64,000 nt of DNA, from the NCBI GenBank assembly GCA_037447655.1, contig JBBHKE010003464.1, positions 1 to 64,000 on the forward strand, given 5' to 3'. Under the pieces are notes generated by a model, which saw only the letters and a list, made by a program, of their open reading frames with translations, had not been told where the DNA came from and searched no databases. Both the position numbers and the translations under genes were made by a program. The stretch is from Zygnema cylindricum. Lineage: Eukaryota; Streptophyta; Zygnematophyceae; Zygnematales; Zygnemataceae. Shown piece after piece: positions 1-64,000 of the stretch. Numbering within the stretch: the stretch's first letter is position 1; each line of letters opens with the position of its first letter.

Positions 1-58
1 CACACTCCCGTCCGGCCCCACAGATGAGGACTGGAATTTCATCCGTGAGTAAGATGTT

Positions 59-583
59 TTGGGGGCTTATGATTTGGGAGCCCCCCGCCCGCGATTTTAC
101 ACTCGTATTCCTATGGCCGTGAGGACAATAGTACAAGATGCCCTCCACCTCCCCTTGTCCCACATTTCTTCAAACCCGACGGTCATTGCTCCTTGGCACC
201 TTCATCTTATGTTCTCTCTCTGGGTCTTAGTCCTTCCAGGTCGTGGAGGGGGTAGTGGGGCTACAAAAACAATGGCGCGTTATCGCCGATTCCTTTGTGG
301 TGACTGGAAGGCCCTCCTCGCCGAGCATGAGGATCGGGTATCGAGCACCTCTTTCATACCACGACGCCCACCAAGGCCATCAGATATCCCGGCCTCTTAT
401 CGTAGAGCAATTCACTTAGGCCGTGTTGGTGAGATTTCTCGAGCGGTTGGGGCCCTACAGCCATTCACCCTGCCCCCCGATCTTCTTCCAATATTGAGGT
501 CCTTCAAGCACTCCATCCCCCTGCACCTTCCCCTTTACCCCCTTCCATCCACGCATTTGAGCCTTTTGAGAGTTTTACTTTAG
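59..583 (+). pseudogene. LINE copy 1: region N-terminal to the reverse transcriptase
   Basis: Open for about 174 codons and closely matching the stretch 33383-33821 of the second LINE copy (shared GAYDLGAPRPR, TRIPMAVR, ALHLPLS). I recognise no domain here. In this element class the segment between the N-terminal zinc finger and the RT is poorly conserved and is thought to help bind nucleic acid. The frame is lost near 583, before the RT begins in another frame at about 600. Confidence 0.7.
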
Positions 584-599
584 ATCGAGAGGTTTTTAT

Positions 600-1400
600 T
601 AAGGCCCTTAGCTCTTCTCTTCACCTTTCAGCGGGGGGGCCCTCGGGCACAGTGCATGAGTTGTTTCGCGATGTTTTGCCCCCTGAATCGGGTGCCCGAG
701 GGTTCGACGTGTTTTTTCGAGTCGGTTCTCTTATTGCTAGTGGGGATGTGCCCCCTCGGATTTATGATCTTCTCACTGCGTCCCGCCTTGTGGCATTCGC
801 CAAACCTAATGGTGGGATCCGCCCTATTGCCGTGGGAGAGGTTTTATATTGATTGGTGGCTCATGAGATATGTCTCCAGCTCTAACCAGCTTTCCATGAC
901 TATTTCTCTCCTCGTCAGTTTGGAGTGGCCACGAGAGGAGGTTGTGAGGCCGTGGTCCACGGGATTAGGGCTTTGTAGGATGCACATCCGGATTAATGGG
1001 TCCTTCAGGACGACGTTTCCAATGCGTTCAATACGATGGATTGGAACTTGATTTTTTCAGAGCTTATCGCGGCTCTATCTCCAATTGTCTAATTATTCCC
1101 CTTTGTGAGGGCTTTCTATTCTTTGACAAGCACCCTTTCCTTCTCGGCCGACGGTGATCTCATGCCTCTCTCCTCCGCGATTGGCACTCGCCAAGGCGGC
1201 CCTCTCGGCGGACCTTTGTTCGCCCTCGCCCATTACCGGGCCCTTCGTGCTTCCGCATCCGCCTTCCCTTCTTGCCTTTTCCCTTCGGGTGCAGATGATA
1301 TGCACATTATTGGGCCTAGAGAACAAGTCGTGTTGGCATATGATTTTTTCAAGGAAAATTTAGCGGAATTCAACCTTTCAGTCTAGCCTTCGAAGTGTGT
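600..1400 (+). pseudogene. LINE copy 1: reverse transcriptase domain (broken)
   Basis: Reverse transcriptase that would copy the element RNA at a nicked target. Visible motifs: GGPSGT and LFRDVLPPESGARGF at the start, KPNGGIRPIAVGE (motif 1/2 region), DVSNAFNT (motif A, first catalytic Asp, near 1010-1035), TRQGGPLGGPLFA (motif B, near 1186) and GADDMHIIG (motif C, near 1290). The catalytic Asp-Asp of motif C is intact here, while the second copy at 33904-35426 reads ADN. Stops occur near 850 and 1384, and at least one frameshift falls between 850 and 1090. The RPIAVGE signature is typical of early-branching LINEs with restriction-like endonucleases rather than plant L1 elements. Confidence 0.8.
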
Positions 1401-1537
1401 TATTTGGTCTCCTTAGGATATTCCACTTTCTTTTACTCCCCTTCCTTGTTTTCAAACCCCTTCTTGGTTGCCCCGTTGGTTAGGATACTTTCGTGACCCA
1501 ATTCCTTCACGATGCTTTACAGACAAATTTGGCCTAA

Positions 1538-2777
1538 GTGGACAACCTTCCTCACCTTCCCGATCCCCAAGTGGCTTTTGTTATGTTAACTAGGTGTTTT
1601 CCCCACCGCCCTTCTTACCTTACTCGTACTTCCCCTCCCACCTGGACGTTTGTTTCCTCTCTCTCAGCTTTTGACGATCGCCTCATGGACGTCCTCCACA
1701 CTCTGTTACGTCGTGGGGCTTTCGATCGTGAGTCTAGGCCCTCGACCCACATTCAGGGATCCCTCCCTGTCTCTGTTGGGGGTATTGGTCTATTTTCGAC
1801 TGCTCGTGTTGCTCGCGCTGCCTATTTGGGAAGTTGGTGCCTTATTGTCTCTTCTCTTGTTTCGTGTTTCTTAGCTAGGGACACCCCCGTTCTAGCTACC
1901 GTTGTCCCCCGGGTTTCAGATGGTGTGTTAGCCTTCCAGCGCTCTTTATTAAACACGTCACGTTCTCTTCCTCCCCATGCCCTAGTGGATGTGCCGATTC
2001 TCTCTACCCTTGTTACAAAATCCGTTGAGCGTGTCCAAAAATCGATTTCCGATCGGGTTGTCGCCGCCATTAAATCTGAGCTTCTTAAGGAGCTTCCCTT
2101 TGACTCTTCGGGTGCACGTCTTCTCTCTTGTGGTGGACGTGCTTCTAGGTCTTGGCTTTTCCCTACACATATTTTTTCCACTCTCCGATTCTCACCTGCT
2201 CAGTTCACCACCGCCCTCCGGTTTCGCCTTGGCCTCCCCCATCCTCCTTACTTGGCTCTCTTGTTTGTGCATGTGGTCCTGTCTAGGGGCCCGATGGTGT
2301 CCATTTGCTTCGGTGCTCCCATGGGGGAGATATGATCCAGGCGTACGACACTATTCGCAAAGCCACTATTTGCGACGTAGTTGCAACTATCGCTTTAGAG
2401 GGGGGCTTTTCTGTGCGTCGGGAGGTTTCTAATATTATTCCCTCGCGTCGGATCGATATTGTTTTACTCGATTGTGCCCGTCGTATCCTTTGGTGATATT
2501 GTTTTGGCGAACCCTACTTCAGCTATAGTTGTTGGTCAGGCGGCTCGCCATGTTGGAGTGGCGGCTCGTGATGCCGCTAAGGCGAAGGAGCGTGATTATG
2601 CCCACTGGGACCCTATGGATGACTTTATTCCGATGGCGGTCGAGATCTTTGGTTGTTCTGGGTTTGCAATCGACGAGTTTCTCCGTACTTGCGCTTGACG
2701 TGTTTTCGAGACCCGAGGACCTGGGAGCCCTCCACCTTCGGTCTTACTTCTTTTTATCGTCAACCCTTATCTGTGGC
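1538..2777 (+). pseudogene. LINE copy 1: thumb/linker and restriction-like endonuclease
   Basis: From 1538 to 2335 the thumb and linker match the second copy (LPHLPDPQVAF, PHRPSYLTRTSPPT, FDDRLMDVLHTLL). From about 2270 to 2640 comes the degraded CCHC motif, then GGFSVRREV, PSRRIDIVLLD and FGDIVLANPTS, the order seen in PD-(D/E)XK endonucleases of R2-like elements. This domain should nick the target to prime reverse transcription. Frame changes occur near 2330 and 2455. The reading frame is cut at 2777 by copia A and resumes at 7634. Confidence 0.75.
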
Positions 2778-3679
2778 TGAAATTTTGTGGTCTCCATTAA
2801 CCCACAAAATTAGCAACCTATGCAAAGCCTCTAAGATAATATTTGCCCCTTTCACTTTCTCACTCAATAAGTGCCGCCCAATCACACAAATATTCTGACC
2901 ACCCTTACCCCTGTGAGGACAAGACTTCCCTGAGTCAAACGCAAAAAGAATCACTGAATTTGCTCCCCTGAGCAGTTAATTATGGCTTGCCAAAGATGGC
3001 CTATAAATACAAAAGGTCACCTGGAGAGAGGCGCCTTAAATACGCTAAGTCCCTTAACTCCTACTCATAACTACCTACTACTCTACCCTAGGCCAATCAA
3101 AAGAGTGTATAGTACAAGAAGGTACAGTGGCCGATTGTACTTCTTGTACGGCCATTGTACAATATGGTCTTCTGGTTGACACTTGTCAACTTGGGAGCCA
3201 TCGTTCCTCCTCCCATCTTTCCCGGCGTTTAATGATGTGTCGCCACGTGGCAAAGCGCGCCGCGCTGTCTGGAAGCCGCCAAAGATTCATTCGGGTTTGG
3301 CGGGGGCGACGACGGCCGTCCAATCATATATTTTACACGGTTAGATTCGCGTCCGCGAGCGCCGTTTGACTATTGATGTCGTTTCGTCATTTTTGGTCTG
3401 TTTAAGTCAAAGTGACGTTTTTATAACACTTTAATTAATTACCGAACCATATACGTGTATCATTTCGTTAACGCCTAAGTGGATAAGGCATACGTCTTTA
3501 TAGAAATCCGTAGACCCAGGTTTAAATGTTGTTAAAGGCAGCATTTTGGTAATCTATCAATCTGTATGTCTGTTTCCCTATTTCATTCTGACTATGGCGG
3601 CAGCCATGGTGACTCTCTCTCTCTCTCTTCACTGTAGAGTCTAAATTAATAAGTGAATATTTATTACTTCTTTTCAGCA
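2778..3679 (-). repeat. copia A 3' LTR
   Basis: 902-bp LTR ending in TG...CA on the minus strand, where it begins TGCTGAAAAG (the partner begins TGTTGAAAAG). The purine tract AAGGGGAG abuts it at 3680-3687. It contains a TATA-like stretch near 3000, the hairpin TGCTCAGGGGAGC near 2965, and on the plus strand at about 3470-3530 a tRNA-like A-box/B-box segment (GTGGATAAGGC...). Confidence 0.88.
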
Positions 3680-3938
3680 CTCCCCTTAATTCTTAGTCAA
3701 CTTTTAATTTAAGTCCACACATTTTAACACTCTTTTTATCTTCTAGTCTACTTTTCTTTCAACTCACACTTAATAACAAAACATAGTTATATATATTTTT
3801 TTCTTTTTCCTTCTTTTTTTTTTTTTTTTTTTTCTTTTCCCCTCATAAAAATTTAAGTGAATACCTCTGTATTTGAAATAGTGTATTAGATGAACCGAAA
3901 TAATAATTGCATCACACATTTTATTTTGCATGCCATTT

Positions 3939-4217
3939 TTACATAAATCCGGACTTTTGGAGTAAGGATTTTATCCACCTCATTCCTTTTTCATCCGAGC
4001 AAAATCCAAATTCCCACTTGCATTTCAAACAACCAGTCCCATCCCTGACCTGCAACACATACCCAGATATTAACCCTTTTACAAACATACCTTCATAAAT
4101 GGCATCACTCCCATTAGTGATGTCAAATCCATTACCCCCCAAATTTATCTTTAAATCACGAGTCCCCACTAAGTTCCTCATAAAATCTACATCTTTCGTA
4201 GTCATATATTTGTACAT
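3939..4217 (-). pseudogene. copia A: RNase H remnant
   Basis: A 92-codon open stretch aligns with the RNase H start of the other copia elements (VGTRDL..HLGG, then SGYVLQVRDG, ending WIKSLLQKSG), but many key residues are changed. It is the only pol material in this element. It is followed downstream on the minus strand by the purine tract and the 3' LTR. The catalytic acidic residues cannot be assigned, so it is non-functional. Confidence 0.6.
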
Positions 4218-4342
4218 GATAATTACCTCATTTTTTGAACTTCCCTCACTCTCTTCGTGGAATTCTTTCCACTATCACTTTCGATTTTGATTCCCAAAAA
4301 AAAATTCTCCACCCCTAAACCTTTCATTAGATATTCCTCTTC

Positions 4343-5446
4343 TCACCTATACTTTGAAGCTCCTTCTAGATTTACTTCACCCCTTTCCATGAAATCCGTT
4401 GAAGTCTCCTCTTTCGACCATTTTTCTGTCACCAAAATATCTATGAAAATATCCTCATTATTTTTACCTTTTTCAAGTACCTCCTTTCTCTTTACCTCCC
4501 TTAAACCTCCAAAAGCACACTGTTGCTTTCGTGGAATTTCTTTGTGCATTTCTCTCTTCTCCATACTACCGATGTAGAGAAGCTCCGAAATATCTTCATC
4601 CTGTTTCTCTTCTTCCCCTTCTTCCTCCTCATTCACATTCCAACTTTTTATTTCTTCCAAACAAGGACATTCTGCCATATAGTGACCCGGTTCCCTACAA
4701 AAGAAGCAAACCCCTCCTTTCGAAACTCCTCTTTCTTTTCCTCTTCCTCTCTTTCCACTAAAATTCTGATAAGGCTTATTTTTTTCTTTCTTCCTCTCAT
4801 CACGCTTCCGCCAGTCACCACTAGCTCCGAAAGCACACTTTTGTCTCCGTAGAATGTCTGCATGCTTCTTAGTGGTTTTTGGTTTAAAAAGAAGCTCCTC
4901 GAGCTCCTCTTCCGGTTCCGTTACTTCATCTTTTTCCTCGTCATGAACTTGAGTTAAAAAATCCTTATTCTTTCCTCCATCTCTTGAGGAACCTTGTTCA
5001 TCTTTCAGTCGGAGTTCTGCAAGCTTGACACACTCTGCCATATAATGTCTTGGTTTCTTGCAGAAGTGACATAGTCCACCTCGAGGAGCTCCTCTCCCCT
5101 GTCGATCAAATCTGCCACCACCTTGTCCTCTTCCTCCAAAGTTTCGATAGGGATCCTTTCCCTTTTCCTCATCACGCTTCAGCCAATCAGATCTTGCAGC
5201 CAATGCTTGAACACTCGGACTTCCTCTCCTAAGTTCTATGGTACTCTCTTTCACTAAAATCATCCCCACTGTATCTTCCCAATTCCAATTGCTATCACCT
5301 AGATCCTGCAACCGATTAATGATATTCTCATACTCTTCTTGTAGTTTCATTATCAGAGTATTTACTCTTTGTCTCTCAGACCATGAGTTACCTGCACTCT
5401 CTAGTTCTCCAAATAATGCTCCTAAATCATTGCAATAATCATTCAT
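4343..5446 (-). CDS. copia A: Gag with two zinc knuckles
   Basis: 367 codons open with no stop, the best preserved ORF in the element. Residues 1-90 match the capsid-like part of the other copia Gags (LESAGN, VNTLIMKLQEEYENI, VGMILVKESTIE). Zinc knuckle 1 is at residues 126-139 (C126, C129, H134, C139) and knuckle 2 at 247-260 (C247, C250, H255, C260), both C-X2-C-X4-H-X4-C. The knuckle plus an acidic tail and an RRQKCAFG box has been duplicated in tandem with a spacing of about 121 residues. Other Gags in the window have one knuckle. Gag would package the RNA in cytoplasmic particles. The part upstream (5477-5980) is in another frame, so the start shown is not the original. Confidence 0.75.
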   Translation of the reverse strand: MNDYCNDLGALFGELESAGNSWSERQRVNTLIMKLQEEYENIINRLQDLGDSNWNWEDTVGMILVKESTIELRRGSPSVQALAARSDWLKRDEEKGKDPYRNFGGRGQGGGRFDRQGRGAPRGGLCHFCKKPRHYMAECVKLAELRLKDEQGSSRDGGKNKDFLTQVHDEEKDEVTEPEEELEELLFKPKTTKKHADILRRQKCAFGASGDWRKRDERKKEKNKPYQNFSGKRGRGKERGVSKGGVCFFCREPGHYMAECPCLEEIKSWNVNEEEEGEEEKQDEDISELLYIGSMEKREMHKEIPRKQQCAFGGLREVKRKEVLEKGKNNEDIFIDILVTEKWSKEETSTDFMERGEVNLEGASKYR

Positions 5447-5476
5447 ACTTCCTCCTTTGTAAGTATAAGCTGAAAT

Positions 5477-5980
5477 CTAATTTTCTGCCAGCTGTTGTTG
5501 TTGCAATGACCCACTCTTGTATTTCTTTACAAGAGATACCCAAATCTGAGAGGAAGATCTAACATGCATAAAGGGAATGGCAATACCCTTCACTACACTT
5601 TTGAGAATTAGTAGCTTAGCCACCTTGTCCTTATAGTTCCATTTTTCATATTTTGACCGTTCGGTCTGACTCTTTGTCACCATTGTTGGTGGTGCTGTTG
5701 CTGATATTGTAGTTGACAATGGAGTCCCTCGAGAAGCAACTCCTCCCTTTTCTCCTTCCATGATTATCTCCTCCCCTTCCTCGTCATCGTTCGTGATGGT
5801 GGTTGTGGTGGTGGAGGCACCAGAAAAACGTGTTCCTCCAACTCCAGGTGGAGGTGGACATCGAATTTGCCCGGACACTATGCCCCGTAGGTGCTTCTCA
5901 AAAAGTTCTCCCTCCATCATCATTTCCCAATAAAGAAAGTCAGATCCATTAAATATGGGCACCCTAGAGGGTGGGCCCAT
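5477..5980 (-). CDS. copia A: Gag N-terminal part
   Basis: 167 codons beginning MGPPSRVPIFNG, the conserved Gag start of all the copia elements here. The ATG at 5980 lies inside the primer-binding site (5970-5984), so the sequence that pairs with the tRNA also supplies the start codon. The region includes KYEKWNYKDKVAKLLILKSV and IWVSLVKKYKSGSLQQQQLAEN, which match Gag at 20279-20440. It ends at a stop just before the downstream Gag ORF resumes at 5446, so one stop or frameshift separates the halves. Confidence 0.7.
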   Translation of the reverse strand: MGPPSRVPIFNGSDFLYWEMMMEGELFEKHLRGIVSGQIRCPPPPGVGGTRFSGASTTTTTITNDDEEGEEIIMEGEKGGVASRGTPLSTTISATAPPTMVTKSQTERSKYEKWNYKDKVAKLLILKSVVKGIAIPFMHVRSSSQIWVSLVKKYKSGSLQQQQLAEN

Positions 5981-5984
5981 TACC

Positions 5985-7633
5985 TGAAATTATGTGGTCT
6001 CCATTAACCCACAAAATTAGTGTTGTTCTGAGACAACTGCTGGCACTAAAGATGAAGAAGATGCAGCAGTAGTCATCGTAGAACAAATCAAGAGAGGAAG
6101 CTTCCACAAATACCGATGGCTGAACAGCAACTTTAACAGACTATAACTTTCGGAAAAACACTGCAATCGTCCTGAAAATTTGCCACACTTTAGATAACAT
6201 ACAAAAGAACACACACACAAAATTTCAATCAATTCCGCTCCCAGATCTGTGAGATATGTAGAATTGAGATTACATAAAACTGAGTGTACAGTTTTCATAT
6301 CATTTGTTCCTAAAAATCAAATTCACTAAGTCCTACTTCTATACACCGAAACTACACTAAGCTGTACGGAGGCATTCCAGCCGTACATCTAACATTCTAT
6401 CACAAATATTTACACCGAAGTTCAGACAACGTAAAGTGATAATGATCTAGTCACGCCTCGTCACTATTTGTTGGCGGCGGCTGTCAGCGGTCCGATTAGA
6501 GGATTTGGCACCGTAGAACTGACTTCACGAAGTCCCGTGGTCCTGCCGAATTTCCGTACGTCCACGGAGGACATACTCACGCATTCTCCCAAGTGACGAC
6601 GCGTGTCCCAAGTGTGAATGAACCGTGAACTCCCAACTTCACTGTCACACTAATTTTGGTAAGTACTGAACCGAACTCAACCAAAAATAGCTTAAGTCCT
6701 AAACAGCTCTCTCTCCCTCACAGCTGAGGCATAGAGAGGACTAAAGCTTTCTAAAAACAACAATTAGCAGCCTATGTAAAGCCTCTAGAATAATATTTGC
6801 CCCTATCACTTTCTCACTCAATAAGTGTCGCCCAGGCACAAAAATATTCTGACCACCCTCACCCCTGTGAGGACAAGACTCCCTTGAGTCAAACGCAAAA
6901 AGAATCATCGAATTTGCTCCCCTGAGCAGTTAATTATGGCTGGCCAAATATGGCCTATAAATACAAAAGGTCACTTGGAGAGAGGCGCCTCAAATAAGCT
7001 AAGTCCCTTAACTCCTACTCATAACTACCTACTACTCTACCCTAGGCCAATCAAAAGAGTGCATAGTACAAGAAGGTACAGTGGCCGATTGTGCTTCTTG
7101 TACGGCCATTGTACAACATGGCCTTCTGGTTGACACTTGTCAACTTGGGAGCCATCGTTCCTCCTCCCATCTTTCTCGGCGTCCAATGATGTGTCGCCAC
7201 GTGGCAAAGCGCGTCGCGTTGTCTGGAAGCCGCCAAAGATTCATTCGGGTTTGGCGAGGGCGACGACGGCCGTCCGATCATATATTTTACACGGCTAGAT
7301 TCGCGTCCGCGAGCGTCGTTTGACTATAGATGTCGTTTTGTCAATTTTGGTCTGTTTAAGTCAAAGTGACGTTTTTATAACACTTTAATTAATTACCGAA
7401 CCATTTACGTATATCGTTTCGTTAACGCCTAAGTGGATAAGGCATACGTCTACGTAGAAATCTGTAGACCCAAGTTTAAATGTTGCTAAAGGCAGCATTT
7501 TGGTAATCTATCAATCTGTATGTCTGTTTCCCTATTTCTTTCTGACTATGGCGGCAGCCATGGTGACTCTCTCTCTCTCTCTTCACTCTAGAGTCTAAAT
7601 TAATAAGTGAATATTAATTACTTCTTTTCAACA
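5985..7633 (-). repeat. copia A 5' LTR, with a nested solo LTR
   Basis: The LTR runs from 7633 (TGTTGAAAAG on the minus strand) to 5985 and is 902 bp after subtracting the 742-bp insertion 6021-6762 and one 5-bp duplication. That is exactly the length of the 3' LTR. The primer-binding site follows immediately on the minus strand at 5984-5970 (GGTAATGGGCCCACC, one mismatch from the copies elsewhere). Confidence 0.88.
6021..6762 (-). mobile_element. solo LTR (family S) nested in the copia A LTR
   Basis: A 742-bp insertion with TGTTGTT at one end and AACAACA at the other (TG...CA), flanked by the perfect 5-bp duplication ATTAG (6016-6020 and 6763-6767). No coding potential for retroviral proteins. 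On the minus strand its last 125 bases recur at 43965-44088, where they abut a copia RT fragment. This is best read as a solo LTR left by LTR-LTR recombination. Confidence 0.85.
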
Positions 7634-7980
7634 GTGGCTTTACAACGAGTGCAGGCTTCTATTCCCTCCTATCGGCTGTTGCGGTTGTGGATCGTCGTCA
7701 TGTTCCAAAACTCCCTCAACGTGCTCCCCCGGGCTGGGCGGACTTACGGGGTTGCTTTTCGTAGTTATTTAATTGAGTTGGGGTTGGGGTTGTAGTTTTG
7801 GTTTTGTCTGTTGCCGTGCTTTTCATTTTGATTTTGGGTGCTTCTATTTTCCTTGTTTTCTTTTTGTTTCTGTGTTCCGTTTTTTTTTTTTTATTCCCAT
7901 GCTGGTAGTTTTTCAGTTTTGGCCATGCCACCCTTTTTGTACCCCCGGACTCAGATGGTTTACCATCGTTTTTTTTAATT
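7634..7980 (+). pseudogene. LINE copy 1: C-terminal end and 3' tail after the copia insertion
   Basis: Continues the LINE reading frame beyond the copia A target site for about 50 codons. It then runs through T-rich untranslated DNA to a short hairpin (GATGGTTTACCATC, about 7949-7962) and a T run. A similar hairpin plus T-rich end occurs at about 27940-27980, which suggests a conserved LINE 3' end. Confidence 0.65.
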
Positions 7981-8059
7981 TACCTGGCCCCCCTTTTCTT
8001 CCCTTCCTGTCTTTTCCCTTGTTGTCTTTTCCCCCTATGGTGGATGGCAAACATTTGCT

Positions 8060-8400
8060 TTTGACTTTGTGGTCATGTCGCTCTACAGCTTTTACGGATA
8101 TCGCCTCACAGAACGTAACCTTTCGTTTGACCGTCCAAGTTTGTGTTTCTGGACCCAATTTCTTGATTTTGCCCTTCATATTGATTTGTCCCATGTAGAA
8201 AATCTCTCCAAGCTTTCCGACCCTCGGGTGGTTTTGGCTAGGTTTTTCAATCACCGTCCTTCTTACCTCTCTTGTACCTCCCCCCTCATTCGTACCTTTT
8301 GTCTCATCTCTTTCCACCTTTGATGATTACATTCCTCCACCGTTTATCGGGTCGGGGTACTTTTGATCTCGAATGCAGTCCTTCGCCTCCCTTTCATGCA
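8060..8400 (+). pseudogene. fragment of a related LINE (linker region)
   Basis: Translated in more than one frame this stretch gives DLSHVENLSKLSDPR, HRPSYLSCTSP and a degraded DDYI..., which align with the LINE linker at 34865-35060 and 1530-1720. It is more diverged than the two main copies and has frame changes. It directly follows the 3' tail of copy 1, so it is a separate older insertion or a rearranged piece. It ends at an A-rich tract at about 8405-8470. Confidence 0.55.
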
Positions 8401-8599
8401 TCCCTTACAAGAAAAGAAAAGAAAAAAAAAAGACAAGAGAAGACAAGAAGAGAAAAGTCGGGGAAAACCAAGAAAAGAGATTCTAAGACGAGGGGATTCG
8501 CCCTCTACCTATTGAGGGAGCTTGTTTGTTATATTGCCTCTATGTTACGACACTCGTTTTTGAACTAAATTGCAGTGGATGATGATTTCTTCCCTACCC

Positions 8600-11500
8600 C
8601 AAGGAATCTTACCAAAGTACTATAGCAACTCAAATTGTTGGATTGCAATTTCCTAAATGTAACACATTTTTTTTTCTATATTTTCTCCATTCATGATTGT
8701 CAATTCATCCATTCAAGACTTTCATTGACTGGCATTTGTGTCGTTGAAAGCATCTTGCTGATATTGGTGGCAAACAGTAATAAAACAAGATTACTTAAAA
8801 AAAAGAGAAAAAACAGCGTTATTGTTAAGATGTCTGCATTGTGACAGGTAAATAAACGGTATATCGCTATTAGCGTTAGTGCTACTTTGCTATTCACATC
8901 ATTTTTTCTGTGTGCACACATTTCTGCTTTTAGGTTCCTTTTTTTTTCTATTTCCGTCTTTATTCGTTTTCCTTTTCGGTTCAGTTTAAGTTAATTTAAG
9001 CGACAAAAATCAGCGTTAATAATCAAATATAGTGTAGCATGTGAGAGCTTTACTAGGTTGCACATCCTCTTCTTGTCGCATTAACTAGAGCCACATTTTG
9101 GGGCACCATGATATAGGATTTATATGTGACACCAGAATATATAACTTTTTTGTCTAATATACAGTCTCTATTCAGAACATGGCCGTTTTTTTTTCTTATT
9201 CCTGTCTCTATCTACAACGCTTTTTGTGGTTGCAATTACGAGCGTTATCAGAAGTTTATATTTCTCTAATTTTCTGATAAGAGTTTCCTATTGTGACATT
9301 TTCTCAATAATCGATTAACTGCCACTAGCCAATCATGGGTCCGTTATACATATTAAAAATGACCAATAGAAAAATAAAACAAACAAACAAATGAATAAAA
9401 ATAGAAAAAAGTCAATCAAGTGATAGCATGTACACTTCCGTTCTTCCTTCATGTGAAAGAGACATATGACGGACATGAGATACGGGAACAAAAAACTAGT
9501 CATATGCCATTTAACCAGCAAGTACTTCCGTACTTTTTGTATTCTATTGAGAATATTGGAATTGTCGAAATTTGAACCGAATCATAGAAATTTGAACTAA
9601 CTAATAAATGGTAGTATAGTTGATGCTAATTATCTGTTTGGAACTGATACCATATGCCACTTAAGGTTTTAAAGACGAAGCAACACTAATTTCATATTAA
9701 AGACATGATTACTTGACACTCATTACCAACAGGGACAGTATAACTAAATGAGGTTTATACCCTCCTTTTACAGTTCCACAGAGGTACTAATTTTAAAAAT
9801 ACTACAATAGGTCGAATACTCTCACTCTAAATACATGTATACCAGCTATAAAAGTGTATATCCACGCTAATAGGTGTATTCCACACTAAGAAAGCCCTTA
9901 ATTATCCAAATAAGACTGACGTCGTCTTTGTCAAAAGTAGAAGGGGAAACCACCTTTAGGGTTTTCTAGGGTTTTTTAGAGGAACCGAAAGAACGGCTTT
10001 AACAGACTCCGAGAAGACGGGCAAGGGAGAACATTAATGTCCTCATGAAAAACATCTTTACAAAAAATATAGATATCCTGAGCCGTAAAACAAATCAGCT
10101 CAACACCGAAACTCCAAAAGAATATCGAAATCTTGACAGGAGAATCCCGTGGATACATTCTCAGGGATCATTATATATTCGCAATATATCAGTTTGTGGT
10201 ATCTGCAGATAATAACATGAAAGCTAGTCATAAATTTGAAAACTACCAAGGACTTTGACGAGAAATGAAACATAAACCGGCAAAAAATCCCTTCAATACA
10301 AAAAGAAGACATGTATGTGAAAATGATTCTGCATGATATGCCTCTGATAATCTCACATTCATTTGAGTCACTCGAACAAATGACTTTTGTTGGATGACTT
10401 TTGGTACTTGTTTTTAAAGAACTGTGTCAAAACAAAAATTAACAACACTACAAATAGAAAATTACAAACAAAAACAACAAATTAAGGACATGGACAAGTA
10501 TTAGCGAGGAACCCTCATTATCTGCTTAATTGTACAAGGCAAAGACAAACTGTTGTGGAGTGAACCATTCTTAAAATCACCCATCATTATTAAAGTTAGT
10601 GAACTATTATTAGTCTAAACACTTTGTTAGAATAAGACTAAATTATGTTTTCCAACCTGGCTAATTATGCGCCACCGAATTGGACAATGTTATCAAAAAT
10701 AATTTACGATTTTGGGTTATAAAAAAACTCACCCAAATTAGAGCGATTAACTCTTAGAGGGTTGGCAAGTGTAGCAATTCAAAGAGAGGCCTCAACCCAC
10801 CATCATGTGCAATTCTCACCTAATCGTCCAAATTCTGTACTATCAAAAAAGCAAAATATAGAAAATGTTAGGACATACACTCAGATAAAGTATAAGCTAT
10901 CATATAACTTACCGGAATAGCTATGTACCATTTAAGACGAGGATAAGCGGATATCCGGCAATCCAATTTTTCTCCATTCATGGTAAAAAAATTGATATTT
11001 GGGTATAATATGAAAGACATGTTTGCTTCACATCAGTCTCCTCCTTCCTACCATCATCCTAGGAGTTCTCTTGCTTCCAGTAAATTGTGTGTTGAAAGCT
11101 AAACTGAAAAAAGTGCTAAAAAAACTCTTAACTCTTTTATTCGGAATAAAGAACAGGTTTAGGTTTAGGTTTAGGCTTTTTTCAACACTATTTTTTTTGC
11201 TTCCAAATTGAACTTTCCACACCGCTTATCTTAGTAGTGGAACAATTAAAAGGGTATGAACAATATTTTATAGGTCCGTTCAGTATGTTATAGATTTTAG
11301 CTAATTTATGCGTAAATCGGCCATTGGGCGACATGGCGTATCAAGTCAACCATGGTGACACTGTTTAATGATTTTTGGTAACGAATCTACAAACCTAATA
11401 TGGTTTGAAGGAATAATATGACATCATGAGGTCATTAGCCCATTTGAACAATTTTTTAAAATGTCGATTTATAACTACGTTAAATATTATGGGCCACTTA

Positions 11501-11760
11501 GCTAATCAGTGTTATTAGCCCTAATTTCTGATCATGGGTAAGAAAAAACACTCACTCGAATTAGAGTGATTAACTCAAATAGCCATGGCCAGTGTAGTGA
11601 ATGTCCGATCTAGAGAGAAGCCTCCCTTTGACTCTCTGGGGACCTCAAGATGCCAAAGAAACCCGAAACCCGTTTCATTTTGGTGATCACAATTAACACC
11701 CTTAAGGTCCTCAGGTCATAGCACGGAGCATAACCCAAAACCATATACCTTTTTTGAAAA
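8600..11760. other. no gene seen
   Basis: About 3.1 kb of AT-rich DNA with only short, unconvincing open stretches on both strands. I see no conserved motif, no clear repeat end and no RNA gene. Scattered GCGTTATT-like words near 8870 and 9010 resemble the MITE-like elements further on, but I could not pair two ends. A run of three GGTTTA units lies at about 11156-11173. Confidence 0.6.
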
Positions 11761-11984
11761 AATGACTTTGAAAAATGCAATAAGGGGCATCAGCGAGCTC
11801 TACAACGGCAAGTTCAGTTCATACAAGACTTACCTAAGGAAATGGATAACTGGCTGTAGAACACATTCGTCAATGACCTGCTTTTTAATGTTAAGTAATG
11901 AATGTACACCACACCAATTGCATCTTCCTCCACCCTGTCCTCATTGGTTCTCTCTTTACCCGTACGCATATATTGTCCTCTCTC

Positions 11985-12179
11985 TTATTCCTCAAGATTT
12001 TCCTCTGCCCTTTCCATGTCTATTTCCTCTACATTCTCCAGTTCGTCAGACCCCGAAACTTTCCCAAGTTCTAAAGCAGGTTCTTCCCTATCCATATGTT
12101 TCTCCACACTCTCGTTCAATTCTGAGCCCTTTACCCCGGTTGCTAAACTAACTCTGTACCTTGTGTTTTCTTGCCTCAT
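11985..12179 (-). pseudogene. acidic tail in frame with the 1025-residue ORF
   Basis: A 64-codon open stretch in the same frame as the ORF ending at 12204, separated from it only by TAG, six codons and TGA. It is rich in Glu (VEKHMDREEP, ENVEEIDMERAEENLEE). It may be a former C-terminus cut off by stop mutations, or chance open sequence. There is no homology I recognise. Confidence 0.35.
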
Positions 12180-12203
12180 CCTTCAATAGTGTGTCCTTCT
12201 TCC

Positions 12204-15200
12204 CTAACCTACTCCTCCAGTCTTTCCTCTTCTCCGAACATTTCTCTGCAATTCTCCCTTTCGGTCTCCCGGACCGTCAAACTGAGTCCTCTTTCTAGAA
12301 GCCACCGCCACTTGTCCAGGCTCACCTTCGCCATTTGATTTTGGTTCCTTTGAGCCTTTACCTACTACTACTACTCCTCCTCCAGCCTTTCCACTTTTCC
12401 GGAGACTTGTCTCTCTTTCCCTCTTTCGGTCTTGTGAATTATCAAAGGCGGTCCCCTTTCTACAAGCCCCTGCCACTTGTTCAGGCTCGCTTTCACCTAC
12501 TCCTCCAGTTTTTCCTCTTCTTCTTCTCTCTTTTTCTCTCTTTTGATCTTGCAGACCATCACATCCAGTCCTCTTTCTCCAAGCCACTGCCCCTTTTCGA
12601 GGCTCAACTTCACTATTTGGTTCTGGTTTCCCTGGACCTTCACCTACTCCTCCAAGTTTTCCTCTTCTCCTTTTCTCTATTTCTCTTGTCTGGTCTCGCG
12701 GACCATCAATCCCAGTCCTCTTTCTAAAAGCCACTGTCTTTTGTCCAGGCTCACCTTCAGCTTTTGGTTTTGGCTCGAGTAGACCGTCATCTGCTCCCCC
12801 AGTCTTTCCTCTTCCCCAAACACTGCTCTCTTTTTTCCGTTTTCCACCCCTCAGAACGTCAGACCCAATCCTCCTTCTCCAGGCCACTGCCACTTTTCCA
12901 GGCTCACCTTCACCATTCTGTTTTGGAACCCCTGGAACTACTACTTCTCCAGTCTTTCCTTCTCTCCAAACACTTCTTTCTCCTTCTCTCGTCTGGTCCT
13001 GCAAACTATCGAAGGCATTCCCCGTTCTACAAGCAATTGCAACTTGTCCAGGCTCAACTTCACCACGTGGTTTTGGTTCCCTTGGACTGTTACCTACTCT
13101 AACTACTCGTTCAGTCTTTTCACTTCTCCAAAGTTTCCTCTCTCTTTCTCTCTTTCGGTCTTGTGAACCATCAAGGGCAGTCCCTTTTTTACAAGCCCCC
13201 GCCACTTGTCCAGGTTCACTTTCACCTACTCCTCCAGTTTTTCCTCTTCTCCTTCTCTCTTTATCTCTCTTTTGGTCTTGCAGACCATCACATGCAGTCC
13301 TCTTTCTCCAAGCCACTACCACATTTTGAGGCTCATCTTCACTATTTGGTTTTGGTTCCCTTGGACCTTCACCTCCTCCTCCAGTTTTTCCTACTCTCCT
13401 CCTCTCTTTCTCTCCCTTTTGGCCTCGTAGACCATTAAAGCCAGTCCTCTTTTTACAAACGACTGCCAATTTTTGAGGCTCACCTTTGCAACCTGGTTTT
13501 GGTTCTCTTGTACCTTCACCTACTCCACTGGCAGGTTTACCCAAAATGTATTCCTTGTCTTTTCCTCTAAATGATTCCATGTCAATAATCTGACCTCCTT
13601 GGCGAAACGCAACCTTCATTCGTTTTCTCTGTTGAAATAGAGGAACCCCATTGCCAGGCAAAAACTCTGACATTATTTGTTCTCCACTCTCTTCCTTATT
13701 TTTATTTCGTAAACAAGACTTTGGTGAGCTTCTGAGAAGGTCCTCCAAAGTCCGTTTCTTTTGAGGTTTTTTGCCATTTCCTTTCCCTGGTAGAGGCCCA
13801 ATAAAGCACATTTTCACACTACCAAGACAGGATTGTCCATCACTATGTTCTCGGCTGTTGTGAGTCAAATCTGGCATGTTTACCCACTCTCCATCCTCTC
13901 CTACTATCCAAAGCATCACTCCTACCTCATCTTCCAGTGAATACGTCAACTCCTCGACTTTCTCCTGAAGGTTTGCTAGTGACAACAGCAAATTTCCCCC
14001 ATCCTCCTCTCCCTCCCAATCACTCTCCTCTCCATTTTTTTCACATTTCGAATCAACCAATTCATTTGTAACGGGATTCTCTCTCTCTCTCTTCTCCGCC
14101 ACACTTTGTCCTTGAATTTCCTCCTCAGGCCCCATATTGGCTATTGCATTTGCATCTTCTTTATCGATTTCCAAGGTAACATTAAGCTCAAGACTCCCCT
14201 GTCTTTGTGCGATCTCGCTCTCTACTCCTTTTCTGCCACTCCTCCCATCTCTCAGGTCGCCCTTACTCCTCTTACTCCTCAACCCTAACTGCATTCGTTT
14301 TATCTCTCTCGAGACAAGAAGGAGGTCATTGGGATAATTCTCTTCAGAAATGAGATTCTGGAGCTTCCCGCATTCATTTAAAACCTTAGTTATTTTTGAT
14401 GCTCTCCCTCTTTTTCCTACCTTTATCACACTATTTACATAGCCTCTCTTGTCACAGTCCTGACTTTTCTTATGAAGCTCCAAATCCTCATCTTGTGTAC
14501 AGTGAGGGAGAGAGATACTTTCGTCCTCCTCCTTTTCAGAGGCTCTACTACTTTCCTGATTATTAACAGAAGTCAATACGTGAAGCACCTTTCCCTCCTC
14601 CCTCTCCCTCTCTCCCTCTCCCCTCAACAGTCCTGAAGGAGACTCCGTCGGTGAATCGGTCGGTCTACTGATAGCCTTTCTCCTTATTGAACCATTTGCA
14701 TTCAGCAACTCCCATCTGCCTCTCTTTCTCTCTCTCTCCCCCTCTCCCTCTCCCTCTCTAGTCGTCACATTTTGGTTCATTTCTGGAGGAGGAGCTTTAT
14801 GACGAACTTTGATACCACGCTTTCGACATTTTTTTTTTTTCTCCTTCTCCTTCTCATCCTCCCCCCCCTCCTCGTCCTCCTCAGTGCGCCTACCTTTTTT
14901 CTCAGTATTGCAAGAAATCGCCTTTACACCCTGGTTTGTTCCATTCTTATGCGATTCACAAACATTTTTTACAAGATGTAACTCAGCATTCATGTTTTTA
15001 GGGTTTTCTGATTTTTTCAAAGTATCAGTTTCCACCTTGTCAGACTCCTTTTCCAATAATTTTTGCACCGGTGCCGTTAACTTTTTCCATTGACCTAAAT
15101 CTCTGATTTTGAATTCATGATCAACATTCCATATGTAACCTATCTGAACTGGGCTCTTACAAAACCCCGGATGTCTAGTAACATGAAACAAAGGCAACGG

Positions 15201-15281
15201 AGAAGAAAATTCGTTTGCCTTCGCTTCTTCCTCAGCGTTTGGAGGCTTCCTTGGTTTACTGCGCTTCTTTCTCGACTCCAT
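12204..15281 (-). CDS. uncharacterised 1025-residue charged protein with 9 C-terminal repeats
   Basis: Longest ORF in the window and the only one not clearly from a transposon. It starts at an ATG (15281) with a basic run (SRKKRSKPRK) that looks like a nuclear localisation signal. Residues 27-75 have an ordered character (PLFHVTRHPGFCKSP, GYIWNVDHEFKIRDLGQW) but match no family I know. Residues 130-250 are Lys/Glu/Arg-rich. Residues 415-500 contain a second less charged patch (LANLQEKVEELTYSLEDEVGV, then LWIVGEDGEWVNMPDL). Residues 586-1025 consist of nine imperfect units of about 42-57 residues with the core EPGQVAVAWRKRTG...DQKRE...RRRGKTG. Three thousand bases without a stop argue for coding, but low-complexity purine bias could also leave a frame open. 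No intron is visible and expression is unknown. Confidence 0.5.
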   Translation of the reverse strand: MESRKKRSKPRKPPNAEEEAKANEFSSPLPLFHVTRHPGFCKSPVQIGYIWNVDHEFKIRDLGQWKKLTAPVQKLLEKESDKVETDTLKKSENPKNMNAELHLVKNVCESHKNGTNQGVKAISCNTEKKGRRTEEDEEGGEDEKEKEKKKKCRKRGIKVRHKAPPPEMNQNVTTREGEGEGERERKRGRWELLNANGSIRRKAISRPTDSPTESPSGLLRGEGEREREEGKVLHVLTSVNNQESSRASEKEEDESISLPHCTQDEDLELHKKSQDCDKRGYVNSVIKVGKRGRASKITKVLNECGKLQNLISEENYPNDLLLVSREIKRMQLGLRSKRSKGDLRDGRSGRKGVESEIAQRQGSLELNVTLEIDKEDANAIANMGPEEEIQGQSVAEKRERENPVTNELVDSKCEKNGEESDWEGEEDGGNLLLSLANLQEKVEELTYSLEDEVGVMLWIVGEDGEWVNMPDLTHNSREHSDGQSCLGSVKMCFIGPLPGKGNGKKPQKKRTLEDLLRSSPKSCLRNKNKEESGEQIMSEFLPGNGVPLFQQRKRMKVAFRQGGQIIDMESFRGKDKEYILGKPASGVGEGTREPKPGCKGEPQKLAVVCKKRTGFNGLRGQKGEKERRRVGKTGGGGEGPREPKPNSEDEPQNVVVAWRKRTACDGLQDQKRDKERRRRGKTGGVGESEPGQVAGACKKGTALDGSQDRKRERERKLWRSEKTERVVRVGNSPREPKPRGEVEPGQVAIACRTGNAFDSLQDQTREGERSVWREGKTGEVVVPGVPKQNGEGEPGKVAVAWRRRIGSDVLRGGKRKKESSVWGRGKTGGADDGLLEPKPKAEGEPGQKTVAFRKRTGIDGPRDQTREIEKRRRGKLGGVGEGPGKPEPNSEVEPRKGAVAWRKRTGCDGLQDQKREKERRRRGKTGGVGESEPEQVAGACRKGTAFDNSQDRKRERETSLRKSGKAGGGVVVVGKGSKEPKSNGEGEPGQVAVASRKRTQFDGPGDRKGELQRNVRRRGKTGGVG
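12207..13526 (-). repeat. nine-unit protein-coding tandem repeat
   Basis: Units of 49, 49, 42, 54, 49, 49, 49, 42 and 57 codons. The short 42-codon units (3 and 8, both opening GVGESEP) recur five units apart. Unit 2 resembles unit 7, and unit 4 resembles unit 9, so the array seems to have grown by duplication of a five-unit block. All unit lengths keep the frame. Confidence 0.75.
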
Positions 15282-15299
15282 TCCTTATCACTGTTTCAA

Positions 15300-16100
15300 T
15301 AAAGTACGTAAAACTAACGAATTCAGGACCGTTTCTAACACTTGCATTCTCCTCTAATACCAGAAAGTGTCGTCACTTTTCGGAAAATTTTTGATATATA
15401 CAGTCTTCAACAATAAAGAAGACTTGCAAGCGAATGTCTTTATTGCAACTCAAATCAAACTCTGTCTATGTTTTTTAATCCAGATTTCAAAGAACTAAAA
15501 AAACAAAATAAAACAATCGTCTTCACACATTCACCATGTTATTCGCATTAGAAAAAACCAGCTGTATAAAGAAAGGATGACAAATGACACGTGTAAAGTT
15601 CTCGTGAAACGTGCGAGCTCCTGCAATGCTTCCTGCTGTTTCCATGGCTATGAATTACACGGAAGCCTTCTTCTTCCTGCTTTATTGGAATCGTACGGAA
15701 ATTGCATCAAAAGCTCCTACAAATAATGAAGTTCTGTACACTGGTTTCCCTGAAAAGCGTCTAAATTCTAAACTCTTGGGCTGCTTTTCCATTGAAAGGG
15801 AGAGCAGTTCGTTACTCCGTTCCTCTGAAACGATGCACAAGGTAACGAATCTGCGAGCACGTACGTTCTGTGGCCAAACAAGAAATTCGACGTCACCTCT
15901 CTGCGCTGGGAAGCGGGGAGAAGCTCGAAGCCAATAAAATGACCTCGTAGCCCATAAAAACTGACTTTTTGCAAATGATTTCGTAGCGTCCAAACATGAT
16001 GTCGGCGATGATTCTTACGCTATTGTTTTTTTGTCGTTCCGAATTTCGCGTAGCGTCAACAACTTTCTCTTTCAACTTTTTGCCCTAAGATTTTACGAAT
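15300..16100. other. no gene seen
   Basis: About 800 bases upstream of the 1025-residue ORF. It contains overlapping open stretches of about 100 codons on both strands near 15611-15993, none with a recognisable motif. It would include the promoter of the minus-strand ORF, but I see no decisive TATA or CAAT arrangement. Confidence 0.5.
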
Positions 16101-16108
16101 TCGTAAAT

Positions 16109-16729
16109 TACACCGCGAATCGTAATTAGAGTAAATTACTCTAATTCGGTCGCTCGAAATTTCGACTCTATCACATCAAATAGAGTAATCGATTCTAATT
16201 TTTTCATTATTCTAATTTAGGTGAGGTTTAATTAGTGTAAAAAATTCTAATATAGGTTATTTTAAATAGAGTGGAGTACGGATGACGTCTGACCGTGCGA
16301 AATTGTACTTTTATAAGTAAAAAGGTACAAATAATGATTTAATAGAATCGCGCTCGCACGGGAAATCGTACTAAACAAAAAATCAATCACATCGAAAAAA
16401 AGCCGTTCGCATAACTCTCGTCCGTCGACAGCATCGTCGTCAGTGTGAACATTAACTGACATTCAATGCGACAAATATTTTTAGCGTCATAATGACGTCA
16501 GTACTATACCGGACTGACACATTTTGTACGTCTACGTAATTTAGTGTTCATAGTTATCGCGCACATAATTATCGCCGACATAACCCAATATAGAATAACT
16601 AAATAAATTAGAGTAAGCTTCATAGTTGAAAAAGCTCTATCACATAAATTAGCGTCAATTACTCTAATTGTTTTTTTTTTGTTTTTTTACTCTAATTTTT
16701 TCATTACTCTAATTACGATTCGCGGTGTA
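16109..16729. mobile_element. MITE-like inverted-repeat element 1
   Basis: The ends form a perfect inverted repeat of about 24 bases (TACACCGCGAATCGTAATTA... at 16109 and its complement ending at 16729). The inner sequence is full of words such as AGAGTAATT, TACTCTAAT and TTAGCGTC and has no coding capacity. Length about 620 bp. No convincing target duplication found. This is a non-autonomous DNA transposon by structure; the superfamily is not assigned. Confidence 0.65.
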
Positions 16730-17120
16730 CCGTAACACGTGTGTAACTTGATAATTTTTAATGGAGACGAGGATGGCGTATCGTATTGGAGAATCGATTT
16801 TCCTTCTCCGTTAACCATCAGTGTATAATTAATTAATTATACGTCACAAGTGAACGGGATTGCTATACGTTTCAATAACGAACTTCCTAAACAATGTTTT
16901 CATCAAAAGTTCAGACTTCAGAGCAATGATTCCATGGTACAACACTGGTCCCCTTGAAATCCACATAAAATAGAGTGTATCTAAACCGTAGCTAAATTCC
17001 AACAGTTTGTACTGTTCAATGTTGATGTTTTGTACGGTTTTGGCAGGAGGAGGTTGAAATTCTGAATCGGTTTTTGAATTTCAAATTTCAAATTTGTCGA
17101 TAGGGCGTTGCACTTTGTAC

Positions 17121-17333
17121 GTACGCTACACCGCCAATCGCTATTAGAGTCAAGGATTAAATAGCGTCAAAAAACAATTAGCGTTATTGATTCTAATTTA
17201 GTACCTGAGACGTGGCAGATTATGGTCCACGTACTTAAATAGCGTTATTAATTGTATTTCAGGTTTTTATTTTTGAAAAAAGGGCACCGAATTGGCGTTA
17301 TATACTCTAATAGCGATTGACGGTGTACCGTAC
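17121..17333. mobile_element. MITE-like inverted-repeat element 2
   Basis: A 213-bp element with 30-base terminal inverted repeats agreeing at 28 positions (left begins GTACGCTACACCG, right complement begins GTACGGTACACCG). The end motif ACACCG.C.AATCG..ATTAGAGT is shared with the element at 16109-16729, so they are one family. Interior words TTAGCGTTATTGATTC also match. Non-coding. Confidence 0.7.
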
Positions 17334-17612
17334 TATAATGATGCGCTTTTTATTACTTGCGCTCGCAATCTGTAAAACATTATTTATTTATTTTTCATTG
17401 TGATGGTATACCAATAGTCAGTCAGATATCACCATACACCACTTGCTACCGAATTTTCAATTACTGTAGATACTGTCGTACTATACCTGAACTATGACGC
17501 GCCACATGGGAGCATCTCTAGAGATGTACTAATTTGTTGCTGAATATACTTGAACGTACGGATGTAAAATTGTAAAGTCACAGATGTCGAGGTGGAGTAT
17601 AGAAAGTACAAA

Positions 17613-18050
17613 CCATAGTTCAAAAGTAAATGACCGTACGCCCATACAATATTCCTATTGTATGCAAAACGTACAATATGGCCTTAAGACCCATATTGTA
17701 TTGGCCGCAAAATGAAATAAAATAGTAACAGGGTTGAGTGGCACATGGATCGATAGAGAATTAAACATCATGTCTAAATTTGAAAAAAAAATCGGACAAA
17801 AAAATATTTTTCTGTGAGTTTTGAGCGAATTTGTATTTAACCCGTCAGATTCGGACAATGTGACGGTCGTTGATGAAAGTAACGATCAAAGAAGATCACG
17901 TGAAAAGCCCGTAACGTACCTTAGGATAGAACTATCGTCAGGTTTGGACGATCGGACGCTAAGAAGATCACATGGAAAGCCCGTACCACAACTTATGCTA
18001 AAGGCAGCCTACAAAAGGCCTACCAAAAAACGCCTACTTTTGAACTATGG
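17613..18050. repeat. 440-bp inverted-repeat family R, copy 1
   Basis: Bounded by a perfect 16-base inverted repeat, CCATAGTTCAAAAGTA at 17613 and its complement at 18035-18050. Homologous over its whole length to 29479-29927 and 30898-31347. The inside holds a tandem duplication of about 94 bp; part of the second unit is deleted in this copy. An open frame of about 84 codons lies at 17821-18075, with related frames in the other copies, but I see no sign that it is selected. Confidence 0.75.
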
Positions 18051-18956
18051 TACAAACGGAATCGCCATTTTGTAAAGGCAAAGGCAAAAGCCCAAGCTTT
18101 GTTAGGGTTGCATCCAAATCTGATTCCTTATACAGAACGACACAATTCCGTACGGTCCTGACAGTCTTGACGGCAGTGCCAGGTTCGGTGGTTGTGCTAG
18201 ACGTTCGGCAAATGTGTACTTTCCGCCGAAAATTCCGATTTGTAATGCGATTTATTAGTCCACGGCAATATCAAGAAGCAAAGTAGCAAACCTTTGCCTG
18301 TCCGAACGACGTACGACGTTTTCAGTTGTAAAATACGTCGGATTTATTTCATTCGTCAGAAACAAGCTCAAACCTTTGGGTCAAAACCCTAAAAGACCAA
18401 TAGAATAACTAGATTCTCTTTCCAGGATTTAGAATGTATATCACCTAATCAAAGTGAATTAGGAAAAGCCATTTACGCCAGAAAAAGAGAGAATTTAATA
18501 TGACAAGTTTGGAACGAATCTGACCACAGAAATTTTGTCGCATTGTGACGCGACGAGTCGGCAACGTTCCTTTTTCACTTTATTCGCCCAAGCGGTCGTC
18601 AACGCGTGTCGGCAAGCTGTATGTCGTACAAAAATGGTCGACTGACAGCTCTAAAAAACTAAAACCCTTCAATTTGTAAAAAAAAAAAAACATTCCGTGT
18701 GATGGCAGCAAAAATGAACTTCTCTGGGTTGTGTCAGTAGACACCCCCCTTGTGTAAATATAAAAGATCTTATTTCCAAGAACGTGATGGTTATACTATC
18801 AAAGTACGAAATATGATTGTCACTAAGGGTACGTCCCCATGTAGGCGATACTTTGAAAATGTATTTTGGACTGTAGTGAAACATTCGGTACTACTTTGAA
18901 AAGCGTCCCTTTGTTCGAAAATGAAATCAGAACTTTGGAATGTGACGGGTGTAGAT
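18050..18956. other. no gene seen; tail shared with 29933-29995
   Basis: No coding region recognised. The last 70 bases (about 18885-18956: TTCGAAAATGAAATCAGAAC and onward) match 29933-29995, which flanks family R copy 2. So copia I landed in another interspersed repeat. Confidence 0.5.
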
Positions 18957-19926
18957 TGTTGAAAAGAGAGGTATTTTGTAGTCTTTCTTGTGGACTTACT
19001 GCAGCCCTCATACTTGTCGTAGTCACTGAGGACCTGCATACAGCCATGGCTACCTGCTGCAGCTAAAGGAGACAGGCAGATCATTCAGGACAGTTTTTTT
19101 GCAAAATATATACTGCTCCTTGTGGGACTTGATCCAGTGACCTCTGGATGATCACCGTACGGACCAGCCGTGCGCCTTATCCAGTAAGTCTTGAAGAAAT
19201 CGATACATGCATATGGCGCGATATTTATTTAAAGCTATACCGCGCCGGACATTTCATTTAACTAATTACGGGACGATTTATGCATGGAAACATACCGGTC
19301 CGCACGAAATCGGGACCGCACGAAATATACGAATTAACATTTAATTTCGACGGACGAAATCAAATGTCTAGATCTGATCGAACGGCTCACAGTGGAGCCG
19401 GAATATTGGAATAGCCATTTGGCGATTTGTGGACCAGATGTTGGTGGATGACACGTGGCAACATATGGTTGAACAGCGGATATCACGGGAGGAGCAACTA
19501 CGGCTCTTGAACTGACACGCGTCAGCAGAACGACCATGCCGTACTATGGTCGTACAAGAAGTACAGCGGTACCTGTACCTTCTTGTACTTTACAGTCCTA
19601 TGATTGGTCGAAGTACCTTAGTAGTAGGCTCAGAGAGGTAGCTTAGGCCTTAGAATATTTTTTGGTTTTCCAGCCTCTCTCCCAGAGTGCACTTGTAATT
19701 ATGGACCAACTTTGGTCAGCCATAACTTAATGCTCAGGTGAGCAAATTCAGTGATTCTTTTTGCTGCGGACTCAGGGGTGCCAGGCTACACAGGGGTGTA
19801 GTTGGTAAGAGATTTTGCGTCCCAGGTTGAAACTTATTCATTGTCAAATTCAAAAGTGCATATACTATCCTAGAGGCTTCACATAAGCTGGACATTCTGT
19901 GTACCAATGGAGGTCACAGATTTACA
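18957..19926 (+). repeat. copia I 5' LTR
   Basis: 970 bp, TGTTGAAAAG...TTACA. The antisense strand at about 19115-19195 carries a tRNA-like segment (CTGGATAAGGCGCAC as A-box, GGATCAAGTCCC as T-arm-like box). The hairpin TGCTCAGGTGAGCA is near 19731, followed by GATTCTTTTTGCTGCGGAC. Confidence 0.8.
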
Positions 19927-19941
19927 GGTTATGGGCCCACC
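19927..19941 (+). other. primer-binding site for half of tRNA-iMet
   Basis: GGTTATGGGCCCACC directly after the LTR. It is complementary to the anticodon stem-loop of initiator tRNA-Met rather than to the tRNA 3' end, as in Drosophila copia and Ty5. The ATG at 19931 is the gag start (MGPPSRVPIFNG). Confidence 0.85.
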
Positions 19942-21283
19942 CTCTAGGGTGCCCATTTTTAATGGAACAGGGTTCATTTATTAGGAAACCATGATAAGGG
20001 GTGCACTAGTTGAAAAACGGCTATGGGGCATTGTAAGTGGTTGTGGGCGTCGGCCATCCGCAAAATTGAGAGTTCCACCAGGGTTTCGAGGATCTCGGTT
20101 CACAAGAGGATATGCGGGGGCAGAGGCGGAAGAGGATGCTGGAGAGTCCATCGTGTCGGACATAGGGAAGGAGAAGGGGAAGGAAAAACTTACACCGATG
20201 CCTACTGGATCGGTTTTGGCAGCAGGTGTTCAGAAAACCTAGGCTAATGATAGTGAAATCTGGGATTTCAACAATACCGTGGCGACTCATATTATTCTCG
20301 GGCGTCTCACCCAGGCAGTGGCTACACCTCATCTTCATGTGGACAGGGCGGACGAGTTGTGGGAGGCACTTGTCAACATTTACAAGAGTGGTACAATTCA
20401 GCAGCAGAAGCTGGCAGATCAGAAGGTACAGGTTTATGGGTACAAAGGGGGGAAAATGATAGATTTTTGTAATGACTTGGCCGGGTTATTTATGGAGTTA
20501 GAGAGTGCAGGGAAAAGGGAGACTGAGAAAGAGAAGGTTAATACTTTGTTGATGAAACTCCCAGATGATTATGAAAACATTGTTAACAGGGTTCAGGACT
20601 TGCCAGATCATCGATGGATGTGGAACTCCGTTGTGGGAATGATTTTGGTTCGGGAAAACACAATTGAGATTCGTAGAGGAGGAAAGAGTGTTCAGGCATT
20701 GGCTGTTGGAACTAATTGGGGAGACAAGGATTCCAAGAAACCTTATGGAAACTTTGGCGGAGGGGGAAGAGGAAATCAATCGGAAGGATCTGGATCGAGG
20801 CCTCCGAAGGGGCTTTGTCACTTTTGTAAGAAGCCGGGACATTACATGGCGGAGTGTACTAAACTGTCAGAGTTGAGATTAAAGGAGGAACCGGTCGGAA
20901 AACCAGCCGCAAAGAAAAAGAAGGCATTTGTGGCAACACAAGTCATCGGAGAGGACTCCAATGAGGACGATGGAGAACTTCTCCTCAACGAGGAGCTGGA
21001 GGTGAAAGGTAAGCCGGAGATTCCAAGGAGGCAAAAGTGTGCTTTCGGTGGAGTAAGAGAAGCTCCTGAAGAAGGATGGATTATTGATTCAGGAGCCTCT
21101 ATGCATATGTGTAGAGAAAAACCATTGTTTACCAAAATTAGAAAGATCCCTACTGTAGAGATAGAGTATGGGGATGGGAGAATAGTCACCACTAATTTAG
21201 TGGGATTTGTGGATTTGAGAGTCTTGGTTGATGGAAAGGCATCCATAGTCACTTTCTCTGATGTTCTTTTTATCCCAGAGTAG
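19931..21283 (+). pseudogene. copia I: Gag and protease
   Basis: The frame opens at the primer-site ATG but meets a TAG after about 16 codons. The main open stretch is 20279-21283 (334 codons). It holds the Gag core (LYKSG-like IYKSGTIQQQKLADQKV, LLMKLPDDYENIVNRVQDL), one zinc knuckle CHFCKKPGHYMAEC near 20816-20857, an acidic segment, the box RRQKCAFGG and then the aspartic protease with the active site WIIDSGASMHMC near 21079. The protease Asp-Ser-Gly is intact. A stop follows at 21281 before the Gag-pre-integrase part. Confidence 0.85.
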
Positions 21284-22500
21284 AACAAGAATCTTATCTC
21301 TACGTCGGTCTTAGATGATAAGGGTTTTGAGACTAGTACTAAGAAAGGAGTCTTTGTTGCTAGGTATGAGAATGAAGTGTACTTCACAGCTGAAAAGGGT
21401 AGCCAAGGAATGTTTAGGCTAAATTTGAGTAATGGAAAGACGGGAGTTTACTATGCTGGTGTAAGTGATTTGATGATGTGGCATAAACGATTGGGGCATA
21501 TGCATTTTGATAGGTTGAGGGAAATGAAAAAGCTTGGGGTAGTAGAAGGCATTAATTTTGGGGATAATGAAATGATGGATGATTGTAGTGGCTGTGCTCA
21601 AGGTAAGGCTCACATACTTCCCTTTCCCAAAGCTGCCACATATAAAGGTGAAATAATACTAGATCTGGTCCACACAGATATTTGGGGACTTGCATAAGTC
21701 CCTTCAATTGAGGAAAGAGGTTTATGTTGACAATAACTGATGAGTGGTCTAGATACTCTTGAGTCTACTTCCTAAAAACAAAGTCTGAAACATCAACTTA
21801 CTTCAAAGAATATAAAGCCTAGAGTGAGAAGTTGCATGGAACCCCCATTAAGAGAATAAGGAGTGATAATGGGGGGGGATATACCTCTAACGAGTTTGAG
21901 GAATACTTGGGAGATGAGGGAGTTCAGCACCAGAAAAATGTACCATATAACCCGGAACAAAATAGGTTAGCTGAGAGGTTGAACCAAACACTAAGAGATA
22001 GTGTATGTAGTATGTTGGCCGACAAGAAAATAGGAAAAAGATTTTGGGCAGGACCATGAATTGTGCCAACTAAATTAAAAATAGAGTCCTTACCTCAAAT
22101 GTAAAGGGAATGACACCTTATGAGAGATGGGTGGGAAGGAAACCACATATCTCTCACCTTAAAGTATTTGGTAGCCAAGTTTACAGTCTTGACACAGATA
22201 GGAAAAACTGGAAACTAGATACTAAGAGAAAACCTGCATACTTTGTAGGATATGATGAGGATGTCAAGGATATAAAGTCTATGACTTAGCAAAGAGAGAT
22301 ATCATTCTCGTCAAACACCTAGTTGTCATGGATGAAGGGAAGTCATTTGACTCCTTTAAATATACCAAGAAGATAAGAATCAGATTTGAGTCTGAAGGTG
22401 AGGAGGACTCCGTCCTTCCAGAAAGGGACATGAGTGAAACACGAATTGCAGATTCAGGGGAGATACATGACACAGGAGATCCACCGGAAACCTAACACAT
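21284..22500 (+). pseudogene. copia I: integrase
   Basis: Gag-pre-integrase zinc-binding part at 21377-21697 (MWHKRLGHMHFD...CSGCAQGKAH, the HHCC module), then DLVHTDIWG with the first catalytic Asp. The core continues at 21832-22059 with RSDNGGGYTS (second Asp) and EQNRLAERLN (Glu). So all three catalytic acids are present, but stops near 21697, 21760 and 22060 break the frame. Integrase would insert the cDNA and create the 5-bp duplications seen for related elements here. Confidence 0.85.
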
Positions 22501-22639
22501 TTCTATGGACTTCGAGGAGATAGAAGAGGAGTAATCGGAACCCGCTTCCATGGATAGGGGAATTGATGAGAGAGTAAGGAGAAATCCAAGACTTCCCACC
22601 ATCTCATCTTCAGAGTTTGAAACGGGGAGAAGGACCAGT

Positions 22640-23776
22640 AAACGGATTCAGGAAAAACAAGTCGCTCATAAGGTAACTAAGCTATCTCGCGGAGATGAGC
22701 CATAGTCATACTCGGAGGCAGTGAACAGTCCGGAGAAAGACAGATGGATTAGAGCCATAAATGATGAGATGGCCTCTATCATGGAAACAAATACTTGAGA
22801 AATAGCGGAATGTCCTCCGGACAAAAAAACTATTGGCTGTAAATGGGTGTTTAAACTAAAACTGAACCCAGATAATATTATTGAAATATATAAGGCTCGA
22901 TTAGTAGCAAACGGGTTTACCCAAAAAGAGGTGATTGACTATGAGGAGACTTTTGCTCCAATTGTTCGGTTCCCATCAGTAAGGATTGTCCTCAGTCTGG
23001 CAGCAGCGGAAGACATGGAAATACACTAGATGGACATTAAGACTGCTTTTCTTAATAGTGAGTTAGAGGTAGAAATTTTCATGAGGCAACCCGAGAGGTT
23101 CGTGGAGGAAGAAGAAAAGAGCAAAGTGTGCATGCCCATAAAGTCCTTATATGGATTGAAGCAAGTTCCTCGACAGTGGAATAAGAAACTAGATGAGTTT
23201 CTCACTGATGTAGGATATATCCGGATCAGTTCTGACCATTCTATCTATATGTTTGAAGATGAGAATAGTGTCATTATTATTGCAACCGATGTGGATGATC
23301 TGCTTGTGCTCAGTATGTCTTTCGAAAAGATTAATAGGCTAAAGAAAAATCGTAGAAGCACATTTGATATAAAGGATTTAGGTGAGGCAAGATACATTTT
23401 GGGGATCCAAATGGAGAGAGATAGGGGGAAAAGGATTATCAGACTTACTCAGAAGGAAGCAACATGTAATATGCTTGAGAAATTCCAGATGGAAAAGGGG
23501 AACAGTTGTACCACTCCCATGGACTTGAAAAATGTAAGTGATGGGAGTGTAGTAGGAGGAGTGATGATCTTAGATGATCAGATGAATCCAGAAGAGAGAG
23601 AGTTTATGAAGTCTATCCCTTATAGACATGTCGTAGGAAGTTTAATCTATTTTATGAACTGTACCAGGCCAGACATAGCGGCATCAGTTGGAGTACTCAG
23701 TAGGAGTCTTAATGATCTTAGGAAGAGAGACTGGGATGCACCCAAGAGAGTCATTAGATATCTAATGGGAACTTAA
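22640..23776 (+). pseudogene. copia I: reverse transcriptase
   Basis: Starts with the linker DRWIRAINDEM, then GCKWVFKLKLNPDN and ARLVANGFTQKE at 22847-23029. A TAG at about 23028 replaces Gln before MDIKTAFLN (motif A). Motif B region LYGLKQVPRQWNKKLDEF lies at about 23144. Motif C reads DVDDLLVLS near 23290 where the family has YVDDLLVLS, so the Tyr is lost but both Asp remain. The C-terminal connection continues to CTRPDIAASVGVLSRSLND and ends at a TAA at 23774. Confidence 0.85.
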
Positions 23777-24240
23777 GAGTTATGGTTGCATTTGGGAGGG
23801 GAGCACCTTGACATCACTACTTGGAGTGATGCCAGTTATGGGGATGCACCTATAAGAAGATGCACCTTTGGGTATGTGTTGTATCTGGGGGAAGGTGCTT
23901 GCTGTTGGAGCAATAAGCAACAAAAGGTGGTTGCTCAGTCTACTATGGAGGCTGAGTACATGGCCTCTTGTACTGCTGTGAAAGAGTTGATGTGGGTCAA
24001 GTCCTTGTTGCAGGAACAGGGGTATATGAAAGAGGGTGTGCATGAAATCTTTTGTGATAATCAGGTTGCCTTTGCGATTGCAGCTAATCCAAAACATCAT
24101 TTTAAGGCTAAGCATATGGATATATGATTGAGTTTTGTGAGAGAAAAAGTTGAGAATTAGATTGTGAATCTTGTATATAGATCAGATGGGGAAATGGTGG
24201 CTGATATGATGACAAAACAGTGCCTTCTCCCAAGTTAAAA
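23777..24240 (+). pseudogene. copia I: RNase H
   Basis: LWLHLGGEH..., ITTWSDASYGDAPIRRCTFGYV (catalytic Asp), STMEAEYMAS (Glu) and FCDNQVAFAIA (Asp) are all visible, ending near KAKHMDI. The usual tail (EMVADMMTK) follows in another frame near 24190. RNase H removes the RNA strand during cDNA synthesis. Stops at about 23775 and 24127. Confidence 0.85.
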
Positions 24241-24301
24241 TATTGCAAGGAAAAGTGTGGATTAAAACTGAAGTTAAAGTTGGACTAGAAAATAAACGGA
24301 G

Positions 24302-25303
24302 TTTCGAAATTACTAGATTTATAGGGTATTTTCTAGGTCTAAATAGATCACTAAAAATAAAAAAAGAAAACGGCGGACAGCCTGCCTCCACCTCCTCTCT
24401 CTAGTCACCATACTTGTTGTAGTCATTGAAGGATAGAGAGGGTAGTTGAGCCATGGCTGCCTCTGTTCAGCAGGCAGGACTAAAGAGTGACTTATTTCAC
24501 TCTCAACAAAAAGTTGAGTTGGATAAGACTCGAACCTCCGACCAGTAGAGTACGGCGTAGCCGTTAGCTCTATCCAGTCTGACGTGGAAGTCCGTAAGAT
24601 TACATGGGGTGTGATATATATTTAAACATGTACATGATAAACCGATTAACTGAAATATGAACAAAAGAACATAGAACTAGTCAAAGTTTCAGTGCGGACG
24701 TCATTTCGCACGAAACAAATGAACCGGACATTTGTTTCGACGGCTGACATTTAACGTCGAATTTAATCCGACGGCGTCTATCACTGCCGAGATCGCGGAA
24801 TGGTCACTTTTGGCGTTTATAGACATGGCATGACTTGGCGCCACATGGAGGGATAACATTTGGTCACAAGAATTCCGAGAGCACACGGACGAGTGGAATG
24901 GTGACACGCGTCCATTTAGTGGCCTTGTCGTACACAGGTCGTACAAGAAGTACATCGGCCGTAGTACCTTTTTGTACTTTACAGTTGTGTGAATGGTTTG
25001 TACTTCAGTAGATAGGGGTTGTGAGAGGGGTTTAGGACTTAGGAAATTTGGTAGATAGTCACCTCTCTCTTAGAGAGCTTTATATAAAATTGGCATTTTT
25101 GCCGGCTCATTACATGTCGGCTGGTTGGCCGTTTTTAGTGATTCTTTTTGCTCCGGACTCAGGGGAGTCCAAGCTGCACGAGGTGCATTCAAACTGTCAG
25201 TTTGCCATCTTGGGGAGCAATGTTTGTGGCTTAAAGTGGGTTAGTTAAAAACTATGTAGAGGCTTCCTAAATTCTGTAGTCTAATGGAGGACACAAAATT
25301 GCA
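24302..25303 (+). repeat. copia I 3' LTR (D-like type)
   Basis: About 1002 bp. It opens TTTCGAAATTACTAG, a mutated form of the TGTTGAAATTAATAG start of the LTRs at 45017 and 57373, to which it is clearly closer than to its own 5' LTR. The antisense strand at 24530-24592 has an exact B-box (GGTTCGAGTC). A TATA box (TATATAAAAT) lies at about 25081, the hairpin CGGCTGGTTGGCCG at 25118-25131, and the perfect hairpin GGACTCAGGGGAGTCC at 25155-25170. It ends ...AAAATTGCA. Confidence 0.75.
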
Positions 25304-25985
25304 CGTCGAACAAACCGTAGCTGTTAGCTTTGTCCGTTTAGTCTAGGACTAGTGCTAAGACATGTAGGGTTTGATAGATATTTAGATAATTACGCGTAGG
25401 ATTTTCCAATTAACTATATTACGGTACATAGGGCATAGAAACACTTGTACTTTAAGTACTGGACGAAACAAATAGTACGGACATTGTTTCGACGGTCCGC
25501 ATTAAATGCTGATCTATATCGGACGGCCGTGGTTAATCACCGGCTTCACGGAAAGGATAATTTTGCGGTTTGGGGACGTCACCACTCCAGATGACACGTG
25601 GCGACATCGTACGGGTTGCGGAATCTCCGGAACGCAAGATAACAAGTTTGGATGTGACAGCTGTCACCTGTATGGTCTTGTCGTACAGTTGTCGTACAGA
25701 AAGTACTCCGACGCCTGTACTTTTCTGTACGGTACAGTCCTGTGATTGGCGCCGTACTTTAAACGAAGGCGTTTAGAGAGGAACTAGGATTTATAATAAT
25801 TTGGGTAGGTAGCCGCCTCTCCCAGAGAACACCTTGTATAAAATGCTAGCTTTGAGCAGCCATAACTAAGAATTGAGTTGACCAAATTGAGTGATTATTT
25901 TTGCTGCGGACTTAGAGGAGTCTATGCCCCATAGGGGTGTAGTCGTTCAGAGTGTTTGCGTGTTAGGGTGGCTGCATTTCTAAGG
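25304..25985 (+). repeat. second, end-truncated copia LTR fragment
   Basis: Directly abuts the copia I 3' LTR and repeats its middle and 3' parts (GTAGCTGTTAGCTTTGTCCG, later a TATA box, then GATTATTTTTGCTGCGGACT). Neither LTR terminus is present. Probably left by recombination or an earlier insertion. Confidence 0.6.
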
Positions 25986-25999
25986 GAAATTGAAAGTGG

Positions 26000-27530
26000 G
26001 GAATGTTATCTAAAACTCATATTTTAACTTTGCATTATGTGGTGGAACTGAGCACACAAAAAGTCTTATTTCACGGGGTGAAGCTGTAATGGGGTTTTGA
26101 TTGTCAAGGGGTCAATCATTTGGGTTTATATAAACTTGGAGTCGGCACTATCTAGATTAGCTTCTTTGGATCTGCAAATTATTTGTGGGAATGGAGCCTA
26201 TAGAATTTTATTGTAATCGTCTACAATTTAACAATCTACACCTAAGTTTACATCTCTCACAATATAAGGCAACGATTTTGTTGCCGAAACCGGATCACTC
26301 TAGAAAGTACTACAAAGAATCTTCGCTAAAATTTAAAATAGTAAGTCTAAGTTTCCGTTACATGGGGAACATTCCCTTAGTGTCTCCTATCATCTCGACA
26401 CTCTCACCACCGACATGTTCTCATGAACACTTTGTAGATGGTGCGTAAGTCAAACGTTAGTTGTTGTGCACAATACTTATTTGCACCCTAATTTTTTATG
26501 CGTGACGGTAGGTGGACAAGCGGTGTACATCGAATCATGAAATGGCCGATTTCGTAAAGCATGAAAGACACATGACTAAGTAACAAAAAATTCCATCTCA
26601 TGTTACATACCTTCGCCTTCAAATTGAATCCCATAAAAGCAATGCACATGTCACTGCCTACCATCATAATACTTATTCTCACGACGAAGTTTTTGTGTAT
26701 CCTCAACCTTCATACGTAATTCTCGAAGCTCATTTTCGAATATATGCGACTATAAACCAAAAGTTGTAATTTTTTGTTATCCACAAAAAGCCACAACATG
26801 TCACGACAATCACATTTGCTGACCGCAAACCAAACGGTTAAGAATGGTTAGACGAACAAACATGATAAGAAACAATTACCAAACTTCATAGGTCACCGCA
26901 GAACCCAGTGCATCTATGGCAAGGTCACAATATGCCATGGGCAATTAAAATAAGTAATCCTAAAGCTCATGTCACGACGGTCATGCTAACAAATAACGAT
27001 ACATGTGACATTACTTATCTTGGTTGCTCCCGTTTCTACTAATCGCAAACATAGAAAAGACCATGAGGAACACGCCGAGTGTTGACACTTACTAACACAC
27101 ATGTGCATCGTTGAAACCTCGTGCGACCTCAAGTTGGCCGAAACATCATGGGATTTTTTATAAATCTTGTCGGTACAAAAGAACCCTAAAATTAATTGAA
27201 AAACAATCCACCTTTTATACGAGTCTACTTCTTCAAATTTGTCTTCGATATGAGTTCACTAAGGTGAATATAACATAGTAGTGGCTCCGAAAAAAAATCT
27301 CTTAACTACCTAACACTCTTTAGACCAACTTATATTGTTTCCTATCGCGGGAATACACGAAGACCATTGTTGTTAAGTTCGCATTATTGGGTATGAACGT
27401 CGATTGTAAAACAACGAACGTTGAGCTCATGAATTTTTCGTTTTCAATCGGATAACCTTATATGTTAACCATTATGTGGTTAAAAATGCATTTTATATCA
27501 AAGTTGTAAGCCTTGTCAATTCATTTGATT
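26000..27530. other. no gene seen
   Basis: About 1.5 kb with only short open stretches on either strand and no recognisable motif, LTR end or inverted repeat. Confidence 0.5.
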
Positions 27531-27539
27531 ATTGGTTTT

Positions 27540-27985
27540 AATTGGCCATCTGCGTTATCTTCTTGTAACCTCGTGTGAACCAAGCCCCTAAGCCTACCCC
27601 AAGCCTTCTCGCTGCTGTTTATCGAGCGCAAGCTGTAACCCTTCTCCGTCGAAGCATGGTGGCGGATGATAGGCGGGGCCTCTCTAACCTTCCTCCACGG
27701 GATCCAGTCCACATCCACGATCTTCAGTGGTGTGGAATTTAGTTTGTTAGGGTTGTGGGGCATCATATAGAGTTGGTTTTTGATTTTTGTCTAGTCATCT
27801 TTGGTATTTTGTTTAGTCTTGCTAGTTAACCTAGTTGCCTTTGTTTCCCTCATTTGTTTGTTTTGTTTTGTTTTAGTAAATGTTGGCTCTTGTAGTCTTT
27901 AAATGTTATATTCCATTTTTTTTTACCCCTTTTGTACTTTGATGGTTTTTTCATCGCACTTTTTGTAATAAAGTTTTTTTGAACC
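27540..27985 (+). pseudogene. LINE 3'-end remnant
   Basis: A short frame gives AAVYRAQAVTLLRRSM, resembling the C-terminus of the LINE at 7640 (LQRVQAS...RLLR). A T-rich tail of similar composition follows, then a hairpin-like GATGGTTTTTTCATC and TGTAATAAAGTTTTTTT at about 27940-27980. Similarity is weak but the order (basic C-terminus, T-rich tail, hairpin, T run) matches. It may be a different LINE lineage. Confidence 0.4.
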
Positions 27986-27999
27986 GTGGTGGGACACTT

Positions 28000-29478
28000 T
28001 ATATTTTTAGCTAAGTAAGGTTGTAAGTCACCATAACTTACCATAAGATGAACCATACAGATCCACCAAGGCAAAATGCCCTTGAGTTAGGAAACTTCAC
28101 GCAGCTGCTTGGCCATTATTAAAATATATAATTTTTTGCCGTTGATTATCGTCTTTTTTATTGTCAATCATAAACCTTTAGTAAATATGTAAGTTTTTTG
28201 CTACCATGCGGTTTATGACAAGTCTTATCGATCCACGTTGATTTGCATCATTGACAAATAGGTCGGGCAAAGTGATATGTAAGTCATAAAAGAGAGTCGA
28301 ATGAGGGTCGTTTACCTTTATGTTGTATAGAAGGTTGTTTCTCAAAGTAGGTGGGTCAAGTCCTACGGGTAACCGATCCTTACGTGTTGTACGTCGACCA
28401 AAAAATGTCCATGGACTTTACACGATCTGTTTTATACTCTAACATGACCTCCTTTGCTCCCTCCCTTCTCTCCTCCTCTCTTATCCTTTTTCTCTCCACC
28501 CATCCTACGTTTCCTCCCTCCGTCCCTCTCTCTCCCCCTCTTCCTCCCTCGCAACCCTTACAAAAGCATGGAATGATTTATTTGTATCGTTTCGTGAAAA
28601 CTATTTATGAGAAGTTTCACGAATCAACTCATGGCTTATCACATCGAAGAAATCTCAAAAAAAAAATTTTGTGTGCATCGTTTGACAAATTGTAGTGCTG
28701 GCATATTATTGTGATATATTTGGGTGGGGTGTTTGTATCACAATAAGAATCTGTAGTTTGAAAATAAAGTACGTTGGATATTTTTTTCTGGAGTTGTTGC
28801 GATAATTATCGGCTTGATTTTTTCTCTCGTTATATCGGTATATCCCCGCGACGTTTGAAATACCGATACATCAATTTTCCTTGAGTCCAGAAAAGGTAGA
28901 TGTTAGATTATCGGCAGAAGGCTCCCGATATACAGCACTACGGGAGCGAAATGCGACGAACCGCAGAAATAGACCCGAAAAAGCTCAGCGTTAACATAGC
29001 CGCGGGGAATTTAGCGGGCCAATCACGTTGCCACGGCTGAAATCGAAGGGAAAGAATTGAAATTGAAGATTCGCGAAGATTGTCCTTTGAAAGTTGAAAG
29101 TTGAAAGTTGAAAGTTGTTGAGGAACGATTCTCGAAGCCAAACAGCAGGATGGATTCGCCGAGGTTTGCGGATCGATCCGAGAAAAATCTTGACACTCGT
29201 AAAACAGCCGAAAGGAAAACAAAGTTCTCATATGTTTTTGTTTTTCCCGTTTTTTTTATCGTTTTATGCTGTAGTCAGTGCTGCGATCTGTGATTGGCCG
29301 AAATCTTGGACCAGGGAATCCGTCGCTCGTGCGTCTCGACGCTGCACAGCAGAGCGGCCGCATGGAACCGAGGCCTCGGGGTTTTGCAGGACGCTTGCTG
29401 TGACAGGTGACGCCCGGACACGTCAGCGGTGTCGGCCGTCATCACTTTTTGAACTCGCGGACACTTTACTTTCAAACA
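28000..29478. other. no gene seen
   Basis: Nothing recognisable. A pyrimidine-rich stretch lies at 28440-28560. A small tandem repeat of GTTGAAA(G) units (four copies) lies at about 29088-29118. Confidence 0.5.
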
Positions 29479-29927
29479 GTTCAAAAGTAGGTGAAAGTAC
29501 ACCCATACAATATGCCTATTGTACGCAAAAATACAATATACCCTTAAGACCCATATTGTATTGGCCGCAAAATGAAATAAAATAGTAACAGGGTTGAGTT
29601 GCACATGGATCGATAGAGAATTAAACGTCATGTCTAAATTTGAAAAAAAAAATGGACAAAAAAATCTTTTTCTGTGAGTTTTGAGCGACTTTTTATTTAA
29701 ACCATCAGATTTGGACGATCTGACGGTCTTTGATGAAAGTGACGATCTAAGAAGATCACATGAAAAGCCCATAACACAACTTACGATAGGACTATCGTCA
29801 GATTCGGACGATCGGACGGTCGCTGATGAAAGTAGCGATCTAAGAAGATCACATGGAAAGCCCGTAACACAACTTACGCTAAAGGCGGCCTACAAAAGGC
29901 CTACCAAAAAACGCCTACTTTTGAACT
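29479..29927. repeat. inverted-repeat family R, copy 2
   Basis: Ends GTTCAAAAGTAG and its complement. The interior duplication is complete here: two units of about 94 bp, each containing GGACGATC.GACGGTC and AAGAAGATCACATG. The frame at 29681-29995 encodes the same repeated peptide as copy 3 (DLTV.DES.DLRRSH.KPITQL twice). Differences between copies often change the amino acid, so I do not treat it as a gene. Confidence 0.75.
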
Positions 29928-29995
29928 ATGTCCCAATGTGCGAAAATGAAATAGGAACTTTGATATGTGACGGTTGTAGACGTTACAACTTGTGA

Positions 29996-30890
29996 CGATT
30001 GAAGGCGACTGCGAAACTTCCAACGATTAGTGACGCCAACAAAAACAACGACAGTTGTAGACGTCTAGATTTTTGTGAAATTGCAAATGTTTAGGGTTTG
30101 GTGACATTGTGACGTCACGCTCACTTGTGACAACGTCGACGTCACGGATTCAAGAACTTTCTGCCATGGTTTCCCGATTTCGCTTTTTCTACTTTTCTCA
30201 CTCGATTTGCCATTAAATAAAAACCTAAAAAAAATATAAAAAAAATTAAGATCTTTCATTTTATACCAATATTGTCTTGTCTCATTCTAAAAAGTGTGAG
30301 ATACAAACGATAGCGTGAGAGGGAGAGAGGAGAGGCTACGACGACGAAAAAATATGTAAAGGACCCATGAATGCAAGTGGAAGTCCAAGACCCCTGCAAT
30401 TTTTTTTCCGTACATAGCGCGTGACGGGTATGGAGAAAAATAGCGAGGACTCTCCCTCATCCAAAAATTTTACAAATCGTGTGGCACGTGCGTGGTTCGC
30501 TTTTCATTCGCTGTTTGGGCGGTACTTGAACTAAAATCACCCCCTCGAGGTGATTTTGGATGAATTTTTTTTTTGGGTTGGATTCTCTTGCCCGGGGGTC
30601 GAAAAGGGGAAAACGCCAAAATGCGTTCACATAACTACAAACACGCCGTACATCCAAAGTATGAATTGAAGTTCACTTTACTTTGGTAAAAATGATTTTC
30701 TCGTACGGCTAAAGTTTTTTTCAAAGTTCCCTGAATTTTAGGGCAAAAAGACAGAGAAAAGTATGTACTTTAATACATGGGGACGTACTCTAAATCAAGT
30801 AAATTGAAACTTTGTGTTGTACTGTACACTTTCCATCGCGACCAGTGTTAAACAGTGAACCACCACGTGTACGCATCTGGAATCTGCAAA
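29996..30890. other. no gene seen
   Basis: No coding sequence or repeat end recognised between family R copies 2 and 3. A short palindromic stretch CCCCTCGAGG lies at about 30541. Confidence 0.45.
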
Positions 30891-30897
30891 TATCTTT

Positions 30898-31347
30898 GTT
30901 CAAAAGTAAGAGACCGTACGCCCTTACAATATGCCTATTGTATGCAAAACATACAATATGGCCTTAAGACCCATATTGTATTGGCCGAAAAATGAAATAA
31001 AATAGTAACAGGGTTGAGATGCACATGGATCGATAGAGAATTAAACGTCATGTCTAAATTTGAAAAAAAAATCGGAAAAAAAAAACTTTTTATGTGAGTT
31101 TTGAGCGACTTCTTATTTAAGCCGTCAGATTCGGACAATCTGACGGTCGTTGATGAAAGTAACGATCTAAAAAGATCACATGGAAAGCCCATAACACAAC
31201 TTACGATAGGACTATCGTCAGATTTGGACGATCGGACGGTCACTGATGAAAGTAGCGATCTAAGAAGATCACATGGAAAGCCCGTAATACAACTTACGCT
31301 AAAGGCGACCTACAAAAGGCCTACCAAAAAACGCCTACTTTTGAACT
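30898..31347. repeat. inverted-repeat family R, copy 3
   Basis: Same structure as copies 1 and 2, same orientation, with the internal tandem duplication complete. Ends GTTCAAAAGTA / TACTTTTGAAC. Flanking sequence differs from the other copies, which supports independent insertion. Confidence 0.75.
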
Positions 31348-31767
31348 ATGGCAAATATAATGAGCTCCGTCATATAGCCATTCGCCGCTCGGCGAGGTTT
31401 ATCTTGTGCGTGCTGCTCTGACAAAGCTCGGCCCGTCGTTAAATCATCAACGTGGCGTAATCGTAGCCTTCGTAGCTGCATGAATCATCTATGGATCTAT
31501 GATAAAATGCAAATAGCTAACACGTAGAATTACTGGGATTACTGACGCTTCCGTCCAGTCGCAGTAATCGAACAAGAAATTGTACGAACTCCTAAGCGTA
31601 CGCTTTACAAAAATTCCGAAAATTACATCATTAGCCTTTGTCGTTTTGGAATTTCGATGCTAAAATTTATCGGTTAGTTAGTGAAATCATACATCATGAT
31701 GATGATGTACGGCCAAAATGTTGATAAAGCAACGATATCTCGACCGACAAAATCTTACATCCATTAG

Positions 31768-32028
31768 TACTCCGTGATTCGCTATTAGCGTTATTATCAG
31801 TTTATCACCACATCGTGCCCTAGATTCTAACACTTTGACCTGGCGTGGAGTAAAAAAAGAACTGGCGTTACTTTCTTAACGCCATTTCTTTAGCGGTTCA
31901 AAAGCATCAACGTCATCGAAATCGAATACGAATAAACAACATTAATATTAACCCCTCACTAAAATTTTATCAACAACACTAATATAAACCTCCAACTAAT
32001 ATTCTCAGTTGAATAGTGATTCACGGTT
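31768..32028. mobile_element. MITE-like inverted-repeat element 3
   Basis: Imperfect terminal repeat: CCGTGATTCGCTATTAG at about 31768 and a complement reading CCGTGAATCACTATTCA at about 32012-32028. The words TTAGCGTTATTA and the end motif resemble the elements at 16109 and 17121. About 260 bp, non-coding, more decayed than the other two. Confidence 0.45.
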
Positions 32029-32399
32029 AACTGCATTTGGTTGAGGGGCAACTGATAAATGACACTACACTTCCTACCTTAGATAATAATTCTCATACAA
32101 GTGAGTGTTTCTTTGACCCAAACATCATGTATTGAAATTGTGAAGTGCTTCACTCACAAGGCAAAAAATCTATTTACTCTGCTAGTTCATTACCACTAAC
32201 AACAATATTTAAAAAAAAAAAAACCTTGAAACCTTTATTCCAATTTTAGTGTCAACAAAAAAGGCAGTTACAACGGAGGAGATTACAAATTGTAAAAAGA
32301 AAAGGACCCAAAGGCAAAATGCTATCCTCTCGCAACCAAAAATTATGTGGAAACCCAATCATTAACACAATCATTAACACAGGCCGGAAAAGGAAGCTT

Positions 32400-32807
32400 C
32401 CCCACTACGCGACGGCATCTGCTCCTCGTCGCCATGTACCTCCGGATCTGACTTTTGTCTCCTTCTTCCCCACTACGCGACGGCACCTGCTCCGCGTCGC
32501 CATGTACCTCCGGATCTGACTTTTGTCTTCTTCTTCCCCACTACGCGACGGCACCTGCTCCCCGTCGCCATGTACCTCCGGATCTGACTTTTGTCTTCTT
32601 CTTCCTCACTACGCGACGGCACCTGCTCCCCGTCGCCATGTACCTCCGGATCTGATTTTTGTCTCCTTCTTCCCCACTACGCGAAGGCACCTGCTCCCCG
32701 TCGCCATGTACCTCCGGATCTGATTTTTGTCTCCTTCTTCCCCACTACGCGACGGCACCTGTTCCTCATCGTCATGTACCTTCGGATCCGCCATGTACCT
32801 CCGGATC
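32400..32807 (+). repeat. 68-bp tandem array upstream of LINE copy 2
   Basis: Six units of 68 bp (each with CTACGCGACGGCACCTGCTC and ATGTACCTCCGGATCTGA), then a partial unit at 32789-32812. It ends about 320 bases before the LINE start codon. Because 68 is not a multiple of three the unit reads in a different frame each time, so the array is not protein coding. The position suits a LINE 5' UTR made of monomers. Confidence 0.8.
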
Positions 32808-32812
32808 TAGCC

Positions 32813-33130
32813 TGCGGCCGCTGCCAACTGCACGCCCACGGGCGAAATCATAGGTGCGGCCCCCATCCGTAATCCTTAAACTCCTTCCCCCCTTCTATTC
32901 AACGCCAAACACCCCATTTCCTCTCACTAAAATTACACACACCTCAAACCCTAACGCCAGAACACACACACACACACAAACGCTCACACACACACACAAC
33001 GAGGAAAAAAAATGGTTTTGTCCCACTACCATTTCCACCATCTATTTCCCATGGTTTCCTTTCCTCCTTCCCATTTCCCCCTTCCTCTCCCTCTATCACG
33101 TCCCATGCTTCTCCCTCTCATTCAATAACC
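32813..33130 (+). promoter_or_regulatory. probable LINE 5' untranslated region
   Basis: C- and CT-rich DNA with CA dinucleotide runs (about 32966-32998) between the 68-bp array and the ATG at 33131. No TATA box stands out, which suits an internal LINE promoter. This is inferred from position only. Confidence 0.4.
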
Positions 33131-33343
33131 ATGTCCGGCCGTGCACCCTCACCTCTTCTCCCTCGTTCACCTCCTCCACCTAAACCTCGCACACAAGCCA
33201 CAACACGGATAGAATGTAGCGGGTGTCATAACCATTTCGCGAACGGTGCCGGTATTGCCCGACATACAAAGAGTTGTCAACAACTTTTGGCCCAGAGCGG
33301 CCCTTCCTCCAGTACCCTTTCTTCCACCATACTCCCGTCCTGA
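33131..33343 (+). CDS. LINE copy 2: N-terminal zinc finger
   Basis: Starts at ATG 33131 after AATAACC. A Pro-rich leader is followed by C29-X2-C32-X12-H45-X3-C49 (in IECSGCHNHFANGAGIARHT), a single CCHC-type finger like those used by R2-class proteins to hold target DNA. The frame closes at 33343; the protein presumably continued into the frame open from 33383. Confidence 0.7.
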   Translation: MSGRAPSPLLPRSPPPPKPRTQATTRIECSGCHNHFANGAGIARHTKSCQQLLAQSGPSSSTLSSTILPS

Positions 33344-33382
33344 CCTACGAGCGAAGATTGGGCATTTGTACGCGATTTAGAC

Positions 33383-33901
33383 GTGCTCGGAGCTTATGAT
33401 TTGGGGGCCCCTCGTCCGCGATTATACACGCGGATTCCCATGGCTGTGCGGATTATCGTACAGGACGCCCTCCACCTTCCTTTGTCCTGTATTTATTCGG
33501 ATCCCACGGATGTTGGACCTTGGCACCTCCTTTTCATGTTTTCACTTTGGGTTCTGGTCTTACCTGGCCGTGGGGGTGGTAGCGGGGATCGAGAAACTAT
33601 GGCCCGATGTAGACGTTTCCTTCGAGGTGATAGGCGGGCCCTTCATGCCGAGCACGAGGATCGAGTTGCAAGTGCTTCTTTCACTCCACGTCGTACATCT
33701 CGGACTTCAGACGTGCCATCTTCCTATCGTCGTGCGGTTCATTTGGGTCGAGTGGGTGAGCTCTCTCGAGCGGTTCGGGCCCTCCTGCCGCGACTGCTCC
33801 TCGGTCTGCCGCGACTGTTGAGATTCTCCGAGCTCTTCATCCACCAGCTCCTACTCCTCAGTCCCCCTCTATTCACACCTTCGAGCTGCCAGAGTGTTTA
33901 A
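33383..33901 (+). pseudogene. LINE copy 2: region between zinc finger and RT
   Basis: Matches 59-583 of copy 1 (GAYDLGAPRPRLYTRIPMAV and onward to RAVHLGRVGELSRAVRALLP). No domain recognised. The last 40 codons before 33901 are out of register and the RT begins in the next frame. Confidence 0.7.
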
Positions 33902-33903
33902 TC

Positions 33904-35426
33904 TTGGATCGAGACTCCTTTATTAAAGCCCTTACGACTTCTCCACATCTTTCAGCGGGGGGTCCTTCGGGCACTGTTTATGAGCTATTTCGCGACGTTT
34001 TGCCTCCGGAATCTGGTGCCCGAGGTTTTGATATGTTTTTTCGAGTTTGTTCCCTTATTGCGGCTGGCACTGTCCCTTCCCGTATTTGTGACCTCCTCAC
34101 GGCCTCCCGCCTCGTAGCTGTCACCAAACCCAATAGGGGAGTCCGCCCTATTGCAGTAGGCGAGGTATTGTACCGGTTGGTGGCCGGCGCCATCTGCATC
34201 CAGCTCCAGCCCGCTTTCATGATTATTTCTCTCCTCATCAGTTCGGAGTGGCAATCGGGGGGGGTTGTGAGGCCGTGGTCCTTGGGATTCGGGCTTTGTT
34301 AGATGCCCATCCGGATTGGTTAGTCCTCCAGGTGGATGTTTCTAATGCCTTTAATACAGTGGATCGGAATGCAATTTTTTCGGAGCTTATGGTTGCACCT
34401 TCCCCGATTGTCCAGATATTTCTTTTTGTGAGACCTTTTTTTTCTTTGAGCAGTAGCCTCTCTTTCTCCACTGATGATGATTTTGTCCCACTTTCCTCCA
34501 CGACTGGCACTCGTCAGGGTGATCCTCTTGGGGGCCCTTTGTTTGCCCTAGCCCATTACCGTGCCCTTCGAGCTTCTGCAGCTGCTTATCCTTCTTGCCT
34601 CTTCCCTTCACTTGCGGATAACACACACATTATTGGTCCTTCGGACCAAGTTATACCAGCCTACAACTTTTTCAAGGCTCACTTAGCCGAACTCAATCTT
34701 TCGGTCCAGCCCTCTAAGTGTGTTGTCTGGTCCCCACGTCCTATTCCTCCTCCTTTCACTCCCCCTCCTGGTTTTCAGACTCCTCCTCCTTCCGAAGGCA
34801 TTCGTGTGTTGGATTGCCCGCTTGGTTCTGATCCATACGTCACGACATTCCTTGATTCCGCTCTTCAGACAGATTTATCCCACGGGGACGACCTTCCTCA
34901 CCTTTCCGATCCCCAAGTGGCCTTTGCTCTTCTCACACGGTGTTTCCCTCACCGGCCCTCCTACCTTACTCGGACTTCCCCTCCCACCCCATCCTTTGTG
35001 TCCTCACTTTCTGCATTCGATGATCGGCTTATGGATGTCCTCCATACTTTGTTGGGTCGTGGAGCTTTTGATCGCGAGTTTGGGCCTGCTGCACGCATCC
35101 AAACCCCTCTTCCTGTCTTGGCTGGCGGTTTGGGTTTACTCTCAACGGCGCATGTTGCTCCAGCCGCCTATTTGGGGAGTTGGTGCATTGTTCCTTCCAC
35201 TATTGTCTCTCGTTTTTTGGCCGGGGACACTCCTATTCTTGCGGCCGTGGTTCCCCGTGTTTCGGATGGTGAGCTTGCCTTCCAGCGGTCCTTTTTGGAT
35301 GCATCACGTTCTCTTACTCCGACTGCTATCGAGGACATGCCGATTTTTTCCTCTCTCGTTATGACATCAGTTGCACGTGTTCAGGAATCCTTTTCTGATT
35401 GGGTTGTCGCCGCTATTAAATCCTAG
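33904..35426 (+). pseudogene. LINE copy 2: reverse transcriptase and thumb
   Basis: 33904-34302 holds HLSAGGPSGTVYELFRDVLP and KPNRGVRPIAVGEVLYRL. The frame then shifts to 34248-35426, open for 392 codons: GVAIGGGCEAVVLGIRALL, LQVDVSNAFNTVDR (motif A Asp), TTGTRQGDPLGGPLFALAH (motif B), SLADNTHIIG (motif C, where the second catalytic Asp is Asn), LNLSVQPSKCVVWSP (motif D/E) and the thumb and linker PHRPSYLTRTSPP...DDRLMDVLHTLL. The Asp-to-Asn change would abolish polymerase activity. The long open frame indicates a younger copy than copy 1. Confidence 0.85.
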
Positions 35427-35429
35427 CTT

Positions 35430-36022
35430 TTTGAGGCGCTTCCTTCCAATTCTTCGCGTGCACGTTTTCTCTCTTGTGGCGGACCTGGCTCTGGATCTTG
35501 GCTATTGGCCGTCCTTATCTTATCCACTCTTCGTTTCACCCCTGCTCAGTTCACCACGGCCCTTAGGTTCCGGCTTGGCCTCCCTCACCCACCTTTGCTT
35601 GGCTCACTTGTTTGCTCCTGCGGCCACGTTCTCGAGCCTGACGGGGTCCATTTGCTTCGTTGCTCCCACGGGGCGAGTCGATTCATGCGCACGATACGAT
35701 TCGAGACACCATCGCTACTATCGCTTCTAAGGGGGGATTTTCTGTTCGTCGCGAGGTCTCTCACATTATTCCTTCGCGCCGGATCGACCTTGTATTACTT
35801 GATGGTGCGCGTCGTACATTTGGTGACATTGTTTTAACGAACCCTACCTCGACTACAATCGCCAACCAAGCGGCTCGGCATATGGGAGTGGCTGCCCGTG
35901 ACGCAGCTAAAAGGAAAGAGCGTGATTGTGCCCATCGCGACGCTATGGATGGCTTCATTCCGATGGCGGTCGAGATATTTGGTTGTTTGGGTGTGGCTTG
36001 TTCTGTACTTGTGGTCGGCGCT
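35430..36022 (+). pseudogene. LINE copy 2: CCHC motif and restriction-like endonuclease
   Basis: In overlapping frames: SLVCSCGHVLEPDGVHLLRC with the CCHC knuckle (C-X-C...H-X3-C) at about 35600-35665, then HDTIRDTIATIASKGGFSVR, PSRRIDLVLLDGARR and FGDIVLTNPTST at 35660-35860. The spaced Asp residues fit a PD-(D/E)XK core. The domain would nick the target strand. It ends around FLYTCGRR, where the copia LTR begins at 36023. Confidence 0.8.
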
Positions 36023-36330
36023 TGAAACTCTGAGACCTCCATAAGTCCTCAGAGTGGACAGCTTCCAAGAAGCCTCTAGGATAATCGTGACCCCTTTGTG
36101 TTTCAGCAAAAACAACTGCCACCCTGGCAGACAAAAACTCTGACCACCTGCACCCCTGTGAAGGCAAGACTCCCCTGAGTAGATAGCATAAAGAATCTCT
36201 GAATTTGCTCCCCTGAGCAGTAAGTTATGGAGGGTCAAAGTTGACCTTTTGTACAGAAGCTCTCTCGGAGAGAGGGTCCTATCTTCTAATTTTTCTAAGT
36301 CCTATCTCTCTACTCTATCTACTGATGTAC
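36023..36330 (-). repeat. copia C-type LTR fragment in LINE copy 2
   Basis: Nearly identical to 37448-37760 (starts TGAAACTCTGAGACC, the complement of the LTR 3' end) until similarity stops at about 36330. It is antisense to the LINE, as copia A is in LINE copy 1. Only the LTR 3' third remains. Confidence 0.75.
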
Positions 36331-37447
36331 GAAACATGTCAACTAGATGGCTCCAATATTATAGGCGTAAGTATCGACCGATGGATTTTCACTTTTTTAG
36401 ATTCGCGAAGTAATCACGCACATCGTCCAGTGTGAAAAGACTCTCCTCGGCGAGGAGAGTTTATTCAGACTGGTCGCGTACTATTGGTACACGTGAAAGG
36501 TAAAAAAAATCCACCACGAATAAGGGATGAGAATCAAACACGTCCTACACGCCATGTGCCTTCCGCCATGGTGTATGAAGGTCGGCCGAAATATCTTCGC
36601 AAGCTCATGACATCCGTTGACCTTCAAAGTTTGCGGCGCCTTTTTGACATTCCCTTTCGAAATTTTGATTTTCAATTTCAAAATTAAAATCTGGTCGCAA
36701 AATTTTCGTACGAATCATTAACTACCCCCGCCCATACAAATATTATGTACAGATTTTCAGCTTGAAAAATATGAAAATAACCTACGCGGCCAATCATAAT
36801 TGAGAAACGATGTCTACTGGCACGACATAATGGAACGCCGTGCCAGTAAACATGAGAAATAAACGTATCCGCATGTTTACCGAGACCGCGTAATATAGAA
36901 CAAGCATGTATCTCACAATTTGACTGAGGTATAGCCACAGACTATCAAGTGACATCAAAGTAGAAAAGTTCATCGAAGATAGCAAGAATTTCCAGATAGA
37001 AGTCCCTGAAATTGAGGAACATTTGTAGGTGTCCACGTGTCGAGCACACAAATGTTGCATAATTACAATGGCATAAATTGTTGCTCCCCGCCTTCCTCGG
37101 TTTATGTAATTGCAATAACTTTGTTGAGCACTCTATACTAGAGGTCGCAAAAGTCAAAATTTTACATAAGCGAAACCGACCTTTTTTTTTTTTCAAAATC
37201 TGAGTAACTGACGCCCGACTGGGTTATATCACGCTCCAAAATTGTTAACCGTTAACCGACCGGCGATTACGAAAATAAAAGTTCACCGAAAATCGATTTC
37301 TTGCGACTAACCGAGCCCGCCCGTAACCTAAAAAGTACAAAATTAACTAATGTACGACGTAGAGTAAGCCAAAAATTACGATTTGTCGCATTCCTTTAGA
37401 TTTGCAAAATGAATAGTGTTTACTAATGTGTTAGATTTGCAAAATGA
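36331..37447. other. 1.1-kb block without recognised genes, between two copia C LTR pieces
   Basis: No coding match. It contains a perfect 10-bp inverted repeat with one central base (36440-36460, ACTCTCCTCG...), and a 19-base word TTAGATTTGCAAAATGAAT twice near its right end (about 37397 and 37431). It may be the original genomic DNA or a non-coding transposon. Confidence 0.4.
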
Positions 37448-38497
37448 ATGAAACTCTGAGACCTCCATAAGTCCTCAGAGTGGACAGCTTCAAAGAAGCC
37501 TCTAGGATAACCCTGACCCCTTTGTGTTTCAGCAAAAACAACTGCCACCCTGGCAGACAAAAACTCTGACCACCTGCACCCCTGTGAAGGCAAGACTCCC
37601 CTGAGTCGATAGCAAAAAGAATCTCTGAATTTGCTCCCCTGAGCAGTAAGTTATGGAGGGTCAAAGTTGACCTTTTGTACAGAAGCTCTATGGGAGAGAG
37701 GATCCTATCTCCTTATTTTTCTAAGTCCTATCTCTCTCACAGACTCTATCTACTGATGTACGGAACCAATCATAATTCTCCTCTGTACATAAAAGTACAG
37801 TCGCCGGTGTACTTTATGTACGGAAATTGTACGACATGACCTTAATGTCGACACATGTCATATCCGGATTCGGTGCCGTAATCTCCGGAGATACCACGAC
37901 CCAATGTAATCTCGCCACGTGTCATCCGATGTGGCGATGCCCACAAACCGCCGAATTCTTCTTCCGAGATCTCGGCGCGAATTCCGGCTTTCCGATTAAA
38001 TTCACATTTGATCGTAGCCGTAATAAATACATGCGCGGTATTTGTTTCGCTTACGAAATCAATGTGCGGTATTGATTTCTTATTCGTACCGCAATTCGTA
38101 CTTTTACACTACCAGATCTATGTATCCCGTTAACAATTATAGTTAAATGATTTATCCTACCAATTAATGTTTAATTAATTATCGTACTATATAATACGTA
38201 AGACTACATCTAGACTTAACGGCTAAGGCTACCGGCTATCTACTGTCTGTCCGCCGGCAGGTACTAGGATCAAATCCGGTGGCCGGCATATGCCTTTTAG
38301 TAAATAATCCCCTAACTAATATAAATATCCCGTAAACCTCAGGATAGCCTTGGTAGCCATGGCTCTAGCTTCCTCTCCAATTTCTCAGTGACTGCGCCAA
38401 GTTTGAGAGTTTGGAGAGAGAAGTTAGAGGTAGACTGCCTCAGCTTCTTTATTTCTATTCAGACCTAGAAAATACTTTAAAACCATAAATTTATACA
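37448..38497 (-). repeat. copia C 3' LTR
   Basis: 1050 bp; on the minus strand it runs TGTATAAATTTATGG...CAGAGTTTCA. Contains the hairpins TGCTCCCCTGAGCA (37632-37645) and GACTCCCCTGAGTC (37594-37607), and on the plus strand at 38220-38290 a tRNA-like T-arm (TAGGATCAAATCCGGT) bracketed by partly pairing arms. Confidence 0.8.
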
Positions 38498-39165
38498 CTC
38501 CCCTTATTTTCTAGTCAATCTTTAATTTTAGACCACACTTCTCCCTGCAGAAAATTAGCTTAGGGGAAGGCACAGGTTTCGTCATCATATCTGCTTCCAT
38601 CTCACAATCCGGTCGGTACTCTAAACTGATTATTTTATTTTTTCCTTTCTCTCTAACAAAGCTGAGTCTAATGTCCATGTGTTTGGCTTTAAAATGATGT
38701 TTAGGATTGGTAGAAATAGCAATTTCTATTAGGAAATAATCCCCTAACTAATATAAATATCCCGTAAACCTCAGGATAGCCTAGGTAGCCATGGCTTTAG
38801 CTTCCTCTCCAATTTCTCAGTGACTGCGACAAGTTTGAGAGTTTGGAGAGAGAAGTTAGAGGTAGACTGCCTCAGCTTCTTTCTTATTTCTATTCAGTCC
38901 TAGAAAATACTTTAAAAGACCATTAATTTCTACACTCCCCTTATTTTCTAGTCAATCTTTAATTTCAAACCACACTTTTCCCTGCAGAAAATTAGCTTAG
39001 GGGAAGGCACAGGTTTGGTCATCATATCTGCTACCATCTCACTATCTGGTCGGTACTCTAAGCTGATTATTTTGTTTTCTACTTTCTCTCTAACAAAGGT
39101 GAGTCTAATGTCCACGTGTTTAGCTTTAAAATGATGTTTAAGATTGGCAAAAATAGCGATTGCTG
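38302..39165. repeat. 432-bp tandem duplication at the LTR/pol junction of copia C
   Basis: The stretch from AAATAATCCCCTAACTAATA (38302) through the purine tract and the RNase H tail recurs from 38734 with a constant offset of 432. Copies differ by scattered substitutions and a few short indels. It leaves two purine tracts and two LTR starts. Confidence 0.8.
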
Positions 39166-39420
39166 CCTGATTATCACAAAAAAATTTCTGCACACCACAC
39201 TTAAGGTGACCAAGCTCACCAAGCAAAGACTTCACCCACATCAATTCTTTTACAGCAGAGCAAGAGGCCATATACTCAGCCTCCATGGTGGACTAACAAT
39301 AACCTTTTGCTGTTTGCTACTCCAACAGCAAGCCCCATCACCCATATATAATACATATCCAGAAGTGCATTTCCTCATCGGAGCATCACCAAAACTGGAA
39401 TCACTCTAAGTAGTGATGTC
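38948..39420 (-). pseudogene. copia C: RNase H
   Basis: 112 codons open at 38948-39286 with MEAEYMASCSAVKELMWVKS, FFCDNQAAIAIFANLKHHF, KHVDIRL, ISLEYRPDSEMVADMMTKP, the typical C-terminus. Upstream SSFGDAPMRKCTSGYVLYMG lies across a stop near 39287. The catalytic Glu (MEAEY) and Asp (CDNQ) are present. Confidence 0.8.
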
Positions 39421-40500
39421 ACTATTCTCCCCACCCAAATGCAACCATAGATCCCTAGTTCCTATCAAGTATCTAAGGACTCTCTTAGCTGCCTCCCAAT
39501 CCCTCTTAGTGGGAGCATTTAGACTTCTAGTCAGCACTCCTACAGCTGCAGCTAAATCCGGCCGGGTACAATTCATAAAATAGATTAGACTTCCCACTAC
39601 TTGTCTGTAAGGAATAGTCTGCATGAACTTCTGTTCTTCAAGAGATAATTCCTCGTCTAAGACTATGACTCCTTCTTCCTCAATCCCCTCACTTCCCTTT
39701 TTCAACTCCATTGGAGTTGTACAACTGTTAGTTTTATCCATTTAAAATTTTTCAAGCATGTTCCCTATTGCTTCATTTTGAGTCAATCTTATAATCTTTC
39801 TTTCTCGGTCTCTTTCTACTTGAATTCCCAAAATATAGTTTGCTTCTCCCATATCGTTCATTTCAAATCTCCCTTTAAGATCGGTTTTCAGTTTATTAAT
39901 TTTTTCCATTGATTTACTTAAAACAAGTAAATCATCAACATAAATTGCAATAAATATAATACCTTCCTCATCCTCAAAAACATAGATTAAGTGATCTGAG
40001 CTGATCCGGTTATATCCCAGACCAGTAAGAAACTCATCAAGCTTCTTATTCCACTGTCGAGGCGCCTATTTCAAACCATAAAGAGATTTAATCAGCCGGC
40101 ATACCTTACTTTCCTCTCCTTCCTCCACAAACCCTTCGGGTTGTCGCATGAAGATCTCCTCTTCCAAAACTTCATGCAAAAAGGTTGTCTTGATGTCCAA
40201 CTGGTGCACTTCCATGTCTTTCGCTGCAGTCAAGCTGAGAAGTATGCGGACGGAGGGAAATCTGACCACCGGGGCAAAGGTTTCCTCGTAGTCAATTCCC
40301 TCCTTTTGTGTAAATCCCTTTGCCACTAATCGGGTCTTGTAGCGCTCGATTGTGTTATCTGGATTCAGTTTTAATTTGAAAACACACTTACAACCGATTA
40401 GTTTTCAGTTAGGTGGACAATCCACCAGCTCCCAAGTATCGGCTGCCATAATTGAGGCCATCTCCTCATTGATGGCTGTCTTCCACCGATTTCTTTCTGG
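39406..40500 (-). pseudogene. copia C: reverse transcriptase
   Basis: Reads from the minus strand in pieces. 40326-40066 gives AKGFTQKEGIDYEETFAPVV, VHQLDIKTTFLHEVLEEEIF and RLIKSLYGLK. Near 39930 is IAIYVDDLLVLSKS with intact YVDD. 39741-39406 gives TTPMELKKGSEG..., RQVVGSLIYFMNCTRPDLAA and the connection. Stops occur near 40066 and 39742. The residues needed for catalysis are all still present. Confidence 0.8.
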
Positions 40501-41128
40501 ACAAGTCATCGCCTCTCTCTAAGTTTGAGGTTCATCTTGATGAGATAGTTTAGTTACCTTGTTATTATCCTGTTTTTCTTGCAGTCTTTTGCTACTTCTC
40601 CTTCCCCCCTCAAAATCTGAGGCCGGAATAGATGGTTCTCGTGGATTCTTTCGAACAAACTCGGCTTCTCCCCTATCCCTTGATTCCGAATCAATTTCCA
40701 CCACGTCTTCCGCTTCGGGTAGAGTTGTTACTGGAGTTTCCACAACCGAGTCCTTTTCGGTCTGATTTGTACCTACAAGAATGTCATCGTCTCTAAAACC
40801 TATAAAGTTAGGAAGCTCAAAGTCATCAGAATTTTCTGACTCAAAATCTGATTTTTACTAACTTCGTATATATGAAGCGATCCACAAACTTTCCTTCATC
40901 CATAACTACTAGATGCTTTACTAAGATTATATCTTCCCTTTTATAAATCATAAACTCTATATCCTTTAACATCTTCATCATATCCTAATAAGTATCGCGG
41001 TTTTCCTTTAGGATCTAGCTTCCTATAAGACGGATCAGTATCTAGACTGAATACTTGACTGCCGAAAACCTTTAAGTGAGATAAGTCTGGTTTCCGGCAT
41101 GTCCATCTCTCATAAGGTGTTTGATCTT

Positions 41129-41822
41129 TTATAGCTGAAGTAAGAACTCATTTTTGAGGTAATTAGCACAGTTCATTACTTCTACCCAAAACCTTTTTCC
41201 TATCTTTTTATCCGACAACATACTTCTAGCACTATCACTTAGTATTCTATTTAACCTTTCATCTACCCCATTCTGTTCCAGATTTTCTGGAACTGTCTTT
41301 TGGTGTTGGACCCCATCTTCCCTCAGAAAATCCTCAAACAGGTTAGAAGTATACTCTCCACCATTGTCACTCCTTACTCTCTTGATTGGATTTTCATGGA
41401 GTTTTTCGCTCGATGCTATATATTGACTAAAACAATCCTGATCTTCTGACTTGTTTTTCAAAAAATACACCCGGGAATACCGAGACCAATCATCAGTTAT
41501 AGTCATCATAAATCTCTTTTTCCCCGTTGAGGGCACTCTTGCCGGTCCCCAAATATCTGTGTACTAGATCTAGATTTTTTTCTCCCTTATACGTGGCTGT
41601 TTTAGGAAAGGGTAATCTGTGTGCTTTACCTTGAGCACATCCACTACAATCACTTATATCATCATTCTCACTAAACTGAATCCCTTCCACTTCTCCCATC
41701 TTTTTCATCTCTCTTAACTTATCTAGATTCACATGCCCAAGCCTCTTATGCCACATCATAATATCATGAACACCAACATAATAAAATTTCTTCTTTTCAT
41801 TATTTAAGATCAGCCTAAACAT
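41129..41822 (-). pseudogene. copia C: integrase
   Basis: 41822-41493 carries MWHKRLGHVNLDKLREMKK and CSGCAQGKAHRLPFPKTATY (HHCC module) but loses the first catalytic Asp region (DLVHRYLGTG instead of DLVHTDIWG). 41536-41129 carries ITDDWSRYSRVYFLK, RVRSDNGGEYTS (Asp) and EQNGVDERLNRIL (Glu). A frameshift separates the parts near 41530. Confidence 0.8.
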
Positions 41823-41889
41823 CCCATGGCTACCTTTCTCAGCAATGAAATAGACATCCTCATCAAAACTAGCAGTAAAGACTCCTTCC

Positions 41890-42221
41890 CTAGTGCTAGT
41901 GAAAAAATCCTTATCATCTAATAGAGATGTAGAGATAAGGTTTTTGTTCAGCTCCGGAATAAATAATACATCGGAGAATGTTAATATGGATGTCTTTCAT
42001 TCTACTAACACTTTTAGATCTACTGATCCTACAAGAGTAGTGGTGACTATCCTCCCATCTCCGTACTCTATCTCTACGTTGGTAATCTTTCTTATCTTAG
42101 TGAACAGGTGTCTATCCTTACACATGTGCATGGAGGCACTTGAATCTACAATCCAGCGTGCTTCACCTTTCAATCCACCGTAAGCACATTTCTGCCTTCG
42201 TGGAATTTCAACCTCATTTTT
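41890..42221 (-). pseudogene. copia C: end of gag and protease
   Basis: EVEIPRRQKCAYGG (gag/protease border box) followed by WIVDSSASMHMCKD. The active site Asp-Ser-Gly has become Asp-Ser-Ser. The flap region EIEYGDGRIVTTTLVG follows. The sequence stops being gag at 42221, where the family B LTR starts. Confidence 0.8.
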
Positions 42222-43642
42222 TGTTGTTTCTGAAAAGTTAGTTTCGTGCGAACACATCGTTTCGTGCGTACGCGATGTTTCGTGCGTACGCATTTACGCG
42301 ATATATTGTGGAGGTTCGAAAGGATTTATGGATTGGGGAATTAAATGTACACATAAAATTAATGGAGTAATTGAGTGGCGCGAAATGTGAGAGGAAATGG
42401 ACGGCGGATCGCGAAGCAATCCGACGTGAGATAATCGACGAAGATAAAATGGTACGTCGCACGTACGAAACATAATGCGACAGATGAAATTTATTACATG
42501 GGATGCCGCCGGTACGGAGCGTCGTATTTGACAGGTGTACTTTAAGTTGTCGCTTATTGCGACATTCATTTATCGAAAATGACGTGTACCTTAAATGCGA
42601 CAAGGCGCATTTATGACGAAGTACGTGATTTCGGTACGGACAGAATTGGATCGTACGAATTGATTTCGGCAAGTTGGTCATGGTACACGTGGAGGGCGAA
42701 TGTCGTCTACCGATATTTTCAAGGGATCTCATCATCTTTAATGACGCATTATCTAGTGGACCGTACATATGCGATGTCGGTTCACTACGTGGACTTATCG
42801 ACAAGTGACTAAGCAAGTTGTCACTTATGACGCGGATTTTTGGATGCGTCGGTGTAAATATTTGAAGCATCAATGTTTTGTCTTATTTGAATTAATGATT
42901 TAGTGTTGATTAAAATAGTTATATTTTACGTGATTAATGAGGATATCGACACTTTAATTTATGTGTCGTATTTGCAGACAAGTGTACGCTTACGATTGCT
43001 TGACTTTCAGGTGTATGCTTACGATTAGTTTGATTTAATGACAGTTACGTAATTTACGTTGGTTATTTTGACACTTAGTGATTTGTTAACAGCTCACAAG
43101 TGTATATATAGATTTGAGCTTCATTAGAATAAATAATCAATGGTGGTTAGTAAAAGTGGGGACCGAAGATGTAAACTTTTAGGGTTGCCGATTAGGTCAT
43201 GCATTTGGGTAAATGTGTTTATTGGTATACTTCTCTTTATTTAATGTTTATGTGAGATTGCACTCTTTTGTTATTATTTATTTATGTTGTTTTATATATG
43301 TTTGATATGCATTGTTTATGCATTTGTCCTAGGGTTTGTTTATGTCGATTATTCCATCAAACCTTAGATGTTGTCATAGGGTTTATTTATGTTGATTATT
43401 CCATGAAACCCTAATTGTTGTATGTTAAATGGAGGATGCATTTCAAATGATTGTTCATTGGCCTAGCTTCGCTTAGCTTCTTGCATGATAGTTTGGGTGG
43501 CTTCTGCGGTCCATTTTAGACCAGATGAACAACAGGTTATGGGCCCACACCCCATCTATCATATGTTAGGTTAAGTCGATGTAGGTTTTTGTCACACGCA
43601 TTGTAGCGGGTTAATATTGTCCTTGCTGGTTGTATTGCAGTA
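42222..43642 (+). mobile_element. family B LTR 1 with leader
   Basis: LTR 42222-43534 (TGTTGTTTCTGAAAAG...GAACAACA, 1313 bp), followed by the primer site GGTTATGGGCCCAC at 43535 and a leader shared with LTR 2 up to GCAGTA (43642). It matches 47607-49074 throughout. The first part is rich in CGTGCGTACG words; the second part is AT-rich with AAACCCTA motifs. The element's coding region is missing after the leader. Confidence 0.8.
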
Positions 43643-43832
43643 ATGGTGTCTGTGTACCCATGAGATCGGCCTTATCATAGTGTTGGTATGTGCCGAGTTT
43701 AATCTTGCATCGCCCCAAGGGTTAACTTAGTGACAGTGCCGAAATGTCTACCCTCAATGAAAATGATTAATTATGAGAAATGATATTTTATTTTTGGAAA
43801 ATACATGTTTATTTTTGATGAAGTATTTCGAA

Positions 43833-43967
43833 ATGTGGAAATTCGATATTTGGTGGAAAAGACAGGAAAGTGGAGATTTGACATTTAGTGGAGAGATGCG
43901 GGAAGGTGGAGTTTCGACGTTTGGGGGAGAGAGATCCGGAAGGTGGAGTTTTGACATGTGGTGGATA
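43833..43967 (+). repeat. minisatellite, about 36-bp unit, four degenerate copies
   Basis: Units of the form GGTGGAGTTTTGACATTTGG plus GGAGAGA..CGGGAA repeat four times with drift. It ends at the family S LTR fragment. Not coding. Confidence 0.65.
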
Positions 43968-44088
43968 GTCTGTCAAAGTTGCTGTTCAGCCATCGGTATT
44001 TGTGGAAGCTTCCTCTCTTGATTTGTTCTACGATGACTACTGCTGCATCTTCTTCATCTTCAGTACCAACACTTGTCTCAGAACAACA
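43965..44088 (+). repeat. 3' end of a family S LTR
   Basis: The complement of 6021-6145 (AAAGTTGCTGTTCAGCCATC...TCTCAGAACAACA). Instead of a primer site it is followed at once by RT sequence (GATCTAGGGGAGGCAAG), so this is a rearrangement joint. Confidence 0.75.
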
Positions 44089-44842
44089 GGATCTAGGGGA
44101 GGCAAGATATATTTTGGGGATTCAAATGGAGAGAGATAGGGGGATGAAGATTATCAAACTTACTAAAAAAAAAACAATACGTAATATGCTTAAGAAATTC
44201 CAGATGGAAAATGCTAACAGTTGTACCACTCCCATGGACTTGAAAAAAGTAAGTGATGGGAGTGTAGAAGGAGGAGTGATGATCTTAGATGATCAAATGA
44301 GTCCAGAAGAAAGAGAGTTTATGAAGTCTATCTTTTATAGACAAGTCGTAGGAAGTTTAATCTATTTTATGAACTGTACCATGCTGGACATAGCGGCAGC
44401 AGTTGGAGTGCTCAGTAGGAGTCTTAATGATCCTAAGAACAGAGACTGGGAGGCAGCCAAGAGAGTCATGAGATATCTGGTGGGAACTAGAGAGTTATGA
44501 TTGCATTTGGGAGGGGAGCACACTGACATCACTACTTGGAGTGATGCCAGTTATCGGGACGCACTTATGAGAAGATGCACTTCTTGGTATGTTTTGTATG
44601 TTGGGGAAGGTGCATGCCGTTGGAGCAGTAAGCAACAAAAGGTGGTTGCTCAGTCTACTATAGAGGCTGAGTACATGGCCTCTTGTTCTGCTGTGAAAGA
44701 GTGGATGTGGGTCACATCCTTGCTGGAAGAACTGGGGTATATGAAGGAGGGAGTGCATGAAGTGTTTTGTGATAATCAAGCTGCCATTGCAATTGCAGCT
44801 AATCCAAAACATCATTTTAAAGCTAAGAATATGGACATGTGA
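44089..44842 (+). pseudogene. copia D: RT C-terminus and RNase H
   Basis: 44089-44500 is open: SCTTPMDLKKVSDGS, RQVVGSLIYFMNCT, AAVGVLSRSLNDP. A TGA at 44498 precedes RNase H at 44501-44842: HLGGEHTDITTWSDASYRDA (Asp), TIEAEYMASC (Glu), FCDNQAAIAIAANPKHHFKA (Asp). The tail DEEMVADMMTKPVPSP lies in another frame near 44900. The open frame runs back into the family S LTR fragment, but only by chance. Confidence 0.8.
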
Positions 44843-46048
44843 TTGAGTTTTGTGAAGGAAAAAGAGAGAAAAAAATTGTGAATCTTGTATATAGATCTGA
44901 TGAAGAAATGGTGGCTGATATGATGACAAAACCAGTGCCCTCTCCTAAATTGAAATATTGTAGAGAATAAATTGGACTAAAACTGAAGGTAAAATTAGAC
45001 TAGAAAATAAGGGGAGTGTTGAAATTAATAGATTTCTAGAGTATTTGCTATGTTTAAATATGTTAGTATAAAAAGAAAAGAAAAGGACGGAGAGCCTGCC
45101 TCCACCTCCTCTCTCTAGCCCCCATACTTATTGTAGTCACTGAAGGATAGAGATGGTGGTTGATCTATGGCTGCCTTAGTTCAACAAGCAGTTATTTTTA
45201 GTAAGTTACTAAAAATATACTTGACGGACCCAGGATTTGATCCCGGTACCTGCCGTCCGTCAAGTTGGCCAGTAGCGGTCATCTTTATCTTATTAATCTA
45301 GGACCAATGCTAAATGCTATAGGGTTTGATAGATATTTATATATTTAGGAATGAACTAATTCATTTAACTGGAACTATATACGACATGGATAGATACAGT
45401 TTTTGTAAAGTACGGAGTACGGTACAGTTTCGAAACGGATACTGCGCATTTTGTATCGACAGCGAAACAAATATCGCGCAAGTATTAATAACGGATGAGA
45501 TTTCATTTCGAGTTAAATCCAACGGCGCACACCATCGCCGAAATCTCGGAATGGTCACTCTGGCATTTAGTGACGTGGCATGACCTGGCGCCACGTGGAG
45601 AAATAACATTCGGTCGTGGGAATTCCGAGGAACGTACGGACGAGTGGAAAATAGACACGCGGTTGCTCAGTGGCCTTGTTGTACAAAGGTCGTACAAAAA
45701 GTACATCGGCAGTAGTACTTTTATGTACTTTACAGTATTATGATTGGAGCGTACTTTAGTAGATAGGGTTTGTGAGAGATAGATGTAGGACTTTATATAG
45801 ACAATCGCCTCTCCCTTGGGAGTTTTGTAGAAATTTGCATCTTTGCCGGCTTATAACTTATCGCTTGGTTGGGCGTTTTCAGAGATTCTTTTTCCTACGG
45901 ACTCAAGAGAGTCCAGGCTGCAGAGTGATGCGGTTAGATTGTCAATTTGTCTGCTTAGGTAGCAGTGGCTGCCATTGAAAGTGGGTTAGTTTATAACTAT
46001 CTAGATACTTCATGTACTCTATAGTCTAATGGAGGACACAGAGTTTCA
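44089..46048 (+). mobile_element. copia D: RT-RNase H-3' LTR half element
   Basis: Begins abruptly in RT after motif C (DLGEARYILGIQMERD), continues through RNase H to the purine tract AATAAGGGGAG (45007-45016) and a complete LTR 45017-46048 (1032 bp, TGTTGAAATTAATAG...GAGTTTCA). No 5' part. The LTR type matches the solo LTR at 57373-58408. Confidence 0.85.
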
Positions 46049-46322
46049 TTTAGGACTTAGGGTTTTTGGTAGATAGCCGCCTCTCTTTGAGAGAGCTTGT
46101 ATAAATATTGGCATCTTTGCCCTTTTATAATTAATCGCCTGGTTGGGCGTTTTTTGTGATTCTTTTTGTTGCGGACTTAGAGGAGTCCACATTGCATAGG
46201 GATGCACTCAGATTGTCTATTTACTTGCTTGGGTAGTTGTGGTCTAAGTTGAAATTGGGTCTGTCAAAAACTGCCTAGAGCCTTCCTAAATTCCGTAGTC
46301 CAATGGGTGATACAAAATTACA
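46049..46322 (+). repeat. partial duplicate of the copia D LTR 3' part
   Basis: Repeats the last roughly 270 bases of the D-type LTR, including TTGTATAAAT, CGCCTGGTTGGGCG and GGACTTAGAGGAGTCC, and ends ...AAATTACA. No LTR start and no primer site. Confidence 0.65.
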
Positions 46323-46385
46323 TTTTCCACTTCGGTGGCTAAAATGAAATGATTTGAAAGTTTGCAAAAGAAACGAGAAAAAGGT

Positions 46386-47215
46386 AGTAACCAAAGACGC
46401 GAGAGTAGCCTAGGTAGGAACTAGAGGCCCAAACTTGTTGTACCGGATGGACTTGGCCAATGAAATTGACTTTGAATACTGTAGTGTCTTTCCGTATAAT
46501 GTTTGTGGCATGAGAGGCTCGGTCATGTTGATCACGAGAGACTTGATAAAATGGTAAAACAAAATATGATAGATGGTGTAAATTTAGGCCAAAATGATCC
46601 TTATGTATGTGATGGGCGTGCTTTGGGAAAGTTTCATTAGTTACCCCTACCTCAGGCCGCGGATAATCGGGCTACGTAATTGCTGCAAATTATTCATTCG
46701 GACATGTGGGGACCGTCAAAAGTCCCCTCGCTCATTGGCAGCCGGTTTTTAGTCACTTTTATCGATGATTTCTCTCGATATAGCAAGGTTTACTTTATGA
46801 AGGAGAAGAGTGAAGTGCTCACTCACTTCAAGCACTTTCGGGTTTGGGTGGAAAAGCTTCACGGGAAGCCGATTCTCTCACTTCGGTCCGAAAACAGAGA
46901 TTTAGAGAAAAATGCCAAAATCCAAAAATATGTAATTTTTGAAAGTGTTCCACTACATCTTCCACCAACTCTTCCTCATCTGCCAATGGCGGAACATCTC
47001 CAAGTCCTTTTCCGGACACTCTGGCTGCTCCACTTGTCGAGGATACTACTCCTCCTCCTCCTCTTCCTCCTCCTCCTCCTCGGCGGCAACGTACGGATCC
47101 AACTGTTCCAGCCTCAAATTTTCTTGGGGAAAGAAGGCAAAGCAACAGGCTGCGAGGTGAACCGATGGAACCAGCCACCATAGAGGAGGCCTTTTAAGCT
47201 CCGGAAAAATATCAA
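46386..47215 (+). pseudogene. integrase fragment of a different copia lineage
   Basis: In mixed frames: YRMDLANEIDFEYC, a Gag-pre-integrase part (HVDHERLDKMV...NDPYVCDGRALGK), then 46680-47183 with LQIIHSDMWGPSKVPSLIGS (first catalytic Asp) and TFIDDFSRYSKVYFMKEKSE. The second Asp region reads LRSENRD (Asp to Glu/Asn changes). Then a Pro-rich linker and NFLGERRQSNRLRGEP, which normally precede RT. It clearly differs from the other copia elements here. It may belong to family B, whose coding part is otherwise absent. Confidence 0.7.
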
Positions 47216-47606
47216 TATCTCCGCGGCGAACAATGAAATGCGATTGATAATGGAGGCTCATGTTATTTTGAAAGCTTTAGTCCTCACTAAAGTCTCCTAT
47301 GTGAGGGGAGTGTCTTCTAGGTACTTAGTTTATTTTGTGGAAACCCGTTTCACTATGTACTTGAATTAGTGTGACAGTGAACAATGAAGGAGTACACTGA
47401 GTATCACATTAGCGGGACACGCGTCAGCAAACTGATATGAGACACTCCGCAATGTTTATGGTCTACGACTCTGATTCACCGGAAAACCGAGATGTTACAC
47501 AAAGTTTCATCTTGGATGAAACTTCTGAAAGATGGACGACGCAGATTTGCTACCGACAGATGCTGGTTAATCGGGACCACGTCTATGATTATCGAACGTG
47601 TTCTGT
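47216..47606. other. no gene assigned
   Basis: Includes GTGAGGGGAGTGTCTTC at about 47298, which resembles a purine tract plus LTR start, and a 62-codon plus-strand open stretch (47437-47625) without recognisable motifs. Confidence 0.4.
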
Positions 47607-49074
47607 GTTCTTTTTGAAAACTTAGTTTCGTGCGTACAGAGCGTTTCGTGCGTGCGCGTGTTCGCGTGCGTGCGCATTTACGCGATGTAGTGTGGAGGTT
47701 CGAATTGATTTGCGGATTGGGGGAGTAAATGTACGAAGAAAATTAAATGTACATGAAGGACTAATTGAGTGGCGCGGAATGCGCAATGTAAATGGACGGC
47801 GGATCGCGAAGCGATCCGATTTGAAATTTTCGAAGTGTGAAAATGTACGCATGGCGTACGAAACAAAATGCGACAAGCACATTTACTACAAGGGACGCGC
47901 TTGCGGTACGAAAATGATTTCGATTGTACGAGGTTTCGACAAGTGGATTTTTATGACCACGCGGCGCGACATCAAAGGTGCCGATTAAGAGCGACGGACG
48001 GCGGATATAGGCCGCCAAGTTTTTTATGTAGTGGTGACGCGAAATCGCGTCAATCACACGATATTTATTTTTGGACGTTCCGGATTGTTTGACAAGTGAT
48101 TCGTGGTACACGTGGAAGGCGGATGGCGTCCGCCGATATTTCCAAGGGATCGTATTGTTTGATGACGTGTTAATTAGGTGGACCGTACATATACGATGTC
48201 GGTTCACTACGTGGATTTATCTGCAAGTGACTAAGCAAGTTGTCGCTTATGACGCGTATTTTGCGGACGCGTCGGTGTAAATATTTGAAACAATATTGTT
48301 TTGTCGTATGTGTATTATTAATTTAGTATTGATTATGACATTTTTATTTTAAGTGATCAATTAGGGTTTTCGATAGTTTAATTTGTGTGTGTACAATATC
48401 ATACTTGTAGACAAGTGTACGCTTACGATTGCTTGACTCTCAGGTGTACGCTTACGATTAGTTTTATTTAATGACAGTTATGTAATTTACGTTGGTTATT
48501 TTGACACTTAGTGATTTGTTAACAGCTCACAAGTGTATATATAGGTTTGAGCTTCATTAGAATATTAATCAATGCTGGTTAGTAAAGTGGGGACCGAAGA
48601 TGTAGTATTTTAGGGTTGTCGATTAGGTCATGCACTTTGAATGATATAATGATTATTTGATTATACTTTGATTATACTCTTGTTTATGTGTGATGCATTT
48701 GTTTTTATTATTTATTTATGTTATTTTATATATGTTTTGCATTGTTAATGCATTTGTCCTAGGGTTTATTTATGTCGATTATTCCATCAAACCTTAGATG
48801 ATGTCATAGGGTTTATTTATGTTGATTATTCCATGAAACCCTAAATGTTGTTGTATGTTAAATGGAGGATGCATTTCAAATGATTGTTCATTGGCCTAGC
48901 TTCGCTTAGCTTCTTGCATGATAGTTTGGGTGGCTTCTGCGGTCTATTTTAGACCAAAGAACAACAGGTTATGGGCCCACACCCCATCTATCATATGTTA
49001 GGTTAAGTCGATGTAGGTTTTTGTCACACGCATTGTAGCGCGTTAATATTGTCCTTGCTGGTTGTATTGCAGTA
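47607..49074 (+). mobile_element. family B LTR 2 with leader
   Basis: LTR 47607-48966 (TGTTCTTTTTGAAAAC...GAACAACA, 1360 bp) plus primer site 48967-48980 and the leader to GCAGTA at 49074. It then changes directly into minus-strand methyltransferase sequence. So this copy sits in, or was joined to, the DNMT-bearing element. Confidence 0.8.
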
Positions 49075-49219
49075 GGGGTGAATATTTTTTAAGACGTACC
49101 CCACTGGCGTGTGTTGGCGTCCATCTAACTCGTTTATCAGTCGCGTCATCTGAAAGAATGTTCTGCTACACACATCCTGGTGTCCCCTTCTCTATCTTGG
49201 TAACGAATACCCAGGCACG
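49075..49219 (-). pseudogene. C-terminal part of the cytosine-5 methyltransferase domain
   Basis: On the minus strand one frame reads FFQMTRLINELDGRQHTPVG then YVLKNIH. This matches the stretch after the PCQ loop in C5 methyltransferases (RS.LF...RLI..L....GYVLENV). The motif VI Glu-Asn-Val is changed to Lys-Asn-Ile. The end nearest 49219 continues the Pro-Cys of motif IV from 55574, with one frameshift just after it (GYS follows in the shifted frame). Motif VIII and the target recognition domain are missing. Confidence 0.7.
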
Positions 49220-50216
49220 TGTTGAAATTAGAAGGTTTTCTTATGTATTTTCTATGTTTCTTAAGTAATATAAGATGAGGAAGGAAAAGCGTAGGCAGCC
49301 TGCTTCCAACTTCTCTCTCTAGCCTGCATACTTGTCGTAGTCACTAGAGGCTGAAAAAGAAGCTAAAGCCATGGCTGCCTATGCTTCTCCTAGAGTAAAA
49401 ATGCAGTCTTTTGTTTAACTTACCAAAAAGGTTAACGAACCCAAGATTTGATTCTGGTACCTACCGTTCGTTCAAATAGCCCAACATCGTTACCATGTAG
49501 TCTAGCACCTATGTCAAAGTATATAGGGTACGAAAGCTACTTAAAGTTGTGCAGATAGGAAAGTTCATTTAACTGACGAAAAAACCACGATCACATTGAC
49601 ACAGTTAAACAGAATCACATCAAAAAGCACTGCTAGTATTTTAACGGCTATTAATTAAGGCCAATATCAATCAAACGGCGGAGGAAGAAGCCGGCATCAC
49701 AGAATGAACATTTTCGCGGTTTGCGGTCACAGTCACACCAAGTGACATGTGGCAACCAGACATTGGATGGCGGCATCTCCGGGACATACCATGGCGAACT
49801 TGGACATGGCAGGAGTCATCTCCTTGGCCATGTCGTATAATGGCCGTACAGAAAGTACTCCGCGCCAAGTACCTTTTTTTATTGTCCACTGAATTGATTG
49901 GCCGCGTACTTTGGTAGTAGAGGGTTAAGAGAGGCATTCAGGACTTAGAAAATAGATGTAGCAGCCTCTCTCCCAGAGCGCTTCTGTATAAAATGTCATT
50001 TTTGACCATTGATAATTTACTGCTCAGGGGAGCAAATTCAAGGATTCTTTTTGTGGCAGACTCAAAGGATTCAGCTCTACCAAGGGGTTCTTTTTGGTCA
50101 GTCAATATTCTATTAGTGTGTCGGCAATACTCATACAAAGACTAAAGGATTGAGGTTATCCTAAAGGCTTCATGTAAGCTGCCACTCTGAGTACCAATGG
50201 AGGTCTCAGAGTTGCA
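49220..50216 (+). repeat. copia E 5' LTR
   Basis: TGTTGAAATTAGAAGG...TCAGAGTTGCA. Antisense tRNA-like minihelix at 49434-49472 (AACGAAC/GTTCGTT stem), TATA box TGTATAAAAT at about 49985, hairpin TGCTCAGGGGAGCA at 50021-50034, second hairpin at 50056-50075. Confidence 0.88.
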
Positions 50217-50231
50217 GGTTATGGGCCCACC
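50217..50231 (+). other. primer-binding site, half tRNA-iMet type, with gag ATG
   Basis: GGTTATGGGCCCACC, identical to 19927-19941. The ATG at 50221 opens MGPPSRVPIFNGTGFIY, then TGA. Confidence 0.85.
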
Positions 50232-51500
50232 CTCTAGGGTGCCCATATTCAATGGGACTGGGTTCATCTATTGAAGAGTATGATGATAGGAACCGTATGT
50301 GATAAAAGATTTTGGGGAATAGTGAGTGGGCGAGTAAAGTGCCCATCCGGTTCTGTTATCACTCCAAGGTTTGGAGGAAGCAGATTTGGTAGGAAACCAG
50401 ATCCACCGCCGTCAAAGGACTTAGAAGATGCAGAAAGCATCATGATGAAATGGGGAAGAGAAAGAGAAAACCACACCTATAGCAACCGGATTTGTTTTCA
50501 TGTCTTCTATTCCGAGGAATGAGGAGAATGACATCGATACCTGGGACTACAACATGGGGGCCAAGCATTTTATCCTCCGTCATCTCACACAAGGACTCGC
50601 ATGTCCTCATTTGTAGGTGGAAAGGGCATCCAATCTGTGGGATACGCTTATAGAGATGTACTATAGTGGTACTATTCAAGAACATAAACTAGCAGATCAA
50701 AGGATCAATGCATACTTTCACAAAGGAGAGAAGATGCTTGATTTTTGCAATAAGCCAGCTATACTCTTCATGGAGTTAGAGTGTGCCGGAAAAGTAGAAA
50801 CCTAGAAGGCAAAGGTTCATTGCTTACTCATGAAACTACCCGATGAGTATGAGAACATTGTGAACCGAGTACAGGATCTGCGGACTCCAGGTGGATATGG
50901 AATTCGGTAGTTAGTATGATCCTCGTCTGAGAGAATACAATCAAAATTCGGAGGGGAGTTAAGAGTGGACAAGCCTTGGCGGCCGGAGCAAGTTGGAGAA
51001 ATAAAGATTCATAGAAATCCCTTGGAAGTTATGGAGGGGAAGACCAAAATAATCAATCCGATGAGTCCGGAACAATGGGACCAAAGGGGCTTTGTCATTT
51101 CTGCAAGAAACTCGGGCATTACATTGCGGAATGTACCAAACTGACTGAGCTTCAGATAAAGGAGGGCCAGACCGGGGTCAGCCACGAGGGAAGAAAAAGG
51201 CACTTCTCACACAGTTATTCGAGGAGGAATATGATGAGGAGGACGACGAACTTCTTTTGGATGAGGAGTTGGAGGCAAAGACTGAAGTCGATATTCCACG
51301 GAAGCAGAAATACGCTTTCGTTGGACTGAAAGGTGAAGGAGGTTGGATTGTGGATTGAGGTGCCTCCATGCACATGTGCAAGGATAAACATCTGTTCACT
51401 TAGCTGAGAAAGAACCCTACAGTAGAGATTGAATATGGGGATGGGAGGGTAGTTACCACTACTTATGTAGGATCGGTAGATGTGAAAGTCATAGTGGAGG
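50221..51500 (+). pseudogene. copia E: Gag and protease
   Basis: Broken into several frames. MGPPSRVPIFNG start; 50617-50805 gives ASNLWDTLIEMYYSGTIQEH and KMLDFCNKPAILFMELE; the zinc knuckle CHFCKKLGHYIAEC lies at about 51094-51135; then an acidic segment, IPRKQKYAFVG and the protease GGWIVD*GASMHMC near 51344, where the active-site Ser codon has become TGA. So protease is inactivated exactly at the catalytic triplet. Confidence 0.85.
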
Positions 51501-51559
51501 GAAAAACATCAATTGTTACGTTTCTCCGATGTATTGTTTATATTGGAGTTAAACAAAAA

Positions 51560-52787
51560 TCTTATCTCTACATCTGTTTTAGATGATTAAGGATTTGAAA
51601 CTATCACCAGAAAAGGAGTTTTTACAACTAGTTTTGAGGAAGATGTGTATTTCACTGCTGAGAAAGGTAGCCAAGGAATGTTCAGGCTTGCTTTAAATAA
51701 TGGAAATCTCAATCTTTACTATGGTGGTGTTAATGATATTATGTTGTGGCATACGAGACTTCGGCATGTGAATCTAGAAAAGCTAAAAGGTATGAAAAAG
51801 ATGGGAGTAGTTAAAGGGATACGCTTTGGGGAAAATGAGAATCTAATTTATTGTAGTGGGTGTGCTCAGGGTAAAGCACACAGATTACCATTTATAAAGG
51901 AAGCAACTTATAAAGGAGAAAATATTTTTGATTTGGTACACACGGATATTTGGGGACCGGTAAGAGTGCCATCACCCGGAGAAAACAGATTTATGTTAAC
52001 CATTACCGATGATTGGTCTCGGGACTCCCGGGTATACTTTCTAAAAAAAAAATCCGAAACTCCGGAGTATTTCAAACAATATAAAGCATGGGCCGAGAAC
52101 CTTCACAAGACATCAATAAAGAGAGTAAGAAGTGATAATGGAGGGGAATATACCTCCAATCAGTTTGAAGATTTCTTAAGAGAGGATGGTGTGCAACATC
52201 AAAAGACAATTCCTGAAAACCCGGAAAAGAATGGTGTTGCCGTGAGATTAAATAGGACATTGAATGATTATGCACAGAGTATGTTATCAGATAAAAGGAT
52301 AAGAAAAAGATTTTGGGCCGAAGCTATGAATTGTGCGAAATATTTGAGAAATAGAGTACTTACTTTGGCTGTGAAAAACCAAACTCCATATGAGAGATGG
52401 ACAGGCCGAAAACCAAATCTATCTCACTTAAATGTTTTCGGTAGTAAAGTCTTCAGTTTAGATATAGAGAGATCTAATTGGAAACTTGATCCTAAAGGGA
52501 AACCCGGATATTTGCTAAGATATGATGAGGATGTAAAAGGGTATAAAGTGTATGATCTAAGAAGAGAAGATATAATTCTAGTAAAGCACATGGTAGCTAT
52601 GGATGAAGAGAAGTCGGTAGATCCCTTCAAATCCTCAAAGTCAGTTAAAATCAGATTTGAGTTAGACAATTCTAATGACTTTCACCTTCCCAACTATCTG
52701 GGTCTCCAAGAAGATGATACTCTTGCAGGGTCAGACGATATTCTTGCAGGCTCAAAACAGACCGAGAAGACTTGGAAACACTGGTGA
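51560..52787 (+). CDS. copia E: integrase
   Basis: 380 codons open (51645-52787), the longest uninterrupted pol piece in the window. HHCC module: MLWHTRLRHVNLEKL and CSGCAQGKAHRLPF. Core: DLVHTDIWGPVRVPS (Asp), ITDDWSRDSRVYFLKK, RVRSDNGGEYTSN (Asp), PEKNGVAVRLNRTL, where the catalytic Glu of the usual NGVAER is Val. C-terminal part: RKPNLSHLNVFGSKVFSLD, PGYLLRYDEDVKGYKVYDL. Active-site loss despite an open frame suggests fairly recent decay. Confidence 0.85.
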
Positions 52788-52789
52788 CA

Positions 52790-54005
52790 CCTATACTTGA
52801 AGCGAAAGACGTGGTGGAAACGGATATGGATCCGAGGGATAGGGGAGAAGCCGTGGTGATTCAAAGAATTCACGGGAACCATCTATTCCGGCCGCAAATT
52901 TTGAGGGAGGAAGAAGAAGCACCAAAAGGCTTTAAGAAAAACAAGTTAACAATAAGGTATCTAAACTTTCTCACCAAGATGAACCTCAAACATATGGAGA
53001 GGCAATAAATTGCCCGGAGAGAAACCGGTGGAAGACAGCCATCAATGAAGAGATAGCTTCAATCATGGCGGCTGATACATGGGAGTTGGTGGACTGTGTA
53101 ACTGGTCGCAAACCAATCGTATGTAAGTGGGTTTTCAAATTAAAACTGAATCTTGACAATACTATTGAGAGGTATAAGGCCTGGTTAGTGGCCAAAGGTT
53201 TAACTCAGAAAAAGGGAATAGACTACGAAGAAACTTTTGCTCCAGTCGTCTGATTTCCCTCGGTCCGAATACTTCTCAGTCTGGCAACTGTAGAACACAT
53301 AGAAGTACACCAGATAGACATCAAAACTGCCTTCTTGTCTGGAGAACTAGAGGAGGAGATCTTCATGTGACAGTCGGATGAATTCGTGGAACAAGGAGAA
53401 AAGAGTAAGGTATGCCGGCTGATCAAATCTCTCTATGGATTGAAACAGGCGCTTAGACAATGGAACAAGAAACTTGATGAGTTCCTTACTGGTCTGAGAT
53501 ACATTCGGATCAGTTTAGATCATTCAATTTATGTTTTGAAGATGAGAAAGGTGTCATCTTTTTTGCAATTTACGTAGATGATTTGCTTGTTTTGAGTAAG
53601 TCAATGGAGAAAATCAACAAACTAAAAACAGATCTGAAGGGAAGATTTGAGATGAAGAACATGGGGGAAGCAAGATATATTATGGGAATACAAGTAGAGA
53701 GAGATAGGAAAAAGAGAATAATTAGACTAACTCAGAAAGAGGCAATTGGAAACATGTTGGAAAAATTTCAGATGGACAAAGCCAACAGTTGTACAACTCC
53801 CATGGATCTAAAGAAGGGAAGTGAGGGGAGTGAGGAAGGAGACATCCTAATTCTAGATGATGAACTAGGTCTAGAAGAGAGGAAATTCATGCAGACTATC
53901 CCATACAGACAGGTAGTGGGCAGTCTGATTTATTTCATGAATTGTACCAGACCGGATTTGGCAGCAGCTGTAGGAGTGCTAAGTAAGTCTGAATGCTCCT
54001 ACTAA
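52790..54005 (+). pseudogene. copia E: reverse transcriptase
   Basis: Linker near 52840, then 53065-53253 (TWELVDCVTGRKPIVCKWVF, LVAKGLTQKKGIDYEETFAP), stop at 53253, VHQIDIKTAFLS (motif A) in the next piece, 53386-53577 (RLIKSLYGLKQALRQWNKKL), and FAIYVDDLLVLSKSM reached by a frameshift near 53540-53580. 53583-54005 holds the connection ending AAAVGVLSKS. YVDD intact. Confidence 0.85.
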
Positions 54006-54530
54006 AAGGGATTAGGAAGATGCTAAGAGGGTCCTTAGATATCTCATAGGAACTAGGGATCTATTGCAGTATCTTGGTTGGGAAAATACAGACATCACCA
54101 CTTAGAGTGATGCCAACTATAGGGATGCTCCGATGCGAAGATGTACATCTGGATATCTGTTGTATGTGGGGAATGGTGCTTGTTGCTGGAGCAGTAAGCA
54201 ACAAAAGGTCATCGCTCAGTCCACCATGGAGGCTGAGTGTATTGCATTTTGCTTTGCTTTGAAGGAATTGATGTGGATCAAATCCTTGCTTGGTGAATTG
54301 GGGCACCTTAAGAGTGGAATTCAAAAAATATTCTGTGATAATCAAGCAGCAATTGCAATTGCTGCTTATCCTAAACATCACTTTAAAGCAAAGCACATGG
54401 ATATTAGACTTAGCTTTCTTAGGGAAAAGTGGAGAGCAAAATAATAAGTCTATAATATAGACCAGACAATGAAATGGTGGCAGACATGATGACAAAGCCT
54501 GTGCCTTCTCCTAAATTAATATTTTGTAGA
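54006..54530 (+). pseudogene. copia E: RNase H
   Basis: 54133-54444 open: MRRCTSGYLLYVGNGACCWS, STMEAECIAF (Glu kept, Tyr lost), FCDNQAAIAIAAYPKHHFKA. The upstream Asp region (DITT*SDANYRD) carries a TAG. The tail MVADMMTKPVPSP is in frame 3 near 54476. Confidence 0.85.
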
Positions 54531-54576
54531 GAGAAGTGTAGACCTAAATTTAAAAGTGACTAGAAAATAAGGGGAG

Positions 54577-55573
54577 TGTTGAAATTAGAAGGTTTTCTTA
54601 TGTATTTTCTAGGTTTTTTAAGTAATCTAAGATGAGGAAGGAAATAGCAGAGGCAGCCTGCTTCTAGCTTCTCTCTCTAGCCTCCATACTTATTGTAGTC
54701 ACTAGAGGCTAAACAAGAAGCTAGAGCCATGGCTGCGAATGCTTCTCCTAGAGTCAAAAGGCAGCCTTTCTTTAACTTACCAAAAAGGCTAACGGACAAA
54801 GGAATTGATCCTGGTACATACCGTCCGTTCAAATAGCCCAGCATCGTTACCATGTAGCCTAGCACCTGTGTCGAAGTACATAGGGTACGATAGCTACTTG
54901 AAGATGAGCAAATAGGAAAGTTCATTTAACTGATAAACGGACCCCAATAGCATAGACACAGTTAAACACATTCACATTGAAAAGTACAGCTTCTATTTTA
55001 ACGGCTATAAATTAAGGCCAATATCAATTGGACGGCGGAGGAAAAAGCCGGCATCGCGGAATGAACATTTTGGCGGTTTAACGTCACAGCCACACCGGGT
55101 GACACGTGGCAACTTGACATTGGATGGCGGCATCTTTGAGACATACCATGGCGAACCAAGACATGCTAGGCATCATCTCCTTAGCCATGACGTCCAATGG
55201 CCGTACTCAAAGTACTCCGGCCCAAGTACCTTTCTCTACTGTCCACTAAATTGATTGGCTCCGTACTTCAGTAGTAGAGGGTTAAGAGAAGGGTTCAGGA
55301 CTTAGAAATAAGATGTAGCAGCCTCTCTCTCAGAGCGCTTCTGTATAAAAGGTCATCTTTGACCATTGATAATTCACTTCTCAAGGGAGCAAATTCAAGG
55401 ATTCTTTTTGTGGCTGACTCAGGGAGTCAGCTGTACCAAGGGGTTCAGTTTGGCCAGTCTGTATTCTGTCAGATTGTGTGCAATACTCATACAAAGACTA
55501 AGGGATTGAGGTTATCCTAGAGGCTTCTGGTGAGCTGCCCACTCTGAGTACTAATTGAGGTCTCAGAGTTGCA
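54577..55573 (+). repeat. copia E 3' LTR
   Basis: 997 bp. The antisense minihelix at 54791-54829 has stem AACGGAC/GTCCGTT, i.e. a paired change relative to the 5' LTR. TATA box at about 55341-55350, hairpin GCTGACTC/GAGTCAGC at 55413-55431. Confidence 0.88.
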
Positions 55574-56065
55574 CCACGGCCATCCAACGACCACCGGATC
55601 TACCCTTCCAAGCTTTTCCAAATGTGACTTCGTGATGTTGTCCACATTATGGGGAAGAGTGCGGTGAGAGTTAGACATGGCAGACACCGGGAGTTGCTGT
55701 GGGTAAAGTTGGTGTAGCTGTTGTAGTCGATACTCACTGACTGCACGGGCGTCCGGGTCAATCTCGACTGACGAGTACGCTTCTACTCGGTATCTTGATA
55801 TTAGAACGGCTTCGAAGTTGGAACTAATGCGGGAAAATAGTGATAGAATTTTGAGTCCAGAAGGCGGTATCTCTACTGACACCACTTGTTGATTGAAATC
55901 CTTCCCTTTGTTAAAAACCTTTGGAAGTTCTAACCGGATAACCTTTGTTGTTCCGGGTAATATAGCGGTAAAGCTCCTATCCACTTCACGTCGAAGTGTG
56001 GTCAACAGCACCAATCTGTTCTGATACTCCCTTTCCCACGACTTGGAAATAGGGAATTGCTAAAT
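55574..56065 (-). pseudogene. N-terminal part of a DNMT3-like cytosine-5 methyltransferase
   Basis: Would transfer a methyl group from AdoMet to C5 of cytosine in DNA. Numbering from the TTG at 56014: motif I at residues 56-64 (ILSLFSRIS, where Arg replaces the usual Gly of SGI/DGI), the acidic AdoMet-ribose residue in SSVEIDPDARAVSEYR (Glu84), HNVDNITKSHLEKLGRVD at 122-139, parallel to DVRNIT..N.EEWGPFD of DNMT3, then VVVGWPC, the motif IV loop with the catalytic Cys, completed across the copia E target site. The upstream 48 residues have no known domain. The frame continues upstream across copia G into the protease with one TAG. Similar to DNMT3 rather than DNMT1/CMT by the NIT..LE..G..D..V.G.PC pattern. 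The motif I change suggests inactivity of this copy. Confidence 0.75.
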
Positions 56066-56070
56066 GGAAT

Positions 56071-57058
56071 TATTGAAATTCAAGGTATTTTCTAGGTTAC
56101 TTAATTAATTTAAGTAAGAGCTGTAAAAATTAGAGGCTGTCGGCTTCTAGCTTCTCTCTCTAGCCTCCATACTTGTCGTAGTCACTGAAGGCTGGAGAGG
56201 AAGCTATAGCTATGGCTTCCTAGGCTTCTTCTAGTGTCAAAAGGCAGACACTTGGTAATCTTACCAAATGGATTGACGAACCCAGGATTTGATCCTGGTA
56301 CCTACCGTTCGTTAAAGTAGCTGTTAGTCTTTTCCTGTAGTCTAAGACCTGTGTTGAAGTATATAGGGTACGATAACTATTTAAAGATGACAAAATAGAG
56401 AAGTTTGATTTATTGACAAACGAACCACAATAACACAGACACAGTTAAATCAAATTACACCGAAAAGTATTGCTTGTATTTTAACGACTATAAATTAAGG
56501 CGGACATCAATCTAACGGCGGAGAAAGAAGTCGCCATCACTGAATGGTCGATTTGGCGGTTTGCGGTCATAGCCACACCGGGTGACATGTGGCAACATGA
56601 CATTAGATGATGGCATCTCCAAGACATACTATGGCGAACCCGGATATGGCAAGCGTCGTGTTTGTGGCCATGTCGTACAATGGCCGTACAGAAAGTACTC
56701 CGAGCCATGTACCTTTTTGTACTGTACACTGAATTGATTGGCTCCGTACATTCGTAGTAGAGGGTTTAGCGAGGGGTTTAGGACTTAGAAAATAAGAGGT
56801 AGCCGCCTCTCTCCAGATAGCTCTTCTATAAAAAGGTCATCTTTGACCATTGATAATTTACTGCTCAGGGGAGCAAATTCAAGGATTTTTTTTGTAGTAG
56901 ATTCAAAGGAGTCTACCCTTCCAAGGGGTGCAGTTTGGTCAATCTGTATTCTTTTAGGGTGTCACCAATAATCAACCAAAGACCTCTTAATAGAGGCTAT
57001 CCTAGAGGCTTCTAGTAAGTTCCCTACTTTAAGTACCAATGGAGGTCTCACAGTAGCA
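56071..57058 (+). repeat. copia G 5' LTR
   Basis: Begins TATTGAAATT (mutated TGTTG), ends AGTAGCA. Antisense minihelix 56275-56313 (GACGAAC/GTTCGTT), TATA box TCTATAAAAA at about 56826, hairpins at 56862-56875 and 56897-56916 (GTAGATTC/GAGTCTAC). Confidence 0.85.
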
Positions 57059-57372
57059 GGTTATAGGCCCACCCTCTAGGGTGCCCATATTCAATGGGAC
57101 TGGGTTCATCTACTTGGAGAGTATGATGATAGGAGCCTTATGTGAGAAAAGATTTTGGGGAGTAGTGAGTGGGCGAGTAAAGCGTCCATCCGGTTCGACT
57201 ATCCCTCTAGGGTTTGGAGGAAACAAATTTGGTAGGAAACCAAATCCACCACCATCAGAGGACTAAAGATGATCTAAAGAGAGAAGATATAATTTTAGTA
57301 AAGAATCTGGTAGCTATGGATGAAAGGAAGGCGGTAGATCCCTTTAAATCCTCAAAGTCAGTCAAAATCATA
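57059..57372 (+). pseudogene. copia G: gag start joined to integrase C-terminus
   Basis: 57081-57266 reads VPIFNGTGFIYLESMMIGAL, the Gag start without the TGA seen in copia E. It ends KPNPPPSED and then jumps to DDLKREDIILVKNLVAMDER, normally the end of integrase. The junction near 57268 marks the internal deletion. Confidence 0.75.
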
Positions 57373-58408
57373 TGTTGAAATTTATAGATTTCTAGAGTAT
57401 CTTCTAGGTTTAAATATGTTTGTATAAAAAGAAAAAAAAAGGACGGACAGCCTGCCTCCACCTCCGCTCTCTAGCCCTCATACTTGTTGTAGTCATTGAA
57501 GGTTAGAGAGGGTGGTTCATCCATGGCTGCCTTAGTTCAACAGGCAGCTATTTTTAGTAGGTTACTAAAAATATAATTGACGGACTAGAGATTTGATCCC
57601 GGTACCTACAGTTCGTCAAGTTGGTCGGTAGCGGTCAGCTTTATCCTAATAGACTAGGACCAATGCTAAGTGCTTTGGTATGTGAAAGATATATATATAG
57701 ATTGGGTGAGTTAAATCCATTTAACTAAAACTGTTTACGGCGTACATAGATTCAGTTTTAGAAAGTACGTCATACGATAGTAATTCAAAACGGATACCAC
57801 GCATTTTGTTTCGATAGCGAAACAAATGCCGCGCAAGTATTTATTACGGCTAACATTGCGTTTTGCATAAAATCCAACGGCGCACATCATCGCAAAAATC
57901 CCGGAATGGTCACTTTGGCGTTTTGTGACGTGGCATGACCTGGAGCCACGTGGAAAGATGACATTCGGTCATAGGAATTCCGAGGAAAGTACGGACAAGT
58001 GAAATGAGGACACGTGTCCGCTTAATAGTCTTGTCGTACATAGGCCGTACAAAAGGTACACCGGCAGTAGTACTTTTTGTATGGTACAGTAATCTGATTG
58101 GTCCATACTTCAATAGATAGAAGTTATTAGAGAGAATCAGGACTTAGAAAATTTTGGTAGGTAGTCACCTCTCCCTTTGAGAGTTTGTACAAATTTTCAT
58201 TTTTACTGCCTCATAACTTATCTCCTGGTTGGGCGTTTTCAGAGATTCTTTTTCATACAGACTCAGGGGAGTCCAGGCTGCACAGGAATGCATTCGGATT
58301 GTCAGCTTGATTGCCTAGCCAGCAGTGGCTGTGGGTTAAAGTGGGCTAGTTAACAACTATCTAGAGGCTTCTTGTATTCTGTAGTCGAATGGAGAACACA
58401 GAATTGCA
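57373..58408 (+). mobile_element. solo LTR H (D type) nested in copia G
   Basis: 1036 bp, TGTTGAAATTTATAG...GAATTGCA, flanked by TCATA and TCAGA (5-bp duplication with one change). Removing it restores the copia reading SVKI-RFE. No internal region, so it arose by LTR recombination. Antisense minihelix at 57579-57617. Confidence 0.88.
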
Positions 58409-59421
58409 TCAGATTTGAGTCAAACAATTTTGATGACTTTCATCTTCCTTACTATGCGGGTCTTCAAGAAAATGATAATCTTGCAGATTCAAAACGCACA
58501 GAGAAAGACTTCAACTTGGAAAAACCAATGACAAAAGCGGAAGACGTGGTGAAAACGGATATGGATCCGAGGGACAGGGGAGAAGTCGTGGTGATTCGAA
58601 AGAATCCACGGTACCATCTATTCCGGCCGCAAACTTTGAGGGAGGGAGAAGAAGCAACAAAAGGCTTCAAAAGATAAAAGTAAACATCAAGGTAACTAAA
58701 CTGTCTCACCCGGACGAACCTCAAACATATGAAGAGGCAATGAATTGTCTGGAAAGAAATTGGTGGAAGACGGTCATCAATGTAGAGATGGCTTCAATCA
58801 TGGCGGCTGATACATAGGAGTTGGTCGACTGTTCACCTGATAGAAAACCAATTGGATGTAAGTGGGTTTTCAAACTAAAACTGAATTCGGACAATACTAT
58901 TGAACGGTATAAGGCCCGGTTAGTGGAGAAAGGTTTTACTCAGAAAGAGGGAATTGACTTCAAAGAAACCTTCGCTCTGGTCGTCAGATTTCCCTCGGTC
59001 CGGATACTTCTCAGTCTGGCAGCTTTAGATGACATGGAAGTACACCACATGGACATAAAGACAGCTTTCCTACATAGAACTAGAGGAGGAGATCTTCATG
59101 CAATAGTAGGAAGGATTCGTGGAACAAGGGGAGCAAAGTAAGGTATGCCGGCTGATCAAATCTCTCTATGGTTTGAAACAGGCACTCAGACAATGGAACA
59201 AGAAACTTGATGAATTCCTTACCGGTCTGGGATACATCTGCATCAGTTCACATCATTCAATTTATATTTTTGAAGATGAGAAAGGTGTCATCTTTATTGC
59301 AAATTACGTTGATGATCTTCTTGTTCTTAGTAAGTTATTAAAGAAAAGTAACAAACTAAAAACAGATCTAAAGGGAAGATTCGAAATGAAGGATATGGGG
59401 GAGGCTAGATATATTCTGTAA
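58409..59421 (+). pseudogene. copia G: linker and reverse transcriptase
   Basis: Linker at 58409-58677 (RFESNNFDDFHLPYYAGLQE...), then 58821-59141 (GCKWVFKLKLNSDNTIERYK, VHHMDIKTAFLH motif A), a frameshift, and 59119-59421 (RLIKSLYGLKQALRQWNKKL, FIANYVDDLLVLSK with intact YVDD, DMGEARYIL). Continues in other frames to about 59760 with stops near 59503, 59644 and 59748. Confidence 0.85.
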
Positions 59422-59759
59422 TTCAAGTAGAGAGAGATAGGAAAAAGAGAATAATTAGACTAACTCAGAAAGAGGCAATTGGAAACATGCTGGAAAAATT
59501 TTAGATGAACAAAGCCAACAGTTGCATGACTCCCATTGATCTAAAAAAGGGAAGTGAGGGGAGTGAGGAAGGAGACATCCTAATTCAAGATGATGAACTA
59601 GGTCCAGTAGAAAATAAGTTTATGCAGACTATTCCATACAGATAGGTAATGGGCAGTCTGATATATTTTTTGAATTCTACCAGACTAGATTTGGCATCAG
59701 TTGTAGGAGTGCTAAGTAGGAGTCTGAATGCTGCTACCAAAAAGGATTAGGAAGTATCT

Positions 59760-60305
59760 AAGAGGGTCCTCAGATATCTCATAGGAACTAGGGATCTATG
59801 ACTACATCTGGGTGGGGAAAACACTGACATCACCACTTGGAGTGATGCCAGCTAGGGGGATGCTCCGATGCGAAGATGTACATCTGGATATGTGTTGTAT
59901 GTGGGGAATGGTTCTTGTTGCTGGAGAAATAAGGAGCAAAAGGTCATTTCTCAGTCTACCATGGAGGCTGAGTATATAGCATCTAGCTCTGCTGTGAAGG
60001 AATTGATGTGGGTCAAATCCTTGCTTGGTGAATTGGGGCATCTTAAGAGTGGAATTCAAAAAATATTATGTGATAATGAAGCAGCATTTGGAATTGCTGC
60101 TAATCCCAAAAATCATTTTAAAGCAAAACACATGGACATCAGACTTAGCTTTCTTAGGGAAAAGATGGAGAACAAAATATTTAGTCTAGAATATAGACCA
60201 GACAATGAGATGGTGGCAGACATGATGACTAAGCCTGTACCTTCTCCTAAATTAATTTTTGCAGAGAGAGATGTGGACTTAAAATTAAAAGTGACTAGAA
60301 AATAA
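59760..60305 (+). pseudogene. copia G: RNase H
   Basis: 59868-60305 open for 145 codons: MRRCTSGYVLYVGNGSCCW, STMEAEYIASSSAVKELMW (Glu), LCDNEAAFGIAANPKNHFKA (Asp), ISLEYRPDNEMVADMMTKP-like tail (FSLEYRPDNEMVADMMTKPV) through to the purine tract. The first Asp region (TTWSDAS*GDA) has a TAG. Confidence 0.85.
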
Positions 60306-60311
60306 GGGGAG

Positions 60312-61299
60312 TGTTTAAATTGAAGGTATTTTCTTGGTTACTTAACTAATTTAAGTAGGAGCAGTTAAAAGCAGAGGCAACCTGCTTCAAGCTTCTCTCT
60401 CTAGCCTCCATACTTGTCGTAGTCACTGAAGGTTGGAGAGGAAGCTAGAGCCATGGCTGCCTATAGTTCTTCTGGAGTCAAAAGGCAGACCCTTGGTTAT
60501 CTTACCAAAAGGATTGACGGACCCAAGATTTCATCCTGGTACTTAGTGTCTGTCAAAGTAGCTGTTAGTTTTATCCAGTAGTCTAAGACCAGTGTTGAAG
60601 TATATAGGGTACAATAGCTATTTAAAGATGACAAAATAGAGAAGTTTGATTTACTGACAAACGGACCACAATCACACAGACACAGTTAAATAAAATTACA
60701 CCGAAAAGTACTGCATGTATTTTAACGTCAATAAATTAAGGTGGACATCAATCTAACGGCGGAGAAAGAAGCCAACATCGCGGAATGGTCGATTTGGCGG
60801 TTTGCGGTCATAGCCACAACGCGTGACACGTGGCAACATGACATTGGATGACGACATCTCCAGGACATACTCTGGCGAACCCGAATATGGTAAGCGTCGT
60901 CTTTCTGGCCATGTCGTACAATGGCCGTGCAGAAAGTACTCCGGGCCATGTACCTTTCTGTACTGTACACTGAATTGATGGCTCGGTACATCAATAGTAG
61001 AGGGTTTAGAGAGGGGTTTAGGACTTAGAAAATTAGAGGTAGCCGCCTCTCTCCTAGAGAGCTCTTGTATAAAAAGCTCATCTTTGACCATTGATAATTT
61101 ACTCTTCAAGGGAGCAAATTCAAGGATTTATTTTGTAGTAGACTTGAGGGAGTCTACCCTTCCAAGGGGTGCAGTTTGGTCAGTCTATATTTTGTCATGG
61201 TGTGAACAATACTCAACCAAAGACCTTTTAATTGAGGCTATCCTAGAGGCTTCTAGTAAGTTGCCTACTATGAGTACCAATGGAGGTCTCAGAGTTGCA
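60312..61299 (+). repeat. copia G 3' LTR
   Basis: 988 bp, TGTTTAAATTGAAGG...CAGAGTTGCA, preceded by AATAAGGGGAG. Antisense minihelix 60516-60554 (GACGGAC/GTCTGTC), hairpin 61138-61157 (GTAGACT/AGTCTAC). Confidence 0.88.
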
Positions 61300-62105
61300 A
61301 GAATCAACGATATCGGTGGAGCCTTTTAATAGCTCCGAAGGGGTGGATGCAGCATACACCCGATAGCATCCAAACATTGAAACAGTTGTTCTCCCTCGGT
61401 TCCATAAATCTAAGGGGACCATCACTTTGGTGCCCTCTGGATTCTCCAGGTCTGAAACTGTAAATTGTTCCTTCCAAACGCTTAATTCCATGTTCAATCT
61501 TGTCCACGTAGCCATACCCAACAAGATTTCAAATTGCTTACCTTCCAGCACAAGGAAGGGAAGCTAAATTTGTACGTGTTGTCCCGCGGCATCCGCAAAT
61601 TCGATTTCTATTGCTTTTATGATGCCAAATACTCGTTGGCTACCATTGTTGACCGTACTCAGGCATATGTCACTTTGGCTGATTTTTGACCGGAGTATTT
61701 ATGGCATTTGTTACAATGCTGGTTGGTTATGAGGTTAGGGAGGGTTTCGGTATCCACCACTGCATATTGATACCCGCCGTTTCCATTAAGTTTAAAATTT
61801 CCAGTCCTGATAAGAATAAGAGCCACCGACAGGGCTTTATAATCTCTATCCGCCATAGAAGTTTTTGGTTCCGCCGACATGAAGACTTTTTTGGTGGTTC
61901 TGCCAACGCGACCCTTTCCATCCTGGTGTGCATCTCTTCCCCCAGTGCATGAATTAGGGTTTTTTGGGGCAAATTGTGGGAGGATGTAAGCACCTTGATG
62001 TGCGTCAGTGCGTAGGGCATCAGGTGTTGTACCAGCATAACTGCCGGTTTGGAGGAAGGAGGGTGAGCTTAGGGTGATGAAATGGGTGAGTCCTCGTCTT
62101 TCCAT
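61300..62105 (-). pseudogene. aspartic protease of the DNMT-bearing element
   Basis: In the 62105-61659 frame GYQYAVVDTETLPNLIT near 61754 is the active-site region, with Asp-Thr-Glu where Asp-Thr-Gly is expected. After one frameshift near 61660 the second half reads CLSTVNNGSQRVFGIIKAIE, then past a TAG (61564-61566) LPFLVLEGKQFEILLGMATW, the hydrophobic-Gly (ILLG) motif that closes retropepsins. It continues LWNRGRTTVSMFGCYRVYAA and STDIVDS up to the copia G target site, where the same frame enters the methyltransferase. The protease would cut the polyprotein. Confidence 0.7.
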
Positions 62106-62599
62106 TTCTCATCTATCCCCCCCCCTTTGCTTCCTCACTTTCTGTGTCAGAGTTTCCAGTTGGAGGTGTAATCGGTGGGTGTGTCGCTGGTCTTTCAGCC
62201 AAGTATCGGTCGAACCATTCTTGATCCGTTTCGGATGTTCAAGGATCCTTTTTTGGCTGTGGTTTCATGTACCTTTCGAAGCCGGGAGTAAGTGTCTTTG
62301 AAGCCGGAGGAGGCGGATGAGTCGATTTTAGGCCCAACCCTATGTTACTATTCAGAAGGACTGCTGTTGATGTGAATGATAAAGGACCAGTGGCTTTGCG
62401 GCTGTGGTTCTTTTCTTCCATAGGCTATTTATTCTTTCTCTGAGAGGACGTTGTAGAGCGCAGTTGTCTGCGTCTGTCCCCGACTCCAACATTCCAGGTT
62501 CCGAACAGAATTATTCGAGCGTGATGAGCCTTTGGAGGCTCTATATCCCAACCCATCAGGTCATCATCATCTCCATCTAATCTGGTCTGCTGCTCCAGC

Positions 62600-64000
62600 T
62601 CCGCCAGCCTTTACATCAATTTTTGTTTTTGTTTCTATAGTTTTTGAGCCAGCTTCAAAGCCAAGCGGAGAGCAACCAGTTTTGTTGCCAAGGTGGCCAA
62701 TTGAGTGTTTTGTTGCTGAATGATATGTTCCGGCGTCAATCTGCTGGGTCCTAGTTCATCGGGAGATCGACGTCTCCGGGGATACAAAAGTTGCATTGGC
62801 AGAGGATTAACGGTTGTTTCCCCTTTGTCTGTGAACAAAGCATATTGCAGCATTTCTTTTGGGACCCCATTCTTTAGGAAACATTGCCCTTCTTTGTGGC
62901 CCATAAACCCCAAGCCTCACATTTGGACCACTCATTGGTATACTTCTCCCTTAGCTCATTAGAGATCTGAGCATCATCAAATTTAGGAAGTCTGATTTGT
63001 CTCAACTAGGATAGAGACATCTTCGTCGTCTCAGAGCGGGGAGTAGGTTTATAAGTGTCTTTGGTTTCCGGCTTGCGATCCCCTCCTCCGCTTCCCTGCC
63101 TACGTTCGTGCTACTAGCAGGTTCTTTCTGCACGTTCTTTCTCAAACTCCTTTTGCTTGATAGTGAGTTCCGGGTTGAGCTTCTTCGGGCATCGTTACCA
63201 CCCGTGACCGGTTTGGTTGCAGTTCAGGCAGTTGTACATGTAAACTTTTTCATCTGCACCCATTGCAGGTTCGCGTTTGGACTCATCTTCCTGTTTCCCC
63301 ATAAGCTTCTGTAAAGCTTGGAGTTCTGTTTGTTCCTTTTGGTTAAAAGAGGATTCCCGCGTGAAACCTGCGAAGTTGGCTCACGCCTTTCCGGTAACAG
63401 CCTTTTTTCGGGCCTTGCTGTTTACAAAATGATCATATAACTTTATAGCAGCCAATGAAATTTCTAGCGTTGTGGGATTCCTGTCGTGGATTGCTCGACT
63501 GGCACTCTAATTGTCGAGAGCGGCCTATCCTGTTGGTCTGAATGAATTATGAACAACGACATAATTATTTCGTGGCCATGGTTGGTGTGTCAATGGTAGA
63601 CAACTTGGTCTTTTGACAAAGGCTCCAAAGGCGGTTGAATAGCGTTTGAGGAATTTTATTTTTCAAACATCGAAAGTCAGTGAACCCCTTGATTGGAGTT
63701 TCGTTACTTTGTGTATAAAGGAGTCCCAAGGCGTCTATAATGAAAGGATCGATAACACAATCGGAATGCGCAGAAAATTGACAAATTACACAATGCGGAA
63801 GCGAATTTAACTCAATGTCAATTATCAACCAGCTCACATACATTAAATCCTCATGAACATAGATAGAGACATATATAATTCAGAAGAGGAATTCACATTA
63901 ATTCTCATACATTAGTTCTACAATGATTTCTCCTTAGGTTCTCCTTAGTGGTTCCCTTAGTAATATCTAATTCCCTCGCTGGCTGACATTTTAACTTAGT
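62600..64000 (-). pseudogene. gag of the DNMT-bearing element (partial)
   Basis: Highly mutated. A zinc knuckle YNCLNCNQTGHGW*RCPKK lies at 63189-63230 (C-X2-C-X4-H-X4-C, with a TAG inside). Upstream 63843-63565 is open for 92 codons (DPFIIDALGLLYT, GFTDFRCLKNKIPQTLFNRL) and could be capsid, though I recognise no family. Between 62600 and 63100 short frames such as TNEWSKCEAWGLW appear. The start lies beyond the window. Confidence 0.55.

What the first reader, a model, noticed from the sequence alone, without database searches (positions are those of the whole stretch)
55574..56065. DNMT3-like DNA methyltransferase domain inside a retroelement
Seen: on the minus strand LSLFSRIS, EIDPDARAVSEYR, DNITKSHLEKLGRVD and VVVGWPC occur in the order and spacing of motifs I, II, III and IV of C5 methyltransferases. 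The MTRLINEL...GYVLKNI continuation lies beyond the copia E insertion at 49075-49219. Known: C5 methyltransferases share these motifs; DNMT3 has the NIT...G..D..V.G.PC pattern. From memory, methyltransferases captured by retrotransposons have been reported in a dinoflagellate and a charophyte alga; I cannot confirm details here. Inference: a plant retroelement once encoded its own de novo-type methyltransferase, perhaps to mark its own cDNA or its surroundings.
Basis: partly seen in the sequence, partly recalled or inferred. Interest (0 to 1): 0.95.

Follow-up and report, generated by a model that had tools for sequence, protein, structure and literature searches.

The report
Retroelement fossil carrying a DNA methyltransferase
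A broken copy of an LTR retrotransposon still carries about half of a DNA-methylating enzyme, and better-preserved relatives in the same plant-lineage genome carry that enzyme together with a predicted chromatin-reading finger, so these elements may both write and read epigenetic marks.

Summary
The minus-strand pieces 56059-55574 and 49212-49075 are 73-80% and 70-79% identical to a methyltransferase (MTase) in better-preserved Ty3/gypsy elements of the same 353-Mb genome. Pfam DNA_methylase scored 123 places there, 85 without an internal stop. Two elements scanned through show protease (under cut-off), MTase, RT, RNase H, integrase, PHD finger; five more show the integrase-PHD end. LTRs are direct and up to 100% identical. 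In family II, the window's family, a stop codon precedes the MTase at 27 of 27 aligned places (25 TAG), so the window's TAG is inherited and suggests programmed readthrough (inferred). The window copy is dead: ENV reads KNI, motif I glycines are lost, the catalytic-cysteine codon is split by a copia, and RT to PHD is absent. GRAS genes suggest a streptophyte host. The MTases form one clade; a eukaryotic DNMT3 origin is neither shown nor rejected (p-AU 0.085). Gypsy elements with Dnmt3 are known from Klebsormidium (PMC5890265): new variant of a known kind.

The parts
62860..63741 (-). gag remnant, matching residues 423-716 of the gag-position frame of relative L182; several frame breaks
   Evidence: three tblastn pieces, 74-79% identity; the L182 frame itself matches no Pfam family
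63189..63230 (-). CCHC zinc knuckle, CLNCNQTGHGW*RC, one stop inside
   Evidence: read by eye; zf-CCHC in relative L178 just under the cut-off (20.3 against 20.8 bits)
61300..62134 (-). aspartyl-protease ORF remnant, matching residues 1-278 of the L182 protease ORF
   Evidence: 76-84% identity; the L182 ORF matches Asp_protease_2 under the cut-off (22.3 against 24.3 bits); the window pieces alone match no protease family
56060..56062 (-). TAG stop just before the MTase ORF, followed by CAATTC; same place in all 27 aligned copies
55574..56059 (-). start of pol: linker and MTase motifs I, II, III and the first half of IV
55574..55578 (.). target-site duplication of copia B, over the catalytic-cysteine codon
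49215..49219 (.). other copy of that duplication, one base different
49075..49212 (-). MTase motifs V and VI, ENV replaced by KNI; matches L182 pol residues 164-209
56071..61299 (+). copia A inserted in the element; LTR K80 0.113
49220..55573 (+). copia B inserted in the MTase; LTR K80 0.147
47606..49071 (+). LTR of another family, where the MTase piece ends; orientation inferred from a primer-site-like sequence

Best explanation
The window holds a dead, twice-interrupted copy of a Ty3/gypsy LTR retrotransposon whose pol begins with a C5 cytosine methyltransferase. Better-preserved relatives encode protease, MTase, reverse transcriptase, RNase H, integrase and a C-terminal PHD finger, after a gag-position frame (domain order shown). 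In family II a stop codon, nearly always TAG, separates gag-protease from MTase-pol in the same frame; most likely occasional readthrough makes a long Gag-Pol that carries the MTase into the particle with RT (inferred). There the MTase would methylate the element's new double-stranded cDNA, so that it enters the nucleus looking like host DNA or lands already marked, while the PHD finger binds histone tails and steers integration (both inferred).
For: 73-80% identity of the window MTase to five family II copies, with protease and gag pieces also matching. MTase, RT, RNase H and integrase over Pfam cut-offs in L178 and L182. PHD in 7 of 8 elements whose integrase end was scanned, 5 over the cut-off. 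Direct LTRs in 6 of 7 elements, up to 100% identical over 931 bp. AGWPC in 24 of 27 and ENV or ENI in 25 of 27 family II stretches. MTase dN/dS median 0.24 over 70 pairs. Stop in 27 of 27 places, 25 TAG, 24 of 27 followed by CAATTC. CG activity of other retroelement DNMTs is reported in PMC5890265 (abstract, section 11).
Against: No activity, expression or methylome was tested here. Protease and knuckle matches are under Pfam cut-offs, and the gag-position frame matches no family. No target-site duplication was seen at six elements. The MTase ratio exceeds that of RT (0.24 against 0.10), and copies with stops or gaps were dropped. Family I has a different motif IV in L178 (AGWEC) and mostly no stop before the MTase.
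Confidence: 0.55

Rival explanations
1. The MTase modifies RNA (its own genomic RNA or a primer tRNA) rather than DNA.
For: PMC5890265 section 11 suggests RNA methylation for the LINE-borne DNMT that did not methylate DNA in yeast. Family I has a changed motif IV in L178.
Against: The domain is of the DNMT3-type class of DNA enzymes by profile, and DIRS-borne DNMT3s methylate CG de novo (PMC5890265).
Confidence: 0.15
2. The MTase serves silencing: the element marks its own insertions or their surroundings, so that the host tolerates it.
For: PMC5890265 section 11 discusses a benefit to the host through a slower transposition rate. Many copies persist in this genome.
Against: Some copies are young (LTRs 99.5-100% identical in L178, L183, L184), so silencing, if any, is incomplete. 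No methylome was available.
Confidence: 0.2
3. The conserved stop is bypassed by reinitiation or RNA processing, not readthrough.
For: No experiment. TAG-CAA-TTC resembles but does not equal the leaky context TAG-CAR-YYA (recalled).
Against: The frame is the same on both sides, and the stop with its following bases is kept in copies only 33-36% identical over the next 80 residues. L182 pol has no Met in its first 18 residues.
Confidence: 0.3
4. The MTase piece is a host or bacterial gene unrelated to the element.
For: Pfam alone does not recognise the window piece, and the window's element has no RT here.
Against: Copies lie between protease and RT in elements with LTRs, and the protease and gag pieces beside the window MTase match the same elements.
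Confidence: 0.01

Closest known systems
KnitGypsy-Dnmt3 of Klebsormidium nitens (PMC5890265; abstract, sections 9 and 11, passages)
   Same: Dnmt3-type domain in the Pol ORF of a gypsy element of a streptophyte, without introns; purifying selection reported there (Ka/Ks under 0.2), median dN/dS 0.24 here.
   Different: There the repeats are described as DIRS-like; here direct LTRs. The text mentions neither PHD nor a stop before the MTase (figures not seen). Fewer copies reported there than in Symbiodinium. Sequences could not be compared.
SymbioDIRS-Dnmt3 and SymbioLINE-Dnmt of Symbiodinium (PMC5890265)
   Same: Retroelements with DNMTs; the DIRS one shares an ORF with RT.
   Different: Tyrosine recombinase or endonuclease instead of an rve integrase; no retroviral-type protease mentioned.
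Chromoviruses (recalled)
   Same: Gypsy elements with a chromatin-binding domain after the integrase.
   Different: Chromodomain instead of PHD; no MTase.
Orchid gypsy elements with an m6A demethylase domain (PMC9289625; section 12 and passages)
   Same: Plant gypsy lineage with a captured nucleic-acid-modifying domain.
   Different: A demethylase domain in an extra ORF; section 12 names no DNA methylase among the domains it discusses from 121 angiosperms, and it does not list every domain.

Membership tests
C5 cytosine methyltransferase (PF00145) | Profile match and ordered motifs I to VI | tested here: met
   Relatives over the Pfam cut-off. Window piece: no Pfam match, own profile E 3.8e-5.
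C5 cytosine methyltransferase (PF00145) | Catalytic Cys and ENV glutamate | tested here: met
   Relatives: AGWPC 24 of 27, ENV/ENI 25 of 27 in family II. Not met in the window copy (KNI; Cys codon split).
C5 cytosine methyltransferase (PF00145) | Motifs VIII to X and target recognition region | tested here: inconclusive
   Absent from the window. In relatives Pfam covers at most model positions 2-158 of 324 and the best rows; the rest is divergent or missing.
DNMT3-type class (with bacterial and phage relatives) | Closer to DNMT3-type than HhaI-type sequences | tested here: met
   19.3 against 2.0 bits; mean z 6.0 against 0.8.
Eukaryotic DNMT3/DRM | Groups with DNMT3A and DRM2 | tested here: inconclusive
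   Not grouped in either tree, but not rejected, p-AU 0.085. Three eukaryotic rows only; plant DNMT3 not at hand.
Ty3/gypsy LTR retrotransposon | RT and RNase H before an rve integrase | tested here: met
   L178, L182, in relatives; absent from the window copy.
Ty3/gypsy LTR retrotransposon | Direct LTRs | tested here: met
   6 of 7 relatives examined.
Ty3/gypsy LTR retrotransposon | Target-site duplication | tested here: not met
   None seen by eye at the six pairs; the ends may be misplaced by some bases.
Ty3/gypsy LTR retrotransposon | gag with CCHC, retroviral-type protease | tested here: inconclusive
   Present by motif and weak Pfam matches under the cut-offs.
KnitGypsy-Dnmt3 | DIRS-like arrangement of repeats | tested here: not met
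   Direct LTRs in 6 of 7; L181 showed one inverted pair of 768 bp at 71% near its ends, not followed.
KnitGypsy-Dnmt3 | Common descent of MTase and RT | not testable with these tools
   Klebsormidium sequences were not at hand.
DIRS element | Tyrosine recombinase | tested here: not met
   rve integrase instead; no tyrosine recombinase among the Pfam matches.
Programmed stop readthrough | Conserved in-frame stop with conserved 3' context | tested here: met
   27 of 27 places.
Programmed stop readthrough | Translation past the stop | not testable with these tools
   No expression data.

The most novel reading that the evidence does not exclude
A recently active gypsy lineage of a streptophyte carries both an epigenetic writer (DNMT3-type MTase before RT) and a reader (PHD finger after the integrase), and family II makes the MTase-RT-integrase-PHD part only by programmed readthrough of a conserved TAG, so that each particle carries a small dose of MTase that marks the new cDNA before the PHD finger places it in chosen chromatin.
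Probability: 0.4. Interest if true: 0.88.

Novelty: new variant of a known kind. Interest (0 to 1): 0.72.

Why it matters
It extends MTase-bearing gypsy elements to a further genome, in many copies, and adds a predicted chromatin-reading finger and a conserved stop codon. [quoted passage not shown] naming this host would test that directly. Copies from near-identical LTRs to fossils lie in one genome, so selection on a retroelement's MTase and its effect on the methylome become measurable.

Tried and rejected
Led nowhere. Pfam, PHROGs and PDB sequence searches with window pieces gave no firm match. A retropepsin profile from four DDI1-type sequences ranked the window's protease piece second of 961 but at E 2.4. 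Viral-contig scans with window pieces confirmed no relative; tblastn of phages gave only chance-level hits. The single-sequence fold had mean pLDDT 41 and was not used. Rfam at gathering thresholds and ARAGORN found nothing in the window.

Considered and rejected. A host gene: relatives lie inside LTR elements. A reassigned TAG: absent from the 2395-codon L178 frame and the 1520-codon L182 pol frame, though frames picked for length are free of stops by construction. The TAG as decay: TAG at 25 of 27 places, TAA at 2.

Not answered. Dirigent and radial-spoke searches to narrow the host; a genome search with the window MTase piece.

Full report
WHAT IS IN THE WINDOW. On the minus strand the open frame 56059-55517 (180 residues, the last 18 from copia LTR) reads motifs I to III of a C5 cytosine methyltransferase and the start of motif IV. 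A second piece with motifs V-VI lies at 49212-49075. Two copia elements interrupt the element. Copia B (49220-55573) has LTRs with K80 0.147, copia A (56071-61299) 0.113; each is bounded by a 5-bp duplication with one mismatch, read by eye. At 49071 another LTR ends the piece; its partner at 42222 lies in a copia flank with no matching duplication, so the rest of the element was lost or moved.

IS IT MORE THAN CHANCE. Pfam and PDB sequence searches alone do not show it. A profile built without the window (76 bacterial and phage sequences kept from 88 loci, DNMT3A and two DRM2) gives the first piece 20.0 bits, E 3.8e-5 over 961 window ORFs, rank 1. Of 5000 shuffles submitted 3329 were listed, the best at 7.4 bits. 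The second piece is weak alone: E 0.95, rank 5 with that profile, E 0.14, rank 2 with the 8-sequence one. A 76-sequence DNMT3-type profile scores the first piece 19.3 bits, a 78-sequence HhaI-type profile 2.0 (77 of 80 viral loci plus M.HhaI). Mean pairwise z is 6.0 against the first set and 0.8 against the second.

THE GENOME. The window is contig C2593:1-64000 of a 352.8-Mb assembly. PF00145 gave 782 candidates; the 123 scored all passed the curated cut-off. By my count of the table, 85 have no stop inside the match (38 have), and 11 of the 85 lie in open frames over 900 residues, up to 2395. I took 10-kb stretches around 15 of the 123, picked for long frames or high scores. By blastp the window belongs with L181, L182, L186, L191 and L192: MTase 73-80%, protease-region pieces 64-93%, most gag pieces about 60-92% identical, with lower values in some short or out-of-frame pieces. 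The L182 proteins map to the window as gag 423-716 at 63741-62860, protease ORF 1-278 at 62134-61300, pol 1-179 at 56059-55523 and pol 164-209 at 49212-49075. Gag 1-422 and pol 263-1520 (RT to PHD) gave no match in the window or the next 10 kb.

ANATOMY OF THE RELATIVES. Two elements were scanned through with Pfam. L178, one frame of 2395 residues, shows CCHC (just under cut-off), Asp_protease_2 (under), DNA_methylase, RVT_1, RNase H, H2C2 and rve integrase, and a PHD finger (over). L182 shows a protease ORF (under), then DNA_methylase, RVT_1, RNase H, integrase and a weak PHD (17.9 against 24 bits); its upstream 716-residue frame matches no family. Of six more elements scanned at the integrase end, L180, L183, L184 and L185 have a PHD over cut-off, L181 one under it (21.8), and L187's frame ends within the integrase. 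So PHD was seen in 7 of 8, over cut-off in 5. Direct LTRs of 931-1475 aligned bp flank 6 of 7 elements examined: L178 100% identical, K80 0.0036 in L183, 0.0041 in L184, 0.021 in L182, 0.032 in L189, 0.14 in L180; L181 gave no such pair. I saw no target-site duplication at the six. From LTR to LTR the L182 element spans about 16.3 kb.

THE STOP CODON. In L182 one TAG separates the protease ORF from the MTase-pol ORF in the same frame. The first 80 residues of that ORF, searched against 47 stretches (46 loci and a piece of the window; several are flanks or family I), gave 27 hits, the window included. All 27 have a stop at this codon (25 TAG, 2 TAA); in 24 of 27 the next six bases are CAATTC, also in copies only 33-36% identical over those residues. 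TAG is absent from the 3915 codons of the L178 frame and the L182 pol frame, which hold 188 CAA and CAG, so reassignment is unlikely, though these frames were picked as open. This points to programmed readthrough; the leaky context TAG-CAR-YYA is recalled and the fit is partial. Family I differs: 6 of 8 stretches have no stop within 160 codons before the MTase, L184 and L189 have. It has AGWEC instead of AGWPC in L178; the other seven failed the motif pattern and were not read.

STATE OF THE ENZYME. In family II AGWPC is present in 24 of 27 and ENV or ENI in 25 of 27 stretches. Nei-Gojobori dN/dS of the MTase segment (18 ungapped open copies, 70 pairs with dS 0.05-2) has median 0.24, range 0.04-0.72; RT over 9 pairs has 0.10. 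Copies with stops or gaps were dropped, which lowers the ratio. The window copy is dead: KNI for ENV, motif I glycines lost, frame breaks, insertions.

ORIGIN. The retroelement MTases with the window form one clade (100/99) on a long stem in trees of 70 and 33 rows. They do not join DNMT3A and DRM2, but holding them together is not rejected (p-AU 0.085). Only three eukaryotic rows were at hand and long branches are in play. Capture from a host DNMT3 and from a bacterial or phage-type MTase both remain possible.

HOST. GRAS (PF03514) gave 27 matches on 12 contigs, none in the 14 control genomes. Recalled: GRAS factors are typical of land plants and Zygnematophyceae, so the host is most likely a streptophyte. 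The assembly size recalls desmid genomes, a lead only.

LITERATURE. PMC5890265 (abstract, sections 9 and 11, passages) reports Dnmt3 in gypsy elements of Klebsormidium and DNMTs in DIRS and LINE elements of Symbiodinium, with de novo CG activity. PMC12344493 (passages) mentions such elements again. PMC6338049 (passages) states that they are absent from land plants. PMC6453930 (passages) reports plant DNMT3 in non-flowering plants. PMC9289625 (section 12, passages) names no DNA methylase there; PMC7264820 has no occurrence of methyltransferase, methylase or DNMT. The listings showed no report of a PHD finger or a conserved stop in MTase-bearing gypsy elements; only openly licensed papers are held, and figures and supplements were not seen.

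VERDICT. A real fossil of a real lineage with recently inserted members. The kind is known; the PHD finger, the conserved stop and the copy number are, as far as these searches reach, new.

Noticed in passing
window 12204-15284, minus: Stop-free frame of 1026 residues with about 147-bp tandem repeats and no Pfam family.
   Followed up: partly
window 1-2666 and 33328-35995: Two copies, 73% identical, of a non-LTR retroelement with an RVT_1 domain in the second.
   Followed up: partly
window 42222-43640 and 47606-49071: LTR pair (K80 0.21) whose outer flanks share no duplication and belong to different elements: probably recombination between two insertions.
   Followed up: partly
window 32397-32788: Tandem array of 5.8 copies of a 68-bp unit, 95% matches.
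   Followed up: no
L178, L180, L182, L183, L184, L189, junction of internal part and LTR: The palindrome GACAGCTGTC spans the junction in all six elements with LTR pairs.
   Followed up: no
L178 MTase, motif IV: AGWEC where family II has AGWPC: the proline next to the catalytic cysteine is replaced in a copy with identical LTRs.
   Followed up: no
window 55574-56065: CpG observed/expected 0.89 in the MTase piece against 0.58 and 0.51 in the two copia elements (only 24 CpGs).
   Followed up: no
L181, G000:C544:121504-122257 and 136749-137500: Inverted repeat of 768 aligned bp, 71% identical, around an element without detected direct LTRs.
   Followed up: no
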